Shown here: one piece after another, positions 1-64,000 of the stretch | How positions within the stretch are numbered: the stretch's first letter is position 1 | Layout of the letters: each line of letters opens with the position of its first letter | Assembly (NCBI GenBank): GCA_022788185.1 | Contig: JALEVV010000017.1 | Location: 1-64,000, forward strand | Source: Spirochaetales bacterium | GTDB lineage: Bacteria; Spirochaetota; Spirochaetia; Sphaerochaetales; Sphaerochaetaceae | Length of the DNA: 64,000 nucleotides | Direction: 5' to 3' | The notes under the pieces: model-generated | Told to the model about the DNA's origin: nothing | Database searches by the model: none | Seen by the model: only the letters and a program-made list of their open reading frames with translations | Program-made: the position numbers and the translations under genes

Positions 1-2
1 AT

Positions 3-266
3 GCGTTTTCGGAGTTTGTGGAAATCCTGGAGTGGTGCGCCCGAAAGTACGGGACCAGGGTCATCAGGATCGGACGGTACTGCCCGTCATCCCAGACCTG
101 CTCCGCATGCGGACATGTGTGGCAGGGTACCAGGGACCTCAGTGACCGTGAATGGACATGTCCGGAGTGCGGTGTAACGCACGACAGGGACGTGAATGCC
201 TCGGTGAACATACTCGCCGAGGCGAAGCGTATCATGAACCGAATGGAACAGGCGAAGGACGCCTAG
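3..266 (+). CDS. tnpB: TnpB-type (IS200/IS605 family) RNA-guided nuclease/transposase, C-terminal part, truncated by the window edge
   Basis: The frame is open from base 3 (AFSEFVEILEWCARKYG...). Zinc ribbon CSACG...CPECG followed by DRDVNASVNI, the RuvC-III motif typical of TnpB. Confidence 0.9.
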   Translation, partial: AFSEFVEILEWCARKYGTRVIRIGRYCPSSQTCSACGHVWQGTRDLSDREWTCPECGVTHDRDVNASVNILAEAKRIMNRMEQAKDA

Positions 267-384
267 CCCATAAGGCGAGGCCGGACGGGTCTCGCAGGCC
301 AGAGACGGTGTAAGACGCCCTTTGGGGTGCGGCCGTCGTTACCATGGCCGGATTCCCATGGGCTTGCCCGTGGGAGTACGTCAA
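250..384 (+). ncRNA. Putative omega RNA (reRNA) / right end of the IS605-like element
   Basis: GC-rich structured sequence directly after tnpB, with the hairpin CCCATGGGC-TTG-CCCGTGGG near 357-374 and ending ...GTACGTCAA at 384, where homology to the interrupted host gene begins. Confidence 0.5.
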
Positions 385-891
385 GACATGGCAGTCATTG
401 TCGTATTGGGAGTATGGCATCAGCCAGAGTTTCCTTGAATAAATCCCAAGAGCCAGGCACATCTCGTTCAGGATCTGCGCCTTGTTCAGACAGTTTATCC
501 CGTTCTGTTTTTTGTCCAGACTGTACTCAAGCAGGGGGAGGGCCCTCATTTCAATGTGGTTGTCATAGTCGCTCTTGTGTGTGAGGCGAGGGGCAAATTC
601 GTTCATCAGTCTTACTGCCCTGTGGAAGGATGAGCCACTGCCTGCGGTCTTCTCAATATTGTATTTCTTCAGCAGATTCTGAAAGCCCGGTTCATTGAAT
701 TCATATGTAATTGTAATGTCTTCCCCATCCCTTATGGAGAGGTTCTGCTTCAGGATTCCGGCCTCCATGGTATATATCTGATAAGGATCCTGCAGATATG
801 AAGTCTGTTTCGGATCCGTGATTATTACTGCTGCCGTCACTGCCAGGGAGATTATTACGATGGCGGACAGGATAAGTGTTCTGTATTTCAT
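385..891 (-). pseudogene. Transglutaminase-like protein, 3'-truncated by the IS element
   Basis: Signal/TM start MKYRTLILSAIVIISLAVTAA, then ...NCLNKAQILNEMCLALGI...NDCHV. The reading frame runs into IS right-end sequence after CHV. Confidence 0.65.
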
Positions 892-964
892 GAGAGAATT
901 ATACCAAAACAATTCATTATAAAAAACACACCGATTTCCTCTTGTTCTGCTATATTTAGTGAGT

Positions 965-2329
965 ATGTTTTGGCCGTTTGGAAAGAAAAAGGAAAAATCC
1001 GCTGTCTTTGAGTCTAAAAGAGGTACAGGAGAACTGGATACCCTCAAGGCAAACAGACTTGCCGACGCGGCTTATGAGATGACGGCAGCAGTTGCAGCCG
1101 AAACAGGTGAGCGGAAGGCGGGAAGCGAGGCGACGCGTAAGTGTGCCCGACTTCTGCATGAGGAGCTTGGTAAGTACTGTGATGACACTCTGATCACGTC
1201 ATTCAGATCGAGTGAGGTCTCATATAACGGAGTCCTTAAGCTTATTGCCGTCTCAGCACCCATAATCCTCATCCTTGATCTTGCAGGGTGCAGTGTCATT
1301 GCCCTGGCACTTTTCTGTTTTACCGTTTTCCTTGCTCTCAGGGAGTATCTGCTATGTGACGGAATGAGGAAGCAGTTTTTCCGGGTGTGCGATATGACAA
1401 ACGTCCATGGAGTCATTGAACCTCAGGGAGAATGCACCGACACGATAGTCTTCACGGCGCATCATGATTCAGCCCCGCTGTATACAATCGGTAAGGATGA
1501 TAGGAAGAATATGTTCCTGAGCATGCATCTTCCACTTATCCACTTCTGTGTTACGGGACTCATTACCGTAACCGGAGTCATAACTGACATCTTCACCGGA
1601 GAACTCTTTTCGGTAAATCTACCCCCGGTCTTTGTCATCGTGCTGCTTGTGCTTCTGCTCCTTTCATCGGGAATCTATATACGGCTCTGGCGTCTTATTT
1701 CCGATAAGTACTCGCCGGGTATCGGAGACAACCTTGTCTCATCGTGCGTGCTGGTACAGCTTGCGCGCTATTTCAGCTGGAAGAAAAGGAAGGGTGAGGG
1801 CTTTACCGGAACAAGGCTGGTGTTTGCATCCTTTGACGGCGAGGAGTGCGGTCTGAAGGGCTCGTCATGGTGGTACCATAACCATAAGAATCAGCTGGTA
1901 AGTCCTGTTGTGATAAACCTGGACAGTCTGTGCTCCGCTTCTGATCTCACGTTCATCACTAAGGATGTCAACGGGCTTGTCCCCCTCTCGTCAGCTCTTG
2001 CTTCCGAGCTTTCCCGCATAGCGGACCGGATGGGATATTCCTCGAAGGTGGGAGGGCTTCCGCTCTTTGCGGGAGCAACTGATGCCGCTTCAGCCGCAAG
2101 GGAGGATCTGGAGGCAGTCACTGTCACTGCCGTTCCCCTGGACGGTGCTTCCTCCGTCATCCATACCGAAAATGACACACTTGAAAACGTGGAGCGGAAG
2201 GTCCTTGAGGAAGTGATATCCATATGCATCAGGTTTGCTGAGGACAGGGGGTGCACCGCACCACCGTCTCCCGAGCACCATCTGACACTGGAAAATACGG
2301 AAAAGAGACTTCAGATTACGAGAAGCTGA
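965..2329 (+). CDS. Membrane-associated M28-family zinc peptidase
   Basis: AHHDSAP, FASFDGEECGLKGSSWW and VINLDSL motifs plus several TM segments. Confidence 0.8.
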   Translation: MFWPFGKKKEKSAVFESKRGTGELDTLKANRLADAAYEMTAAVAAETGERKAGSEATRKCARLLHEELGKYCDDTLITSFRSSEVSYNGVLKLIAVSAPIILILDLAGCSVIALALFCFTVFLALREYLLCDGMRKQFFRVCDMTNVHGVIEPQGECTDTIVFTAHHDSAPLYTIGKDDRKNMFLSMHLPLIHFCVTGLITVTGVITDIFTGELFSVNLPPVFVIVLLVLLLLSSGIYIRLWRLISDKYSPGIGDNLVSSCVLVQLARYFSWKKRKGEGFTGTRLVFASFDGEECGLKGSSWWYHNHKNQLVSPVVINLDSLCSASDLTFITKDVNGLVPLSSALASELSRIADRMGYSSKVGGLPLFAGATDAASAAREDLEAVTVTAVPLDGASSVIHTENDTLENVERKVLEEVISICIRFAEDRGCTAPPSPEHHLTLENTEKRLQITRS

Positions 2330-2921
2330 GTGTGCAGCGTCCCATTGTTATTGACTGAAAACCCCTGGAAAGTTCCTCCCGGTTTGTCTGGGGGATCAGG
2401 CCCTTTATCGTGATGCCGGAGGCAAACTCTTCCTCAACCGCCGATGCCTGTACTTCCTTCAGGAGTCTTTTGATGTTTTCATACATGTCGTAGGAGATGA
2501 GCATGGTGAAGCCTGCTTTGGCTATCAGGGGTTCTGTTTCGATGATCCCAAGCACTTCCTTGGCGCTGTCCCCGTAAGCCTTCACGAGGCCGCCTGTTCC
2601 GAGAAGGGTGCCTCCGAAGTACCTGACGATGCATACAAGGATATTGGTAACACCGCTGCCCTTGAGTACCTCCAGGGCGGGGCGCCCTGCAGTGTTCTTG
2701 GGCTCCCTGTCATCACTCATGGAGTAGAGATCACCCTTGGGACCTACCACCGCCGCATGGACCACGTGGGTGGAATCGGGATGCTCATCCCTGATGGACT
2801 TCACCAGTGGCTTTATCTCCTCGAGTGACGTGCATGGAAGGGCGATCGATATGAACCGGCTCTTTTTGACCACTATCTCGCACTCTGCCCTTTTAAGTAA
2901 AATATCCACCCTGTCTACCAC
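2316..2921 (-). CDS. yigZ: YigZ/IMPACT (UPF0029) family protein
   Basis: KKSRFI...SDDREPKNTAGRPALEVL...VRYFGGTLLGTGGLVKAY. Confidence 0.9.
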   Translation of the reverse strand: MVDRVDILLKRAECEIVVKKSRFISIALPCTSLEEIKPLVKSIRDEHPDSTHVVHAAVVGPKGDLYSMSDDREPKNTAGRPALEVLKGSGVTNILVCIVRYFGGTLLGTGGLVKAYGDSAKEVLGIIETEPLIAKAGFTMLISYDMYENIKRLLKEVQASAVEEEFASGITIKGLIPQTNREELSRGFQSITMGRCTLSFS

Positions 2922-3811
2922 CTGTGACCATACATGTTATCTGAATCGGAAAGGGCTGAAAGCTCATCCGCCCTCCGGTAAAGCCGTGAAAGCTCCTCTT
3001 CATCAAGTGTAACCGAGCGTGTGAAAATATCAAGCTGTGATTCCGTCCTCGCTCCTGCAAAAACCTTTTCATACCCCCATGAGGAGGCAAAGGCAAGTGC
3101 CACTTCGCAGGTCGTGCACTCATGATCAGCACTTATCTTCCTTATTTCCTCAAGCAGTGCATGGTATTCCCTTTCATGGTCAAAGACCCATAGCAGTCTC
3201 CTGTCATCGGTGAGGGAGTCCCGGGTTTCATAATTTCCTGAAAGAAGGCCGAAGCCCAGAGGTCCGTAGCAATACATTGAGATGTTGTTCTGCCTGGAAA
3301 TGGCGGCAGTCTCCCTGTGGTCCTTTGTCCAGAGCAGCGAAAAGGGGCGCTCCGTCACGTTTATCTCGAAGTCCGATGAGACCTCGGCAAGCAGAGAGGA
3401 TGGGAAGTTGCTGACTCCTGTCTTCAGGCATTTCCCTTCCTTTTTCAGTCCTTCCAGTTCCTTCAGCACCGAAAAGAGGAGTTTGCCGTCATGGGTCGGC
3501 CAGTGGATCAGAAGGGTGTCCAGATATTCACTTCCGAGTCTTTTAAGACAGGTTTCGGCCTTACGCCTGAAGGAAGGAACGCACATCACCTTTTCAGTGA
3601 TGTCATACTCTTCCCGCTGTATATGCCTCTCCTTAAGCACGGAGGCAAGTATGGCATCAGCCTCGGGATAGGTGTATGCGCTGTCAAAGGACCTTACTCC
3701 GATCTTCACGGCTTTCCTTACGACGCTTCTGAATTCCGCTGGGTCCCTGTCGGGATAAAAGGACATGGGACCGCCGGCCTGCACCAGGCCCAGTCCGATG
3801 TTACTCCTCAT
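2915..3811 (-). CDS. Aldo/keto reductase
   Basis: IGLGLVQAGGP..., SFDSAYTYPEAD, DTLLIHWP, KTGVSNF motifs. Start placed at MRSNIGLG. Confidence 0.85.
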   Translation of the reverse strand: MRSNIGLGLVQAGGPMSFYPDRDPAEFRSVVRKAVKIGVRSFDSAYTYPEADAILASVLKERHIQREEYDITEKVMCVPSFRRKAETCLKRLGSEYLDTLLIHWPTHDGKLLFSVLKELEGLKKEGKCLKTGVSNFPSSLLAEVSSDFEINVTERPFSLLWTKDHRETAAISRQNNISMYCYGPLGFGLLSGNYETRDSLTDDRRLLWVFDHEREYHALLEEIRKISADHECTTCEVALAFASSWGYEKVFAGARTESQLDIFTRSVTLDEEELSRLYRRADELSALSDSDNMYGHRW

Positions 3812-4736
3812 CAAGCCAGACAATCTTTTTGTCCACCATCGTCCGGTCATCAAAGAGGAAGTAGGCTTCGAACTTCCTGCCTTCCAGCATGCCCGGGAGC
3901 CATAACCTGTCATCCTCCCACATGTTCTCATATGGGATCTTGTCCCGGTCTATCCAGAAGGGGCGTGCCTCATCGCACTCCTTAAGCTCTCCGGTCGCAC
4001 CGTAGGAGTAAAACACGTACCCGATCTCACGGATGTTCTTATGTTTGAACTGGAAGTATATCGTACCCCTGTATTCCGGATCCGTGATGTCAAGTCCGGT
4101 CTCTTCCTTTGTTTCCCTGACGCATGCTTCCGCTGCCGTTTCCTCAAGCTCGATATGACCGCCGGGGGCATTGAAGTATCCGTTACCGAGGCCTCTCTTC
4201 TTTTCAATGAAGAGAAGTTTGCCGTCATTCTCGGTGAACGTTATGACGCACCTGTCGGTGGGCTCCCAGATATCCCAGTTTATCTCATCGATGCTCTGAG
4301 CCTTCATGAAATCCTCCTGAGCGGCTTCCGGGTTCTCCCGCTTTCTCTTCTCCTCCTCCCGCTTCTCCCGCTCGGCCTTCTCCTCGGGGTGAAGCTCCTC
4401 GTGACACTCCTGACAGAGACAGTCATCGTGTCCAAGGATGTACTCCATTGAAAGCTTTTTGCCGCACTTTCTGCAGTGGAGGGTGAACGGCCATACCCTG
4501 GCCCTGAGCAGGTATCCGGCCGCAATGACAAGCGCAAGCGGGATGAGGATGAACCAGTATGAGAGGCCGGTCATGTCTATGATCACGACACCGATGTAAA
4601 AGAAAAGTGAGAGGAAGCATATGTATATCATGGACCTCAGCTTTGTCTGGGTATCCTTTATCTTTCTCTGATAGAAGTTTATGAGAAGGATCAGGAACAG
4701 GAACCATATGTAGACGTCGTTGAATTTAGCTATCAT
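3801..4736 (-). CDS. NUDIX hydrolase with N-terminal TM segments and a zinc-ribbon-like region
   Basis: NAPGGHIELEETAAEACVRETKEETGL NUDIX box; CRKCGKK...CLCQECHEE cysteine pairs; N-terminal hydrophobic segments. Confidence 0.85.
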   Translation of the reverse strand: MIAKFNDVYIWFLFLILLINFYQRKIKDTQTKLRSMIYICFLSLFFYIGVVIIDMTGLSYWFILIPLALVIAAGYLLRARVWPFTLHCRKCGKKLSMEYILGHDDCLCQECHEELHPEEKAEREKREEEKRKRENPEAAQEDFMKAQSIDEINWDIWEPTDRCVITFTENDGKLLFIEKKRGLGNGYFNAPGGHIELEETAAEACVRETKEETGLDITDPEYRGTIYFQFKHKNIREIGYVFYSYGATGELKECDEARPFWIDRDKIPYENMWEDDRLWLPGMLEGRKFEAYFLFDDRTMVDKKIVWLDEE

Positions 4737-4839
4737 GTGGTAAAGATATCCATGTTTTCGAGTCTTTGCAACTCATGACATTCAGGTTGCAGTGCTCCTG
4801 AAAATGGGGTAGTCTTAACGCGTGAAAGGAAAGAAAAAG

Positions 4840-5505
4840 ATGAACAATATTGCTTCTTATATCGATCATACGATGCTCGCTCCCCAGGCAACTGTCTCCC
4901 AGATCAGAAAGCTCTGTGAGGAAGCCGTGAAATACCATTTCGCCTCTGTCTGCGTAAACTCATGCCATGTGGCACTGTGCGCGGAGCTGCTTAAGGGAAC
5001 CGGCGTGAATGTCTGCACCGTCGTAGGTTTCCCCTTAGGTGCCATGAGCACAAAGGCAAAGGCCTTTGAGGCAGAGTGTGCTGTTGCCGACGGCGCCGTT
5101 GAGATCGACATGGTTATCAATGTGGGTGCGCTTAAGGATGAGAACTGGACCTTTGTCGAGGATGACATCAGGGCCGTCAAAAAGGCATGCGGGGGAAAGC
5201 TTCTCAAGGTCATTCTCGAGACCTGCCTCCTCACCGATGATGAGATCGTCAGGGCATGTCAGCTTTCAGAAGCCGCAGGTGCCGACTATGTGAAGACTTC
5301 AACAGGCTTCTCCAAGGGCGGAGCAACGGCTGAGGCAGTTTCCCTCATGAGAAAGACAGTCGGTGACCGTCTCGGAGTAAAGGCTTCCGGCGGTATCCGT
5401 GACAGGGAAAGTGCCCTGAAAATGATTGAGGCCGGAGCATCCCGCTTAGGCTGCTCTGCAGGCGTTAAGATCATGGAAGGAGAGGTGTCAGATGCCGCAT
5501 ATTGA
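4840..5505 (+). CDS. deoC: Deoxyribose-phosphate aldolase
   Basis: [53 protein letters not shown]. Confidence 0.95.
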
Positions 5506-6634
5506 GGCTTCCTCCTCCAGTGAGGATTTCCTCAAGTCCCTGGGCTTTCCGACCATCGATGTCCATGAGACCTTTTCCCATTTTGATTTCACCAAGCCCG
5601 GACGCCGTGTCCTGCTGATAGGACCCATGGGCAGCGGAAAGACTGAGTTCGCCGCCCGCGTCTGGCGTGATGCCGCCATCGCCCAGAAGAAGGGGGAGAC
5701 GGTAAGGGCCCTTACCAGTACCGGGGATGTGGACAGGAGAAAGGTCTTCTTCATCCGCAGTGAAATAGACGGTGCCAGATTCACCGACTACCCGGATGAT
5801 GCGCTCTGCTACCGCTCCGGGTACATCAGGTGCGGCGAGAACATCGCCAGGATCAGGGATTCCTTCGGTCTGGAACAGGTCATTAGGGATAACCCCACAG
5901 TCGGGACATACATCATCGACGAGGCTTCGTTCTTTGACGAACGTCTTGCCTACGTCGTAAGAAACTGCGCCCTTGAAAAGGGGTGCATGTTCATATTCCC
6001 CACGCTGGTGCTCAATTTCAGAAGGGACCTCTTCAACAACACGGCCCGTCTCATGCTGGACATAGCGACGGATGTGATACCCCTTACGGCATACTGTGAG
6101 CATCCGGAGTGCATGGATTCGGCGTTCTATACCTACAGATACTACTCCGTGAACGGTAAGGAGTGCCCATCCCTTTTCTTCGATCCCCTCATCGTAGTCG
6201 GAGGTGACAGGACCAAGGACAGCTCCCTTGAGCCCAATTACGCATCCAGGTGTGACCGTCATCACTATCTTCCGGGTAAGGAGTATACGTTCTTTACCTT
6301 AAAGCCGCTCGGAGAAGCGGCTAACAGGGGAGAGACCGAGCCTCTTATCAGGGAAATAGAAGCCCTGCACTCGGCAAAGGAAAAGTCCCTGCTTTATGAG
6401 AATCTGCTGAAAAGCTACGGGGACAGCCCCGATGCCGGAAAGTACATGGATTCCCTGCTTCCCGATTACACTGCCGAAAAGGCACTCTGTTATCTCTTTT
6501 CAGAGCAGAACCTGATCAGTGAGCAGCTGCTTCAGCGGATGGTATTTGATCTGGAGCTTGATACGGCCTATCTCACGAAAACACTTTCAGACAACAGAAG
6601 GCCTGTCAGTTTTGATCAGCCATATCTGCTGTAG
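5492..6634 (+). CDS. Thymidine-kinase-like P-loop ATPase with long C-terminal extension
   Basis: [11 protein letters not shown] Walker [10 protein letters not shown] lid motif, Cys/His pairs (CEHPEC, CDRHH) and IVVGGD. Confidence 0.7.
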
Positions 6635-6653
6635 AACGGAATAGTGCAAAAAA

Positions 6654-6686
6654 GGGGTGCTAATTTTTTTCCGCACCCCTCTTTTT
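6654..6686 (+). terminator. Rho-independent terminator
   Basis: GGGGTGC ... GCACCCC followed by TCTTTTT. Confidence 0.8.
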
Positions 6687-6855
6687 CTGCTTTAAAATTT
6701 ATTCAGGATTTAAAGTGTCCATTCAGGAATACGGACACATCCATATTCAGCTGGCAGAGCCGAAATCATTCATTCTGAAGTCCATGTTCATCATGGATTC
6801 ATGGATAATGCACCTCGGTACATGAGTGAACCGGGAAAAAGGGAGGAATTTTCTA

Positions 6856-8187
6856 ATGGGTTTTCTTGTCGGAGACGGAGTAACTGATAACAGCAGGGCT
6901 CTTCAGGAGCTGCTTGATAAGGGTGGCGAGATTGTGATTCCCGCCGGTGATTACCTCACCGGACCTATCGAGGTCAGATCCTCCACAAAACTCGTTCTGG
7001 AAAAGGGCGCAACCTTAAGGTTCATTCCCGATCCTGCCCTTTACGAACCCGTATACACCCGCTGGGAAGGTGTCAAATGCCATGCAATGCATCCCTGTTT
7101 CTTCATCAATGAGGCCCATGACGTGGTGATAACCGGTGAAGGTACCATCGACGGCAGCGGCAAGCCCTGGTGGGAGGAAGTGTGGGCAAAGAAGGCAAGG
7201 GGGCAGAACAGGCCTGAATCAGAGCTCGAGAAGAAGTTCGCGGCCCTTAATCCCGGATATGAGACTCAGCCGGGCGGTGGCGGCGGAAGGCCGTGCCAGT
7301 TCCTGAGACCTGCACTTTTCCAGGTCAAGGACAGTGAGAACATCCTTGTCGAGAACATCACCGTTCAGAACAGTCCGTTCTGGACAGTCCATCCCCTTTT
7401 CAGCAGGAACATCACCCTTAAGGGACTTACCATAAAGAATCCGTATGATTCACCCAATACCGACGGCATCGACGTTGAGTCCTGCTCGGATGTGAAGATC
7501 ATCGACTGCAGTGTTTTTGTGGGCGATGACGGAATCGCACTCAAGAGCGGTTCGGGACCTGAGGGTATCAGGGACAACGTTCCCACCACCGACGTCATCA
7601 TCAAAGGCTGTCGCGTGGTTAAGGCCCATGGCGGTGCTGTTATCGGTTCTGAGACCGCTGCCGGAATCAGCAACGTGGTCGTTGAAGACTGCGTCTTTGA
7701 CGACACGGACAGGGGAATCAGGATCAAGTCCAGACGCGGACGCGGCGGTGCGCTCCATGATCTGGTGTTCAGGAACCTGACAATGAAGAACAATCTCTGC
7801 CCGCTCGTGGTCAATATGTTCTATAAGTGCGGATGCAGCGATGAATCCTGCTTCTCCCTTGAAAAGCAGGAGGTCACATCGGAGACACCGAGCCTTTACA
7901 ACGTGGTCGTTGAAGGGTGTAAGGCAGAGGGCAGCAGGGCTTCCGCAGGCATGATCGTTGGTCTTCCCGAACTTCCTGTCAGAAACCTCACGGTCCGTGA
8001 CTGTGAGCTCGGAGTTGATCCCGAGAGTGATGCCGATGTCACCACATCGGGTATGTACAGAGGTCTTCCGGCACCTGAAAGCCGTGGTCTGAGACTGAGA
8101 TACATCGAGTCTCTGACCCTTGAAAACGTTAAAGTCAGCGGGACGGATAAGGAAATACTGATCGAAGACAGTGTCAGTTTCGCTTAA
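6856..8187 (+). CDS. Polygalacturonase, glycoside hydrolase family 28
   Basis: SPNTDGIDVESC, GDDGIALKSG, GSETAAGISNV, RGIRIKSRRGRGG motifs. Start at MGFLVGDGVTDN after GGGAGGAA. Confidence 0.93.
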   Translation: MGFLVGDGVTDNSRALQELLDKGGEIVIPAGDYLTGPIEVRSSTKLVLEKGATLRFIPDPALYEPVYTRWEGVKCHAMHPCFFINEAHDVVITGEGTIDGSGKPWWEEVWAKKARGQNRPESELEKKFAALNPGYETQPGGGGGRPCQFLRPALFQVKDSENILVENITVQNSPFWTVHPLFSRNITLKGLTIKNPYDSPNTDGIDVESCSDVKIIDCSVFVGDDGIALKSGSGPEGIRDNVPTTDVIIKGCRVVKAHGGAVIGSETAAGISNVVVEDCVFDDTDRGIRIKSRRGRGGALHDLVFRNLTMKNNLCPLVVNMFYKCGCSDESCFSLEKQEVTSETPSLYNVVVEGCKAEGSRASAGMIVGLPELPVRNLTVRDCELGVDPESDADVTTSGMYRGLPAPESRGLRLRYIESLTLENVKVSGTDKEILIEDSVSFA

Positions 8188-8204
8188 GCTTTAAGATAAA
8201 TCCT

Positions 8205-8252
8205 GAGAGCAGTCTAGTCATATTTCTCCTTATGGGCTGCTCTCTTTTTTTT
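8205..8252 (+). terminator. Rho-independent terminator
   Basis: GAGAGCAG ... CTGCTCTC TTTTTTTT. Confidence 0.8.
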
Positions 8253-8311
8253 ATCCTGCATATTTATTATATTATCTGTAAAATTTTCATGAATGAGAGG
8301 TTGATTGAAAT

Positions 8312-9283
8312 ATGATTCAGGCAGTACTGCTGTTCTGTATAGGTCTCGTGATGCTCATCAAGGGCGGAGACTGGTTTGTCGACGGTGCGGTCGGTGTTGC
8401 GCACAGATATAAGTTACCTGAGATTCTGATCGGTGCGACCATCGTCTCCATCGGTACCACCATTCCTGAAGTTATGGTGTCATCAATTGCCGCAGCTGCA
8501 GGCCAGAGCCAGACGGCTTACGGTAATGCGATCGGCTCATGTATATGCAATACCGCGCTCATAGCTGCAGTAACCATTGCGGCAAAGAGTGTTCAGGATA
8601 TTGATGCAAAGGCCTTCAGAACACCCATAATCTTCTTCTTCCTGGCGGCTGTCTTCTATTCCGCAGTGGCATATACAAGCGGAGTGTTCTCAAGACTCAT
8701 CGGTATCCTTCTTCTTGCCTTTTTCGTTGTCTACATGGTAATTACCGTGCGTCAGGCCATTAACAACAGGGTTGTGACTGACAGTGAGGATGCTGGGGAA
8801 GAGGAGGAGAAACCACTCTGGAAGAACCTGGTCCTGCTCATCGGAGGAGCTGCCATCATCGCAGTCGGTGCAAACCTTCTCGTTGACAACGGACAGATCA
8901 TCGCCATGGGCCTCGGAGTTCCTGAGTCAGTAATTGCGCTTACTTTCATCGCGCTCGGAACATCCCTTCCCGAGCTTGTCACCGCCATCACATCCCTTCT
9001 TAAGGGACATTCTTCCCTGTCTCTGGGCAACATCATCGGTGCGAACCTTTTCAATCTTGTATTCGTCAGCGGCATGGCCATCACCATCAACCCGTTCAGC
9101 ATTCCTTCCGAAAAGCTCATTGCGGGCCAGAATGCTTCTCTTGTGGTCGATATCCCTGTGATGTTCGCCACCATGATCCTGATGACGCTTCCCGCACTGC
9201 TTACAAAGAAGCTGAGAAGATGGCAGGGAATCATCCTGCTCCTGATCTACTTCAGCTACATTGCCTTCCAGTTCTTCTTCTGA
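8312..9283 (+). CDS. Calcium/sodium antiporter (CaCA, YrbG-like)
   Basis: Duplicated alpha repeats: IGATIVSIGTTIPEVMVS...NAIGSCICN and ALTFIALGTSLPELVTAIT...LGNIIGANLFN. Confidence 0.92.
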   Translation: MIQAVLLFCIGLVMLIKGGDWFVDGAVGVAHRYKLPEILIGATIVSIGTTIPEVMVSSIAAAAGQSQTAYGNAIGSCICNTALIAAVTIAAKSVQDIDAKAFRTPIIFFFLAAVFYSAVAYTSGVFSRLIGILLLAFFVVYMVITVRQAINNRVVTDSEDAGEEEEKPLWKNLVLLIGGAAIIAVGANLLVDNGQIIAMGLGVPESVIALTFIALGTSLPELVTAITSLLKGHSSLSLGNIIGANLFNLVFVSGMAITINPFSIPSEKLIAGQNASLVVDIPVMFATMILMTLPALLTKKLRRWQGIILLLIYFSYIAFQFFF

Positions 9284-9305
9284 TAAGGGAAGTAAGACGC
9301 CTGAA

Positions 9306-9337
9306 ACTGAGTCCTGAAAGCGGACTCAGTTTTTTTA
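9306..9337 (+). terminator. Rho-independent terminator after the antiporter gene
   Basis: ACTGAGTCC-TGAAAGC-GGACTCAGT then T7. Confidence 0.85.
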
Positions 9338-9355
9338 TGCCCTCATGCGGGCAAC

Positions 9356-9383
9356 AAAAAACGGACGGGGTTTTCCCGTCCGT
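9356..9383 (-). terminator. Rho-independent terminator of the eda-like gene
   Basis: ACGGACGGG/CCCGTCCGT stem with an A-run on the + strand (U-run for the minus transcript). Confidence 0.8.
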
Positions 9384-9403
9384 CATGAGCACTTCTGTTT
9401 CCC

Positions 9404-10366
9404 TTATTTGATGAGGTGGATTGCAAAGCCGCTGACTTCCTCGTTGAGGTAACAGACCTTGATCTTGCCCTTTGCATCGAGAACGACTGAGTCCTCTGCA
9501 ACCGTGAAGCCGTTCTGGCTGAGGTAGTAGACAGCTCTTTCGATGTCGTTGCACTTGTAAGCCAGGTGACCCTTTGCACCGCGACCCTGCTTGGGGAGGA
9601 TCTCGATGGAGCGGTTCATGAAGACTGAGGAGTTGCCTCTGTTAGTAGCCATGCCGAAGACTGAGAATGCGCTGATTGCCTTCTCGCTGCACTCTGCACA
9701 TGCGTTGTTGATACCGATGTGAGCGAACTCGAAGCCCTGGAGAGCGCATGTTGCTTCCTTACAGAGTCTTGTGATCTCAGCCCAGTTGTCGCTGTCGATG
9801 AGGTCAGCCTTGACCATCCAGCTGCCGCCGATAGCCAGGACGTTGGATGCCTTTGCATACTCAGCCAGGTTTGCAGTGCTGATTCCGCCTGTGGTCATGA
9901 ACTTGACCTGGGGGAAGGGACCTGCGAGGTTCTTGAGCATGTTGACGCCGCCGCTTGCTTCAGCAGGGAAGAACTTGAGAACGTTGAGGCCGTAGCTGAG
10001 ACCCTTCTCGATATCGGAAGGTGTGCAGACACCGGGAACAACGGGAATGTTTCTCTCGAGACACCATTCGACGGTTGCAGGATTGAGACCGGGAGATACG
10101 ATGAACTTTGCACCGGCGTTGACAGCCTTCTCTGCAAGTTCGGGGTTGATGACTGTACCGGCACCGATCATCATCTCGGGGAATGCCTCACTCATCTTCC
10201 TGATCGCCTCTTCGGCAGCAGCTGTTCTGAAAGTGACTTCAGCACAGGGGATACCGCCTTCGATCATTGCCTTTGCGAGGGGGACGGCCTTATCTGCATC
10301 GTCGATCTTCACGACAGGTACAAGGCCGATGTTATGAAAGAATTTGAATAATTCATCTTTGTTCAT
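9404..10366 (-). CDS. eda: KDPG/KHG aldolase fused to a C-terminal VOC (glyoxalase-like) domain
   Basis: AEVTFRTAAAEEAI, GAGTVINPE, FIVSPGLNP, LKFFPAEASGG, MTTGGIS. C-terminal about 115 aa (FAHIGINNACAECSEKAI...) looks VOC-like. Confidence 0.88.
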   Translation of the reverse strand: MNKDELFKFFHNIGLVPVVKIDDADKAVPLAKAMIEGGIPCAEVTFRTAAAEEAIRKMSEAFPEMMIGAGTVINPELAEKAVNAGAKFIVSPGLNPATVEWCLERNIPVVPGVCTPSDIEKGLSYGLNVLKFFPAEASGGVNMLKNLAGPFPQVKFMTTGGISTANLAEYAKASNVLAIGGSWMVKADLIDSDNWAEITRLCKEATCALQGFEFAHIGINNACAECSEKAISAFSVFGMATNRGNSSVFMNRSIEILPKQGRGAKGHLAYKCNDIERAVYYLSQNGFTVAEDSVVLDAKGKIKVCYLNEEVSGFAIHLIK

Positions 10367-10421
10367 GGTATAAACTCCTTTTTATCAGTATATGGGCATT
10401 ATAACACAGCATTTTATAAAA

Positions 10422-10436
10422 TGGAACAATGTTTCA
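10422..10436. promoter_or_regulatory. KdgR/IclR-like operator
   Basis: TGGAACAATGTTTCA, an imperfect palindrome between divergent eda and kdgK. It matches the general TGAAA-N-TTTCA form of KdgR boxes and a second site at 18742-18756. Confidence 0.55.
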
Positions 10437-10444
10437 AAAAATTA

Positions 10445-10473
10445 TTGACTGTTATTATCTTATCCCTTACAAT
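10445..10473 (+). promoter_or_regulatory. Sigma-70-type promoter of kdgK
   Basis: TTGACT -17 bp- TACAAT. Confidence 0.6.
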
Positions 10474-10503
10474 AGAGTTATCAAACAAAAATCGGAGGAT
10501 TTT

Positions 10504-11538
10504 ATGGCAAATAAATACGTAACATTCGGTGAAGTCATGCTTCGTCTCAAGAGCCCTGAAAGAACAAGGCTTTTCCAGACACCCAGCCTTGAGGCTACAT
10601 TCGGCGGCGGAGAAGCAAACGTTTCAGTTTCTCTTTCTATCTTCGGCGAGAAGGCAAAGTTCGTCTCTGCAGTTCCTGAGAACGCAGTTGGTGAGGCTTG
10701 TGTCCGCGAGCTCATGAAGTATGGCGTTGACACTTCAGATATCAAGCAGGTAAAGGGTTCAAGACTCGGTATCTACTACCTCGAGACTGGTGCAAACCAG
10801 AGACCTTCACTCGTCGTTTACGACAGAGCTGACAGTGCTATTGCAAACGCTAAGCCGGAAGATTTCGACTTTGCCGCTATCCTCGATGGTGCCACATGGT
10901 TCCACACAACAGGTATCACACCGGCTATCAGCCAGGGTGCTGCTGACTGCGCTCTCGCAGCAATGAAGGCTGCCAAGGCTGCAGGTGCAACAGTTTCAAT
11001 CGACCTCAACTACAGAAAGAAGCTCTGGAACTACGGCAAGAAGGCTCCTGAAGTCATGAGAGAGCTGGTCAAGTATGCTGATGTCATCATCGCCAACGAG
11101 GAAGACATCCAGAAGTGTCTCGGAATCGAGGCTGACAGCGATGTAACCTCCGGTGAGCTCGATACCAAGGTTTACGAGAAGCTCGCTGCTGAAGTTAAGG
11201 CTCAGTTCCCCAACGTCTCAGTCGTTGCAATCACACTCCGCGAGAGTAAGTCCGCAGACAGAAACGGCTGGTCCGCAGCTCTTTCCGGCAAGACAGGTTT
11301 CTACCTCTCAAGACACTACGAGATCACCGATATCATCGACCGCGTAGGTGGCGGTGACTCCTTCGCTGCAGGTATCATCTACGGTCTCTCACACTATGAA
11401 GATGAGCAGTATGCAATCAACTTCGCAGTTGCTTCTTCATGTCTCAAGCACTCCATCGACGGTGACTTCAACCTTTCCAGACTTTCTGAAGTTGAAGCTC
11501 TCTGCAAGGGTGACGGAAGCGGAAGAGTCCAGAGATAA
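10504..11538 (+). CDS. kdgK: 2-dehydro-3-deoxygluconate kinase (PfkB family)
   Basis: GEVMLRLKSPERTRLFQ, GGGEANVSVSLS, DRVGGGDSFAAGIIYGL. Start after ATCGGAGGATTTT. Confidence 0.9.
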   Translation: MANKYVTFGEVMLRLKSPERTRLFQTPSLEATFGGGEANVSVSLSIFGEKAKFVSAVPENAVGEACVRELMKYGVDTSDIKQVKGSRLGIYYLETGANQRPSLVVYDRADSAIANAKPEDFDFAAILDGATWFHTTGITPAISQGAADCALAAMKAAKAAGATVSIDLNYRKKLWNYGKKAPEVMRELVKYADVIIANEEDIQKCLGIEADSDVTSGELDTKVYEKLAAEVKAQFPNVSVVAITLRESKSADRNGWSAALSGKTGFYLSRHYEITDIIDRVGGGDSFAAGIIYGLSHYEDEQYAINFAVASSCLKHSIDGDFNLSRLSEVEALCKGDGSGRVQR

Positions 11539-11605
11539 TCACTCGGACGGAAGATTTTCAGGACGGTACAGCACTCTGTACCGTCTTTCAGTTTAAGGAG
11601 GTAAC

Positions 11606-12265
11606 ATGCCTGTACTTTTTCTACTCGGTGACTCCACCTGTGCCCATAAGACGGACAGTGCCAGACCTGAGACAGGGTGGGGTGAGTGCTTTGAGCCTTA
11701 TCTGGCTCCCGGATTTGAAATCGTCAATCTGGCCGTGAACGGCCGTTCCACCGAAATGGCCATCCATGAAGGCATATTCATGAAGTGCTTCACGCAAAGC
11801 AGGAAGGGTGATTGGGTCATAATCCAGTACGGTCATAATGAGTCCAAGCCGGAAGTATACAGAAGGACCACTCCCTACGGAACATATCAGCTGAATCTGA
11901 GGATCATGGCATCAAACCTCATGAAGAAGGGCGTGAATGTGGTCTTTGCTTCCTCAATTGCCAGAAGGAAGTTCGAATGCGGTGTCTGTGTCGACACCCA
12001 TGGAGATTACCCTGCCGCCATGAAGGCCCTGGCTGATGAACTGGGGATTCCCTTCATTGAGATGAGTGAGAGGACCAGAAGTCTTCTGAACAGTGAAGGG
12101 GAGGAAAAGAGCCTCAGGTTCTTCATGAATTTCGGCCCGGGTCTCTATCCCAACTATCCTGAGGGCAGGGAGGACAACACCCATCTCCGTCCTGAGGGAG
12201 CCGCTATGGTTGCTTCCTTGATAGCCGAGGGATGCAGGGAAAAAAAGCTTCCCTTCGTAAAGTAA
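11606..12265 (+). CDS. SGNH/GDSL rhamnogalacturonan acetylesterase-like
   Basis: FLLGDSTCAHK, NGRSTEMA, IIQYGHNESKPE, DNTHLRPEGA. Confidence 0.85.
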   Translation: MPVLFLLGDSTCAHKTDSARPETGWGECFEPYLAPGFEIVNLAVNGRSTEMAIHEGIFMKCFTQSRKGDWVIIQYGHNESKPEVYRRTTPYGTYQLNLRIMASNLMKKGVNVVFASSIARRKFECGVCVDTHGDYPAAMKALADELGIPFIEMSERTRSLLNSEGEEKSLRFFMNFGPGLYPNYPEGREDNTHLRPEGAAMVASLIAEGCREKKLPFVK

Positions 12266-12273
12266 AATAAAGA

Positions 12274-12297
12274 CCCTTCCGCCAGGAAGGGCCTTTT
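12274..12297 (+). terminator. Rho-independent terminator
   Basis: CCCTTCC-GCCA-GGAAGGG then CCTTTT. Confidence 0.7.
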
Positions 12298-12312
12298 CGT
12301 CTTGACCGGAAA

Positions 12313-13389
12313 TCAGTGGAGATCGATCGCAAGTCCGGTGTAGGAAGCTGTGCGGAAGACGAATCTCTTTGTGGAATCACTTTCCTTATCTGTCATGAGG
12401 AGTGAGTAATCGGTATCGATTTCCTTTGTCTCGTAATCAACGACGATGTCGATGACCTGATCGGCTGCAGGATAGAGCTTTCTTGCCTCAGCAAGGATAT
12501 CCTTGTAACCGACGGTGTTTGTCTTCACCTTGCCGTTCACGATCTGATAAGTCTCGGAAACTGTCAGGGGTCCGAGAATGTCGTAGGATCTGGGGGATCC
12601 GTCGAGAGTGACCTTCTCGCTGCTGAGCAGTGCAGAGTCATCTGCGGTCGTGATGGAGAGGAGTGCGTCGAATCTGAGGACTTCAGGTTTTACGCTCCAG
12701 TCTGCATAAGGACCGGTTTCATCAGCATTGACCCAGCCTTCGAAATCATAACCATTGAGGATTTCAGTCGGTGCGGGGTCGCCGGGATTTGCGAAATCTG
12801 ATACATACTGCTCAAGCCATAGTTCGTTGTTCACGTAGTAGAGAACGATGGGCTTATATACTGCATTGAGCTTGATGGACTTTGTGAGCGGCTTGTCCCA
12901 GTCTTCGAAGAGCTCGTTGGTACCGTCGATTGCCCAACCGATGAGGGTGTTGTCCCTGAAGGAATATCCCTCTGAGAAATCACCGTCGAGAACGTCTTTC
13001 TTGAATCCCTTTTCGGCAAGAGCCTCATAGGTCGGGGCTGCGGGAGCCTTCGGTGATGAGGCCAGGGTGTACTCGCTGATTGCGAGATATGGCTTCTGAT
13101 TTACGTAAAGATCAATGAAGTTGATGTTCTTTACATCAGCCTGAACGTAGACTTCACCAAGCGGCTGCATGGTCCAGTCGGTAATCTTTACTCCGTCAAG
13201 AGTCCAGCCCATGAACTCCTGTCTTGAATTGAGAAGACCTGACGGTGTTCCGGGATCCCTGAACTGACCTTCAGCCTGAACGGCATATTCGGTGTCACCA
13301 ACCATGTAGTGGGTGATATAAACAGGCTTTGTGGCGCAGCTTACGAAGAGCAGGCATAAAGCAAACAGCAGAATTAACGATTTTTTCAT
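12313..13389 (-). CDS. Secreted lipoprotein with InlB B-repeat-like modules
   Basis: Lipobox LLFVSCA; repeated Y/F..EFMGW-x-D / LIGWAIDG / YDFEGWVNAD modules. Confidence 0.6.
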   Translation of the reverse strand: MKKSLILLFALCLLFVSCATKPVYITHYMVGDTEYAVQAEGQFRDPGTPSGLLNSRQEFMGWTLDGVKITDWTMQPLGEVYVQADVKNINFIDLYVNQKPYLAISEYTLASSPKAPAAPTYEALAEKGFKKDVLDGDFSEGYSFRDNTLIGWAIDGTNELFEDWDKPLTKSIKLNAVYKPIVLYYVNNELWLEQYVSDFANPGDPAPTEILNGYDFEGWVNADETGPYADWSVKPEVLRFDALLSITTADDSALLSSEKVTLDGSPRSYDILGPLTVSETYQIVNGKVKTNTVGYKDILAEARKLYPAADQVIDIVVDYETKEIDTDYSLLMTDKESDSTKRFVFRTASYTGLAIDLH

Positions 13390-13468
13390 AAATTGCCCTC
13401 TTTTATTGATTAATATTAACTTTAAAACGTGCGTTTGTATCTGTCAAGCAAGAGAAGAGCCGGTATTC

Positions 13469-14251
13469 TTAAATGTCCGTACTGTAACCCAATACCTGGG
13501 AAAGGCCGTTAGCCGAATCCATTATCTCGCGGGTGGCCTTCTCAAAGTCATCCTTGTTGAAGCGGAAGAGGGGCCAGGATACGGAAATGGAGGCGATCAC
13601 ACTGCCGGTGTAATCACGGATGGGAGCAGCGATGCACATTATATTGTCCTCGTGCTCCTGATCATCGATGGCCCAGCCGCGCTTTCTTGTCAGCTCAAGC
13701 TGGTCCATCAGTGCTTCCCGGGTCTTTATCGTCCTGACCGTGAACGGTTTCAGGACGGTGGCCTTGAGGTAAGCATCAAGCTCCTTCTGGCTTTTTTCCG
13801 CCAGGAATATCTTGCCGATTGCAGTACAGTAAAGAGGAATGACCTTTCCCACACGGGAATACATGCGCAGAGTGTAGGAGGACTCTTCTTTCAGGACATA
13901 GACAGCGCTGTTGTCTTCAAGAATTCCCATGTGTACGGTCTCTCCCAGATCCTTGCAGAGCTTCTTGGCAAAGGGCCTTGCCTTTGAAATGAGATCATTC
14001 TGGGACAGGGCCCTGGATCCCACGGAAAAGAGCCGGAGCGTGAGTGAATATCTGTCCGCATCATCGCGGAACACATAGCCTAACTGCTGTAATGTGGCAA
14101 GGAACCGGAGCAGAGTGGCCTTGGGTAGATCCGTTTCCTTGGCCAGAGACTCTAGGTTAAGTTCTCCCTTTTTGGAAAGCACTTCAAGTATCCTGATGGT
14201 GCGGCTGACACCGCTCATCATGTTTTTGTCATCCAGTTCCCTGCTGTTCAT
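13469..14251 (-). CDS. IclR-family transcriptional regulator (KdgR-like)
   Basis: SRTIRILEVLSKKGELNLESLAKETDLPKATLLRFLATLQQLGYV HTH plus IclR ligand domain. Confidence 0.9.
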   Translation of the reverse strand: MNSRELDDKNMMSGVSRTIRILEVLSKKGELNLESLAKETDLPKATLLRFLATLQQLGYVFRDDADRYSLTLRLFSVGSRALSQNDLISKARPFAKKLCKDLGETVHMGILEDNSAVYVLKEESSYTLRMYSRVGKVIPLYCTAIGKIFLAEKSQKELDAYLKATVLKPFTVRTIKTREALMDQLELTRKRGWAIDDQEHEDNIMCIAAPIRDYTGSVIASISVSWPLFRFNKDDFEKATREIMDSANGLSQVLGYSTDI

Positions 14252-14254
14252 TTT

Positions 14255-15661
14255 TTAACCCTCGAAATAGTGCTGTGCGTTGTTGAAGCAGATGTTCTCA
14301 ACAACCTTTCCGAGCATCTCCATGTCGTTGGGTACTTCGCCTTCCTCTGCCCATGTACCGAGGATGTTACAGAGTATTCTTCTGAAATACTCGTGTCTGG
14401 AGTAGGAGAGGAATGAGCGGGAGTCTGTGAGCATGCCGATGAAGCGGGGGAGCATTCCGAGGTTGCCGAGAACCTTCATCTGCTCTTCCATACCATCCTT
14501 GTGATCGCAGAACCACCATGCGGAGCCGAGCTGGATCTTGCCGGGGATTCCGCTGCCCTGATAGCAGCCCATGAGGGTGCCGAGGGAGTAGTAATCCTTG
14601 GGGTTGAGGCTGTAGAAGATCGTCTTGGGAACTTCGTCGGTCTCAGAAAGGACTGAGAGGAATGCGGATACGGACTCTGCAAGTTCTTTGTCGTGGGATG
14701 CATCGAAACCTGTATCGGGTCCGAGCAGCCTGAACATGGTCTTGTTGTTGTCCCTGATGGAAGCGAAGTGGAGCTGCATTGCAACGTTCTTCTTATTGTA
14801 AGCCTTTGCAAGGGCAAGGAGCACGTAGGTCATGTATGCGTCGACTTCGCGTTCGGTAAGCTCCGCACCTGCCATCTTCTTTGCGTAGATCGCATTGACC
14901 TCGTCGGCGCTGACGAATGTGTGTGGGCACTGAACGAGGGCATGGTCACTTGCCTTACAGCCCATCTCGCAGAAGAAGTCAAGTCTCTTAAGGAGGGCTT
15001 CGACGACTGCATCGGCACTGTCAAGCTTCATGCCGCTGACTTCAGCAAGCTTTGCGATGTAATCAGCGAAATCGTTCTTCTCGATGTGGAGTGCCTTGTC
15101 GGGGCGGTATGAGGGAATGACCTTTGCGGGGCATGCGGTTTCATCCCTGATGATCTTATGCTGTGCCAGGTCATCTGCGGGATCATCGGTGGTACCTACC
15201 GCATAGACATTGAACTTCTTCATGATGCCGAATACGGAAAGATCGGGATCGGTGGCGAACTTCTCGTTTGCCTCGTCATAGATCTTTTTTGCATTCTTCT
15301 TGCAGAGTACGTCGTAGATACCGAAATATCTCTGAAGCTCGAGGTGAGTCCAGTGATAGAGCGGGTTACCGAGGAGGTTTTCCATTGTGTCTGCCCAGGC
15401 AACGAACTTCTCATAGGGATCTGCATCCTTTCCGGTGATGATGGATTCGGGAACACCGTTGGTCCTCATCTGTCTCCACTTGTAGTGGTCACCGCCGAGC
15501 CATGCATCGGTGATTGTGGTGAAGCGCTTGTTCTCTGCAATCTGAGAAGGGATCAGGTGGCAGTGATAGTCGAAGATGGGCATCTTCGCAGCGTGATCGT
15601 GGAACAGCTCCTGAGCTGTCTTTGTCTGTAACAGGAAATTCTCATCCATGAACTTTTTCAT
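14255..15661 (-). CDS. uxaC: Glucuronate isomerase
   Basis: MKKFMDENFLLQTKTAQELFHDHAAKMPIFDYHCHL... Confidence 0.95.
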   Translation of the reverse strand: MKKFMDENFLLQTKTAQELFHDHAAKMPIFDYHCHLIPSQIAENKRFTTITDAWLGGDHYKWRQMRTNGVPESIITGKDADPYEKFVAWADTMENLLGNPLYHWTHLELQRYFGIYDVLCKKNAKKIYDEANEKFATDPDLSVFGIMKKFNVYAVGTTDDPADDLAQHKIIRDETACPAKVIPSYRPDKALHIEKNDFADYIAKLAEVSGMKLDSADAVVEALLKRLDFFCEMGCKASDHALVQCPHTFVSADEVNAIYAKKMAGAELTEREVDAYMTYVLLALAKAYNKKNVAMQLHFASIRDNNKTMFRLLGPDTGFDASHDKELAESVSAFLSVLSETDEVPKTIFYSLNPKDYYSLGTLMGCYQGSGIPGKIQLGSAWWFCDHKDGMEEQMKVLGNLGMLPRFIGMLTDSRSFLSYSRHEYFRRILCNILGTWAEEGEVPNDMEMLGKVVENICFNNAQHYFEG

Positions 15662-17172
15662 AGTATTACACCATCCTTGAATACTGAGATCTCGGAGTAG
15701 CCGTTGATCTCGTTCTTTGTATGCTCCTCACCGGAAGCGACCTTGACCAGGAACTGGATAAAGGCGCTGGTGAGCTCCTGAGGATCCTCCGTGAGGGCGC
15801 GTCCCGCATTGAAATCAATCCAGTTGGCCTTTCTCTTTGCAAGATCACTGTTGGTTGCGACCTTGACGGTGGGAACCGGAGAACCGAGGGGAGTACCCCT
15901 TCCCGTGGTGAAGAGGATCATGTGTGCGCCCGCAGCGGACTGTGCCGTTGTGGAAACGATGTCGTTACCGGGACCAGAGAGCAGGTTGAGACCTGTCTTC
16001 GTGACTCTGTCTGCATATTTCACGACAGCATTCACGGGTGCCCTTCCTCCCTTCTGGACACAGCCGAGGCTCTTGTCCTCAAGGGTGGAGATACCGCCTG
16101 CCTTGTTTCCGGGTGAGGGGTTTTCATAGACGACCTGACCATGGCTGGTGAAGTAGTCCTTGAAGTTGTTGATGAGTGCAACCACTTCCTCATAGACTTT
16201 CCTGGAGACTGCCCTGTTCATGAGCATCTGCTCGGCACCGAACATCTCGGGAACTTCGGTGAGGATTGCGGTTCCGCCCATTGCCGTGAGCTCGTCACAG
16301 AATCTTCCGACCAGCGGGTTTGCCGTGATACCGGAGAATCCGTCGGAGCCGCCGCACTTAAAGCCGACCTTGAGGCGGGACATAGGTACGGGCACTCTCT
16401 TATCAGCCTTCATGGCCTCTGCGATTTCGGTAAGCAGTGCCTTTGCAGCCGTAAGCTCATCCTCCGCATCCTGACAGACGAGGAACTTTACCCTTTCCTC
16501 ATCGATGGGCCCGAGGAGTTCCCTGAACGATGCGGGAGTGTTGTTCTCACAGCCGAGGGAGATTACGAGCACGCCGCCTGCATTGGGGTGCTTGACGAGA
16601 TCGGCCAGGATCTTTCTTGTGTTGTCGTGGTCATCGCCCATCTGGGAACAGCCATAGGGATGGGTCCAGACATGCACGCCGTCGGCAACTGAGAGATTCT
16701 CATTTGCCCAGGCCTCAAGCTTCTGTCCGATTCTGTTGACACATCCGACAGTGGGAACGATCCAGAGGGCATTCCTGATGCCGATGTCCCCGTTCTTCCT
16801 CTCATATGCCATAATGGTCGGGACTTTGCCTTCCCACTTTCTGGCTCTTTCGGCAGCCTCTTCGATGAACTTCTTTGCGTTTTCCTCATCGTAAGAGTAG
16901 GAAGCCGTCTCTGAAAGGAGGGTGTGGATGTTGAAGGCATGAACGTGGCTTCCTGCCTTGATGTCTTCCTTTGCGGCACCGATCGGGTAACCGTACTTGA
17001 TTACCTTCTCCTCTTTGGCAATATCCCTGAGGGCCATCTTGTGGCCCGCAGGTACGTCCGTAAGGAGTGTGTATGTGGTTCCAGCCACAGTCACGACGTC
17101 ACCCTTGAAGAGGGGATTGATCGCAACGGCGACATTGTCCAGTTCGTTGATTCTGAGCACTGATTCCATCAA
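15658..17172 (-). CDS. uxaA: Altronate dehydratase
   Basis: N-terminal SAF domain; PTVGCVN, YGCSQMGDDH, GCENN, KCGGSDGFSGITANP, FTTGRGTPLGSPVPTVKVATN. Confidence 0.95.
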   Translation of the reverse strand: MMESVLRINELDNVAVAINPLFKGDVVTVAGTTYTLLTDVPAGHKMALRDIAKEEKVIKYGYPIGAAKEDIKAGSHVHAFNIHTLLSETASYSYDEENAKKFIEEAAERARKWEGKVPTIMAYERKNGDIGIRNALWIVPTVGCVNRIGQKLEAWANENLSVADGVHVWTHPYGCSQMGDDHDNTRKILADLVKHPNAGGVLVISLGCENNTPASFRELLGPIDEERVKFLVCQDAEDELTAAKALLTEIAEAMKADKRVPVPMSRLKVGFKCGGSDGFSGITANPLVGRFCDELTAMGGTAILTEVPEMFGAEQMLMNRAVSRKVYEEVVALINNFKDYFTSHGQVVYENPSPGNKAGGISTLEDKSLGCVQKGGRAPVNAVVKYADRVTKTGLNLLSGPGNDIVSTTAQSAAGAHMILFTTGRGTPLGSPVPTVKVATNSDLAKRKANWIDFNAGRALTEDPQELTSAFIQFLVKVASGEEHTKNEINGYSEISVFKDGVIL

Positions 17173-18647
17173 AGGCTCCTGATTGCGGCTACCATGCCGT
17201 CATTGAAGATCTTTGTAAGGTTCTCGGCAACTGCATCCTCGAGTCCCTCGACCTTTGTGAGGTCCTGACCCCACCAGGATTCCTGAGAGAGGACAGCCTT
17301 TGCGATGGCCTTGCCCTTGCAGCCGTTGCACTTGTACTCAGCGCCGTAGAGCTCTGCGAACTTTGCAAGATATTCGGGGTTATCGTTGATGAGGTATGTC
17401 TCACCGTTTCTTGTACCCTTGAGTGCTGCACCCTCGAACTCGGTTCCGTTGTAGAAGCTGATGAGTGCGGAGAGGGAGAAGACAAGGTACTTGGGAAGCT
17501 TGCCGAACTTGCTGACGTAACCGAGGAGTGAGGGAAGATCCCTTGTCTTGAACTTGGATACGCTGTTGAGGGAGATGGACATCAGCAGGTGGATGATGTA
17601 CGGATTGGCGAATCTCTCGAGAACGTCTGCGGCATACTGCTCGAGCTGAGCCTTGTCACCGTCCATTGAAGGAATGATTTCCTCGAAGAGGCCGTTCTTC
17701 ATGAACGGATAGATGAGATCGCTCTTGATACACTCCTCAACGGTGTTGAGACCTGCCTGGTATGCTGCCAGTGTCATGAGGGTGTGAGTTCCGTTGAGAA
17801 TCCTGACCTTTCTTGTTCTGTAGAAGGACATGTCGTCGGTCCAGATGACGTTCACTCCGGCCTTTGCGGTGGGAAGCTCGTCGTCATGGAACTTTCCGTG
17901 ACACTCGATGACCCAGAGAAGGAAGATCTCGGCTGCATCGATGATGTTGTCCTGATAGCCGAGGCGGTTCCATAGTTCCTCTGCCTCTGCCCTGGGATAA
18001 CCCGGAACGATTCTGTCAACAAGGCTGTTGCAGAAGTCACATGCTTCGTTGAGCCATGTCACGAAGCCTTCCTCAAGGCCCCATTCCTCAGCGTATCTGA
18101 GAACGATCTTCTTGAGGTTGTCGCCGTTCTTTTCAATGAGTTCGCAGGGAATTGCGATGATACCCTTGCTCCTGTCGCCGCCGAATGTCTTATATCTTCT
18201 GTAAAGGAAGGCGGTGACCTTTCCGGGGAAGCTTACCTGAGGTCTGTCCTCAAGCCTGTCACCCTCGTGGTATGCGATACCGGCCTCTGTGGTGTTGGAG
18301 ATGAAGAACCTGAGGTCGGGGTTGTCTGCCTGTGCGATGAATGCATCGTATTCCGCATAGGGATTGATACAGCCTGCAACGGAAGTGATCTGTCTGAACT
18401 CTTCCACGGGCTTGCCGTTCTGAACGCCTCTGAGGACTGTCGTATAAAGTCCGTTCTGAGCGTTGATCATGTCGCCGAGACCTCTGTCGAGGGGCTGTAC
18501 GAGCATTACGTTGCCGTTGAAGTCACCCTTCTCGTTGAGCTGGTCGATAATCCAGTCAACAAATGCGCGAAGGAAGTTGCCTTCACCGAACTGAAGGACC
18601 TTAATAGGTCTTTCCACTGTCTTTACCACGTCTTTGATATTATTCAT
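17169..18647 (-). CDS. uxaB: Tagaturonate reductase (mannitol dehydrogenase family)
   Basis: VLQFGEGNFLRAFVDWIID, SNTTEAGIAY, RKVRILNGTHT. Confidence 0.93.
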   Translation of the reverse strand: MNNIKDVVKTVERPIKVLQFGEGNFLRAFVDWIIDQLNEKGDFNGNVMLVQPLDRGLGDMINAQNGLYTTVLRGVQNGKPVEEFRQITSVAGCINPYAEYDAFIAQADNPDLRFFISNTTEAGIAYHEGDRLEDRPQVSFPGKVTAFLYRRYKTFGGDRSKGIIAIPCELIEKNGDNLKKIVLRYAEEWGLEEGFVTWLNEACDFCNSLVDRIVPGYPRAEAEELWNRLGYQDNIIDAAEIFLLWVIECHGKFHDDELPTAKAGVNVIWTDDMSFYRTRKVRILNGTHTLMTLAAYQAGLNTVEECIKSDLIYPFMKNGLFEEIIPSMDGDKAQLEQYAADVLERFANPYIIHLLMSISLNSVSKFKTRDLPSLLGYVSKFGKLPKYLVFSLSALISFYNGTEFEGAALKGTRNGETYLINDNPEYLAKFAELYGAEYKCNGCKGKAIAKAVLSQESWWGQDLTKVEGLEDAVAENLTKIFNDGMVAAIRSL

Positions 18648-18741
18648 CGTTTCCTCCTACGAAACTCTTGTGATCCATAAAACCATAGGATGCCTATCCC
18701 CCAAACCTCCGAAAAGGGAGTTCCTCTGATTGGCACCAAAA

Positions 18742-18756
18742 TGAAACATGATTCCA
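18742..18756. promoter_or_regulatory. KdgR/IclR-like operator upstream of the uxaB-uxaA-uxaC-iclR operon
   Basis: TGAAACATGATTCCA; its reverse complement TGGAATCATGTTTCA is 13/15 identical to the site at 10422-10436. Confidence 0.5.
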
Positions 18757-18809
18757 CTTTACAATCGATGATGTCTGCTGTCAAGAAAAACCACCATCAT
18801 GGTGCATGT

Positions 18810-18827
18810 CTTAATTGTACAATTAAG
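18810..18827. promoter_or_regulatory. Perfect 18-bp palindrome upstream of the chimeric regulator gene
   Basis: CTTAATTGTACAATTAAG. Confidence 0.5.
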
Positions 18828-18889
18828 TGGCTTGTAAAAAAACGATATTTTTTATTGTGGAACGGTGAAATCGGCGATATTCTGAGGAT

Positions 18890-21800
18890 ATGGATAAAAG
18901 GATTGGTTTGATTCTGGCTACAATCCACGAGGGTGCATCCATCAGACTTATGAGGAGTGCGCTCAATTCAGTGGATATCATGAGTGACTCGGTCGTGATT
19001 CTTCCCGGCGGAAGGCTGAATTTCAGGGGGCAGGATGAATACCTCAGAAACAGCATTTATCAGCTGGCCTCCCGTGAAAATTTCGACGGCATCATCTCCT
19101 GGTCAAGTTCGCTTACGGGCGAGATGAACACGGAGGAAGTATGTTCCCTGATGAGGAGCATCAACGTTCCGTTCGTATCAATAGGACTGCCTGTAGAGGG
19201 CTCCCCTTCGGTTACCTTCAATGCCTATGAAGGCATGTACAAGGAAGTCGAGCACTTCATAATCAAGCACGGAATAAGACGCATAGCCTTTCTGAGGGGG
19301 CCCAGCAGCCATGCCAGTGCCGAATCCCGCTTCTCGGCCTATGAGGACTGCCTGAAGCAGTACGGAATACCATATTCGGATGACCTGGTCTCGACGCCCA
19401 GGCCCTGGAATCAGGGACGGGATGCCCTGAGGGAAATCATATGTGACCGCGGTCTCGTGCCGGGAATAGACTTTGACGCCCTGATCTGTGCCTCGGACCT
19501 CATGCTGAGCGGGGCCCTGAACTATCTCGGGGAAATCAACGTGGAGGTTCCTCAGACACTTAAGGTCGCCGGATTCAATGACAGCGACAACAACAAGATC
19601 ATGAAGGTGGCTCCCACCACCGTAAGGATGCCCGTGGTATCGATGATCCATGTGGCCGCGGAACTCGTCCAGCAGCTGCTCAATGACCCAAACACGACGG
19701 TTGAGGACGTGATCCTGCCCGCTGAGCTGGTTATCAGGCAATCATGCGGCTGCCGCCACAGCTTCGGCTCCGATGAGCCTGTTGGCAAGGAGCTGTCGAA
19801 CAGGGAAAACTTCATATCCTGGATCATCAGTCTCACTCAGGGACAGATCAGCTACCAGGAGGTCAGGGCCTTCATAGATTATGCCTTCGAAGTCGAGAAG
19901 TCGATGAAGGACGGCGATCTCTCCCGGTTCAGGGACAGGTTCATCTTCTTTGTCCGCCGCTTCCTCCAGAACGGAGGTGAGCTCTATGACCTTCTGGATG
20001 TGTACAAGTGCTTCCTTTCCACATTCGGGTTCCCTGAAAAGTTCCTCAGGTTCTGTGATTCCGAGCTCATACCTTCCATGATCTACACCTATTCCAGAGT
20101 CTCGGCCGAGGAGAAGTATCTGCAGATGCAGAAGAATTTCAGGGTCAATGCCCTGAAGAACAGGCTGCTTTCGATCAGGTCGACCGATGACCTGGGAAAT
20201 GTCCTCAGGGAAACCCTGCCTCAGCTGGGAATAAAACAGGCATACCTGGTCCTTTCCTCGGGAGAGGAGGGAATGAACCGTCTCGAGACGGGCTTCACAA
20301 GGAAAGGCGAGATAACCGTTGCGGAGAACTTCAGTTCCTCACTCCTGCTTCCGGAACATCTGAAAAAGGAAACGGTCAGAGGCGCTTACATCGTCCTGCC
20401 GCTTACGTGCGACAGCGAGTATCTGGGATACTGTCTCTGTGAGATAACCGAACAGAGGGATGAACAGCTGCTGGAGGATCTGAGAGCGACCCTGTCCTCA
20501 ACACTCAAGGGAATAAGTCTTCTCGATGCCGCGAACAGGGCAAAAGATGTCGCAGAGAAGGCGGAAAGAGCCTCTTCAGACTTCTTTGACAATATTTCAG
20601 AAGGTCTTAAGGAACCCCTTTCGGAGATGAAGAAGACCATAATGGAAGCGGAAATTCCCCAGAAGAAGGAGCTTCTGAATCACCTTCTGAAGGCTGAACA
20701 CCTTCTGGATCTCGTATACACCGAGAAAGGACAGATGGAGCTTCACAGGAAGCTCCTGGCTCCCACTCCCTTCTTCAGGGAGCTGACCGGCAGGTTTGAC
20801 TGCGAGGCATCCATACCCGATGAGCTTCCTGCCATTTATGGGGACGTGGAAAGAATAACGCAGGCCTCCGAGATAATCTTCCATCTTGCCGGAAGTGGAG
20901 GCGGAAAGATCCAGTGCGACGTGAGCGTGAAGCCAGCAGGGCTGACTGTACTGGTCAGGTCGGACTCGTGGAATCCTTACCAGGACAGGGGAGATACCTC
21001 CCTTGCGCTCTCGGAGAAGATCGCGCTGATGCACGGAGGCACCTTCCATTTCAAGGATCACGGCATCCAGGTCTGCCTGCCCTGGCCGTCCCTGACGGGC
21101 ATGGTCACGCAGAGCGGGGCCATCGGATACACTCTCTATATAAAGAGGGACGAATCAAGCACCGTTCCCGATGTGGCGCATACGCTTCCCCAGGTCCTGT
21201 TCGTTACGGAAAACGAGCTGGCTGAGGATTTCGAGATTCCCGAGAACGTCACCAGGATAGCCTGGGGATACAGGGACAGGAGGGAGCACGAAAGCGTCGT
21301 GCTGAACCTGCTTAAGAACCACCAGCGCAGCAAAAGCCTGCCGTTCCTCTGCTTCGGAATGGAGGCCTCCCCGCTTGATCTCTGGTCGGCACTCCGTACC
21401 GGCAGCGGTGAGGGCATTGACGGGACCATCCTGGTCGTCGGCCAGCTTCCCCAGGGGCTCGCCCGCCTTTCGGCCTTCGGTACGTTCGTGAATGTGGACG
21501 GGCCTGTTTCCCTGGCCGGTTTCGGAAAGACCCCGGCCATGATAATCCTCAATTCGGTATCACCGGATGAGGTTGCGGCGGTAAGGAAGGAAAAGGACTT
21601 CGCCAAGGTTCCCATACTGCTCGTGAAGGATCATTTTGCCGATTCCGAGGTTGAGAAGATCGCCCAGCTTCCGAATCTGCTGATATGCAACACATGTCTC
21701 TGTGATTCCGATGAATTCGTTTCCAGACTCATAGGAATATTCGGAGGCAATGCCGTCCTGCCGCCCCTTACCGGAGCCCTGGTCAAGAGGGCGATCGGTT

Positions 21801-22087
21801 TCCTGAACAGGAGGGCCACAAGCCAGATATCCAGATGGCAGCTGGCAGAGTATGTAAACATAAGCGAGGATTATCTTACCAGAATCTTCAAGAAGGACAT
21901 GGGGCTTTCCCCCTGGGACTATCTCAACAGATACAGGGTTCAGCTCGCCACCGAGCTGCTGACCCAGACCGGATCGACGATCAACGACGTTGCCGCCGCA
22001 ACCGGTTTCCAGGATCAGGCATATTTCTGCCGCGTCTTCAAGAAGATCAAGGGTGTCTCACCGGGACAGATGCGAAACAGGATGTGA
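18890..22087 (+). CDS. Chimeric regulator: LacI-type sugar-binding domain, degenerate histidine-kinase-like core, AraC HTH
   Basis: N-terminal LacI/PBP1 sensor (IAFLRGPSSHASAESRFSAYEDCL...), FFDNISEGLKEPLSEM and LALSEKIALMHGGTFHF resembling HisKA/HATPase, C-terminal AraC HTH (VAAATGFQDQAYFCRVFKKIKGVSPGQMR). Confidence 0.85.
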   Translation: MDKRIGLILATIHEGASIRLMRSALNSVDIMSDSVVILPGGRLNFRGQDEYLRNSIYQLASRENFDGIISWSSSLTGEMNTEEVCSLMRSINVPFVSIGLPVEGSPSVTFNAYEGMYKEVEHFIIKHGIRRIAFLRGPSSHASAESRFSAYEDCLKQYGIPYSDDLVSTPRPWNQGRDALREIICDRGLVPGIDFDALICASDLMLSGALNYLGEINVEVPQTLKVAGFNDSDNNKIMKVAPTTVRMPVVSMIHVAAELVQQLLNDPNTTVEDVILPAELVIRQSCGCRHSFGSDEPVGKELSNRENFISWIISLTQGQISYQEVRAFIDYAFEVEKSMKDGDLSRFRDRFIFFVRRFLQNGGELYDLLDVYKCFLSTFGFPEKFLRFCDSELIPSMIYTYSRVSAEEKYLQMQKNFRVNALKNRLLSIRSTDDLGNVLRETLPQLGIKQAYLVLSSGEEGMNRLETGFTRKGEITVAENFSSSLLLPEHLKKETVRGAYIVLPLTCDSEYLGYCLCEITEQRDEQLLEDLRATLSSTLKGISLLDAANRAKDVAEKAERASSDFFDNISEGLKEPLSEMKKTIMEAEIPQKKELLNHLLKAEHLLDLVYTEKGQMELHRKLLAPTPFFRELTGRFDCEASIPDELPAIYGDVERITQASEIIFHLAGSGGGKIQCDVSVKPAGLTVLVRSDSWNPYQDRGDTSLALSEKIALMHGGTFHFKDHGIQVCLPWPSLTGMVTQSGAIGYTLYIKRDESSTVPDVAHTLPQVLFVTENELAEDFEIPENVTRIAWGYRDRREHESVVLNLLKNHQRSKSLPFLCFGMEASPLDLWSALRTGSGEGIDGTILVVGQLPQGLARLSAFGTFVNVDGPVSLAGFGKTPAMIILNSVSPDEVAAVRKEKDFAKVPILLVKDHFADSEVEKIAQLPNLLICNTCLCDSDEFVSRLIGIFGGNAVLPPLTGALVKRAIGFLNRRATSQISRWQLAEYVNISEDYLTRIFKKDMGLSPWDYLNRYRVQLATELLTQTGSTINDVAAATGFQDQAYFCRVFKKIKGVSPGQMRNRM

Positions 22088-22117
22088 ATTAGGACGAAAA
22101 CGTCCTTAGTCTGAAAT

Positions 22118-22140
22118 GTACAATAACAGGATTGTATAAT
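22118..22140 (+). promoter_or_regulatory. Operator-like inverted repeat overlapping a TATAAT -10 element
   Basis: TGTACAAT-AACAGG-ATTGTATAAT region; shares TTGTACAAT-like half-sites with the palindrome at 18810. Confidence 0.4.
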
Positions 22141-22188
22141 TCGGAAAAACCGTTGGATACTTTTTCACAGGGGTAGTTGAGCTTTTAA

Positions 22189-22257
22189 ACGGAGGACTGC
22201 TTAGGCAGTGCCCGGATGCGGCGTCATTGCCGCTTTCCGGTCAGCCTCCGTATTTTT
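22189..22257 (+). ncRNA. Candidate three-way-junction leader RNA
   Basis: Outer stem ACGGAGG/CCTCCGT enclosing hairpins ACTGC-TTAG-GCAGT and CCGGA..GCGGC-GTCATT-GCCGC..TCCGG, followed by ATTTTT. Confidence 0.5.
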
Positions 22258-22405
22258 GTCACCTGCTTCCATATGTCAAAAATTGAACAGGAGCCTTTTA
22301 AAGGGGACGTGGCAAAGCGGTTTAATCCTGCATGGAATCGTGATTTTTCAGCTTGCTTTCCCAAAAAATGGCCCTTAGAATTAAAAAAAGGAGGATAAAA
22401 AAGGA

Positions 22406-22984
22406 GTGGGATCCGGAGTCAAAAAGTATCAGGGCATAGATCTGATGATTTGGGTAATCCTACTTTTCGTCTTTGAATTCCTGACAGTAAAGGCAGGTTC
22501 CGTGTGGTTCTCATCACAGCCCTGGTCACTGTCAATAGTTCCCGCTCTCACCGCAATCGTATATATGAGATGGGGTGCTTACGGCATCCTGTACGCATTT
22601 CTCGGAGGCATTGCCGTTTCATTTGCCAGCGATGCAACCTCAATGCAGTATGTCATATATTCATTCGGAAATCTTCTTTCGGCACTGCTGCTTCTGATGT
22701 TCAGGACAGTGGGCAAGGCTGGGGTCAGGGATAAGACATCCCTGTCCGTCATCTTCGCGCTGCTTACGGCGCTCCTGATGCAGACGGGCAGAGGTATCGT
22801 ATCAGTGATCCTGGGGTATGATGCCGGTGGAATCATCGGTTTCATTTCCACGGACATTCTGTCCACCGCATTCTCGGTACTGATCGTCCTGATCACGAGA
22901 AGGCTGGATGGGGTGTTCGAAGATCAGATCTCGTATTTGATACGGGTGAACAATGAAGAAAAGGAAAAAGGGGGTAGAGAATGA
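22406..22984 (+). CDS. Integral membrane protein, ECF S-component-like
   Basis: 192 aa, about 5-6 hydrophobic segments; GTG start preceded by GGAGG; first gene of the ABC operon and overlaps the next start. Confidence 0.55.
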   Translation: MGSGVKKYQGIDLMIWVILLFVFEFLTVKAGSVWFSSQPWSLSIVPALTAIVYMRWGAYGILYAFLGGIAVSFASDATSMQYVIYSFGNLLSALLLLMFRTVGKAGVRDKTSLSVIFALLTALLMQTGRGIVSVILGYDAGGIIGFISTDILSTAFSVLIVLITRRLDGVFEDQISYLIRVNNEEKEKGGRE

Positions 22985-24033
22985 AGTTAGATGCATCTGA
23001 TTACCTAATTTATGATGCCGAAACCAGGACCTACAGAGAGAATCCCGAACAGAAAGTAAGGGACGATGTCGAGAAGCACTACTGGCTCCATGTCGGACGC
23101 ACGATCGTCAAGGACTGGCGCCTGTATATCATGCTCGTTCCGATGCTTGTCGTGTTCCTCCTGTGGAGGTATATGCCGATGTATGAACTCCTCGGCTGTT
23201 TCAAGGTATATGACCAGGTACTTCCCGTGTCTGAGCAGCTGTTCTCAGGATTTTCATATTTCAAGCGCCTTATTGCCGGCGGCGACGCACTTTCAGCTGA
23301 GTTCTGGAGAGCACTGAGGAACACATTCCTCCTTTCCTTCTACGGTCTCTGCTTCGGTTTCCCCGTTCCGATCATCCTGGCCCTCTTCTTCAATGAAGTA
23401 AGGTCAAATATCGCAAGAAGCGTTTTCCAGGTACTCACATACCTGCCGAAGTTCATGTCAACGGTTGTCATGACCTCTCTCGTGACCATGCTTGTAAAAC
23501 AGGGCTCACTGACATCCAGCTACGGTATCGTTTCACAGCTCCTTGAAAAACTCGGACTGATCTCCGCAGAGCTCGCCAACGGCGGTCTTCTCAACGATCC
23601 CAGATTCTTCCGCGGCATCTATCAGCTGTCAGGTATCTGGGAAGAGGCTGGTTACGGTTCAATCGTTTACTTCGCCGCTATCATCGCCATCAGTCCTACC
23701 AGCTACGAAGCTGCCCAGATCGACGGTGCAGGCAAGATGTCCCAGATGAAGTACGTCGTTCTTCCATGTATCCTTTCAACGATCGTAATCATGCTCATCA
23801 CCAAGATCGGTTCACTGCTGTCCATCGGTTATGAGAAGGTCCTCCTCCTTTATAACCCCAACACATACGTGACTGCGGATGTAGTATCCACATTTGCTCA
23901 GAGATATGGTCTTGAGGGTGCCGCAAAGGGTATTGCGACAGCCGCTGAAATGCTGAACAACGTTATCGGCATGCTGCTCGTCATCGGTGCCAATACAATC
24001 GCCAGAAAAGCTTCTGACGTATCACTTTATTGA
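22981..24033 (+). CDS. Carbohydrate ABC transporter permease (LplB-like)
   Basis: RYMPMYELLGCFKVYD, EAAQIDGAGKMSQMKYVVLPCI EAA loop. Confidence 0.88.
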   Translation: MKLDASDYLIYDAETRTYRENPEQKVRDDVEKHYWLHVGRTIVKDWRLYIMLVPMLVVFLLWRYMPMYELLGCFKVYDQVLPVSEQLFSGFSYFKRLIAGGDALSAEFWRALRNTFLLSFYGLCFGFPVPIILALFFNEVRSNIARSVFQVLTYLPKFMSTVVMTSLVTMLVKQGSLTSSYGIVSQLLEKLGLISAELANGGLLNDPRFFRGIYQLSGIWEEAGYGSIVYFAAIIAISPTSYEAAQIDGAGKMSQMKYVVLPCILSTIVIMLITKIGSLLSIGYEKVLLLYNPNTYVTADVVSTFAQRYGLEGAAKGIATAAEMLNNVIGMLLVIGANTIARKASDVSLY

Positions 24034-24050
24034 TCGGGAGACGGTAAGAA

Positions 24051-24941
24051 ATGAAAAGAAAACTCGAAACAACCGAACTAATCTTCAAGATCGTCAGCTA
24101 TACACTCCTGACCATGTTCGCAATCGGATGTCTCTATCCGTTCCTCTATGCCATCTCCTCTTCACTGAGCGGCAGAAAGGCCGTGGAGTATGCACAGGTC
24201 GTCCTTTTCCCGAAGGATGTGCAGTTTGAGGCTTTCGGACAGATGTTCACCAGCAACATGTTCTGGAACGCATATTCGAACACTCTGTTCATCACCTTCT
24301 ACGGAACGATCTGGGCTCTCGGATATTCAATCCTCGGTGCCTACGCGCTTTCCAAGAAGAGACTTCTCTTCAGGAAGACCTTCAACTTCTTCCTCGTCTT
24401 CACGATGTGGTTCAGCGCCGGTATCGTACCGCAGTACCTCAACTACCTGAATACCAAGGACGTGTTCAACGCCATCGGCATCATGGATGACAAGTGGCTT
24501 GTCATCATCGCCATGGGTATGGCCGCAATGAACATCATCCTGTTAAGAAACGCTTTTGAGGGTGTTCCCTCCGAAATCGAGGAAGCTGCCATCGTCGATG
24601 GAGCTACCGAGTTCCAGGTTCTCTCAAAGGTTTACATCCCGATGAGCAAATCAACGATCGCGACCGTCGCACTCTTCTTCGGTATCTCAAGATGGAATGG
24701 TTACTTCTGGGCACGCCAGATGATTTCCAACTCCAACGAGCATCCTCTGATGGTATTCATCAGGCTTACTCTTGAGGAGTACACCGATCCTGAGGTAATG
24801 AGCGGCTGGAACAAGGCATATGCATCAGACTCCGTCATCTATGCCCTCATCGTCTGCTCAATCGTTCCTATTCTCGTAATCTATCCGTTCATACAGAAGT
24901 ACTTCGCTAAGGGTACAAACGTTGGCGGTGTCAAAGAATGA
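24051..24941 (+). CDS. Carbohydrate ABC transporter permease (YtcP/LplC-like)
   Basis: EIEEAAIVDGATEFQVLSKVYIPMSKSTIATVALFFGISRWNGYF. Confidence 0.9.
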   Translation: MKRKLETTELIFKIVSYTLLTMFAIGCLYPFLYAISSSLSGRKAVEYAQVVLFPKDVQFEAFGQMFTSNMFWNAYSNTLFITFYGTIWALGYSILGAYALSKKRLLFRKTFNFFLVFTMWFSAGIVPQYLNYLNTKDVFNAIGIMDDKWLVIIAMGMAAMNIILLRNAFEGVPSEIEEAAIVDGATEFQVLSKVYIPMSKSTIATVALFFGISRWNGYFWARQMISNSNEHPLMVFIRLTLEEYTDPEVMSGWNKAYASDSVIYALIVCSIVPILVIYPFIQKYFAKGTNVGGVKE

Positions 24942-24964
24942 TCATAAATTGGAGGCAATTTAAC

Positions 24965-27157
24965 ATGAAGAAAAACATTGTCGCAGTTCTTCTGATCGCA
25001 CTCATGCTCTGCACACTCATTGCATGCGGCGGAAAGAAGACAATTGCAGTGCAGCAGACAGCCAGCGCTCCCGCAGCACAGACAGCTGCCCCTGCAGCCA
25101 CTGCTCCCGCAGCAACAGCTGCTGCCGCTCCTGTCGTAAAGGAAGAAGTCAAGAAGCTTGAGTATGCTGAAGGCACAACACTCAGAATGGCCACAGGATA
25201 CAACAGCAAGAAGACAGGCCTTTCCTTCGATGCCGATACTGCCAAGGATGGTATCGAACTCGCAGGCAAGACATACCGCGCAGGCGATCTCAAGCCGACC
25301 TGGGTTGAGGTTCAGAATGTGCTCGGTATCAAGTTTGAGGATAAGTACCAGGGTAACTCAGCTACCAACGAGCTCAAGTACTGGGCTGAGAAGCTCGGTG
25401 ACGTCGACATGGTTTCCGGTAACGCCACATCTCTCGTAGAGTATGGTGACAAGGGTGCCTTCGTTGATATCGCCCAGTACCTCGACATGATGCCCAACTT
25501 CAAGGCTTACCTCGATGCAAATCCGATCGTAAGGCTTTCAATCACAGGTAACACATCAACAGGTGCAATCTACTTCTCACCGTACTTCGACGGTGTAAAC
25601 GATATCGAGAGAATGCCCCTCATGAGAACCGACTGGGTCGTCAAGCTCCTCGACGGCGAAGGTGAATTCAAGGCTGAGAAGTCCGGCAAGCTCGCTGCCG
25701 CTGCATACACACCCTACATGCCCACAAGCGGTAAGGTAACAATCGAGACAGTCAACGCTGAGGGAACAGGCACTTTCGATCTCACAAAGGACTACGACAA
25801 GGCTGGCAACATCATCGCAACAATGAACGCTGCCCTTGCAAAGGGTGAGGTTACCGGTGTTCAGGCAGTCAACATGCTCAGAAGCTACATCGACGCTGCA
25901 TACAACGGTTACTACGGCACAAGCAGATCCAACCTCTTCATCGGTCAGGATGCAGCATGGGATGCCGACGAACTCGTTGCTCTCCTCCGCTGTGTGGTTG
26001 CAAACGCATACACACTCAACGGTACAGACACTGTTCAGGGCCTCTTCGCACGTGAGGATGCCAACAACCAGAGAAGAGTTGACCTCTTCAGGTTCGCAGG
26101 CACACTCTTCGGTGTCCGCGGTCTTGAATCCAGACAGGATTACCTCTATCTCGATTCCGACGGCAAGCTCAAGGATGCACGCCAGATGGAAGCTACCTAC
26201 AAGGCAATGGAGAAGATGAACCAGATTGCTACAGAAGGGCTCATCTCCAAGTCCTTCATGGATTCTTCCGCTGAGACATCCGCAAAAATGCTCGAGAACG
26301 ACCTCGGCTTCATGAGCTATGACTACAACCAGACTCAGACCATCATGAACGAGACAAAGCTCCAGGATGGCGAGAAGTACATGGCTGTCATGGTTCCTGT
26401 CGCTCATTGGTTCGACGGTACTGATCCCAATGGTGTTTACATGAGATTCACCGAATCCTGGAGATCCGTTAAGACTGACGGCTGGGCAATCAGCAAGGCA
26501 GGTGTCGGTGACGATACCAACAAGCTCAATGCAGCCCTCGCCCTCATCGACTATGCATACAGCCCCGAAGGCATGATCCTCATGAGCTACGGTCCTTCCG
26601 AGTTCATCAAGCAGAATGCTGACGGCAGCTATGTGACATTCTCCTTCAACGGTCAGCAGATGCCCGTTATCGCAGATGTCACTGAGGAACTCCTCTGGAA
26701 GCTCACAAGCGGTAACTACACCAACTTCGCAAGAATGTACCTTGGATCAACTCTCTCCTTCGCAAAGAGCCAGGCATTCGAGTATCAGTGCACACACGCT
26801 GTCGGTAAGGAAGGTGCAGGTAAGATCTCCACAGCCATCGGCCTCGGAACCCTCAAGCACCCCGAACTCGCAGTCACATCCAACGCATGGTATTCATCAG
26901 TACCCACAACTCTGCCTACAACCTCTGTCGAGACAGATACCGTCAACCAGTATACTGAGCTCCAGAACCAGTTCAACCAGCAGAAGGGTAAGATCAACAT
27001 CCTCGTTGATCAGATCGTCAAGGGTTATACTCTCGAAGGCTGCTCAGACGCTGCTTCAACAGTTGCCAAGGTATCCGGAGAGTGGGGCGGTAACCAGTAT
27101 CTCTTCATCAAGCAGAGTGCTTGGACCCGTCTTCTCAAGTTCTACAATCAGCTCTAG
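24965..27157 (+). CDS. Large (about 730 aa) ABC transporter substrate-binding lipoprotein
   Basis: MKKNIVAVLLIALMLCTLIACGG lipobox, Ala/Pro linker, long extracellular domain, directly after the permeases. Confidence 0.82.
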   Translation: MKKNIVAVLLIALMLCTLIACGGKKTIAVQQTASAPAAQTAAPAATAPAATAAAAPVVKEEVKKLEYAEGTTLRMATGYNSKKTGLSFDADTAKDGIELAGKTYRAGDLKPTWVEVQNVLGIKFEDKYQGNSATNELKYWAEKLGDVDMVSGNATSLVEYGDKGAFVDIAQYLDMMPNFKAYLDANPIVRLSITGNTSTGAIYFSPYFDGVNDIERMPLMRTDWVVKLLDGEGEFKAEKSGKLAAAAYTPYMPTSGKVTIETVNAEGTGTFDLTKDYDKAGNIIATMNAALAKGEVTGVQAVNMLRSYIDAAYNGYYGTSRSNLFIGQDAAWDADELVALLRCVVANAYTLNGTDTVQGLFAREDANNQRRVDLFRFAGTLFGVRGLESRQDYLYLDSDGKLKDARQMEATYKAMEKMNQIATEGLISKSFMDSSAETSAKMLENDLGFMSYDYNQTQTIMNETKLQDGEKYMAVMVPVAHWFDGTDPNGVYMRFTESWRSVKTDGWAISKAGVGDDTNKLNAALALIDYAYSPEGMILMSYGPSEFIKQNADGSYVTFSFNGQQMPVIADVTEELLWKLTSGNYTNFARMYLGSTLSFAKSQAFEYQCTHAVGKEGAGKISTAIGLGTLKHPELAVTSNAWYSSVPTTLPTTSVETDTVNQYTELQNQFNQQKGKINILVDQIVKGYTLEGCSDAASTVAKVSGEWGGNQYLFIKQSAWTRLLKFYNQL

Positions 27158-27188
27158 TCTTCAGATTCGGGCTTAATTGATCAATCAT

Positions 27189-27219
27189 ACTGTGCGGGAG
27201 GACCCGCTTCCCGCACAGT
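27189..27219 (+). promoter_or_regulatory. Intercistronic stem-loop (11-bp perfect stem)
   Basis: ACTGTGCGGGA-GGACCCGCT-TCCCGCACAGT with no U-run. Confidence 0.6.
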
Positions 27220-27245
27220 CCTAATAAAACAAAAAGGAGGGGGTT

Positions 27246-27833
27246 ATGTACAAAAAGCAGATGGGTTTCCAGAAGTTGATCTGCATTCTTGCTCTGGTAG
27301 CCGGTTTTGTCGTTTTCCTTTATTCTCTCGGGATCATGACAGATCTGTATGACTGTCTTTACTCTACAATGATGGATCCTACAGATCCTACGGTTACTTT
27401 CGTACCGGGCTCCATCGTATATTACAACATGCAGGGCTTCAACAGAACGTTCCTGTCAGCGTCTATCGTCATGCTGCTGCTGGCATGCCTTCTCTTCGTC
27501 ACGCAGACGAGCAACCGCAGAAGGTACTATGTGGGCAATTATGTCGCTATCGGTCTCTTCTCGGTATTCACACTGGCTATGGTGATCTGGGGACATTTCC
27601 AGATTCAGATCTACAGGGCCCAGTGGCTTCAGGTAGATTTCGAGGCACTTGCCTCATTCTCCCAGATGTTCAAAACGAAATATACAGAATCCACATTCTG
27701 GTTTGATATTCACTATGCCGTTTTCGGCATCTGTCTTGCTGAAGTCGCCCTTCTCATCGGCAACGCCGTATGGAAGATCAGGCTCATGAAGGCAGAGGCA
27801 GAACTGCTTGCGAAAGGAGGAAAGGCCGTATGA
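27246..27833 (+). CDS. Uncharacterised four-TM protein of the ABC operon
   Basis: Start after AAAAAGGAGGGGGTT; hydrophobic segments LALVAGFVVFLYSLGI, FLSASIVMLLLACLLFV, GLFSVFTLAMVIW, GICLAEVALLIGN. Confidence 0.75.
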   Translation: MYKKQMGFQKLICILALVAGFVVFLYSLGIMTDLYDCLYSTMMDPTDPTVTFVPGSIVYYNMQGFNRTFLSASIVMLLLACLLFVTQTSNRRRYYVGNYVAIGLFSVFTLAMVIWGHFQIQIYRAQWLQVDFEALASFSQMFKTKYTESTFWFDIHYAVFGICLAEVALLIGNAVWKIRLMKAEAELLAKGGKAV

Positions 27834-28327
27834 CAGATCAGGACAGACAGATAAAGACTGACCGCATGCGCTATATCAAGAACAAGTTCTCATCGAACCT
27901 TGCCCTTGTCGCGATCATCTTCGACGTTTTCTTCTTCGTCAGCATCTACAAATCTGACGTAAGCACATATTATTACACACTCCTCATCGGAGTCTCGATT
28001 GTTTACAACCTTGCATTCATGCTGGCTGCATTCCTCTCATCCGAAGGAGTCAAGTCCTATGGTGAGGGATACTGCTACCTGCTGATCGTGCTCGGTATTA
28101 TCCAGTTCGTACGTATCTTCATCATCCCATGGCGTGCAAGCCATGCGGAAGTGACAATCGCGAACGAGGCCGTTGTCGTAATGGGATCCGCCCAGTTCCT
28201 GCGCTGCACCCTGTTCCTGGTAATCTCAGGAATCTGCTGTATCGTGGCTGCTGTCGTCGGTATCCAGAGAAGCCGCACGCTCAAGGCATATGTAGCGACA
28301 CTCGGTGAAGAGCACAGGAGGGACTAA
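27830..28327 (+). CDS. Uncharacterised four-TM protein of the ABC operon
   Basis: MTDQDRQIKTDRMRYIKNKFSSNLALVAIIF...; RBS GGAGG; overlaps neighbours by 1-4 nt. Confidence 0.75.
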   Translation: MTDQDRQIKTDRMRYIKNKFSSNLALVAIIFDVFFFVSIYKSDVSTYYYTLLIGVSIVYNLAFMLAAFLSSEGVKSYGEGYCYLLIVLGIIQFVRIFIIPWRASHAEVTIANEAVVVMGSAQFLRCTLFLVISGICCIVAAVVGIQRSRTLKAYVATLGEEHRRD

Positions 28328-29397
28328 TGGCCACACTCAGCTTACAGCATATAGATAAGATATATGATAACAATGTCCAGGCAGTCTTTGACTTCAACCT
28401 GGAGGTCAAGGACGGTGAGCTCATCGTTCTGGTAGGACCTTCCGGCTGCGGAAAGTCAACCACACTCAGAATGGTTGCCGGTCTTGAGGATATTTCAAAC
28501 GGCCATCTCCTGCTTGACGGTAAGGATATTACCCAGGCTCCCGCAAAGGACAGGGATATGGCAATGGTTTTCCAGAACTATGCCCTCTACGGCCACATGA
28601 CCGTTTATGAGAACATGGCTTTCTCCCTCACCATGAGAAAGGAAGATCCGAACGTCATCCACAAGAAGGTTCTTGCCGCTGCAGAGATTCTCAATCTCAC
28701 GACTCAGCTCAACAAGAAGCCGAGCCAGCTTTCCGGCGGTCAGAGACAGCGTGTCGCAATGGGACGCTCCATCGTAAGAACCCCGAAGGTGTTCCTTTTC
28801 GATGAACCTCTTTCAAACCTCGATGCCAAGCTCAGGGGCTCGACAAGAAGGGAGATCCTCCTCCTGCACAAGAGACTTAAGGCCACCATGCTTTACGTAA
28901 CCCACGACCAGACCGAGGCCCTGACTCTCGCAGACAGGATAGTATGTATGTCCATGGGTCATGTCCAGCAGGTCGGAACCCCCCTTGAGCTCTATGACAC
29001 ACCCGCAAACCTCTTCGTCGCAGGCTTTATCGGACTTCCTCCGATGAACTTCTTCGACGTGACGGTCAAGGGCGGTGCCCTGGTAGGAAAGGGTATGACC
29101 GTAAAGCTTTCTGAGGATCAGAAGAACACCCTCAGAAGCTATGAAGGCAAGACAATCGTCCTCGGTGTCAGACCTGAGAACATTGTCCTCGGTGATGACG
29201 TGACGATAAAGGTGACTTCCAATGAGAACCTCGGTATGAATACCCTCGTCCACGGCAACATCAAGGGCGGTGACAAGATCACGGGTAAGCTCCGCGGCTG
29301 GTGCGACTACAAGAACGGTGATGAGGTTAAGGTCTCCTTCGACAGAATGCACTTCTTCGACAAGGAAACGACCAACGCCATCAGAGGGGAGGTTTGA
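28327..29397 (+). CDS. Carbohydrate ABC transporter ATPase (UgpC/MsmK-type), copy 1
   Basis: GPSGCGKSTTLRMVAGLEDI, LSGGQRQRVAMGRSIVR, FDEPLSNLDAKLR, TOBE-like C-terminus. Confidence 0.95.
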   Translation: MATLSLQHIDKIYDNNVQAVFDFNLEVKDGELIVLVGPSGCGKSTTLRMVAGLEDISNGHLLLDGKDITQAPAKDRDMAMVFQNYALYGHMTVYENMAFSLTMRKEDPNVIHKKVLAAAEILNLTTQLNKKPSQLSGGQRQRVAMGRSIVRTPKVFLFDEPLSNLDAKLRGSTRREILLLHKRLKATMLYVTHDQTEALTLADRIVCMSMGHVQQVGTPLELYDTPANLFVAGFIGLPPMNFFDVTVKGGALVGKGMTVKLSEDQKNTLRSYEGKTIVLGVRPENIVLGDDVTIKVTSNENLGMNTLVHGNIKGGDKITGKLRGWCDYKNGDEVKVSFDRMHFFDKETTNAIRGEV

Positions 29398-29399
29398 TC

Positions 29400-29954
29400 A
29401 TGGCAGCAAAAAAAGGCTTTAAGGAATGGCTCAGGAAGAAGATCGTCGGCATCAAGCGCAATCCCCAGAGGATCGGTCTCGTCGCCTTTGCCATCACGTT
29501 TCTGTACTACTCCCTGAACCTGACATGCATCAGTAACACGACTGCAAAAATCCAGGGATCCGGAATGGGGCTCTCAGGCTTCGTGACAATGCTCTTCTCG
29601 ATGCTCAGTCTGCTGTGCTACATGAACTCCTTCCCTCGCCGTAAGCCGGTCAACAAGCCGATGCTCGCCGTCTTCATCGTGATGATTGCGGCCATCCTCT
29701 TCTGTGACTGGAGATACAGGGAGCTGATTTACTATGCAGTTGCTCTTTCACCGACACCGATTGCCGTGACGGAATCAACCGCATACATCCTGGAAGCATA
29801 CAACATGCTCTTCACACACATGGTCCTCATCGTGGTCTCTCTTGTACTGACGGCTCTCATGCCTGTCTTCAAGATCCTCCTGAAGAAGATCAATACACGT
29901 GTTGATGTCGACGGCTACGACAAGATGGAGTCGATCGATATTTCCGGGGAGTAA
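29400..29954 (+). CDS. Uncharacterised four-TM protein of the ABC operon
   Basis: RIGLVAFAITFLYYSLNLTCISNTTAKIQG...; layout similar to 27246-27833. Confidence 0.75.
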   Translation: MAAKKGFKEWLRKKIVGIKRNPQRIGLVAFAITFLYYSLNLTCISNTTAKIQGSGMGLSGFVTMLFSMLSLLCYMNSFPRRKPVNKPMLAVFIVMIAAILFCDWRYRELIYYAVALSPTPIAVTESTAYILEAYNMLFTHMVLIVVSLVLTALMPVFKILLKKINTRVDVDGYDKMESIDISGE

Positions 29955-29962
29955 TCCAGCAG

Positions 29963-30574
29963 ATGGCCAGGTATAAGGGAGACGATCCGTACAGACTCAA
30001 GAAGGAAGCCGTTGAGGATCTCGTTGGGGCAAATGTAGACAACACCCCGAAGTATACCGAGGAGGAACTGCGTAAATACAGGACCAAATCGAAGATACAC
30101 ATAAGCGGGACCTCAAAGGCGATACTCATCAAGCTGTGGTTCAGCGGCGCGGTGTGTTACTTCTTCATCTGGGGACTGGGGCTTTACATCGGCTCCACCC
30201 TCGATCTCTTCGTGGTAACTGCCATCGGAATGGGCTTCGTGAAGGATATTCTCGAGAATAACTGCCTCAGGTGGGTCGCTGACCCTCCCGGATCCAATGA
30301 CAAATGGATGATGTTCCCGAAGAAGCAGTACCGGAGCCTGATATTCAACTGTATATATGTGTTCTTCGTGATGTTCTGTGTCATGATGACATATGAAGGC
30401 GTGAACGGCGTCATGAACGCCCTCACAGGCCAGACAGAAGGTGTTCTGTTTGGCATCGAACCTGTGACATTCGGGTGCATCTACCTCGCGTTCGATCTCT
30501 TCTTCCTCTGGATGAAGCATTTTGCGGGAAAGATAATATCCGATGCCAGGAGCAAAGTAGAAAAAGGAGACTGA
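29963..30574 (+). CDS. Uncharacterised membrane protein of the ABC operon
   Basis: GTSKAILIKLWFSGAVCYFFIWGLGLYIG...; several TM segments, tightly linked to the downstream ATPase. Confidence 0.75.
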   Translation: MARYKGDDPYRLKKEAVEDLVGANVDNTPKYTEEELRKYRTKSKIHISGTSKAILIKLWFSGAVCYFFIWGLGLYIGSTLDLFVVTAIGMGFVKDILENNCLRWVADPPGSNDKWMMFPKKQYRSLIFNCIYVFFVMFCVMMTYEGVNGVMNALTGQTEGVLFGIEPVTFGCIYLAFDLFFLWMKHFAGKIISDARSKVEKGD

Positions 30575-30575
30575 G

Positions 30576-31655
30576 ATGCCATACCTTGTTCTTAAAGACA
30601 TAAATAAAATCTACCCTAACGGTTTCCATGCCGTCCACGATTTCAACCTTGAGATCGAGAAGGGGGAGTTCATCGTTTTCGTAGGTTCATCCGGCTGCGG
30701 TAAGTCCACAACGCTCAGGATGATTGCAGGACTGGAGGACATCAGTAAGGGTGATTTCCTCATCGACGGACAGAGAGCCAATGAGAAGGGACCAAGGGAC
30801 CGCGGAGTCGCCATGGTATTCCAGAGCTATGCTCTCTATCCTCAGATGACGGTATATGACAACCTGGCCTTCGGTCTCACTCTTGAAGGCATCGATGAGG
30901 ACATCATCGAGGAGAAAGTAAAGAACGTCGCAAAGATCCTCGGACTCACCGACTATCTTGATAGACTTCCCAAGGCTCTCTCCGGTGGTCAGAGACAGCG
31001 TGTTGCGGTAGGCCGCGCAATCATCAGAAAGGTAGGAATCTTCCTCATGGACGAGCCTCTTTCCAACCTCGATGCAAAGCAGAGGGTAACGATGAGAAGC
31101 GAGATCACCGAAATCCACAGGAAGACCGGTGCAACCACAATCTACGTAACCCACGACCAGACCGAGGCCATGACCATGGCTGACAGGATCGTAGTCATGA
31201 AGGAAGGCTACATCCAGCAGGTCGGTACTCCCTATGAGCTGTACTTCAACCCCGTCAACGTCTTCGTTGCAGGCTTCATCGGCGAACCTCCCATGAACTT
31301 CGTCAGATCAACGCTGAAGAACGGTAAGATAATGGTCGGTAAGAACGAGATCGATCTTACAAAGAAGATGAAGGCTGCCGACATAAAGAAGTACGAAGGT
31401 AAGGAACTGGTCTTCGGCTTCCGTCCTGAGGCCATCTCTCTCGGAGCGGGTGACGGCTACGTCATCAAGGCTGAAGTGGAACTCACCGAGCTGCTCGGAG
31501 ACAACACCAACGTCTATGTCGACATCCAGGGTGATAAGTCCATCCTCAAGGTTAATCCCCACGACACACCTGAGATGGATTCCGAGATCGTCTTCACGAT
31601 CCCGCTGGAGAGTGTCTATATCTTCGATAACGAGACTGAAAAGGTTATTAAATAA
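30576..31655 (+). CDS. Carbohydrate ABC transporter ATPase (UgpC/MsmK-type), copy 2
   Basis: GSSGCGKSTTLRMIAGLEDI, LSGGQRQRVAVGRAIIR, MDEPLSNLDAKQR. Confidence 0.95.
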   Translation: MPYLVLKDINKIYPNGFHAVHDFNLEIEKGEFIVFVGSSGCGKSTTLRMIAGLEDISKGDFLIDGQRANEKGPRDRGVAMVFQSYALYPQMTVYDNLAFGLTLEGIDEDIIEEKVKNVAKILGLTDYLDRLPKALSGGQRQRVAVGRAIIRKVGIFLMDEPLSNLDAKQRVTMRSEITEIHRKTGATTIYVTHDQTEAMTMADRIVVMKEGYIQQVGTPYELYFNPVNVFVAGFIGEPPMNFVRSTLKNGKIMVGKNEIDLTKKMKAADIKKYEGKELVFGFRPEAISLGAGDGYVIKAEVELTELLGDNTNVYVDIQGDKSILKVNPHDTPEMDSEIVFTIPLESVYIFDNETEKVIK

Positions 31656-31672
31656 GATTCAGATCATGACGA

Positions 31673-31695
31673 GGGGCCCTTCACGGGTCCCTTTT
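31673..31695 (+). terminator. Rho-independent terminator after ATPase copy 2
   Basis: GGGGCCC-TTCAC-GGGTCCC TTTT. Confidence 0.65.
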
Positions 31696-31719
31696 GTGTA
31701 ATTAAGGAGTGTAAAAGCG

Positions 31720-32817
31720 ATGATCATTTCAAGGGAGCAGCCGCTCTCGCTTCAGCTGGCAAAAAGTATTGAGAAGAGGTTCCGTCCGGGAATGCTGCAA
31801 TGGCATCCGGGGCACTCGATGGTGCTTTATGCCGCTCTGCGGTCCGCACTTTTCCACTCCGACCCGACGATCGCTCCCTGGGTATGGTCGATGTTCGATC
31901 CCATGGTGAACGGGGACGGCTCAATAAACGGGGAGGCCGACAGAATCCGGAGCGCCGGGGCTGCCCTTACGCTCTTTTCCCTTTATGACATCTATCATGA
32001 GGAGCGGTTCATGACTGCAGCCGACTCCGTAATGGAGGCTCTCAGACACTGTCACCGCACGACATCGGGAGTGTTCTGGCACATGCAGGAGTTTCCCTGG
32101 CAGATCTGGATTGAGGATACCGCCTTATATGCCCCGTTCATGGCGGAATACGGCATAAGACGCGGAGATGACTCCATTGTTGAGGATGCGGTCAGGCAGC
32201 TCATCACCATATATGAGACCATGCGTGACCCTGAAACCGGTTTGCTTTACCATGCCTATGATGAGTCCCGGGGACAGCGCTGGGCCGATCCCGAAACGGG
32301 ACTCAGTCCCTGCTTCTGGTCCAGGGGCATGGGGCTTTACGTGCTTGCGGTGCTCGTAACGCTGGAACGCCTTCCTGAAAACAGTGCCGACAGAAAGATC
32401 CTGGCAGACATCGTCAGGTCCATTGCCGCCGCCCTGCTTCCCTATCAGGATGAGAGCGGTCTCTGGTATCAGGTGACTGACATGGCCAGGGTTAAGGAAA
32501 ACTTCCTCGAGACATCTGCTTCCGCATGCTTTGCCGCAATGTACCTCAGGGGAGTGAGATTATCTGTTCTGGATGAATCCTATGCCGCTCCCGGAGTAAA
32601 GGCCCTTGAAGGCATCGGGAGGATATATCTTTCCCGAGGGGAGGATTCATCCGTCCACATTGACGGTATTTCCCCGTTCTGCGGTCTTGGCGGAATGCCA
32701 TACAGGGACGGGAGCGTGTCATCCTACTGTTCCGCCCCTCCGCTGCACGATGATCTCAGGGGTGCCGTCCCTCTGATACTGGCCCTTCTGGATCAGGAAA
32801 TTGCCACCGGAATCTGA
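31720..32817 (+). CDS. Unsaturated rhamnogalacturonyl/glucuronyl hydrolase, GH105
   Basis: MQEFPWQIWIEDTALYAPFMAEYG, DPETGLLYHAYDES..WADPETGLSPCFWSRGMGLYVLAV. Confidence 0.9.
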   Translation: MIISREQPLSLQLAKSIEKRFRPGMLQWHPGHSMVLYAALRSALFHSDPTIAPWVWSMFDPMVNGDGSINGEADRIRSAGAALTLFSLYDIYHEERFMTAADSVMEALRHCHRTTSGVFWHMQEFPWQIWIEDTALYAPFMAEYGIRRGDDSIVEDAVRQLITIYETMRDPETGLLYHAYDESRGQRWADPETGLSPCFWSRGMGLYVLAVLVTLERLPENSADRKILADIVRSIAAALLPYQDESGLWYQVTDMARVKENFLETSASACFAAMYLRGVRLSVLDESYAAPGVKALEGIGRIYLSRGEDSSVHIDGISPFCGLGGMPYRDGSVSSYCSAPPLHDDLRGAVPLILALLDQEIATGI

Positions 32818-32835
32818 TGAAAACGACACAAAATA

Positions 32836-32868
32836 CAACACCACTCAATGGTTAGCCCCGTGGTGTTG
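32836..32868 (+). terminator. Stem-loop / weak terminator
   Basis: CAACACCAC ... GTGGTGTTG. Confidence 0.5.
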
Positions 32869-32930
32869 CGTTATTGGTGCCAATCCGCTGTCACTGAATA
32901 ATCCATCGTTTCAAAGATTTTCAAATATGC

Positions 32931-32959
32931 TTTACAGTTACAACGCTTAATTGTATTAT
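32931..32959 (+). promoter_or_regulatory. Sigma-70-type promoter of the BMP nucleoside operon
   Basis: TTTACA -17 bp- TATTAT. Confidence 0.55.
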
Positions 32960-32992
32960 TTGGAATACATTCATATTCATAGGAGAATAACA

Positions 32993-34051
32993 ATGAAGAA
33001 GGCTTTTGCTATTATTTTAATGTGTCTCGTTGCTTTCTCAGTGTTCGCACAGGGTGCTGCCGAAGCTCCCGCAAAGCAGGCACTGAAGGTTGGTATGGTC
33101 ACTGACTCCGGTACGATCGATGACCGCTCATTCAACCAGGGAACATTCGAAGGTGTCAAGAAGGCTGCTGACGAGCTCGGTTGGGAGAACACATATCTCC
33201 GCCCCTCCGGCACAACAACTTCCGACTATGTCCAGGCAATCTATGCACTCTATGATCAGGGTTACTCATTCGTGGCATGCCCCGGCTTCCTCTTCGCTGA
33301 AGCAGTTGCTCAGGTTCAGGGTGAAGTTGACGATCTCAACCTCGTAATCATCGATGATGCACTCTCTGCAGGCATCGGTCCCAAGACAGTAGCAATCGTA
33401 TTCAAGGAGCAGGAGTCAGGCTTCCTCGCAGGTCTCGCAACAGCTCTCAAGATTCAGACCGGTGATGTAGGTTTCGTCGGCGGTATGGAAATTCCTTCCG
33501 TACAGAAGTTCAGCTGGGGCTTCCAGCAGGGCGTCAAGTATGCCAACGACAACTACGGCACAACAGTTTCCATGAAGGCTGAGAACTTCGTTTACTCCGG
33601 TTCATTCTCCGATCTCGCTCTCGGACAGCAGCTTGCCAACGCAATGTATGCAAGAGGCGTTAAGGTTATCTTCGCTGCAGCAGGCGGTACAGGTGTCGGC
33701 GCTATCAACGAGGCAAAGAACAGAAGAATCGCAGGTCAGGATGTCTGGGCAGTAGGTGTTGACGTTGACCAGTATTCAGTCGGTGACATGGGTAACGGTC
33801 AGTCATGTATCCTCACTTCAGCAATGAAGGACGTTGCAGGCGTTGCTTACGATATGGTCAAGGCTCTTGCTGACGGCACATATCCCGGCGGACAGCTCCT
33901 CACTCTCGGTATCAAGGAAGACAGGGCAGGTATCCCCGCATCCAACCCCAACCTCACACCTGAGATCGAAGCAACAGTTGCAGAAGTCGTTGAGCTCATC
34001 AAGGCCGGTAAGGTCACAATCGCAGACAACGGCAATGGACTTATCAAATAA
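32993..34051 (+). CDS. BMP-family (Med/PnrA-like) nucleoside-binding lipoprotein
   Basis: KVGMVTDSGTIDDRSFNQGTFEGVKKAADELG; DVWAVGVDVDQ. Confidence 0.92.
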   Translation: MKKAFAIILMCLVAFSVFAQGAAEAPAKQALKVGMVTDSGTIDDRSFNQGTFEGVKKAADELGWENTYLRPSGTTTSDYVQAIYALYDQGYSFVACPGFLFAEAVAQVQGEVDDLNLVIIDDALSAGIGPKTVAIVFKEQESGFLAGLATALKIQTGDVGFVGGMEIPSVQKFSWGFQQGVKYANDNYGTTVSMKAENFVYSGSFSDLALGQQLANAMYARGVKVIFAAAGGTGVGAINEAKNRRIAGQDVWAVGVDVDQYSVGDMGNGQSCILTSAMKDVAGVAYDMVKALADGTYPGGQLLTLGIKEDRAGIPASNPNLTPEIEATVAEVVELIKAGKVTIADNGNGLIK

Positions 34052-34074
34052 GATAATCAACTGCTGAAAGAAAT

Positions 34075-34107
34075 AGGCCGCCTTGTACCATGTCCTGGCG
34101 GCCTTTT
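34075..34107 (+). terminator. Intercistronic terminator/attenuator between binding protein and ATPase genes
   Basis: AGGCCGCC ... GGCGGCCT TTT. Confidence 0.7.
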
Positions 34108-34149
34108 AAAAATAATCCGTGCATCAGCACGCCTCATTTTGGAGATGAG

Positions 34150-35664
34150 ATGAGTCACGTAATCGAAATGATCGGGATCCGTAAGGAGTTCCCGGGTATC
34201 GTCGCCAACGACAACATAACACTGCAGGTGGAAGAGGGAGAAATCCACGCCATCCTCGGTGAGAACGGCGCAGGAAAGTCCACTCTTATGAGTATTCTCT
34301 TCGGCCTCTATCATGCAGACAGGGGTGTGATAAAGGTAAGGGGAAAGGAAGTCGACATCAAGAGCCCGAACGATGCGTTCGATCTTGGTATCGGAATGGT
34401 TCACCAGCACTTCCAGCTGGTACATAACTTCACTGTTGCGGAAAACATCATCCTCGGCAAGGAAGGCAGTTTTGTTTATGACATTAAGACCGCATCCAGA
34501 AAGATCAAGGAAATATCTGAAAAGTATGGCCTTGCCATCGAACCGGATATGGTCATTGAAGATATCACGGTGGGCATGCAGCAGCGTGTCGAAATCCTGA
34601 AGATGCTTTACAGGGATGCCGACATCCTCATCTTCGACGAGCCTACCGGAGTTCTGACTCCTCAGGAAATCGAGGAGCTGATGCAGATCATGAAAAACCT
34701 CATCAAGGAGGGTAAGTCTATCATCCTCATTACCCACAAGCTTGATGAGATCAAGCAGGTTGCGGACCGCTGTACCGTAATAAGACGCGGTAAGTACATC
34801 GGCGTCGTAGACGTTAAGACCACAAGCGTCGATGAGATGGCTGCCATGATGGTAGGCCGTCCCGTAAGCTTCAAGGTTGAGAAGAAGCCTCCCGTGCTTA
34901 AGGACACTGTCCTTGAGATCTCGCATCTCAGCGTCAAGAACGCAAAGGGCGTACTTGGAGTCAAGGACTTCTCCCTCTCAGTCAGAGGCGGTGAGATCGT
35001 GGGTGTGGCCGGTGTCGACGGAAACGGACAGAGTGAGCTCATCGAGGCGATCACGGGATTAAGAAAGATAGAGAGCGGCAGCGTCATCCTCTGCGGAAAT
35101 GACATTACCCACATGTCCATCCAGCAGCGCAACGAGCTCGGACTCGGACACATTCCCGAGGACAGACAGAAGAGGGGACTGGTCCTCTCCGCTCCGCTTA
35201 CGACCAACATGGTCATCAAGGAGTTCTACAAGCCCCGTTTCGGAAAGGGCGGTATTCTCCAGACAAAGGAAATCGAGGAGTACACCGAGGCGATCATCAA
35301 TAAGTTCGACGTCCGTTCCGGTGAAGGCAAGGACTCCCTTGCCGGAAAGCTTTCAGGCGGTAACCAGCAGAAGGCGATCATCGGCCGTGAAGTAACTGCA
35401 GAGCCTGAGCTTCTTATCGCAGTACAGCCTACCAGAGGTCTCGACGTCGGTGCAATCGAGTTCATTCATAAGCAGCTTGTGGAACAGAGGGACAAGGGTA
35501 AGGCCGTCCTGCTCGTCTCGTTCGAGCTTGATGAGATATTCAACCTCTCTGACCGCATTGCCGTAATCAATGCAGGCCGTCTCATCGATATCGTCGACAC
35601 CAAGGACACTGACGTCAATTCAGTCGGTCTCATGATGGCCGGTATAAAGAAGGAGGAGAAGTGA
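34150..35664 (+). CDS. Nucleoside ABC transporter ATPase (tandem ATPase domains)
   Basis: GENGAGKSTLMSILFGLY; second domain GVDGNGQSELIEAITGL, KLSGGNQQKAIIGRE. Confidence 0.94.
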   Translation: MSHVIEMIGIRKEFPGIVANDNITLQVEEGEIHAILGENGAGKSTLMSILFGLYHADRGVIKVRGKEVDIKSPNDAFDLGIGMVHQHFQLVHNFTVAENIILGKEGSFVYDIKTASRKIKEISEKYGLAIEPDMVIEDITVGMQQRVEILKMLYRDADILIFDEPTGVLTPQEIEELMQIMKNLIKEGKSIILITHKLDEIKQVADRCTVIRRGKYIGVVDVKTTSVDEMAAMMVGRPVSFKVEKKPPVLKDTVLEISHLSVKNAKGVLGVKDFSLSVRGGEIVGVAGVDGNGQSELIEAITGLRKIESGSVILCGNDITHMSIQQRNELGLGHIPEDRQKRGLVLSAPLTTNMVIKEFYKPRFGKGGILQTKEIEEYTEAIINKFDVRSGEGKDSLAGKLSGGNQQKAIIGREVTAEPELLIAVQPTRGLDVGAIEFIHKQLVEQRDKGKAVLLVSFELDEIFNLSDRIAVINAGRLIDIVDTKDTDVNSVGLMMAGIKKEEK

Positions 35665-36878
35665 TGAACAAAGGAAAAGTGATTAACAAACCTCTGGAAG
35701 CCAGAAAGGCATCTCCCCTGCTCGTATCGGTATCGGCAGTTATCCTCGGCATGCTGGCCGGATGCATCCTCATACTGGTCATCGGAAAAAACCCCATAAC
35801 GGGTTATTCGAAGCTCTTCATGGGAGCCCTTTCCAACAAGAGAAAGATCGGTGCCACCATCGGACTCTCGACACAGCTCATCTTTGCCGGTCTTTCCTTT
35901 TCATTCGCATATAAGACAGGTCTCTTCAACATCGGCGGATCGGGACAGATGCTTGTCGGCGGCATCACATGCAGCCTGCTTGCCCACATGCTTCCCGCCG
36001 GTATTCCCAGACCCATCTACCTTGTCATCATTATCCTTGCGGCAATCCTGGCAGGCGGTCTCTGGGGCTTCATAAGCGGCTTCCTCAAGGCGAAGTTCAA
36101 CGTGCATGAGGTAGTATCGTGCATCATGCTCAACTGGATCGCCTACTGGATCTGCTACGACTTCATCCCGCGTTTCATCATCGATCCCTCGATTGCGGTA
36201 AAGTCAGCCCCGATCGCAAATGAGAGAACGCTCAGAAGCGGTATCTTCACGGCCCTCTTCGGCAAGACGACCACCGCAAACCTCGGCTTCCTGCTGGCAA
36301 TCGCGGCAGTCGTGCTCATCTGGTTCATCCTCAACAAGACGACTCTGGGCTTCAACCTGAAGGCAGTCGGTGCCAACAGATACTGTGCCGAATACGCAGG
36401 TATCAAGGTAACGAAGTCAATCATCATCTCGATGGCCATCTCCGGTGCCCTGTGCGGACTTGCAGGACTTTCATTCTACTGCGGTTACTCCAACATCATG
36501 GAAATGGGCAAGATGCCCAGTGAAGGCTTCGACGGCATTGCGGTATCCCTGCTGGGCAACGCAACCCCGGTAGGCTCACTGGTAGCCGGTCTCTTCTTCG
36601 GCGTGCTCAAGAACGGTAAGCTCTCCCTTGCCGCAATCGGAATCCCGACCGAACTGGCCGACACGATCATCGCCATCATCATCTACTTTGCCGCCACAAA
36701 CGTTCTCTTCAGGAACTTCTGGGACGGACTCTTCAAGAAATCCTTTGAAAGGCAGGAAGAGTATTTCAGCCTTGCGGTAAAGGGTGAGAAGACAATGGAT
36801 CAGGTAACGCCTGAAGAGAGAAAGGCCCTGATAAAGCAGGGCAAAGAGCTTGCAAAAGCCAAAAAGGAGGTAAAGTAA
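35661..36878 (+). CDS. Nucleoside ABC transporter permease 1
   Basis: TGLFNIGGSGQMLVGGI; AVGANRYCAEYAGIKV. Confidence 0.93.
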   Translation: MMNKGKVINKPLEARKASPLLVSVSAVILGMLAGCILILVIGKNPITGYSKLFMGALSNKRKIGATIGLSTQLIFAGLSFSFAYKTGLFNIGGSGQMLVGGITCSLLAHMLPAGIPRPIYLVIIILAAILAGGLWGFISGFLKAKFNVHEVVSCIMLNWIAYWICYDFIPRFIIDPSIAVKSAPIANERTLRSGIFTALFGKTTTANLGFLLAIAAVVLIWFILNKTTLGFNLKAVGANRYCAEYAGIKVTKSIIISMAISGALCGLAGLSFYCGYSNIMEMGKMPSEGFDGIAVSLLGNATPVGSLVAGLFFGVLKNGKLSLAAIGIPTELADTIIAIIIYFAATNVLFRNFWDGLFKKSFERQEEYFSLAVKGEKTMDQVTPEERKALIKQGKELAKAKKEVK

Positions 36879-36879
36879 T

Positions 36880-37827
36880 ATGTGGGAACTCCTTATCATA
36901 ATCGTACCGTCCGCGATCGCATACACGATGCCGCTCTTAATGGGCGCCCTCGGCGGTCTTTATTCTGAGCGCAGCGGTGTCACCAACCTCTGTATCGAAG
37001 GTCTCATGCTCTTCGGATGCTTTGCCTCTGCCGCAACCATCGTGAAGCTTCAGGCAATCCCCGGTTTCAGCTACAACCTTGCCATCGTCATCGGCATCGT
37101 CGTCGCGATGCTGGCTTCCACACTGCTGGCAGCCCTCCATGCCTTTGCCTCGATCAATCTCAAGGCAGACCAGACGATCTCCGGAACGGCCATCAACATG
37201 CTTTCCACCGCTCTTTCCCTCTTCCTGGCACAGACGATCACGGGAAGCGGAAACATCACCGTCGTGAGAGCCGTCATCAGAAGCGATGTGCCCCTGCTTT
37301 CAAAGATCCCCGTCATCGGCCCCCTGTTCTTCTCGGAGTCCTACTGGACTACCTGGATCTGCATCGCGGTCTGGATCTCCAGCTACTTCCTCCTTTATAA
37401 GACAAGCTTCGGCCTCAGACTCAGGGCTTGCGGTGAGCATCCTTCCGCAGTTGCATCTGCCGGTGTCAACGTCCATAAGATGAGATACATCGGTGTGCTT
37501 ACATCCGGTTTCCTTTCAGGTCTCGGCGGCGCATGCATCCTCGTCACATATGCGGGTGAGTACAATGCCGGAGCCGGTATCAACGGTCTTGGCTTCCTGG
37601 CAATCGCAGCCCTCATCTTCGGACAGTGGAAGCCGCTCGGAATCCTCGGTTCCACCGCTTTCTTCGGACTGTGCATGACGATTGCGAACATCGGAAGAAT
37701 CCTTCCCGCGTTCTCAGGGATCCCGATGGCAGTCCTCGGTGCGTTCCCGTACGTCGCAACACTCATCGCACTTGTATTCTCATCCAAGAAGAGTGCGGCT
37801 CCGCTGGCTTCCGGTCAGCCCTTCTGA
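36880..37827 (+). CDS. Nucleoside ABC transporter permease 2
   Basis: GGLYSERSGVTNLCIEGLMLFG; RACGEHPSAVASAGVNV. Confidence 0.93.
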   Translation: MWELLIIIVPSAIAYTMPLLMGALGGLYSERSGVTNLCIEGLMLFGCFASAATIVKLQAIPGFSYNLAIVIGIVVAMLASTLLAALHAFASINLKADQTISGTAINMLSTALSLFLAQTITGSGNITVVRAVIRSDVPLLSKIPVIGPLFFSESYWTTWICIAVWISSYFLLYKTSFGLRLRACGEHPSAVASAGVNVHKMRYIGVLTSGFLSGLGGACILVTYAGEYNAGAGINGLGFLAIAALIFGQWKPLGILGSTAFFGLCMTIANIGRILPAFSGIPMAVLGAFPYVATLIALVFSSKKSAAPLASGQPF

Positions 37828-37839
37828 TGGAGGTAATGT

Positions 37840-38664
37840 ATGTTAATTGACAATCTTAAGGAAAGCGCGGCTTTCATCCGCTCCCGTATCGGAGATGACA
37901 TTCCCGAAATCGCCATCGTGCTCGGCTCCGGCCTCGGAGACCTGGCCGAGCAGCTCTCCGATCCCGTGTACATCCCGTACTCTGAGATTCCCCACTTCCC
38001 GGTATCAACGGTGCCGGGACACAAGGGCAGACTCGCAGTCGGTAAGCTTGAAGGCAGAAAGGTTCTGTGCATGCAGGGACGCTTCCACTACTATGAGGGC
38101 TGGACACTCCAGCAGTGCGTCTATCCCATCCAGACCTTCAGGGTACTCGGAATCTGGAATCTCATGCTCACCAATGCCGCAGGCTGTGTGAACACCTCCT
38201 GGCAGCCCGGAGACCTCATGGTCATCACCGATCACATCAAGCTCATGGGCGATTCACCGATGAGAGGTGCCAACTGTGATGAGCTCGGTCCCAGATTCTT
38301 CGACATGAGCCATGTCTATGACAGGGAGCTGCAGAAGACAGCCCATCAGGCTGCCGCAAAGCAGGGCTTCTCCCTCAGGGAAGGCATCTACATGCTCTTC
38401 GGCGGCCCCCAGTTCGAGACCCCGGCCGAAGTGAGGCTTGCCCGTGCCCTCGGCGCAGATGCAGTCGGCATGTCCACTGTCCCCGAAGCGATCGCGGCCA
38501 GTCAGATGTCCATGAAGGTGCTCGGTATCTCATGTCTCACCAACATGGGTGCTGGCATCCTTGATCAGCCACTGAACCATGAGGAAGTCCTGGAAACAGG
38601 TGAAAGGGTTAAGAACCGCTTCCAGGCTCTCGTAAGGGAGATAATCTCAAAGTGGCCGCTGTAA
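37840..38664 (+). CDS. punA: Purine nucleoside phosphorylase
   Basis: VLGSGLGDLAEQL, GRFHYYEGW, LTNAAGCVN, GPQFETPAEVRLARALGADAVGMSTVPE, NMGAGI. Confidence 0.95.
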   Translation: MLIDNLKESAAFIRSRIGDDIPEIAIVLGSGLGDLAEQLSDPVYIPYSEIPHFPVSTVPGHKGRLAVGKLEGRKVLCMQGRFHYYEGWTLQQCVYPIQTFRVLGIWNLMLTNAAGCVNTSWQPGDLMVITDHIKLMGDSPMRGANCDELGPRFFDMSHVYDRELQKTAHQAAAKQGFSLREGIYMLFGGPQFETPAEVRLARALGADAVGMSTVPEAIAASQMSMKVLGISCLTNMGAGILDQPLNHEEVLETGERVKNRFQALVREIISKWPL

Positions 38665-39074
38665 GCGACATAATCATGCGTCATGACCTCTCTCCCCTCC
38701 CCGGGGAAGGAGGTTATTTTCGTTTTATCGACACCTTCGGGGAAAACTCGGGGTGCATCTACTATCTCATCACCCGGGATACCTTCTCCTCGCTCCACAG
38801 ACTCACCGATGATGAGATGTGGTTCTTTCTCGAAGGAGGGGAGGCGGAGCAGCTCATCATCCATCCTGACGGAAGGGAGGAAGTGCGAAGGCTCTCTGCT
38901 TCCTGCCGCAGCTCCCTGGTTAAGGCTGAGTGCTGGCAGGGAACGAAGCTGAGAAGCGGTGAATATGCACTCTTTTCCACAGTCATGTCACCGCGCTACC
39001 GGGATGATATGTACTCCTCCCCGTCAGCTGATGTTATCGATGCCCACCCGGCAGCAAAGGAGTTCCTGCCATGA
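38652..39074 (+). CDS. Cupin-fold (DUF985-like) protein
   Basis: RFIDTFGENSGCIYYLITRDTFSSLHRLTDDEMWFFLEGG. Confidence 0.7.
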   Translation: MAAVSDIIMRHDLSPLPGEGGYFRFIDTFGENSGCIYYLITRDTFSSLHRLTDDEMWFFLEGGEAEQLIIHPDGREEVRRLSASCRSSLVKAECWQGTKLRSGEYALFSTVMSPRYRDDMYSSPSADVIDAHPAAKEFLP

Positions 39075-39739
39075 AAAGCGTTCTCATCACAGGGGCATAC
39101 TCACCCCTTGGACGGGCGATATGCACTCAGTTCCTCTCTGCCGGATACAATGTATACGGCACGACGACCAATCCGGAAAACCACGATGATGAAATCACGA
39201 CACTGGTTGTGGACATCACAAGGGAAGCTGAAACGGAGAAGGCCCTTTCAACCATTTCCGAGCTCGATGTGCTCGTGAACAATGCGGGCATCTTCACCAG
39301 TGCAGCTCCCGGGGAGCTGACTCTGGAGGACTTTGAGAGCGTGTTTGCCGTGAACCTCAGGGGGCTTTTCCTCGTTACCAGAAAGCTGCTGCCGCTGCTT
39401 GAGAAGAGCGATGGCTCGATCGTGAACATCTCTTCAATGAACAGCCTCCATCCGGGCTTCGGAGGCACCGCCCACTACGATGCCTCAAAGGGAGCGGTCT
39501 CTGCATACACCAGATCCCTTGCCAGGGAAACGGGGCTCAGGGTAAATGCGCTTGCCCCCGGCCTGATATCCAGAAAGGCCTTGGAGGGAAGCGACCTGGA
39601 AAGACACTGGAAGGATCATACTGTCTGTCCTGAGATGATGAATACCGAAGAGCTTGCCCGAACCGTCCTCTTCCTGGCTGAGTCGACGGGTATTTACGGT
39701 CAGACATTGCTTCAGGATAACGGATATTGTCTTTACTAA
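39071..39739 (+). CDS. SDR-family oxidoreductase
   Basis: LITGAYSPLGRAI, LVNNAGIF, NISSMNS, YDASKGAV. Confidence 0.9.
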   Translation: MKSVLITGAYSPLGRAICTQFLSAGYNVYGTTTNPENHDDEITTLVVDITREAETEKALSTISELDVLVNNAGIFTSAAPGELTLEDFESVFAVNLRGLFLVTRKLLPLLEKSDGSIVNISSMNSLHPGFGGTAHYDASKGAVSAYTRSLARETGLRVNALAPGLISRKALEGSDLERHWKDHTVCPEMMNTEELARTVLFLAESTGIYGQTLLQDNGYCLY

Positions 39740-39769
39740 GCGGAAAGGGTGCATTTATAATTAAGAGTC

Positions 39770-40465
39770 ATGAAGATTCTGTGCGTGGCTGATGAGACCG
39801 ACTCTCTTGTATATAGCTCTGTCGTGAAGAGCATATACGGTGACTGCGACTTCGTCATAAGCGCAGGAGACCTCCCTTTGAGATACTACGACTACATCAT
39901 GACCATCCTGGGCAAGGATCTTTACTACGTCTACGGCAACCACAATCTGGAACAGTTCCGTGAGAGGATGCTGAAGGAAGACATATACTCCCAGATGGGA
40001 CAGCGTACAAACCTCATACCACATTCCGGCGGTGACCTCGTTGACGGTAAGTGCATTTACGATAAGAAAAGGGATCTCATAATAATGGGTCTGGGCGGCT
40101 CCATGCTCTACAACTACGGAATGAGCCAGTACTCCGAAAAACAGATGCTTTGGAGGATAAGAAAGCTCATTCCCAGACTTCTTTACAACAAAAAACGTTA
40201 CGGAAGGTATGTGGACATCCTCATCACCCATGCACCCGTTGCCGGAATGGGCGACGGCGTTGATATCTGCCATAAGGGTTTTGAGTGCTTTAAGTGGTTC
40301 ATTGAACGTTATTCACCCAGGTATCTGCTGCACGGACATGTGCACCTGTTTGACGAGAATGCAAACAGAATGTATAAATACGGAGATACCACGATAATCA
40401 ACATCTACAAGAGTTTCATCATAGATGATCCTGCTCTCGGGAGGAGCGATGTCAGAAAACCTTAA
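39770..40465 (+). CDS. Metallophosphoesterase
   Basis: CVADETDS, SAGDLPL, VYGNHN, LITHAP, LLHGHVH. Confidence 0.88.
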   Translation: MKILCVADETDSLVYSSVVKSIYGDCDFVISAGDLPLRYYDYIMTILGKDLYYVYGNHNLEQFRERMLKEDIYSQMGQRTNLIPHSGGDLVDGKCIYDKKRDLIIMGLGGSMLYNYGMSQYSEKQMLWRIRKLIPRLLYNKKRYGRYVDILITHAPVAGMGDGVDICHKGFECFKWFIERYSPRYLLHGHVHLFDENANRMYKYGDTTIINIYKSFIIDDPALGRSDVRKP

Positions 40466-41354
40466 TTCCAATCAGGCGATGGAGGACTTCAGCCGAGCAA
40501 AGAGAAGGGCCCGCTTCAACTCCTTCTTCAATACGCTCCAGTGGAAGAATTCCGATCTCCTTTCCCTCTATGAGGTGACGAAAATCATCAAGCCCAGGAA
40601 AGAGACTTACCTGGGAATGCAGACGATCCCTGTGGATAAAATCATAGGTTCGGAAGGACGCTACCGGGACTTCTCCTCAGCCTTCTTCCCCAAGAAGGAG
40701 ATGCTGAAGAGCCGCTGGACCAGTATCGACATGGCAAGGCTTGAGGATGTCATCCTGCCCCCGATCTCAGTCTACTCCCTGGGCGGAAACTACTTCGTGC
40801 GCGACGGAAACCACAGGGTGTCGGTCGCCAAGAGCATGGGAGTCGAGTTCATAGATGCCGAGGTCGTTGAGCTGGACAGCCAGATCGAGCTTGAACCGGG
40901 CATGACGCTGAAGCAGATAAAGGCCCGTGCGGTGGAGTATGAGAGGAAGATGTTCATGAATCAGTACAATCCCACATACCTGCCCATGGATGAGATCCGT
41001 TTCACGGCACCGGGCTCATACCCTGAGATGGTAAACCACATCCTGGTTCACAAGTACTACATCAATCAGAACAGGGAAGGTGAGATTTCCTTCGAGGAAG
41101 CCGCGAAGAGCTGGTATGAGAATGTCTACAAGCCCATCATCAGTGAGGTCAGGAAGGACAAGGTGCTTTCCAACTTCCCCGGTGAGACGGAAGGCGACAT
41201 GTACATGTGGCTTGTGAGGAAGTGGGATGAGAAGAAGCGCATGAAGCACGATGCCAGCATAGAGGAAACTGTCTCTGAGGCGAAAAAAGAGACGGCCCGC
41301 GGCCGCCTCGGAAGATATTTCAGAAAGCTTGCTGATTTCTTCAGACGCTCATAG
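40449..41354 (+). CDS. ParB-like-nuclease-fold / DUF4032-like protein
   Basis: IPVDKIIGSEGRYRDF, ISVYSLGGNYFVRDGNHRVSVAKSMG. Confidence 0.7.
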   Translation: MSENLNSNQAMEDFSRAKRRARFNSFFNTLQWKNSDLLSLYEVTKIIKPRKETYLGMQTIPVDKIIGSEGRYRDFSSAFFPKKEMLKSRWTSIDMARLEDVILPPISVYSLGGNYFVRDGNHRVSVAKSMGVEFIDAEVVELDSQIELEPGMTLKQIKARAVEYERKMFMNQYNPTYLPMDEIRFTAPGSYPEMVNHILVHKYYINQNREGEISFEEAAKSWYENVYKPIISEVRKDKVLSNFPGETEGDMYMWLVRKWDEKKRMKHDASIEETVSEAKKETARGRLGRYFRKLADFFRRS

Positions 41355-41930
41355 ATAGCTCAGTATTCCTTCCACATACTTGTCAATGACATCACCGAGT
41401 TTGTCGCTCGGTCTTATTCCCTTGTCCCGTCCCTCAAGGTGGACTATTCCCGCCACGGGCTGGTTTGAAAGCCTGACCTCCGGATGCACTCCGTAGGGAA
41501 TGTGCAGCAGGGACATGTTCTGTGCCCAGTAAAGCATTGAGTCGAGGGCGTGAGAGCCTTCGCAGATCGAGTGGGCGCAGCTGGTGAAGCAGCCGAATAG
41601 TCTTCCGACCAGTCTCCGCTCCTCACACATATCATAGGTGCTGTCCAGAAAGGCCTTCATCTCCGCGGTCATGCCGCCGAAGCGGGTAGGTGCTCCGAGT
41701 ATTATCATATCGGCCTTTTCCAGTGTTTCCTCGTTTGCAACCGAGAGATCGAGTATATCCTCAAGATACTGATTCACGCTGTCATTCTCTGCCGCCAGGA
41801 TGTGAAGGTCGGGATCCTCGACCCTGTAGAGCCTTGCATCTATTCCCGATTCCTTAAGCCTGTCCTGCAGGTATGAGGCAATGATGTAAATGTTACCGCT
41901 GACTGAATGGATTATTATGTTGCATCTCAT
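41349..41930 (-). CDS. Flavodoxin-like / NAD(P)H:quinone oxidoreductase (WrbA-like)
   Basis: ADMIILGAPTRFGGMTAEMKAFLDST. Confidence 0.75.
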   Translation of the reverse strand: MRCNIIIHSVSGNIYIIASYLQDRLKESGIDARLYRVEDPDLHILAAENDSVNQYLEDILDLSVANEETLEKADMIILGAPTRFGGMTAEMKAFLDSTYDMCEERRLVGRLFGCFTSCAHSICEGSHALDSMLYWAQNMSLLHIPYGVHPEVRLSNQPVAGIVHLEGRDKGIRPSDKLGDVIDKYVEGILSYL

Positions 41931-41986
41931 ATGAAGTGCTCCTTTCAGTCATTATAACCCAACAGTACGGGCCGCTGTTATATTTT

Positions 41987-42763
41987 TCAGCACCAGGCGC
42001 TGTATAGCCCATCCCTGGAATCGACATAAATCCTCTGACCGTAAACCTCACTCAGCAGGGTTTCAGTAAGAATCTCCTCCTTCGGGCCGTCAGCAAAGAT
42101 GCATCCGTCCTTCATGACGATGATGCGGTCGATTTCGGGAATGATTTCGGCAAGCTCATGGGTTACCAGTAATATCGTCTTACCCTCTGTCGCATATGCC
42201 GATATGGTGCGCCTCAGATCGCTTCTGGAGGGAAAGTCCAGGGCGTTTGATGCCTCATCGAGGAGCATGAGCGGAGGATCTGTGATGGCGGCCCTTGCCA
42301 GGAGCGCACGGGAGCGCTCCCCTGAGGAAAGGGTGTTCATGGCCTTGTCCCTGAGATGCCAGATGCCGACCCTTCTTAGCTCCGCAGAGCATCTTTCCTT
42401 ATCGTCCTCACTCACCACATGGTGAAAGTCCAGCCCGATGGCGGCATAGAGCCCGGAGAGGACGATGTCGAAGACTGTATACTTCGTATTCGTGTACCAG
42501 CTGAGGGTGTGGTTCACGATACCGATCTTCTTCTTAAGCTGTTCCACCCGCCACCTCTCCTCTCCGAAGAGGGCAAGGCAGTAGTCGTCGGTGCGGAGAG
42601 GATAGGTATTTCTGGCAATTACGTTGATGAGGGTGGACTTACCTGCTCCGTTGGGGCCGATGATGGCAATCTTCTCACCTTCGGCCACAGTGAGCGAGAC
42701 GTCCTTCAGGATGTACTCCCCATCCCTCCTTACCGATGCATGTCTTAATTCTATTACGTTCAT
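41987..42763 (-). CDS. ABC transporter ATP-binding protein (YlmA/ModF-like)
   Basis: GPNGAGKSTLINVIA, LSSGERSRALLARAAITDPPLMLLDEA. Confidence 0.88.
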   Translation of the reverse strand: MNVIELRHASVRRDGEYILKDVSLTVAEGEKIAIIGPNGAGKSTLINVIARNTYPLRTDDYCLALFGEERWRVEQLKKKIGIVNHTLSWYTNTKYTVFDIVLSGLYAAIGLDFHHVVSEDDKERCSAELRRVGIWHLRDKAMNTLSSGERSRALLARAAITDPPLMLLDEASNALDFPSRSDLRRTISAYATEGKTILLVTHELAEIIPEIDRIIVMKDGCIFADGPKEEILTETLLSEVYGQRIYVDSRDGLYSAWC

Positions 42764-42771
42764 CTTTTCTC

Positions 42772-42799
42772 AAAAAAAGATGGCAGGGTTCCTGCCATC
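42772..42799 (-). terminator. Rho-independent terminator of the gntR-like gene
   Basis: GATGGCAGG-GTT-CCTGCCATC with a + strand A-run. Confidence 0.75.
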
Positions 42800-42822
42800 G
42801 TATCAGGTGTTGTGATGTCAGC

Positions 42823-43560
42823 TCACTGCTTAACGAGATAAGCGGAGTCGAACTGATGCTTGATGTTATTGGTCTGTACCAGCGTGAGGGCAACCACCAG
42901 GTCCGTCTGTCCTTCCTTGAGGGCATCGATAAGGTAGTGGTACTCCCTGAGCTTCTTCTTCAGGTCTTCCTCACTGTCGGTCAGCCGCTCGAAGATGGAG
43001 TTGAGCTGGGGTGAGAGGTTGTTGTAGATGCTCTTGAACACGATGTTGGTGTTGGAGTTTACGATTGAGAAGTGGAAGTTGAAGTCTAGCTGGGTGAACT
43101 GCTTCATGGCGTTTTCCCTGTCCTCGCTGATCAGGAGCTGCTCCATCCTGCTGACTATGCTCTCCAGATACTTGACCGTCGTGAGTCTTTCAGGTCTGCG
43201 TGAAAGCTCCCTTGCCGCTGATACTTCAAGGGTGATGTGTACTTCAAGCAGGTCGGAGAGGAGCCTTGTGTCCTGATTTGCCTGGGAGAACATGGTGAGG
43301 GAGAGGGATTCCACGAACCTGTCGAGGTTGTTGGACTTGACGACGGCCCTCTTTCCCTGACTGACCTCAATAAGACCTTTGGCTTCAAGCGCCTTGAAGG
43401 CTTCCCTTAAGGACCTTGAGGAGGCATTGAACTGCTCTGCCAGTTCCTTCTGACTGGGCAGGAGCTCTCCCTGCCTATATTCATTGGCCAGAATGGCTTT
43501 TTCCAGTGCATTTGCTATATTGTTGGATTTTGATCCGCCGAGGATATTTCCTGTATACAT
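42823..43560 (-). CDS. GntR-family regulator (FCD/FadR-like)
   Basis: IANALEKAILANEYRQGELLPSQKELAEQFNASSRSLREAFKALEAKGLIEV. Confidence 0.9.
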   Translation of the reverse strand: MYTGNILGGSKSNNIANALEKAILANEYRQGELLPSQKELAEQFNASSRSLREAFKALEAKGLIEVSQGKRAVVKSNNLDRFVESLSLTMFSQANQDTRLLSDLLEVHITLEVSAARELSRRPERLTTVKYLESIVSRMEQLLISEDRENAMKQFTQLDFNFHFSIVNSNTNIVFKSIYNNLSPQLNSIFERLTDSEEDLKKKLREYHYLIDALKEGQTDLVVALTLVQTNNIKHQFDSAYLVKQ

Positions 43561-43614
43561 TGAACACTCCTCAATATATGTCAATCCTATCATAAAATAG
43601 GCTGAAATGACAAC

Positions 43615-43636
43615 TTTTGTATCATGCGATAAAAAA
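43615..43636. promoter_or_regulatory. Operator-like inverted repeat upstream of gntR
   Basis: TTTTGTATC-ATGC-GATAAAAAA (8 of 9 arm positions complementary). Confidence 0.4.
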
Positions 43637-43689
43637 ATGAAAATAATTCTTCCATTATTGTGAAATCCATGTGATAATTTTCATCGAGG

Positions 43690-43789
43690 AATTTAGAAGG
43701 GATCCTGAAAAGGTTCTCTTCGCAGTATCCCGTTAATTCGGGATCAAGGAGGTTGCCACTAGTGTACTGAGTATCTAGTGGTTTTTTTT
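43690..43789 (+). ncRNA. Candidate stand-alone small RNA / cis element with alternative stems and terminator
   Basis: GGGAT...ATCCC versus ATCCCG-TTAATT-CGGGAT are mutually exclusive; ends CCACTAG...CTAGTGG T8 at 43756-43789; no gene starts immediately downstream. Confidence 0.45.
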
Positions 43790-44150
43790 ATGCTCTCAGG
43801 AAACCATTTATTCCTTAACAGCCGGAATAATCACAATGGTGTGTCTTCAGAATGATTGTTTGTATAAAAGAAACGGAGGTTTGTACTTTTCCGTGATAAC
43901 GGAAATATGACAATTAAAAATCAAAGACATGTCAGTGCCGGAGCTGCTGAAAATCCAAAAGACTGAAAGAAGGGCGTGATGGGAAACACTCCGAAAAGGA
44001 AGGATTGTATACCCATATGCTGCATGCGGAATGTCTGATATCATTCTCCCGGAGCAGCCTTATCCATTTAAAAATCCGAATAATGGCATTTTCGGTTTGT
44101 ATTATTCATGCACTTTGATGTTATCATCATAGATATAAGGAAGATTAATC

Positions 44151-44786
44151 ATGAGAATCGCATTGGTAATGGAGAACAGCCAGGCAGACAAGAATCCTCT
44201 CGTCCTGGAGTGTCTTACGGAAGTCGCGGCCAAGTACGGTCACGAAGTCGTCAACTATGGTATGTACTCATCAAAGGATGAGTGCCAGATCACATATGTG
44301 AAGGCAGGTCTGCTTTCCTCAGTCCTCCTGAATTCAGGCGCCGCTGACTTCATCGTCACGGGCTGCGGTACAGGTGAAGGTGCAATGCTTGCCCTCAACA
44401 GCTTCCCCGCAACTCTCTGCGGCCATGTCGTCGATCCTGAGGATGCATATCTCTTCATGCAGATCAATGACGGAAACGCAATCGCAATTCCCTATGCCAA
44501 GGGCATGGGCTGGGGTGCGGAGCTCAGGCTCAAGAACATCTTCGAGCAGCTCTTCGTCGCTCCGGGCGGCGGCGGATATCCCAAAGACAGGGTAGTCCCC
44601 GAGCAGAGAAACAAGAAGATCCTTGATCAGGTGAAGACAGTCACCCACACGGATATCTGTTACATCGTGAAGAACCTTGATCAGGATTTCGTGAAGGAGA
44701 CCTTCTCCGGTGAGCACTTCAAAGAGTATTTCTCAAGGGATGCAAAGGACGGAGAGCTTAAGGATCTTGTTCTTTCCCTCTGCTAA
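44151..44786 (+). CDS. RpiB/LacA/LacB-family sugar isomerase
   Basis: MRIALVMENSQADKNPLVLECL..., DFIVTGCGTGEGAMLALNSFP; 211 aa. Confidence 0.8.
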   Translation: MRIALVMENSQADKNPLVLECLTEVAAKYGHEVVNYGMYSSKDECQITYVKAGLLSSVLLNSGAADFIVTGCGTGEGAMLALNSFPATLCGHVVDPEDAYLFMQINDGNAIAIPYAKGMGWGAELRLKNIFEQLFVAPGGGGYPKDRVVPEQRNKKILDQVKTVTHTDICYIVKNLDQDFVKETFSGEHFKEYFSRDAKDGELKDLVLSLC

Positions 44787-45898
44787 AGGCTGAGTGCGGA
44801 AAGCAGTCTCTCGTGGTAGAAGAAGCGGTCAAGTGCAATGATGCCGCAGCCGGAGAGGCTGCTTTTCTCTTTAAGTGAGGATACGTAGACAGGTGTTTCC
44901 CTCAGCCTGGCGGGTAGGTACTTCGTGAAGGTATCGATCACCATTGTCAGATACTTATCCTCAAGCCCTGCAAGACCTCCCGTGATGATGAATCCCCTGG
45001 CGGAGGTCATGAAAAGGGCATAGGCCAGAGCCTTTCCCAATGCTTTTGCGGCGGCACTCAGCAGTTCATCAATGTCCTCGCCGTCCTTCAGGAGCTGTCT
45101 CACGCTCCTGTCCTTTCCGCATAGACTTCTTATTCCCCAGCCGGAGGCAACTGTCTCAAGACAGCCTATCGCTCCGCAGTGGCAGAGGTTCTGCTCCGTG
45201 ACGGGAAGATGGGCAAAGAGCGGGTTTGCCACAATACGGTCATTCATGATGAGGGCAGAGGATATGTGCTCTCCCCAGGAAACCACCATCATCCTGTCCG
45301 CATCGCCCTCAAAACAGCTTCGCTCCGCCTCTGCGGAGGCTTCGGTGGAGTTCACGGCAATGACGGGGAAGGGATAGTCCGAAAAGAGCTTTGTCACGTC
45401 CGTACCGGTCAGGAAGGGATGGAATGCTTCCCCGATCGTGTTTTCATGGATTGCGGCATTTATGCTCACGGCCATGCCCCTGGGCCTGGACCCGGAGATC
45501 TTTATCATCTTCGCGATCACGGAAGTGAACTTCTCCTTAAGCATTTCAGGTGATGTGATCTCCGCCATCGGGTAGCGCTCGCTCCTGAGCTGGCGTCCCT
45601 CCCCGTTGAAGAGGGATAGGGAAAATGTGTATGTAGAGATGTCGGCACCCAGGACGGTAACCGCATCAGGACAGAGGAAGAGCGTGGTGCCGGGGCGTCC
45701 GGTGGCGTTCTTTTCCTTCTCCCCCTCGCTGACCACACCTTCATCGATGAAGGCCTGAATGATTTCACTCATTGAGACCTTGTTGAGCGAAAGTCTTGCG
45801 GAGAGCGCGGCCCTGGTGAGGCCCGGCTCCGATCTGAGGGCATTGAGAACCCTGAATCTGTTTATCTCTCTTGCATTGTCAGGACGTGAGAATTCCAT
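44783..45898 (-). CDS. ROK-family (NagC/XylR-like) regulator
   Basis: N-terminal HTH (NRFRVLNALRSEPGLTRAALSARLSLNKVSMSEI) plus ROK domain. Confidence 0.85.
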   Translation of the reverse strand: MEFSRPDNAREINRFRVLNALRSEPGLTRAALSARLSLNKVSMSEIIQAFIDEGVVSEGEKEKNATGRPGTTLFLCPDAVTVLGADISTYTFSLSLFNGEGRQLRSERYPMAEITSPEMLKEKFTSVIAKMIKISGSRPRGMAVSINAAIHENTIGEAFHPFLTGTDVTKLFSDYPFPVIAVNSTEASAEAERSCFEGDADRMMVVSWGEHISSALIMNDRIVANPLFAHLPVTEQNLCHCGAIGCLETVASGWGIRSLCGKDRSVRQLLKDGEDIDELLSAAAKALGKALAYALFMTSARGFIITGGLAGLEDKYLTMVIDTFTKYLPARLRETPVYVSSLKEKSSLSGCGIIALDRFFYHERLLSALSL

Positions 45899-45999
45899 GA
45901 AAAAAATGATAAAGAAAAACAGCCATCCTTACAATCTTGCCGAAAGAGTCTATTGTTATTATCTTATTTCGCAGTAAAAATCATTAGAGGTGAGAAAAA

Positions 46000-47874
46000 A
46001 TGTCCAAAAAACAGTTCAAGACTGAAGTGAGCGATCTTCTCAACCTGATCATTCACTCACTCTATTCCAATAAGGAGATCTTCTTAAGAGAGCTTATCAG
46101 CAACGCATCCGATGCCATCGATAAGCTTAAGTACCTGTCCCTGGTCGACGGTCCTCTCAAGGGTTTCAGCTTCGATCCCGTGATCGACATTACCTTTGAC
46201 AGCGAGGCAAAGACCCTGACCATTAAGGATAACGGTATCGGCATGGATGAGAAGGATCTCAATGACAACCTTGGTACCATCGCCTCCTCGGGCACAAAGA
46301 AGTTCCTGGCCAACCTTACTGATGATGACAAAAAGGATTCCAACCTCATCGGTCAGTTCGGCGTAGGCTTCTACGCAGCATTCATGGTTGCCTCAAAGGT
46401 TGAGGTAATAAGCAGAAAGGCCGGATGTGATGAAGCATTCCGCTGGGAGAGCGAAGGAAAGAGCAGCTATTCCGTTGAGCCTTCCGAAAGGGACGGTCAG
46501 GGCACTACCATCATCCTTCATCTCAACGAGGAAGGTGAGGAGTATGCAGGCCGCTACCGCCTTGAGAGTCTCATAAAGAAGTATTCTGACCACGTCGCAT
46601 ATCCGATCTATCTCGAGTATGACCAGGAGAGCTACACTGACGAGAAGGACAGTGAGGGCAACCCCATTAAGAAAACCGAGCATAAGAGGGAACAGATCAA
46701 CAGCGCATCTGCCCTCTGGAGAAGGAACAAGAGCGATATCAAGGATGAGGAGTACAAGGAGTTCTACAAGAACAACTGCTTCGACAGTGAGGATCCGCTC
46801 TTCTACCTCCACACCCATGCTGAGGGTGCGACTGAGTACACCACGCTCTTCTTCATCCCGGCAAAGGCTCCCTTCGACATGAACTATGCCGATTACAGGA
46901 GCGGCGTCAAGCTCTACGTCAAGCGTGTTTACATCACGGATGATGACAAGGAGCTCCTGCCCACATACCTCAGATTCGTCCGCGGTGTCATCGACAGTGA
47001 GGATCTTCCCCTCAACGTCTCCCGTGAGATCCTGCAGGAGAACAGGATCATGTCCGCGATCAGGAACGGCTCAGTCAAGAAGCTCCTTTCCGAGTTCAAG
47101 AAGATCAGCGAGAACAATCCTGAGCTCTATGACAAGTTCATCAGGGAGTACAACAGACCCCTTAAGGAAGGTCTCTATTCAGACTATGCCAACAGGGACA
47201 CTCTCCTTGAACTTGTGAGATACAAGTCCAACGAGGTTGAGGGCTTTACTTCCCTCAAGGCTTACAAGGAGAGGATGAAGGAAGGTCAGAAGGCCATCTA
47301 CTACATCACCGGAGGTAAGGAGAGCATCCTCCGCAACAGCCCCCTGCTTGCATCGTATAAGAAGAAGGGCTATGAGGTCCTCATCATGGATGACGACATC
47401 GATGAAATCGTCATCTCCATGGTAGGTGAGTATCAGGAGCTGCCTTTGAAGGCCATCAACAAGTCAGGTGCCATGGATGACATTAAGGAAGAGAAGAGCG
47501 AAGAGGAGAAGAAGAATGATACTTCCCTCGTCGAGCGCTTCAAGGCTCTTCTCGGTGACAGGGTCAAGGATGTTGTCGCCTCCGACCGTCTTGTCGACAC
47601 ACCCGCAGTCATTGTCATGGACGAAAACGATCCTTCATGGCAGATGCAGCGCCTGATGAAGCAGATGGGACAGGGTGCGGACATGCCTGAGGTCAAGCCC
47701 ATCTTCGAGATCAATCCCGAAAGTGAGCTCGTGAAGAAGGCTGAAGGCCTCGATGATGAGAGTGCAAAAAAGCTTGCTTCCGTACTTCTCGACGGTGCAT
47801 ACCTTGCAGAAGGCATCATGCCTACAGATCCTGCCGCTTACACCAGAAACGTGGCAGAGCTGCTTTCAAAATAA
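46000..47874 (+). CDS. htpG: Hsp90 chaperone HtpG
   Basis: LLNLIIHSLYSNKEIFLRELISNASDAIDKLKYLSL, DNGIGM, GQFGVGFYAAFMVA. Confidence 0.98.
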   Translation: MSKKQFKTEVSDLLNLIIHSLYSNKEIFLRELISNASDAIDKLKYLSLVDGPLKGFSFDPVIDITFDSEAKTLTIKDNGIGMDEKDLNDNLGTIASSGTKKFLANLTDDDKKDSNLIGQFGVGFYAAFMVASKVEVISRKAGCDEAFRWESEGKSSYSVEPSERDGQGTTIILHLNEEGEEYAGRYRLESLIKKYSDHVAYPIYLEYDQESYTDEKDSEGNPIKKTEHKREQINSASALWRRNKSDIKDEEYKEFYKNNCFDSEDPLFYLHTHAEGATEYTTLFFIPAKAPFDMNYADYRSGVKLYVKRVYITDDDKELLPTYLRFVRGVIDSEDLPLNVSREILQENRIMSAIRNGSVKKLLSEFKKISENNPELYDKFIREYNRPLKEGLYSDYANRDTLLELVRYKSNEVEGFTSLKAYKERMKEGQKAIYYITGGKESILRNSPLLASYKKKGYEVLIMDDDIDEIVISMVGEYQELPLKAINKSGAMDDIKEEKSEEEKKNDTSLVERFKALLGDRVKDVVASDRLVDTPAVIVMDENDPSWQMQRLMKQMGQGADMPEVKPIFEINPESELVKKAEGLDDESAKKLASVLLDGAYLAEGIMPTDPAAYTRNVAELLSK

Positions 47875-47943
47875 TCTGAATTAAAATAACTGCGGCAGAG
47901 AGGACAGAACCTCTCTGCTGTCGTTTATGGAGGGGAACAAACA

Positions 47944-48798
47944 ATGAACAACCAGGTCGTTGGTGAAACCATCGAACAGGCGATTGACTGGATGGATGTA
48001 TTCTATTCCTCGCTGAGCATGCTGGAACGGATCGGTGTCAACCTGATTGTCTCTGCCATCATCTTTTTCGTGGCGAAGATTGCCGTTTCGGTCGTGAAGA
48101 GACTTCTTAATAAAGCCGAAGGCAGACATGTAAAGTTCACGCCGCTGATGTCAGGCTTCGTTTTCAAGCTTCTGAAAGTATTGATCTGGATCTTCGCCAT
48201 ACTCTTCATCCTTGCAGTTTGGGGCATTGACCTTACGCCCGTGGTTGCCGGACTCGGAGTCACCGGTGTCGTCTTAGGCTTCGCACTTCAGGAATCGATC
48301 AGTTCAATCTTCAGCGGCATGATGCTTGCGATAAACCAGCCCTTTGAGCTCGGGGATTATGTGGACATCGGTTCCACAAGCGGAACCGTCAGGGCAATGG
48401 ACATAATGTCAGTAACGCTCACCACCCCTGACAACAGGAAGATAACGATGAGCAACAAGATCGTGTGGTCTCAGGTCATCACGAACTACTCATCGATGGA
48501 TAAGAGAAGACTGGACATGAATGCGGGCGTGGCCTACGGAACGGACCTTAACAAGGCAAAGCAGGTTATAAAGGACGTAATCGATTCCTATCCTGAGGTA
48601 CTTAAGGATCCCGCACCGGTAATCGAGGTGTCCGAGCTTGCCGATTCCGAGATAACATTCATAGTGCGCCCCTGGGTTGCCCCTGCCGACTACTGGCCGG
48701 TAAAGTGGAGATTCCAGAAGGATATCTGTGAAGCCCTTGAAAGGGCGGGTATCGAGATACCGTACAACAAGCTCGATGTATACGTTAAAAAGGATTAA
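47944..48798 (+). CDS. Small-conductance mechanosensitive channel (MscS family)
   Basis: ALQESISSIFSGMMLAINQPFELGDYVDI; YGTDLNKAKQVI. Confidence 0.94.
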   Translation: MNNQVVGETIEQAIDWMDVFYSSLSMLERIGVNLIVSAIIFFVAKIAVSVVKRLLNKAEGRHVKFTPLMSGFVFKLLKVLIWIFAILFILAVWGIDLTPVVAGLGVTGVVLGFALQESISSIFSGMMLAINQPFELGDYVDIGSTSGTVRAMDIMSVTLTTPDNRKITMSNKIVWSQVITNYSSMDKRRLDMNAGVAYGTDLNKAKQVIKDVIDSYPEVLKDPAPVIEVSELADSEITFIVRPWVAPADYWPVKWRFQKDICEALERAGIEIPYNKLDVYVKKD

Positions 48799-49397
48799 GC
48801 CTTCTTATCGAGTCCGATAAGATAGATTTCAAAGCTGTCATCCCTGCAGGCCTTCGGTTTGAAGGCCTTTGCTTTTGTAAAGAGAGTCCTCATGGTTTTA
48901 AGCACGCTCTCCTGACCTCCGCCCTGGAAGATCTTGATGACGAGATTGCCATGCACGGAGAGCTGCTCCTCTGCCAGATATACAACCTGCTCTGCAAGCC
49001 ACTCGGAACGTGTGGTGTCGACGGTCCTGTTTCCCGTGGTCATGGGAGCCGCATCGCTTATGATGCAGTCATAGGGACCCAATTCAACGAGCTTTGCCCT
49101 GATCTCCTTTGAGAAGGCATCGCCGACAAAGGCCGTTACTGTGGGAGGCACTGGATCGAGCCTTAATGGATTGAGGTCAACCGCCACGATCTTTCCCTTC
49201 CCCTTTATAAGCTCCCTGTGGGTGTAAAGCGTCCATGATCCCGGAGCCGCTCCGACATCGAGCACGGTGTCCCCGGGTTTGATGAGATGATGTGTCTGAT
49301 TTATCTCTTCCAGCTTGTAAACGCTTCTTGCGGGATAACCTTCCCTGTGAGCCCTCTGTGTGTAGGAATCTGCCTTGTCTCTTCTGCTTGTTGCCAT
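48795..49397 (-). CDS. rlmE: 23S rRNA (uridine-2'-O)-methyltransferase RlmE/RrmJ
   Basis: REGYPARSVYKLEEINQTHHLIKPGDTVLDVGAAPGSWT; SDAAPMTTG. Confidence 0.95.
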   Translation of the reverse strand: MATSRRDKADSYTQRAHREGYPARSVYKLEEINQTHHLIKPGDTVLDVGAAPGSWTLYTHRELIKGKGKIVAVDLNPLRLDPVPPTVTAFVGDAFSKEIRAKLVELGPYDCIISDAAPMTTGNRTVDTTRSEWLAEQVVYLAEEQLSVHGNLVIKIFQGGGQESVLKTMRTLFTKAKAFKPKACRDDSFEIYLIGLDKKA

Positions 49398-49418
49398 AAG
49401 AAAAGCCTATAGGAAAAC

Positions 49419-49520
49419 AAAAAAAAGTGCTAGACGGAAATGTGGGGGTGGGAGAGAGGACCGTCTAGCACTTGGTTTTCAAAACTACTACAAGGAGGTC
49501 TGAAAAACTGTTGCTCTGTG
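49419..49520 (-). ncRNA. Candidate sigma-54-dependent sRNA, copy A (about 100 nt)
   Basis: Downstream of TGGCACGGTCTCTGCA (49546-49531). Contains ACCUCCUU and ends at an 11-bp stem (CCGTCTAGCAC/GTGCTAGACGG) with T8. Confidence 0.6.
49427..49471 (-). terminator. Rho-independent terminator, sRNA copy A
   Basis: GTGCTAGACGG (49427-49437) / CCGTCTAGCAC (49461-49471), 11 bp perfect; A8 at 49419-49426 gives a U-run on the minus transcript. Confidence 0.85.
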
Positions 49521-49530
49521 CTTAATATCA

Positions 49531-49546
49531 TGCAGAGACCGTGCCA
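49531..49546 (-). promoter_or_regulatory. Sigma-54 (-24/-12) promoter-like element, copy A
   Basis: Minus strand TGGCACGGTCTCTGCA; 15/16 to TGGCACGRNNYTTGCW with correct GG-N10-GC spacing. Confidence 0.7.
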
Positions 49547-49572
49547 ACTTTCACAATCCGCCCCAAGAAACC

Positions 49573-49607
49573 AAAAAATAAGCATCCAAGAACCTTGGAT
49601 GCTTATT
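49573..49607 (-). terminator. Rho-independent terminator, sRNA copy B
   Basis: AATAAGCATCCAAG-AAC-CTTGGATGCTTATT, 14 bp perfect, U6 on the minus transcript. Confidence 0.85.
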
Positions 49608-49648
49608 AATCACACTAAAAAGGAGGTTTGAAAAAACTGTTTGCTCTG
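49573..49648 (-). ncRNA. Candidate sigma-54-dependent sRNA, copy B (about 76 nt)
   Basis: Downstream of TGGCACGGTTTCTGCA (49674-49659). Contains ACCUCCUU and ends at a 14-bp hairpin plus U-run. Confidence 0.62.
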
Positions 49649-49658
49649 CTAAAACTAA

Positions 49659-49674
49659 TGCAGAAACCGTGCCA
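49659..49674 (-). promoter_or_regulatory. Sigma-54 (-24/-12) promoter-like element, copy B
   Basis: Minus strand TGGCACGGTTTCTGCA; 15/16 to TGGCACGRNNYTTGCW. Confidence 0.7.
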
Positions 49675-49817
49675 AACTGTTCAAAGCCTCGAAAAGCACG
49701 AAGAATTAAGGAGATTTTGGGAAAATCCTCACTGTTCGGCGCCCCAGACGTGCAGAAAATGCACGATGCCAACTGTTACTTTTTTGCACAGTGTGAAAAA
49801 TTCTCAAACTTGACGGT

Positions 49818-50468
49818 GTGAAAAATACGCATATCCTTAGTTCTATGGGAAATTCAATATTAAACAGAAAATTCAGATACACCTATTCAAACCTTACCGT
49901 CTCCCTGATAGTGATCAACTTCGCGGTATTCGCCTTCACGGCTTTTTTATTCCCGAGACTTGAGTACTATCTCGGTCTCGTGCCTGCCTACATATACTAC
50001 AAACATTATTACTGGCAGTTCTTTACCTACATGTTCACCCACTCCGGGATAAGCCATCTCATCTTCAACATGCTGGCACTGTACATATTCGGAACTGCCG
50101 TTGAGCACCGTCTGGGCTCAAGGGAGTTCCTGCTGTACTACCTCACCGTCGGTTTCCTCTCAGGCCTGGCCAGCTATGGAGTCTACTACCTTACCAACAC
50201 GAACGTCGTCCTTGTGGGAGCCTCAGGTGCGATCTACGGACTTCTCATCATGTTTGCCGTCCTCTATCCCAATGCCCTGATCTACGTCTTCGGGATAATC
50301 CCGGTAAGGGCACCTCTTCTTGTGGTTATATACTTTTTCATATCGTTCTTCAGCGGCTTCAGGGGAGGCAGTGTAGCTCACTTTACCCACATGTTCGGAC
50401 TGGTATTCGGCTTCCTGTACATCATCATAAGACTTAAGATTAACCCATTTAACGTCTGGAAAAGATAG
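49818..50468 (+). CDS. Rhomboid-family intramembrane serine protease
   Basis: HSGISHLIFNMLALYIFGTAVE, LVGASGAIYGLL, VAHFTHMFGLVFG. Confidence 0.9.
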   Translation: MKNTHILSSMGNSILNRKFRYTYSNLTVSLIVINFAVFAFTAFLFPRLEYYLGLVPAYIYYKHYYWQFFTYMFTHSGISHLIFNMLALYIFGTAVEHRLGSREFLLYYLTVGFLSGLASYGVYYLTNTNVVLVGASGAIYGLLIMFAVLYPNALIYVFGIIPVRAPLLVVIYFFISFFSGFRGGSVAHFTHMFGLVFGFLYIIIRLKINPFNVWKR

Positions 50469-50549
50469 AAGTTACTACTTATGTCATAACTTTAATTCGA
50501 AAACCCTTAAAATTCCCCTCGAAACACGTAATAATCAGTAAAATAATAG

Positions 50550-50578
50550 TTGACAGCCAAATATCAGATGTCATAAGA
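50550..50578 (+). promoter_or_regulatory. Sigma-70-type promoter
   Basis: TTGACA -17 bp- ATAAGA. Confidence 0.45.
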
Positions 50579-50614
50579 TTGCCATACATAAATCGATTAG
50601 AGGGGAATCTAATA

Positions 50615-51229
50615 ATGAAAAAACTCACAGTAATCCTTATGATGCTCATCCTGACAGCAGGCATGGTATTCGCATCCAGCACAGTCACTCTTAACTCAGA
50701 AGTTGCAGCCGGTACCGGTGCCACAAGACCTGGCGATAATTCGGATATAATCGGTGGAGGTGATGAACAGGGTTTCTGGCTTACCGTTTCTTACTATACT
50801 GATAATCTTACAACCACTCTGAAAAAGGTTTCCGGTGCAAGTGAAAATGCCCGCCTTACAGGTAATGAACCTGTATCAGGATTAATTGACAGCCTGACAT
50901 TTGTAGTTAACTACTCTGGTAACGTGCGTGAGGCTGGTTCTGTTGCAAGCATTAAGTTCTCAACAGAAGGGTGGAAGGGAACATCCGGTGCGGCTAATGC
51001 TAATGTAAGAGTTGGTATCAATCTTGGTTATAATAAGTCAACTGGTCTTCCTAACGGGCTTGGCGCTTCTGACCTTGGAAATGATGGAACATTTTCAGTT
51101 TCATATCCCGCAGGTTTGATTGCTGACACAAAGACTGTTGCGACAATCCCGGCAACATGGGGTAAGTCAGATAACCTTATCGCCGGTGATTACCAGGCTA
51201 CAATCACAGTAACGGTAAACGGCAACTGA
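50615..51229 (+). CDS. Small secreted protein, family member 1
   Basis: Signal peptide MKKLTVILMMLILTAGMVFA; C-terminus VATIPATWGKSDNLIAGDYQATITVTVNGN. Confidence 0.7.
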   Translation: MKKLTVILMMLILTAGMVFASSTVTLNSEVAAGTGATRPGDNSDIIGGGDEQGFWLTVSYYTDNLTTTLKKVSGASENARLTGNEPVSGLIDSLTFVVNYSGNVREAGSVASIKFSTEGWKGTSGAANANVRVGINLGYNKSTGLPNGLGASDLGNDGTFSVSYPAGLIADTKTVATIPATWGKSDNLIAGDYQATITVTVNGN

Positions 51230-51251
51230 TAAGAAATAAGGTAATAGTACG

Positions 51252-51833
51252 ATGAAGAGATCAGCTTTAATACTTACATTTCTGTTGATCATCTCTGTCT
51301 CAATATTTGCAGCTGATGCAAGTATAGGTTCATCAACGGCAACGCTTTCAATGACATCATCCGTTCCTGCCGGAACGGGTGTGGAGCTGCCGGAAGGTGT
51401 AACGCTTGTGGGTAATCTGGCCATTCAGTATCAGTATGGTGACGGAACTCCCTGGGAGTATGTATCCAATAAAGAACTGGCTATCGGGACAATAGGTTTG
51501 GTCGACGACAGCGTTTATCTCCAGGTTCTTTACTATGGCAACGAAGCGGATACATACTCCTGTTCTGTCGCATTCTCCTCAACCGGATGGAAAAGGGCCG
51601 GGAGCAGGGAAGTGGATGGTGCAAGTCTTCCCATTAACTTCAGGGATCTGAGTGTCATCAACAACGACAGGTTCCAGTCAACTGCAAATGATCAGGGCTT
51701 CAGTCTTGTGGTCCCTGTATCAACACCGATCAACGGTGCTTCAGTGGCAACGATCCTTGCATGCTGGGGTACTTCCGATCTTCCCTCAGGTGAGTATATC
51801 GCATCCATCGAGATCGCGGTATCATCTCCATAG
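51252..51833 (+). CDS. Small secreted protein, family member 2
   Basis: Signal peptide; VPAGTG and C-terminus VATILACWGTSDLPSGEYIASIEIAVSSP, paralogous to the preceding ORF. Confidence 0.7.
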   Translation: MKRSALILTFLLIISVSIFAADASIGSSTATLSMTSSVPAGTGVELPEGVTLVGNLAIQYQYGDGTPWEYVSNKELAIGTIGLVDDSVYLQVLYYGNEADTYSCSVAFSSTGWKRAGSREVDGASLPINFRDLSVINNDRFQSTANDQGFSLVVPVSTPINGASVATILACWGTSDLPSGEYIASIEIAVSSP

Positions 51834-51855
51834 AACTAAAACCAAATTGCTTTTT

Positions 51856-51884
51856 GCCAGGAGTCCCCTCTCCTGGCTTTTTTC
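51856..51884 (+). terminator. Rho-independent terminator
   Basis: GCCAGGAG-TCCCCT-CTCCTGGC TTTTTT. Confidence 0.85.
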
Positions 51885-51915
51885 ATTTTTTCCCGGAAAT
51901 GATTTCTTTCTCATT

Positions 51916-51956
51916 TTATGTAAGAAGATTGAACTATGATCAAACTTCTTACATAA
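51916..51956. repeat. 12-bp perfect inverted repeat
   Basis: TTATGTAAGAAG - 17 nt - CTTCTTACATAA. Confidence 0.6.
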
Positions 51957-52108
51957 GCAAAACCATAAAACAACCAGAAAACAAAGAAATGTTGTAAGAT
52001 GTGTGTAAGAAGAAAGGATAAAAGTTATAAGTATGTAATAAGTTTACCATAAAATAAGCTTACTAAAACGGTTTACTAAAGATTTTCAATAAATTATGAA
52101 GAAATGTG

Positions 52109-52137
52109 TTGACACATGATAATATATGTCGTATGTT
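52109..52137 (+). promoter_or_regulatory. Sigma-70-type promoter
   Basis: TTGACA -17 bp- TATGTT. Confidence 0.55.
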
Positions 52138-52182
52138 ATGGGTGTAAACAACAAAAGAAAGTAAATGAAGGGGTTTAAGAAT

Positions 52183-52650
52183 ATGAAAAAGATCGTAGCA
52201 GTTTTAGTTTTAGCATTAGTCGCAATGACAGCAGTGTTTGCAGCAGTAAATGAGAATGCAGATCAGCTTACAATTAGTTTAAATGTTGACGCTGTTACTA
52301 CTGTTGGATTCACAAAAGTACCACTTGATTCTTCTGCAGCAAGTCTGGATGCTCTTACAAGTGATACTGTAGAAGCTGGTAAGAATTATACGGTTTATGC
52401 TTCATATATCACAACTTCAAAAACTCCTGTAACAGTGACAGTAACCGTTGAGGATAATCTTGTTCATGAAACTGTAAAAACCGAGAAAATTGCTATTACT
52501 AAGCCTGCAACTATGACATTCAATGAAACGGGAGATATCACAGGCAAAAGAGCAAATTCTTTTGAGATTGTTTTAGGAATTGGATCAGATGCTAACAAGC
52601 TTGCTGGTACTTATTCCGCAAATGTTAATTTCTCAGTCACAGCAGAGTGA
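52183..52650 (+). CDS. Small secreted protein, family member 3 (more distant)
   Basis: Signal peptide MKKIVAVLVLALVAMTAVFA; C-terminus LAGTYSANVNFSVTAE resembles member 1. Confidence 0.65.
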   Translation: MKKIVAVLVLALVAMTAVFAAVNENADQLTISLNVDAVTTVGFTKVPLDSSAASLDALTSDTVEAGKNYTVYASYITTSKTPVTVTVTVEDNLVHETVKTEKIAITKPATMTFNETGDITGKRANSFEIVLGIGSDANKLAGTYSANVNFSVTAE

Positions 52651-52760
52651 TAACAGTCACCAACAGAATACAGACCACTCCCTCACCGGAGTGGTTTTTC
52701 TTTGTCTTATGGTATGGAACATTTCAGGGTTAATCATTATAGTTTCTGACGGGTTTCAAT

Positions 52761-54338
52761 ATGCAGATCAATAAATACTTTTCAGCTCTGAAAAATGAGT
52801 TCAGGGGTTATAATGCTTCTGCCTTCATGAAAGATGTCCTTGCAGGTATTACCTGTACTGCTGTGGCTCTTCCTTTGGCTCTGGCATTCGGTGTATCTTC
52901 CGGAGCAGATGCGGCATCCGGTCTTATATGTGCCATTCTGGCCGGACTTATCATCGGAGGTTTATCCGGCGCTTCGTATCAGATCTCCGGTCCTACCGGT
53001 GCAATGGCGGCTATCCTGCTGTCACTTTCAGCTTCCTATGGCCTTCAGGGGGTGTTTGCCGCAGGTTTCCTTTCAGGACTGTTGCTTATCGTGTTTGCCC
53101 TCTTCAAGATCGGTAAACTCGTGAACTTCATTCCGAAGCCTGTAATCACGGGATTCACATCCGGTATCGCGATCATCATCGCACTCGGACAGATAGACAA
53201 TGCTTTCGGTACCGTATCCCAGGGTGCAACCGCAATTGCCAAGATCGGAAGCTACTTCACGCTTGGTTTCCATCCTGCGGCAGGTGCAGTGTTCTTCACA
53301 GTGCTTGCGGCACTCATCATGCTGCTCTGGCCGAAGAAGTTCAATAAAGTATTCCCCTCATCACTTCTTGCCATCATCGTGTGCCTTGTGGTGCAGCTGA
53401 TCTTCAAGCTTGATGTGGGAACAGTCGGTGCGATCCCCAGGACACTTCTTCCTGAGGAGAGACTCATGTTCTCATCCCTCAATCCTGCATATCTCATGAA
53501 GTTCGCATCTCCTGCGCTTTCCATCGCTCTTCTCGGCATGATCGAGTCTCTCCTCTGCGGAGCATCGGGCGGAAAGATGAAGGGTGAGAAGATTGATGCC
53601 ACCCAGGAGCTTTATGCCCAGGGTATCGGTAATGCCATAATCCCGTTCTTCGGTGGTATTCCCGCAACGGCAGCAATCGCCAGAACAAGTGTTGCCATCA
53701 AGAGCGGCGGCGTGACGAGAATGGTTTCCGTCATCCACTCTGTCGGACTCCTGCTTTCCATGTTCCTGTTATCACCGCTGATGGCAGAAATTCCCCTTGC
53801 GGCCCTGTCCGGTGTCCTTATGGTCACTGCCTGGAGGATGAATGAGTGGGAAACAATCCATGTCATCTTCTCAAAGAGACTCAAGACAAGCATTGCCCAG
53901 TTCCTGGTCACGATGCTTGCAACAGTGGTCTTTGACCTGACCACCGCAATTCTTATCGGTGTCGGTCTTTCAATGGTGCTCTTCGTCTTAAGGGCCAGCT
54001 CCGATCTCACGATCGAGGTTGAAAAGCTCAATGGCAATGTCGGTGTGATTTACATCAACGGAATGCTTTTCTTCGGAACTCAGGAGAAGATCACGGCAAC
54101 TGTGAACAAACTGATTGGTGAAGGCGTGAACAAGATGGTGTTCTCCCTGAGAGGCGTTTCCCAGATAGACCACAGCGGCGCTGAGGAACTGCAGTCCATC
54201 CTTGAGGAGTGCAGGAGCAAGGGTGTTAAGATCTCCCTTGCCGGTATCCAGCCTGAGGTTGAGACAATGCTGGACAGGGTAGGAATCCACTACAAGGAAT
54301 ACTCCTCAGCTATTTCAGCAGCAAAGACAATAAGATAA
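52761..54338 (+). CDS. SulP-family anion transporter with STAS domain
   Basis: GITCTAVALPLALAFGVSSGADAASGL, SGPTGAMAAIL; C-terminal STAS (QIDHSGAEELQSILEECRSKG). Confidence 0.94.
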   Translation: MQINKYFSALKNEFRGYNASAFMKDVLAGITCTAVALPLALAFGVSSGADAASGLICAILAGLIIGGLSGASYQISGPTGAMAAILLSLSASYGLQGVFAAGFLSGLLLIVFALFKIGKLVNFIPKPVITGFTSGIAIIIALGQIDNAFGTVSQGATAIAKIGSYFTLGFHPAAGAVFFTVLAALIMLLWPKKFNKVFPSSLLAIIVCLVVQLIFKLDVGTVGAIPRTLLPEERLMFSSLNPAYLMKFASPALSIALLGMIESLLCGASGGKMKGEKIDATQELYAQGIGNAIIPFFGGIPATAAIARTSVAIKSGGVTRMVSVIHSVGLLLSMFLLSPLMAEIPLAALSGVLMVTAWRMNEWETIHVIFSKRLKTSIAQFLVTMLATVVFDLTTAILIGVGLSMVLFVLRASSDLTIEVEKLNGNVGVIYINGMLFFGTQEKITATVNKLIGEGVNKMVFSLRGVSQIDHSGAEELQSILEECRSKGVKISLAGIQPEVETMLDRVGIHYKEYSSAISAAKTIR

Positions 54339-54370
54339 AGAAGAGGTCCTCCGGAGAGGACCCATATCAT

Positions 54371-55453
54371 TCATTCTATGCCGTACTCTTTTCTGAGTTC
54401 GGCATATTGTCTTTTTATGACATCGTAGATGATGGCAATCTTGTCATTGTGATGGATAAAGGCGGACTTCATCGCATTGAGCGTAATCTTCTCAATGTCG
54501 CGGAATGTCAGATTGTACTTCTCCACCGCAATCGTAAACTCCTTTGTGAGACTGGTGTCACTCATAAGGCGGTTGTCAGAGCAGAGGAATACACGGAAGT
54601 TGTTCTTGAAGAAGATGGGGAAGGGGTGCTTTTCATAGCTTTCAACCGCACCTGTGCCCACATTGCTTGTCAGGCACATCTCCATCGGTATTCTCCTGTC
54701 CAGCACGAACTGGGAAAGGGAACCGAGCTTTCCTATGGTACTGCCTTCAATGTGCATGTCCTCAACAAGTCTCACGCCGTGACCTATCCTGTGGGCACCG
54801 CAGATCTGGATGGCCTGCCAGATTGATTCCACCCCGAAGGCTTCACCCGCATGGATGGTGATGTTGAAGTTCTTGTTCCTGATGTACTGGAAGGCTTCCA
54901 GGTGCTTCTTTGGGGGATGACCGCACTCATCACCCGCAATGTCGAAGGCCACGACACCGCGGTCGGAGAAGGCGACTGCAAGCTCCGCTATCTCCAGGGT
55001 ACGGGCGGGATCCTCGTTTCTCATGGCACAGAGGATCAGGCCATACTGAAGGCCTGTCTTTGCCTTGCCCTTATCAAGGCCTGAAAGGACGGCCGTAACA
55101 ACTTCCTCCAGATTAAGTCCCTTCCTGGTGTGGAGATCGGGGGCAAACCTGATCTCGGCATAAACCACGTTTTCCTTTGCCAGATCCTCGATGGCTTCAA
55201 AGGCAACCCTTTCCAGGTTCTCCCTTGTCTGCATCACCTGAATCGTGTACTGAAAGGTTTCGAGGTAGAGGGCGAGGGATTTCTGTCTGCATCCCCTTAC
55301 GAACCACTCCCTGAGCTCTGCCGGATCGAACGATGGAAGGGGAAGTCCTTCCCGTTTTGAGAGCTCGATAATCGTCTCTATCCTGAGACCGCCGTCAAGA
55401 TGGTCATGGAGCTCCACTTTGGGAACTCTCTTAATCATGTCTTTCGTGATCAT
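54371..55453 (-). CDS. add: Adenosine deaminase
   Basis: VPKVELHDHLDGGLRIETI, YAEIRFAPDLH, ITIHAGEAFG, RIGHGVRL, NSN-like LTSNVGTGA, CSDNRLMSDT. Confidence 0.94.
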   Translation of the reverse strand: MITKDMIKRVPKVELHDHLDGGLRIETIIELSKREGLPLPSFDPAELREWFVRGCRQKSLALYLETFQYTIQVMQTRENLERVAFEAIEDLAKENVVYAEIRFAPDLHTRKGLNLEEVVTAVLSGLDKGKAKTGLQYGLILCAMRNEDPARTLEIAELAVAFSDRGVVAFDIAGDECGHPPKKHLEAFQYIRNKNFNITIHAGEAFGVESIWQAIQICGAHRIGHGVRLVEDMHIEGSTIGKLGSLSQFVLDRRIPMEMCLTSNVGTGAVESYEKHPFPIFFKNNFRVFLCSDNRLMSDTSLTKEFTIAVEKYNLTFRDIEKITLNAMKSAFIHHNDKIAIIYDVIKRQYAELRKEYGIE

Positions 55454-55642
55454 GAATAAAGTATACTTTATGGGACGCAAATAGACAAACCAAAACCCAG
55501 GGGGTGGGTTTTTCTTAACATCATATCAGTAAATATTCTCAATATCAGTGATTACTCCATATAAAAATCACTATTTTTATCGATTTGGTATTTACCTTTT
55601 CCATTATAAAAGCTAGGTTATAAACCAAGGAGAAAACAGGAA

Positions 55643-56155
55643 ATGGCAAAATCCACTGATTCTATGAACAAGAAACTTCTTCAGGCTGCTATCACGGCAA
55701 CTAAGGCAAGTGACATCAAGAAGCTCGTTGAAGCCGGTGCGGACATCAACACTCACAATGAATGGGGTCTCACACCCGTCATGCTCGCAGCTCAGTACAA
55801 TCACTGTGTGGCTGTTCTCAAGGCCATCATCGAACTCGGCGGCGACATCCATGAAGCAGAACCCAAGTACCGCTCCAATGCACTCCATCTCGCATCCAAC
55901 AACTCAGATAACCCCAAGGTAATCGAGGCTCTTCTTGCTGCAGGTGCAAACATCGATGCAAGGAACTATCTTGGTGAGACTGCACTCATCATGGCTGTCA
56001 ACAACAACAGCGAGACCAAGATTGCAACACAGCTCATCAAGTGCGGTGCCGACATCAATGTCTGCGACTATCAGGGTCACTCAGTTCTTGAGTATGCAAA
56101 GGCTGTAAAGAAGACATATCTTGTAAACCTGCTTAAGAACAACGGAGCTAAATGA
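55643..56155 (+). CDS. Ankyrin-repeat protein
   Basis: DIKKLVEAGADINTHNEWGLTPVMLAAQYNH...IEALLAAGANIDARNYLGETALIMAVNNNS. Confidence 0.92.
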   Translation: MAKSTDSMNKKLLQAAITATKASDIKKLVEAGADINTHNEWGLTPVMLAAQYNHCVAVLKAIIELGGDIHEAEPKYRSNALHLASNNSDNPKVIEALLAAGANIDARNYLGETALIMAVNNNSETKIATQLIKCGADINVCDYQGHSVLEYAKAVKKTYLVNLLKNNGAK

Positions 56156-56178
56156 CAGCTTCCTTATTCTGACCAACT

Positions 56179-56206
56179 GGCATGGAACTTCCATGCCCTT
56201 TTTTTT
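56179..56206 (+). terminator. Rho-independent terminator
   Basis: GGCATGG-AACTT-CCATGCC C T8. Confidence 0.85.
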
Positions 56207-56217
56207 ATACTTCAGGT

Positions 56218-57015
56218 ATGAAGACAGCTGTTATTACAGGGGCCCTGAGTGGCCTCGCCCAGGCCGTTATAAAATCCCAGCTTGAAGACGGATATACCGT
56301 CTTTGAAGGTGACCTGAAGTTCACTGCCCCTGAAGTCATGGGAAATGAACACTTTTTTCCCTGCGATGTCACATCCGGTGAGAGCATCAGAGCCTTTTAT
56401 GATTACGTCTCATCGAAGACGGACCACGTCGATGTGATCACGAATTTTGCCGGAATCGTCATCCTGGGTTCCTTCGTGGAGCTTCCATACGATACCCTGG
56501 ACCGCATAATGGATGTGAACATGCTCTCAACCTTCCGCATCAACAACATCTTCTTTCCGCTTGTGAAAGCGGCGAAGGGCAGGATCATAAACATCTCAAG
56601 TGAGTATGCCAGGATAACGGCCATCCCGATTCACGGCTACTATCCCCTTACAAAGCATGCCGTCGATAACTACAATGATGCCCTACGCCGTGAGCTTCAG
56701 ATTCATGGAATTAAGGTAATAGGAATCCGTCCGGGATCCTTCCGAACCAATATGCAGGGCGGGATAAATCACTCCTTTGACGTACTGCTTGACCAGACAG
56801 AGTATTATAAGAGATTCCTCCGGCGCATCAAGTTCCTGATGACGGGAGAGCTGAAAAGGGCAAAGGATCCCTCCATTGTGGCAAAAGTCTATATGAAGGC
56901 ACTTCATAGCCGTCATCCGAGATATTATTATAATGTAAGAAACAGCTTTAAGATGAAGCTGCTGACCATACTGCCAGCTCATCTTCAGGATTTCATATTC
57001 AGGCTGTTCTTCTAG
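56218..57015 (+). CDS. SDR-family oxidoreductase
   Basis: KTAVITGALSGLAQAV, NFAGIV, INISSEYAR, YPLTKHAV. Confidence 0.88.
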   Translation: MKTAVITGALSGLAQAVIKSQLEDGYTVFEGDLKFTAPEVMGNEHFFPCDVTSGESIRAFYDYVSSKTDHVDVITNFAGIVILGSFVELPYDTLDRIMDVNMLSTFRINNIFFPLVKAAKGRIINISSEYARITAIPIHGYYPLTKHAVDNYNDALRRELQIHGIKVIGIRPGSFRTNMQGGINHSFDVLLDQTEYYKRFLRRIKFLMTGELKRAKDPSIVAKVYMKALHSRHPRYYYNVRNSFKMKLLTILPAHLQDFIFRLFF

Positions 57016-57024
57016 GGAGGTAAG

Positions 57025-58173
57025 ATGGAAGAGTACACGATTATCAATGCACTTGATAAGGAAGGAAAGGGTATTTCCGTATACGTTAAGGATGGCATCA
57101 TCATGGATGTCAATGGAAAATCCGGTGGGGATGTAATCGATGCAGGCGGCAATTACCTGCTGCCCGGGCTTATCGACATGCATATCCACGGGGCCGGCGG
57201 ATTCGGTTCCGATCTGAACATCACTGAGGACAACCTCTCTTCCATGGCAGCCTTTCTGGAAAGCCGGGGAGTAACCTCATTCCTGCTTGCCGCAAGCTGT
57301 TCGCTTTCATTCCTGCAGCGGATGAAGGGCCTGCTTGAAAACTCCTCATACCTGAGAGCCCACGTCATCGGTGTCTACTTTGAGGGACCCTTCATCAACA
57401 TGGCAAAGAAGGGCGGTCTTCCCGCGGACAGTATCAGGGAGCCTGATGAAGCCTTCCTGGATGAACTTCTTTCCTACAGGATTGAAGGAAAACCCATCGT
57501 GAAGGTCATGACAGTCGCACCTGAGCTGGAGGGCGCCGATAAGATCATAAATAAGCTTAAGGAGGCCGGAGTAGTAGTTTCATTCGGTCACAGCCTTGCT
57601 TCTTACAGCGATGCCGCAAAGTATCCCGGCTGTCATGTAACACACCTTTACAACGCACAGCGGGAGATAGACCACCGGAAGGCAGGACTGTCACTCTATC
57701 CCTTCCGTGACAGGAGTGTCACTGCAGAGCTCATCGCCGACGGTGTGCACGTGGACATGGATGTGGTCGACTTCACTGTTGATGCCATCGGGGACAGAAT
57801 CTGCCTCATCTCTGACGGAATGAGCTTCTGCGGTCTGGGAGCGGGAAAGGGAAAGTACCTCGGACGTGACATCTACTCTGACGGCAAGGCATGTTACTAC
57901 TCTGATGACAACATCCTTATTGGATCAGGGTGTCTCATCACGAAGACAGGTGCTGACATGGTGAAAAGGGGAGCTGCCGACCTGAAGGGCTTCGTCCGCA
58001 TGGCTTCCGAGAACCCGGCACGTGTACTCGGTCTCAATAAGACCGGTGTGATAAGAAAGGGGGCATATGCCGACCTGATCATCCTTGATAAGGAGCTTAA
58101 CGTAAGTCGTGTCTTCAAGGCTGTCGATCCCGGACTAAAGCTACTGTCAGAGTGCGGAGGATGCTGCAGGTAA
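57025..58173 (+). CDS. nagA: N-acetylglucosamine-6-phosphate deacetylase
   Basis: GLIDMHIHGAGG, YFEGPFIN..KKG, SFGHSLASYSDA, VTHLYNA, ELIADGVHVD, LISDGMS. Confidence 0.92.
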   Translation: MEEYTIINALDKEGKGISVYVKDGIIMDVNGKSGGDVIDAGGNYLLPGLIDMHIHGAGGFGSDLNITEDNLSSMAAFLESRGVTSFLLAASCSLSFLQRMKGLLENSSYLRAHVIGVYFEGPFINMAKKGGLPADSIREPDEAFLDELLSYRIEGKPIVKVMTVAPELEGADKIINKLKEAGVVVSFGHSLASYSDAAKYPGCHVTHLYNAQREIDHRKAGLSLYPFRDRSVTAELIADGVHVDMDVVDFTVDAIGDRICLISDGMSFCGLGAGKGKYLGRDIYSDGKACYYSDDNILIGSGCLITKTGADMVKRGAADLKGFVRMASENPARVLGLNKTGVIRKGAYADLIILDKELNVSRVFKAVDPGLKLLSECGGCCR

Positions 58174-58236
58174 AGGGGGACTATTGGTTAATGGCTCTGA
58201 AACACGCTATGATTGAAATCACAGGGGAGGGATTTG

Positions 58237-59610
58237 ATGAAAATAGCGGTCATTAACGGAAGTCCGAAGGGAAAATACAGTATCACACTGCAGACGGTAC
58301 TGTATCTGGAGAGGAAGTTTCCTGAGCATACATTTGAAATTCTGCATGCCGGACAGCGTATAAAGGCGCTGGAAAAGGACTTCCGGGAAGCGGTACAGCT
58401 GATGGAATCATCGGATGCCATTCTCTTTTCCTACCCTGTGTATACCTTCCTCTGTCCCTCTCAGCTGCACCGTTTCATCAGTCTTCTGAAGAAGAGTGAT
58501 GTGTGCCTGGATGGTAAGTTCGTCACCCAGATTTCAACCTCAAAGCACTTCTATGATGTGACGGCCCATAAGTACATTGAGGAAAATGTCCTGGACCTCG
58601 GCATGAGGTATGTCCTGGGATTGTCCGCGGATATGGAAGATCTGCTGACTGAGAAGGGCAGGAGGGAAGCAGAGCAGTTTTTCGAACGCTTTCTCTGGGC
58701 CGTTAAGGAAAACATTGCGGAAAGCAGGATACTCGGGAGTGAGGATTTCAGACCGGTTGAGGCAACTCTGCCCCTCAGAGGATGCGATCAGAGGCTGTCG
58801 GTAAAGGACGTCGTGATCGTGACTGACAATACCGATCCATCGTCAAACCTGGGCAGGATGATAAAGCGCTTCAGGATGCAGCTTCCCTATGAGAGCCGGA
58901 TAGTGAATATAGCTGAGTATCCCTTTGCCGGTGGGTGTCTAGGCTGCTTCCGGTGCGCCGTTTCTGAAAAATGCGTATACAAAGACGGTTTTGATTCCTT
59001 CCTGAGGGATAATATCCAGCGAGCCGATGCCATAGTGTATGCCTTCACGGTTTCGGACCATTCCATGGGCTACCGCTTCAAGGTGTACGATGACCGCAAC
59101 TTCTGTAACGGGCACAGGACCGTAACAGTGGGAATGCCGGTAGGGTACATTGTTTCAGGACCCTATTCAGATGAACACAATCTCAGAACGGTAATTGAGG
59201 CCCGATGCGATACGGGCGGAAATTTCCTCTCCGGTGTGGCAACCGATGAAAGCAATCCCGATCTCATGATTGATCAGCTGGCAAAGAGCCTCTCGTTTGC
59301 GCTGGAAACGGGGCATACCGCCCCTCGCACCTTCTGGGGTGTAGGCGGCATGAAGATCTTCCGTGACCTGATCTATCAGATGCGTGGCATGATGAGGGCT
59401 GACCATAAGTTCTATAAGAAACAGGGGATTTACGACTTTCCGCAGAAGAACCGCATTGCTTCACTGAAGATGTATCTGGTCGGCATGCTGCTCTCGAATG
59501 AAAAGATTCTCAGTAAGATGGGCAATAAGATGAATGAGGGGATGCTTGCGCCGTACAGGAAGATGTTCTTAAAAATGGACAGGGAGATTGCAGATGGTAA
59601 ACAGAAGTGA
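58237..59610 (+). CDS. Tandem flavodoxin-like protein with an Isf-type Fe-S cysteine motif
   Basis: N-terminal INGSPKGKYS flavodoxin domain; second flavodoxin-like half with CLGCFRCAVSEKC. Confidence 0.75.
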   Translation: MKIAVINGSPKGKYSITLQTVLYLERKFPEHTFEILHAGQRIKALEKDFREAVQLMESSDAILFSYPVYTFLCPSQLHRFISLLKKSDVCLDGKFVTQISTSKHFYDVTAHKYIEENVLDLGMRYVLGLSADMEDLLTEKGRREAEQFFERFLWAVKENIAESRILGSEDFRPVEATLPLRGCDQRLSVKDVVIVTDNTDPSSNLGRMIKRFRMQLPYESRIVNIAEYPFAGGCLGCFRCAVSEKCVYKDGFDSFLRDNIQRADAIVYAFTVSDHSMGYRFKVYDDRNFCNGHRTVTVGMPVGYIVSGPYSDEHNLRTVIEARCDTGGNFLSGVATDESNPDLMIDQLAKSLSFALETGHTAPRTFWGVGGMKIFRDLIYQMRGMMRADHKFYKKQGIYDFPQKNRIASLKMYLVGMLLSNEKILSKMGNKMNEGMLAPYRKMFLKMDREIADGKQK

Positions 59611-60706
59611 TGTGAAGCGGAATGCGTTCATGCTTAAGGGTGCTCTTGCCCGATGCGGCTACGACTGGTGGTGGCACTCCTTCACGGGACGCCACATCGT
59701 CACGGGTGAGGAGAAGTCTTTCTTCATTGAGTTTTTCACCTGCAATCCTGCACTCGGAGGGGATGAGCCCGTCTTCGGACAGACTCCTCAGCATCAGAAG
59801 CCTTCATATCTGATGGTCAAGGCAGGAGCATGGGGTGAGGATGCACTTCAGCTCCACCGATTCTTCGGGTGGAAGAGTGTGAACATCTCAGAGGGTGCCC
59901 CCTTCAGCGTGGAAGCGGGTGACTGCTTTCTCTCTGAGACTAATACCCGGGGAAGAGTGAAAGTGGAAAATGCCGAAGCGCACCCCGAGTGGATGTGCAG
60001 TGACGGTACCATGAGCTGGGAGCTGGAAATTCATAAGCATATCGCCTTCAACGTGGGGTACGGAGCCAGCAGACCGATGCGGGAAAGCGGTGCGTTTGAG
60101 ATGTTCTGGCACGCGGAAGGGATGAAGACCTTCTACTCCGGCCATGTGGTTTTCAATGGTGAAACATACGTCGTCACACCGGATACGTGTTATGGATATG
60201 CTGACAAGAACTGGGGAAAGGATTTTACCAGTCCCTGGGTCTGGCTCTCATCGTGCAACCTTACCAGCACCATCACCGGAAAAAGGCTTTCCGACAGCGT
60301 CTTCGACATCGGAGGAGGGCGTCCTAAGATAGGGCCGTTGGCGCTGAACCGCAAGCTGCTCTCAGCCTTCCATCACGAGGGAAAGGACTACGAGTTCAAC
60401 TTTTCCAAGTTCTGGACCATGACCAGAACCGAATTCACATGTACCGAAACTGATAGCAGGATAGTCTGGCATGTGGAGCAGAAAACACTCCGCCACCGCA
60501 TGGTTACCGACGTCACGTGCGAAAAGAAGGACATGCTCCTTATCAATTATGAAGCTCCGGATGGGGCAAAGCGCCACAACAGACTCTGGAACGGCGGTAA
60601 CGGTGTGGGCACTGTCCGGCTCTATGAACGACGTCCCGGAGGTGAAAAGCTCATCGATGAGGTGCATGCCGAGAACATCGGCTGCGAGTGGGGTGAGTAC
60701 TGCTGA
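59594..60706 (+). CDS. Tocopherol-cyclase-like protein
   Basis: CGYDWWWHSFTGRHIVTGEEKSFFIEFF...YGYADKNWGKDFTSPWVWLSSCNLTS. Confidence 0.6.
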   Translation: MVNRSDVKRNAFMLKGALARCGYDWWWHSFTGRHIVTGEEKSFFIEFFTCNPALGGDEPVFGQTPQHQKPSYLMVKAGAWGEDALQLHRFFGWKSVNISEGAPFSVEAGDCFLSETNTRGRVKVENAEAHPEWMCSDGTMSWELEIHKHIAFNVGYGASRPMRESGAFEMFWHAEGMKTFYSGHVVFNGETYVVTPDTCYGYADKNWGKDFTSPWVWLSSCNLTSTITGKRLSDSVFDIGGGRPKIGPLALNRKLLSAFHHEGKDYEFNFSKFWTMTRTEFTCTETDSRIVWHVEQKTLRHRMVTDVTCEKKDMLLINYEAPDGAKRHNRLWNGGNGVGTVRLYERRPGGEKLIDEVHAENIGCEWGEYC

Positions 60707-60719
60707 TCGGGAGGAATGC

Positions 60720-61442
60720 ATGAAGAAAGGGAAAAAGATCATTGCATCAGTAGTGCTGGCAGTGCTGGCTGTACTGGGTATCGGTGGATTTGTCTATGTG
60801 TCCGATTACTACCATGCGGATGATGATGCCCTGAAAGCCCTGAATCTTCAGGGGGATGGTGTTCAGGTAGAACAGGATGGTGCTGTCATCTGGTTCATTC
60901 CGGAAAACCCTGCTGCCGGTATCATCTTCTATCCGGGAGGCAAGGTGGAATATACCGCCTATGCACCCCTGTTAAGATCACTGGCAGAGGAGGGGATTCT
61001 CTCGGCACTGGTGAAGATGCCATGCAATCTGGCGGTTCTTGATGCCGATGCCGCATCCGGACTGAAGGATAAGCATTCGGAGGTCGCGTCCTGGTACATG
61101 GCAGGGCACTCTCTGGGAGGTGCCATGGCTGCAAACCATGCCGCCAAACATGCAGACTGGTATGATGGCGTGATACTGCTGGCTTCCTATTCCACGAAGG
61201 ATCTGAACGATACGGGGCTCAGGGTGCTTTCAGTTTATGGCTCTGAGGATGGCGTCATGAACCGGGAGTCCTACGAGAAGTACAGAAATAATCTTCCTTC
61301 TGATAGTACTGAAGTGATCCTGCCCGGCGGCAACCACGCCCAGTTCGGCAGCTACGGCCCTCAGGAAGGGGACGGAAGGCCGACCATCTCAAAAGAGGAG
61401 CAGATCAGGGCCACAACCGAAGCGGTCATTAATTGGCTCTGA
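60720..61442 (+). CDS. Alpha/beta hydrolase, membrane-anchored
   Basis: N-terminal TM, AGIIFYPGGKVEYTAYAPLLRSLAEEG, MAGHSLGGAMAANHA. RBS GGGAGGAAT. Confidence 0.88.
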   Translation: MKKGKKIIASVVLAVLAVLGIGGFVYVSDYYHADDDALKALNLQGDGVQVEQDGAVIWFIPENPAAGIIFYPGGKVEYTAYAPLLRSLAEEGILSALVKMPCNLAVLDADAASGLKDKHSEVASWYMAGHSLGGAMAANHAAKHADWYDGVILLASYSTKDLNDTGLRVLSVYGSEDGVMNRESYEKYRNNLPSDSTEVILPGGNHAQFGSYGPQEGDGRPTISKEEQIRATTEAVINWL

Positions 61443-61444
61443 GT

Positions 61445-62095
61445 TCATGCATGGTTGCCCGTTTCCAGGCACCAGGCTGCGATTCTTCCGATAAGGGCCG
61501 CATCCACTTTCCCGTAGGGTATTCTTATCGTACCCTTGTCCGTGTCATAGTCCTTCAGCTCAGCTGCAAAGTGGGAAACCGCTTCCGGCCCTGGGTAAAA
61601 GCCGATGTGTTTCTTTGAGGCGGCAAAATGCACGATATTATGGTCCTTCCTGAAGGTGGGCATGCTCCAGGAGATGCACTCCCGGGTACCTGGAAGTGCT
61701 TTCCTGAGAATATCGCATAGCTGAATAAGATCGGCCCGTTTCCACTCATCCTGACGCTGGATGTATTCTTCGATCGTTTCAGGGCTCTTTCCGCAGTAGT
61801 GATCCTGATCCCTGTTTGCAAACTCCCGTCCGCACTTCGGACACTTCCACTTCTCCCGCTCCCTGAGCGTTACATGCACGCTGTCCCCGAAGCTTTTCCC
61901 GATCAGGGCTCTTGTCTTCTTGGGAATTCCCATGACATGGGAGGATGTTCCCATCCTGACAACCTGTCCCCTGTAGGGCACGCCGTCAATGACCGCTTCC
62001 ACCAGCAGTCTTCCCTTTCCTTCATAGGGCACTTCAATGTAAGAAGCATCCATATCAGGGTTTTTCATTATTATTGCGTCAAAAGTCAGTTCCAT
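61445..62095 (-). CDS. DUF1905 - zinc ribbon - DUF1801-like protein
   Basis: GKGRLLVEAVIDGVPYRGQVVRMGTSSHVMGIPKKTR; CPKCGREFANRDQDHYC; CISWSMPTFRKDHNIVHFAASKKHIGFYPGPEAV. Confidence 0.75.
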   Translation of the reverse strand: MELTFDAIIMKNPDMDASYIEVPYEGKGRLLVEAVIDGVPYRGQVVRMGTSSHVMGIPKKTRALIGKSFGDSVHVTLREREKWKCPKCGREFANRDQDHYCGKSPETIEEYIQRQDEWKRADLIQLCDILRKALPGTRECISWSMPTFRKDHNIVHFAASKKHIGFYPGPEAVSHFAAELKDYDTDKGTIRIPYGKVDAALIGRIAAWCLETGNHA

Positions 62096-62123
62096 ATGGT
62101 AAGAATAAAGCGCTGAGTACAGG

Positions 62124-62160
62124 AAAAAAAAGATCACAGCCGTAAATGACTGTGATCCTT
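62124..62160 (-). terminator. Rho-independent terminator of proS
   Basis: GATCACAG ... CTGTGATC with A-run upstream on the + strand. Confidence 0.8.
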
Positions 62161-62178
62161 TTGATTACATGAATTTTT

Positions 62179-63936
62179 TCAGTTCAGTTCCTTCTCGACG
62201 ATGTTGTCATCCACTTCCTTCTGGAGGCGGGCGATGGTTGCCTTCACTTCGTCAGTGAGATCGGAAAGTGCGAAGGACGTGACTTCGTCCGTCTCACGGA
62301 TCTTCACTTCAACCTTGCCTTCCTTGAGGGAGCGGTTTCCGATCGTGATCCTGATGGGAATACCGATGATGTCCGCATCGGCAAACTTGACACCGGCAGA
62401 CTCCTTCCTGTCATCGTAAAGCACGTCGATGCCTGCATCTGAAAGTTCCTTATAGAGGTCCTCACCGATCTGGTTGTCCTTGACGAGGGAGATGAGATGT
62501 ACCTGATAGGGAGCAACGGAGATGGGGAGCTTAAGACCCTTCTCATCGTTGTACTCCTCTGCAAGACAGGCAAGCAGACGTCCCACACCGATACCATAGG
62601 AGCCCATGATTACGGGCTTTCTCGTTCCGTCCTCTGCAGTGTAGTAGCAGTTCATGGACTCTGAGTATCTGGTTCCGAGCTGGAAGATGTTTCCGATCTC
62701 GACACCCTTGCTTGCGGTAAGCTTCTCACCACAGACGGGGCATGTGTATCCGTCGCGGGCTGATGCGATGTCGGCAACGGTTCCGGTGTAATCGCGTCCG
62801 AAGTTGGTGTTGAGGTAGTGATAGCCTGCCTCGTTTGCTCCTGCTACCAGGTTGTTTGACTTGGCAACGGAGTCATCGACAATTGCCATGAAGTTACCCT
62901 TTGCACCGATGAGTGAGCCGAAGCCGGGAATTATTCCGCATGCCGTTATCTCCTCATCATGGGCCGGACGAATGGAGTTAGCCCTTGCGGCGTTGGAGAG
63001 CTTGCTCTCCTCCACATCCATATCCCCACGGATGATGGCGACGATGAGCTTTTCGTTTTCCTCACCTGTTCTGTCATTGATGAACGTTCCGACCATGAAG
63101 ACTGCTTTGGCGGTCTGGCGGGCTTCGATACCGAGTGTGGCGCAGAGCTCGTCGATTGTCTTTGAATCGGGGGTAGCGATCTTCTCCATCGGCTTTGCTT
63201 CCTCCGCGAAGTACTCCTTCTTGAAGGTGGCAACCTGCCTGTTGGCGGTGTAGCCGCACTTCTTACAGGTTATGATCGTGTCCTCGCCGATAGGGGAGAG
63301 GTACATGTATTCGTGGGATACCTTACCGCCCATCATGCCTGAATCGGCACCTACGGCGATGGCGGGAAGACCGCAGCGGGAGAAGATCCTGAAGTAGGCT
63401 TTGTAGTGATCGCGGTATACCTTGTCGAGACCCTCCTGATCCTTATCGAAGGAGTAGGAGTCCTTCATCGTGAACTCCCTTACCCTGATGAGACCTGCTC
63501 TCGGACGGGGATCATCCCTCCACTTGGTCTGGATCTGGTAAACGAGCAGCGGCATGCGCTTATATGAATCGATCTCGCCCCTTGCCAGGTCAGTTACTGC
63601 TTCTTCATGGGTCATTGCAAGAACCATGTCGCGTCCTGCCCTGTCCTCGAAGCGGCTCATTTCCTTATCAATTGAGTAGTATCTTCCGGTTTCCTTCCAG
63701 ATATCGGCGGTGTTCACGACAGGCATCAGGATTTCCTGAGCTCCGATCCTGTCCATTTCATCACGGATAATCGTTTCTATCTTTGCTGTTGCCTTGAAGC
63801 CGAGCGGGAGGAGTGAGAAGATACCCGCACCGAGCTGACGTATATATCCGGCTCTCAGAAGGTATTCGTACCCTTTCGTGTCAGCTCCGTTGGGAGCTTC
63901 CCTGAGAGTCCTTGAAAACATGTTTGACATTCTCAT
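62179..63936 (-). CDS. proS: Prolyl-tRNA synthetase
   Basis: LLRAGYIRQLGAGIFSLLPLGFKATAKIETIIRDEMDRIGAQEILMPV; class II motifs and the editing (INS) domain. Confidence 0.97.
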   Translation of the reverse strand: MRMSNMFSRTLREAPNGADTKGYEYLLRAGYIRQLGAGIFSLLPLGFKATAKIETIIRDEMDRIGAQEILMPVVNTADIWKETGRYYSIDKEMSRFEDRAGRDMVLAMTHEEAVTDLARGEIDSYKRMPLLVYQIQTKWRDDPRPRAGLIRVREFTMKDSYSFDKDQEGLDKVYRDHYKAYFRIFSRCGLPAIAVGADSGMMGGKVSHEYMYLSPIGEDTIITCKKCGYTANRQVATFKKEYFAEEAKPMEKIATPDSKTIDELCATLGIEARQTAKAVFMVGTFINDRTGEENEKLIVAIIRGDMDVEESKLSNAARANSIRPAHDEEITACGIIPGFGSLIGAKGNFMAIVDDSVAKSNNLVAGANEAGYHYLNTNFGRDYTGTVADIASARDGYTCPVCGEKLTASKGVEIGNIFQLGTRYSESMNCYYTAEDGTRKPVIMGSYGIGVGRLLACLAEEYNDEKGLKLPISVAPYQVHLISLVKDNQIGEDLYKELSDAGIDVLYDDRKESAGVKFADADIIGIPIRITIGNRSLKEGKVEVKIRETDEVTSFALSDLTDEVKATIARLQKEVDDNIVEKELN

Positions 63937-64000
63937 GGATTTGCTGTCTCCTATGGGAACGCATTTTACAACAAAGAATAATTACTTTCTACCCTCAGGG

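Follow-up and report, generated by a model that had tools for sequence, protein, structure and literature searches.

The 1065-residue regulator encoded beside the uxa genes in the stretch of Spirochaetales DNA analysed here (64,000 nucleotides, referred to below as the window) is best understood as a regulator of the pectin/galacturonate pathway, one whose ancestor was a soluble hybrid two-component system and which today probably works as a one-component switch, with the catalytically dead kinase core serving as a conformational transmitter. We place the probability of this reading at about 0.7. The wider proposal, that the whole family has shifted from two-component to one-component control, with the domain order kept, the chemistry lost early, the core retained as an allosteric transmitter and an intact-kinase orthologue at a pectin locus representing the state before the change, we hold to be only somewhat better than an even bet. 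The original prediction described a protein joining sugar sensing to DNA binding without phosphotransfer, and the sequence evidence supports this, because the protein has no clear membrane helix, it has a LacI-type pocket, its catalytic residues are lost and the pectin context is conserved; the ligand and the allosteric step are inferred.

The open reading frame and its HisKA-like motif SSDFFDNISEGLKEPLSEM are as first described, and the features of the gene and its surroundings are listed in Table 1. The assignments of Peripla_BP_3 and HTH_18, which rest on Pfam profile matches, are certain. The name GAF-like follows only the succession of secondary-structure elements in the AF2 model. No clear membrane helix was found in the regulator (the maximum of the 19-residue Kyte-Doolittle mean is 1.58), and the sugar sensor is therefore expected to lie in the cytoplasm. 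The pocket of the Peripla_BP_3 domain is conserved, with Asp203, Asn230 and other residues invariant and Arg147 conserved in at least 90% of the 62 sequences, and the domain probably binds a sugar, as judged from the pectin context. The order of sensor, kinase, receiver and AraC domains in a single chain (viz. the HTCS plan) is recovered from the Pfam and profile matches, from the AF2 model and from the intact orthologues, and the full-length regulator is single-copy within its own genome.

Table 1. Position of the regulator, its domains and neighbouring features in the window.
Feature	Position	Strand	Basis or remark
GH28 polygalacturonase gene	6826-8187		
KdgR-like gene, beyond the uxa operon	13469-14251		
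uxaB-uxaA-uxaC (tagaturonate reductase, altronate dehydratase, uronate isomerase), divergent	14255-18647	-	Probable target operon
KdgR-like box CCAAAATGAAACATGATTCCAC	18736-18757	+	Probable site of a second (IclR-type) regulator
Predicted operator TTGTACAATTAAGACAT, uxaB/regulator divergent region	18806-18822	-	Motif model
Predicted operator TTGTAAAAAAACGATAT, uxaB/regulator divergent region	18832-18848	+	Motif model
Whole regulator gene, 1065 aa	18890-22087	+	ATG at 18890, stop codon at 22085-22087
LacI/GalR-type periplasmic-binding-protein-like sensor, residues 1-290	18890-19759	+	Pfam Peripla_BP_3 (E 1.1e-25); Foldseek CelR, RbsR, AscG
Helical linker region, residues 300-430	19787-20179	+	AF2 model
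GAF-like alpha/beta domain, residues 431-524	20180-20461	+	AF2 model
Degenerate DHp (HisKA-like) helical hairpin, residues 525-615	20462-20734	+	AF2 model, family profile, Foldseek, alignment
Phospho-acceptor position, GAA (Glu571 replacing His)	20600-20602	+	Alignment; motif SSDFFDNISEGLKEPLSEM
Degenerate ATPase-like (CA) domain, residues 616-735	20735-21094	+	AF2 model, Foldseek, alignment
Receiver-like domain A, degenerate, residues 745-845	21122-21424	+	AF2 model; alignment to L141
Receiver-like domain B, degenerate, residues 846-957	21425-21760	+	AF2 model, weak receiver profile matches, alignment
AraC-type DNA-binding domain with two HTH motifs, residues 959-1065	21764-22084	+	Pfam HTH_18 (E 1.1e-23), full profile
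Predicted operator TTGTACATTTCAGACTA, between regulator and transporter operon	22107-22123	-	Motif model
ABC transporter operon downstream of regulator, with a GH88/105 gene at its end	22406-32817	+	Probable target operon

The regulator lies between the uxa operon and the transporter operon. Of the 48 homologue loci that have 3 kb or more of flank in each direction, 41 carry a homologue of a Uxa protein or a pectin enzyme and 39 the LplB/YtcP permeases, and, as uronate or pectin neighbours thus accompany the regulator at 41 of 48 loci, its job is most likely in pectin/galacturonate use.

The middle region of the window protein has no match of its own in Pfam, even at an E value of 5, and likewise none in NCBIfam. 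A family profile for residues 520-965, built from 62 homologues, matches histidine kinases in the PDB (6nb0, E 3.3e-10; DivL, 4.2e-9; RetS, 2e-5) and, weakly, receivers (E 0.09-0.7), and Pfam HisKA is recognised singly in 14 of the 62 homologues (best 4.6e-6). In the AF2 model (pLDDT 89), a 60-residue helix and its hairpin partner form the DHp (525-612); the chain then continues into a sandwich resembling an ATPase (about 620-735), a pair of alpha/beta domains of receiver-like form and the AraC domain. When the whole model was searched with Foldseek, the matches listed were of the LacI type only; when residues 520-965 were modelled alone, the top PDB matches listed were histidine kinases (E about 1e-7), including DivL (among the first three), HK853, ZraS and RetS. 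The histidine-kinase nature claimed for this region is thus upheld by profile and fold, and its relation to kinases is settled by the existence of intact colinear relatives, described below; the sequence and model comparisons indicate that the DHp-CA part shares both ancestry and fold with these enzymes. The part before the AraC domain, earlier described as receiver-like but degenerate, is indeed degenerate and consists of two such domains; both show the alpha/beta pattern in the AF2 model and can be aligned to the intact receiver of L141, with weak profile matches.

The catalytic positions were scored against the intact relative L141 in up to 96 homologues. The phospho-acceptor His is present in 3 of 96 and the Glu that follows it in 21 of 96, the N-box Asn residues in 1/96 and 3/94, and the G1 Asp in 3/96. 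For receiver B, the acid pair is found in 1/95 and 4/95, Asp in 15/96, Thr in 3/96 and Lys in 1/96. The window protein has Glu571 in place of His, as had been read from its GAA codon, and, as the alignment bears out for the earlier claim regarding the ATPase part, its CA domain has kept the LALSEKIALMHGG helix and lost the N box, together with the G1 box; the three features of an active kinase (viz. the His, the N box and the G1 box) are therefore all wanting. In its receiver B, the acid pair is replaced by Gly851/Gln852, Asp by Asn888, Thr by Lys913 and Lys by Thr935, so that acid pair, Asp, Thr/Ser and Lys are all missing, and with the catalytic residues gone the window protein is, as judged from its sequence, not competent for phosphotransfer of the HTCS type. 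The residues of the fold, in contrast to these, are 91-98% conserved across the homologues, both in the DHp (Phe 92/96, Leu 92/96, Pro 94/96, Leu 87/96) and in the G2-helix Gly (92/96) and receiver Pro (89/96). Judged from these residues, phosphotransfer chemistry appears to be gone throughout the pseudokinase family. Conservation of Glu at the His site had been proposed as a check, and Glu is not conserved: the site has E in 44, S in 24, N in 10, D in 8, H in 3 and T in 2 of the 96 homologues, the others including A, V and G. Due to this variety, Glu571 is one replacement among many and not a selected mimic, and its interpretation as a conserved phosphomimetic is rejected. The presence of His in three termite-gut homologues (L053, L064 and L092) should likewise not be taken as a sign of activity, as they lack the N and G1 boxes.

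Other spirochaetes have the sensor module fused with an active kinase or with a diguanylate cyclase/EAL output. In the MAG-based genomes compared, two remote orthologues from one genus, L141 and L142, combine the sensor with HisKA containing SHELRTP and with HATPase_c, in which both the N box and DTGSGI are present; a receiver, likewise intact, and AraC complete the chain. Their HisKA, HATPase_c and Response_reg matches exceed the Pfam cut-offs, and they are colinear with the window protein, the kinase and receiver domains being at the equivalent place; downstream of them are LplB, YtcP, GH105 and GH28 homologues. In a tree based on the sensor and AraC columns, from which the kinase columns were excluded, the AraC-bearing proteins form one clade (100/99), in which L141, L142 and the kinase-deleted L147 group together (99/98) as the sister of all pseudokinases (87/76); a tree of the sensor alone branches in agreement with this (support 86). 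As the intact L141 and L142 thus fall outside the pseudokinase clade, the lost state is inferred with moderate support to be derived, loss being a likelier direction of change than gain. L146, which lies on the deepest pseudokinase branch, has Glu at the His position and an ATPase still recognisable by Pfam (E 2.7e-9), a state that is expected if the His was lost first. The original prediction regarded homologues with an intact His as contrary to its reading, and such homologues do exist; however, they do not overturn it, because L053, L064 and L092 are without N and G1 boxes and L141 and L142 lie outside the pseudokinase clade.

In the working that we propose, a galacturonate-containing, pectin-derived sugar would bind the cytoplasmic LacI-type domain, and the signal would travel along the long coiled helix into a presumably dimeric DHp core. 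The DHp, the pseudo-ATPase and the two pseudo-receivers would act as a conformational transmitter only, and the AraC domains, once released or re-oriented, would bind the 17-bp sites in both flanking intergenic regions and probably activate the uxa operon, the transporter operon and the regulator's own gene. Activation rather than repression is assumed here by analogy with the AraC family. In Bacteroides hybrid systems the unphosphorylated receiver restrains the DNA-binding domain (PMC11253607), and a similar contact could here be governed mechanically.

The middle region could instead be a dispensable ancestral spacer, with the sensor acting on AraC directly or only via dimerisation, as in regulators of the XylR type. 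In favour of this, three shorter relatives without the kinase part, L134 and L138, each of about 765 aa, and L147, of 982 aa, connect the sensor directly to the receiver-like and AraC part. However, a check of their neighbourhoods found no pectin genes beside them, and their ligands may differ from that of the pectin regulator. Further, the median dN/dS for 21 close pairs (Nei-Gojobori, saturated comparisons excluded) comes to 0.056 in the DHp, 0.10 in the ATPase-like domain and 0.11 and 0.10 in the receiver-like parts, i.e. near the value of the sensor (0.07), with 0.015 for AraC, whose median identity among the close pairs is 97%; full-length orthologues (1007-1107 aa) also retain the domain order and length. 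These low values indicate that the kinase-receiver region is maintained by purifying selection, which is strong on the DHp, despite its lost chemistry and is not decaying, which makes the spacer explanation unlikely. For the same reason, the term relic, earlier applied to this part of the protein, is correct for the chemistry but not for the region.

Another reading is that the dead core now takes a second input, the altered ATPase or receiver pockets binding a further ligand or partner, much as DivL binds DivK~P, and that the protein integrates two signals. That DivL, a pseudokinase serving as a sensor (PMC4211667), is among the top fold matches agrees with this, as does the new conservation of several non-catalytic positions, e.g. 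three in what was the G2 helix (Leu 90/96, Ala 80/96, Ile 80/96) and an Asn beside the receiver Lys position (77/96). However, these positions may reflect packing only, no partner or ligand is indicated, and the ATP-binding boxes, which are kept in DivL (PMC4211667), are gone here, so that we consider a second input doubtful. Phosphorylation in trans by another kinase is very improbable: cross-phosphorylation is possible for hybrid kinases and the 15 relatives with Asp in receiver B would accord with it, but the window protein lacks the acid pair, Asp, Thr and Lys of that domain and also the DHp His. It is scarcely credible that the middle region resembles a kinase by chance, as the missing Pfam match of the single window sequence might suggest, for the profile (E 3e-10) and fold matches speak against it and the colinear relatives with HisKA, HATPase_c and Response_reg at the equivalent place already refute it.

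The proposed transmitter can be compared with several known systems. E. coli XylR (PDB 4fe4 and 4fe7), which works as a one-component regulator, also has a LacI-type ligand domain and an AraC domain in one protein, and the window protein matches both structures in two stretches; in XylR, however, the two domains are not separated by any kinase or receiver part, as they are in the window protein. RetS of Pseudomonas aeruginosa, which acts on GacS, is an atypical hybrid kinase with a non-canonical regulatory kinase region and matches in profile and fold but, unlike the window protein, has no DNA-binding domain. Caulobacter DivL, which has a histidine-kinase fold with Tyr in place of the phospho-acceptor, is a precedent for a kinase core that signals independently of kinase activity (PMC4211667). 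DivL resembles the window protein in its replaced phospho-acceptor and in the close fold and profile match; it differs in having kept the N, G1, F and G2 boxes and in acting on other kinases, whereas the window protein has every box in degenerate form and a fused AraC domain as its output. ChiS of Vibrio cholerae, another hybrid kinase, binds DNA directly and regulates genes of sugar use (PMC8092284), but it is membrane-bound and has a different DNA-binding domain, and its description is that of a hybrid histidine kinase and not of a fully degenerate one. The HTCS of Bacteroides carry sensor, kinase, receiver and AraC in one chain and control polysaccharide-use genes (PMC11253607). This plan is seen in soluble form in L141 and L142; the HTCS are membrane sensors using phosphorylation, whereas the window protein is soluble, with a LacI-type sensor and without the phosphotransfer residues. 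No description of a spirochaete LacI-kinase-AraC family was found in the open-access literature, to which the search was confined, subscription papers being outside its scope. If the proposed reading is correct, these proteins provide a natural before-and-after pair for a phosphorelay protein that lost its chemistry without losing its job, in a series from intact (L141, L142) through partly decayed (L146) to fully dead (the window protein and its relatives), in which the share of a kinase core as a mechanical transmitter, hard to isolate in active kinases, becomes testable. It would also identify, for many spirochaetes of the gut and rumen, the likely regulator of pectin use together with its operator and targets, and would caution that hybrid kinases annotated from domain remnants may not signal by phosphate.

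The predicted operator of the regulator comes from an EM motif search of the two intergenic regions flanking it, with shuffles as control. Three sets of loci (Bullifex-like, other non-Treponema and Treponema) independently yielded an asymmetric motif of 17-18 bp (TTGTAcAA..CcGACaT), with log-likelihoods of 132.6, 276 and 313, far higher than the 61.9 (at most), 73 and 69, respectively, of the shuffles. With a model trained without the Bullifex clade, 18832-18849, 18805-18822 and 22106-22123 rank 1, 2 and 3 among all positions on both strands of the 64 kb. The consensus pattern, built partly from the window's own sites, has exactly three exact matches in the 2.27-Mb assembly, viz. these sites, and one-mismatch matches are at background level (6 vs 5 for the reversed control). 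Relatives show the pair of sites as well, one at -84 (minus) and the other at -59 to -61 (plus), and the motif exceeds 12 bits upstream at 36 and downstream at 38 of 71 loci, as counted with a model trained on those loci, and 0 times in shuffles. Beside the intact orthologues there is no convincing operator, the best score at L141 being 9.6 bits and L142 having no site. Two other motifs were rejected as the operator. One, AAATGAAACAT..TTTC, is the KdgR-like box, which is assigned from the E. coli KdgR consensus and from the KdgR-like gene in the window. The other, CAGATTGCATTCAA, has a near-constant position downstream of the regulator, about 230 bp beyond its stop, where it encodes an in-frame Q-I-A-F of the next gene.

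The sensor module of the regulator, consisting of a LacI-type domain, a helical region and a GAF-like domain, is recurrent in spirochaetes, where the outputs connected to it vary and include HisKA or HisKA_3-like kinases and GGDEF/EAL proteins (loci L129, L130, L131, L132, L133, L135, L140, L148 and L149). This module looks like a general soluble cassette for sugar sensing. In the L143 protein, whose other domains are listed in the table, the sensor is placed within those of the termite-gut pseudokinase regulators (viz. family members whose kinase core has lost its phosphotransfer residues), and it has apparently been joined by recombination to a different, active hybrid kinase. Three shorter relatives are also listed, and in the fetched flanks of two of these (L134 and L147) no matches to pectin genes were found.

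Related proteins and predicted sites, in locus or window coordinates
Feature	Position	Description
L143 protein	957-4703	intact HisKA, HATPase_c and receiver; no AraC domain
L134 shorter relative	813-3107	sensor, receiver-like and AraC parts kept; kinase part absent
L138 shorter relative	863-3145	as L134
L147 shorter relative	845-3790	as L134
KdgR-like box	window 18736-18757	between uxaB and regulator
High-scoring match, held-out operator model	window 6632-6649	about 180 bp upstream of GH28 polygalacturonase gene (6826)
High-scoring match, held-out operator model	window 43881-43898	upstream of ORF at 44151
One-mismatch operator match	L169 about 3846 (G000:C40:7345-7361)	about 135 bp before an operon of LacI regulator, binding-protein and permease genes

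Boxes resembling the KdgR-like box are seen at the equivalent position in many related loci, and due to this, the uxaB/regulator promoter region is probably common to two regulators, viz. an IclR-type KdgR and the LacI-AraC regulator. The two further positions that score highly under the held-out operator model (trained without the Bullifex clade) could represent additional targets of the regulator or chance occurrences; the ORF at 44151 shows likeness, as judged by eye, to an RpiB/LacAB-type isomerase. The genome-wide count of one-mismatch matches, inclusive of that in L169, is at the background level.

The transporter operon (window 22406-31655) is of unusual make-up, with two permeases, genes for two ATPases and a number of small membrane proteins interleaved. 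Its 739-aa protein at the binding-protein position showed no Pfam or NCBIfam match, and a 192-aa small membrane protein no family match of any kind. The permease genes in locus L095 (about 13860-19015) are 84-85% identical to those in the window, whereas permeases at most other loci show only about 30% identity. The L095 regulator is distant from the window regulator (about 32% identity), and these results suggest that the transporter has been exchanged horizontally.
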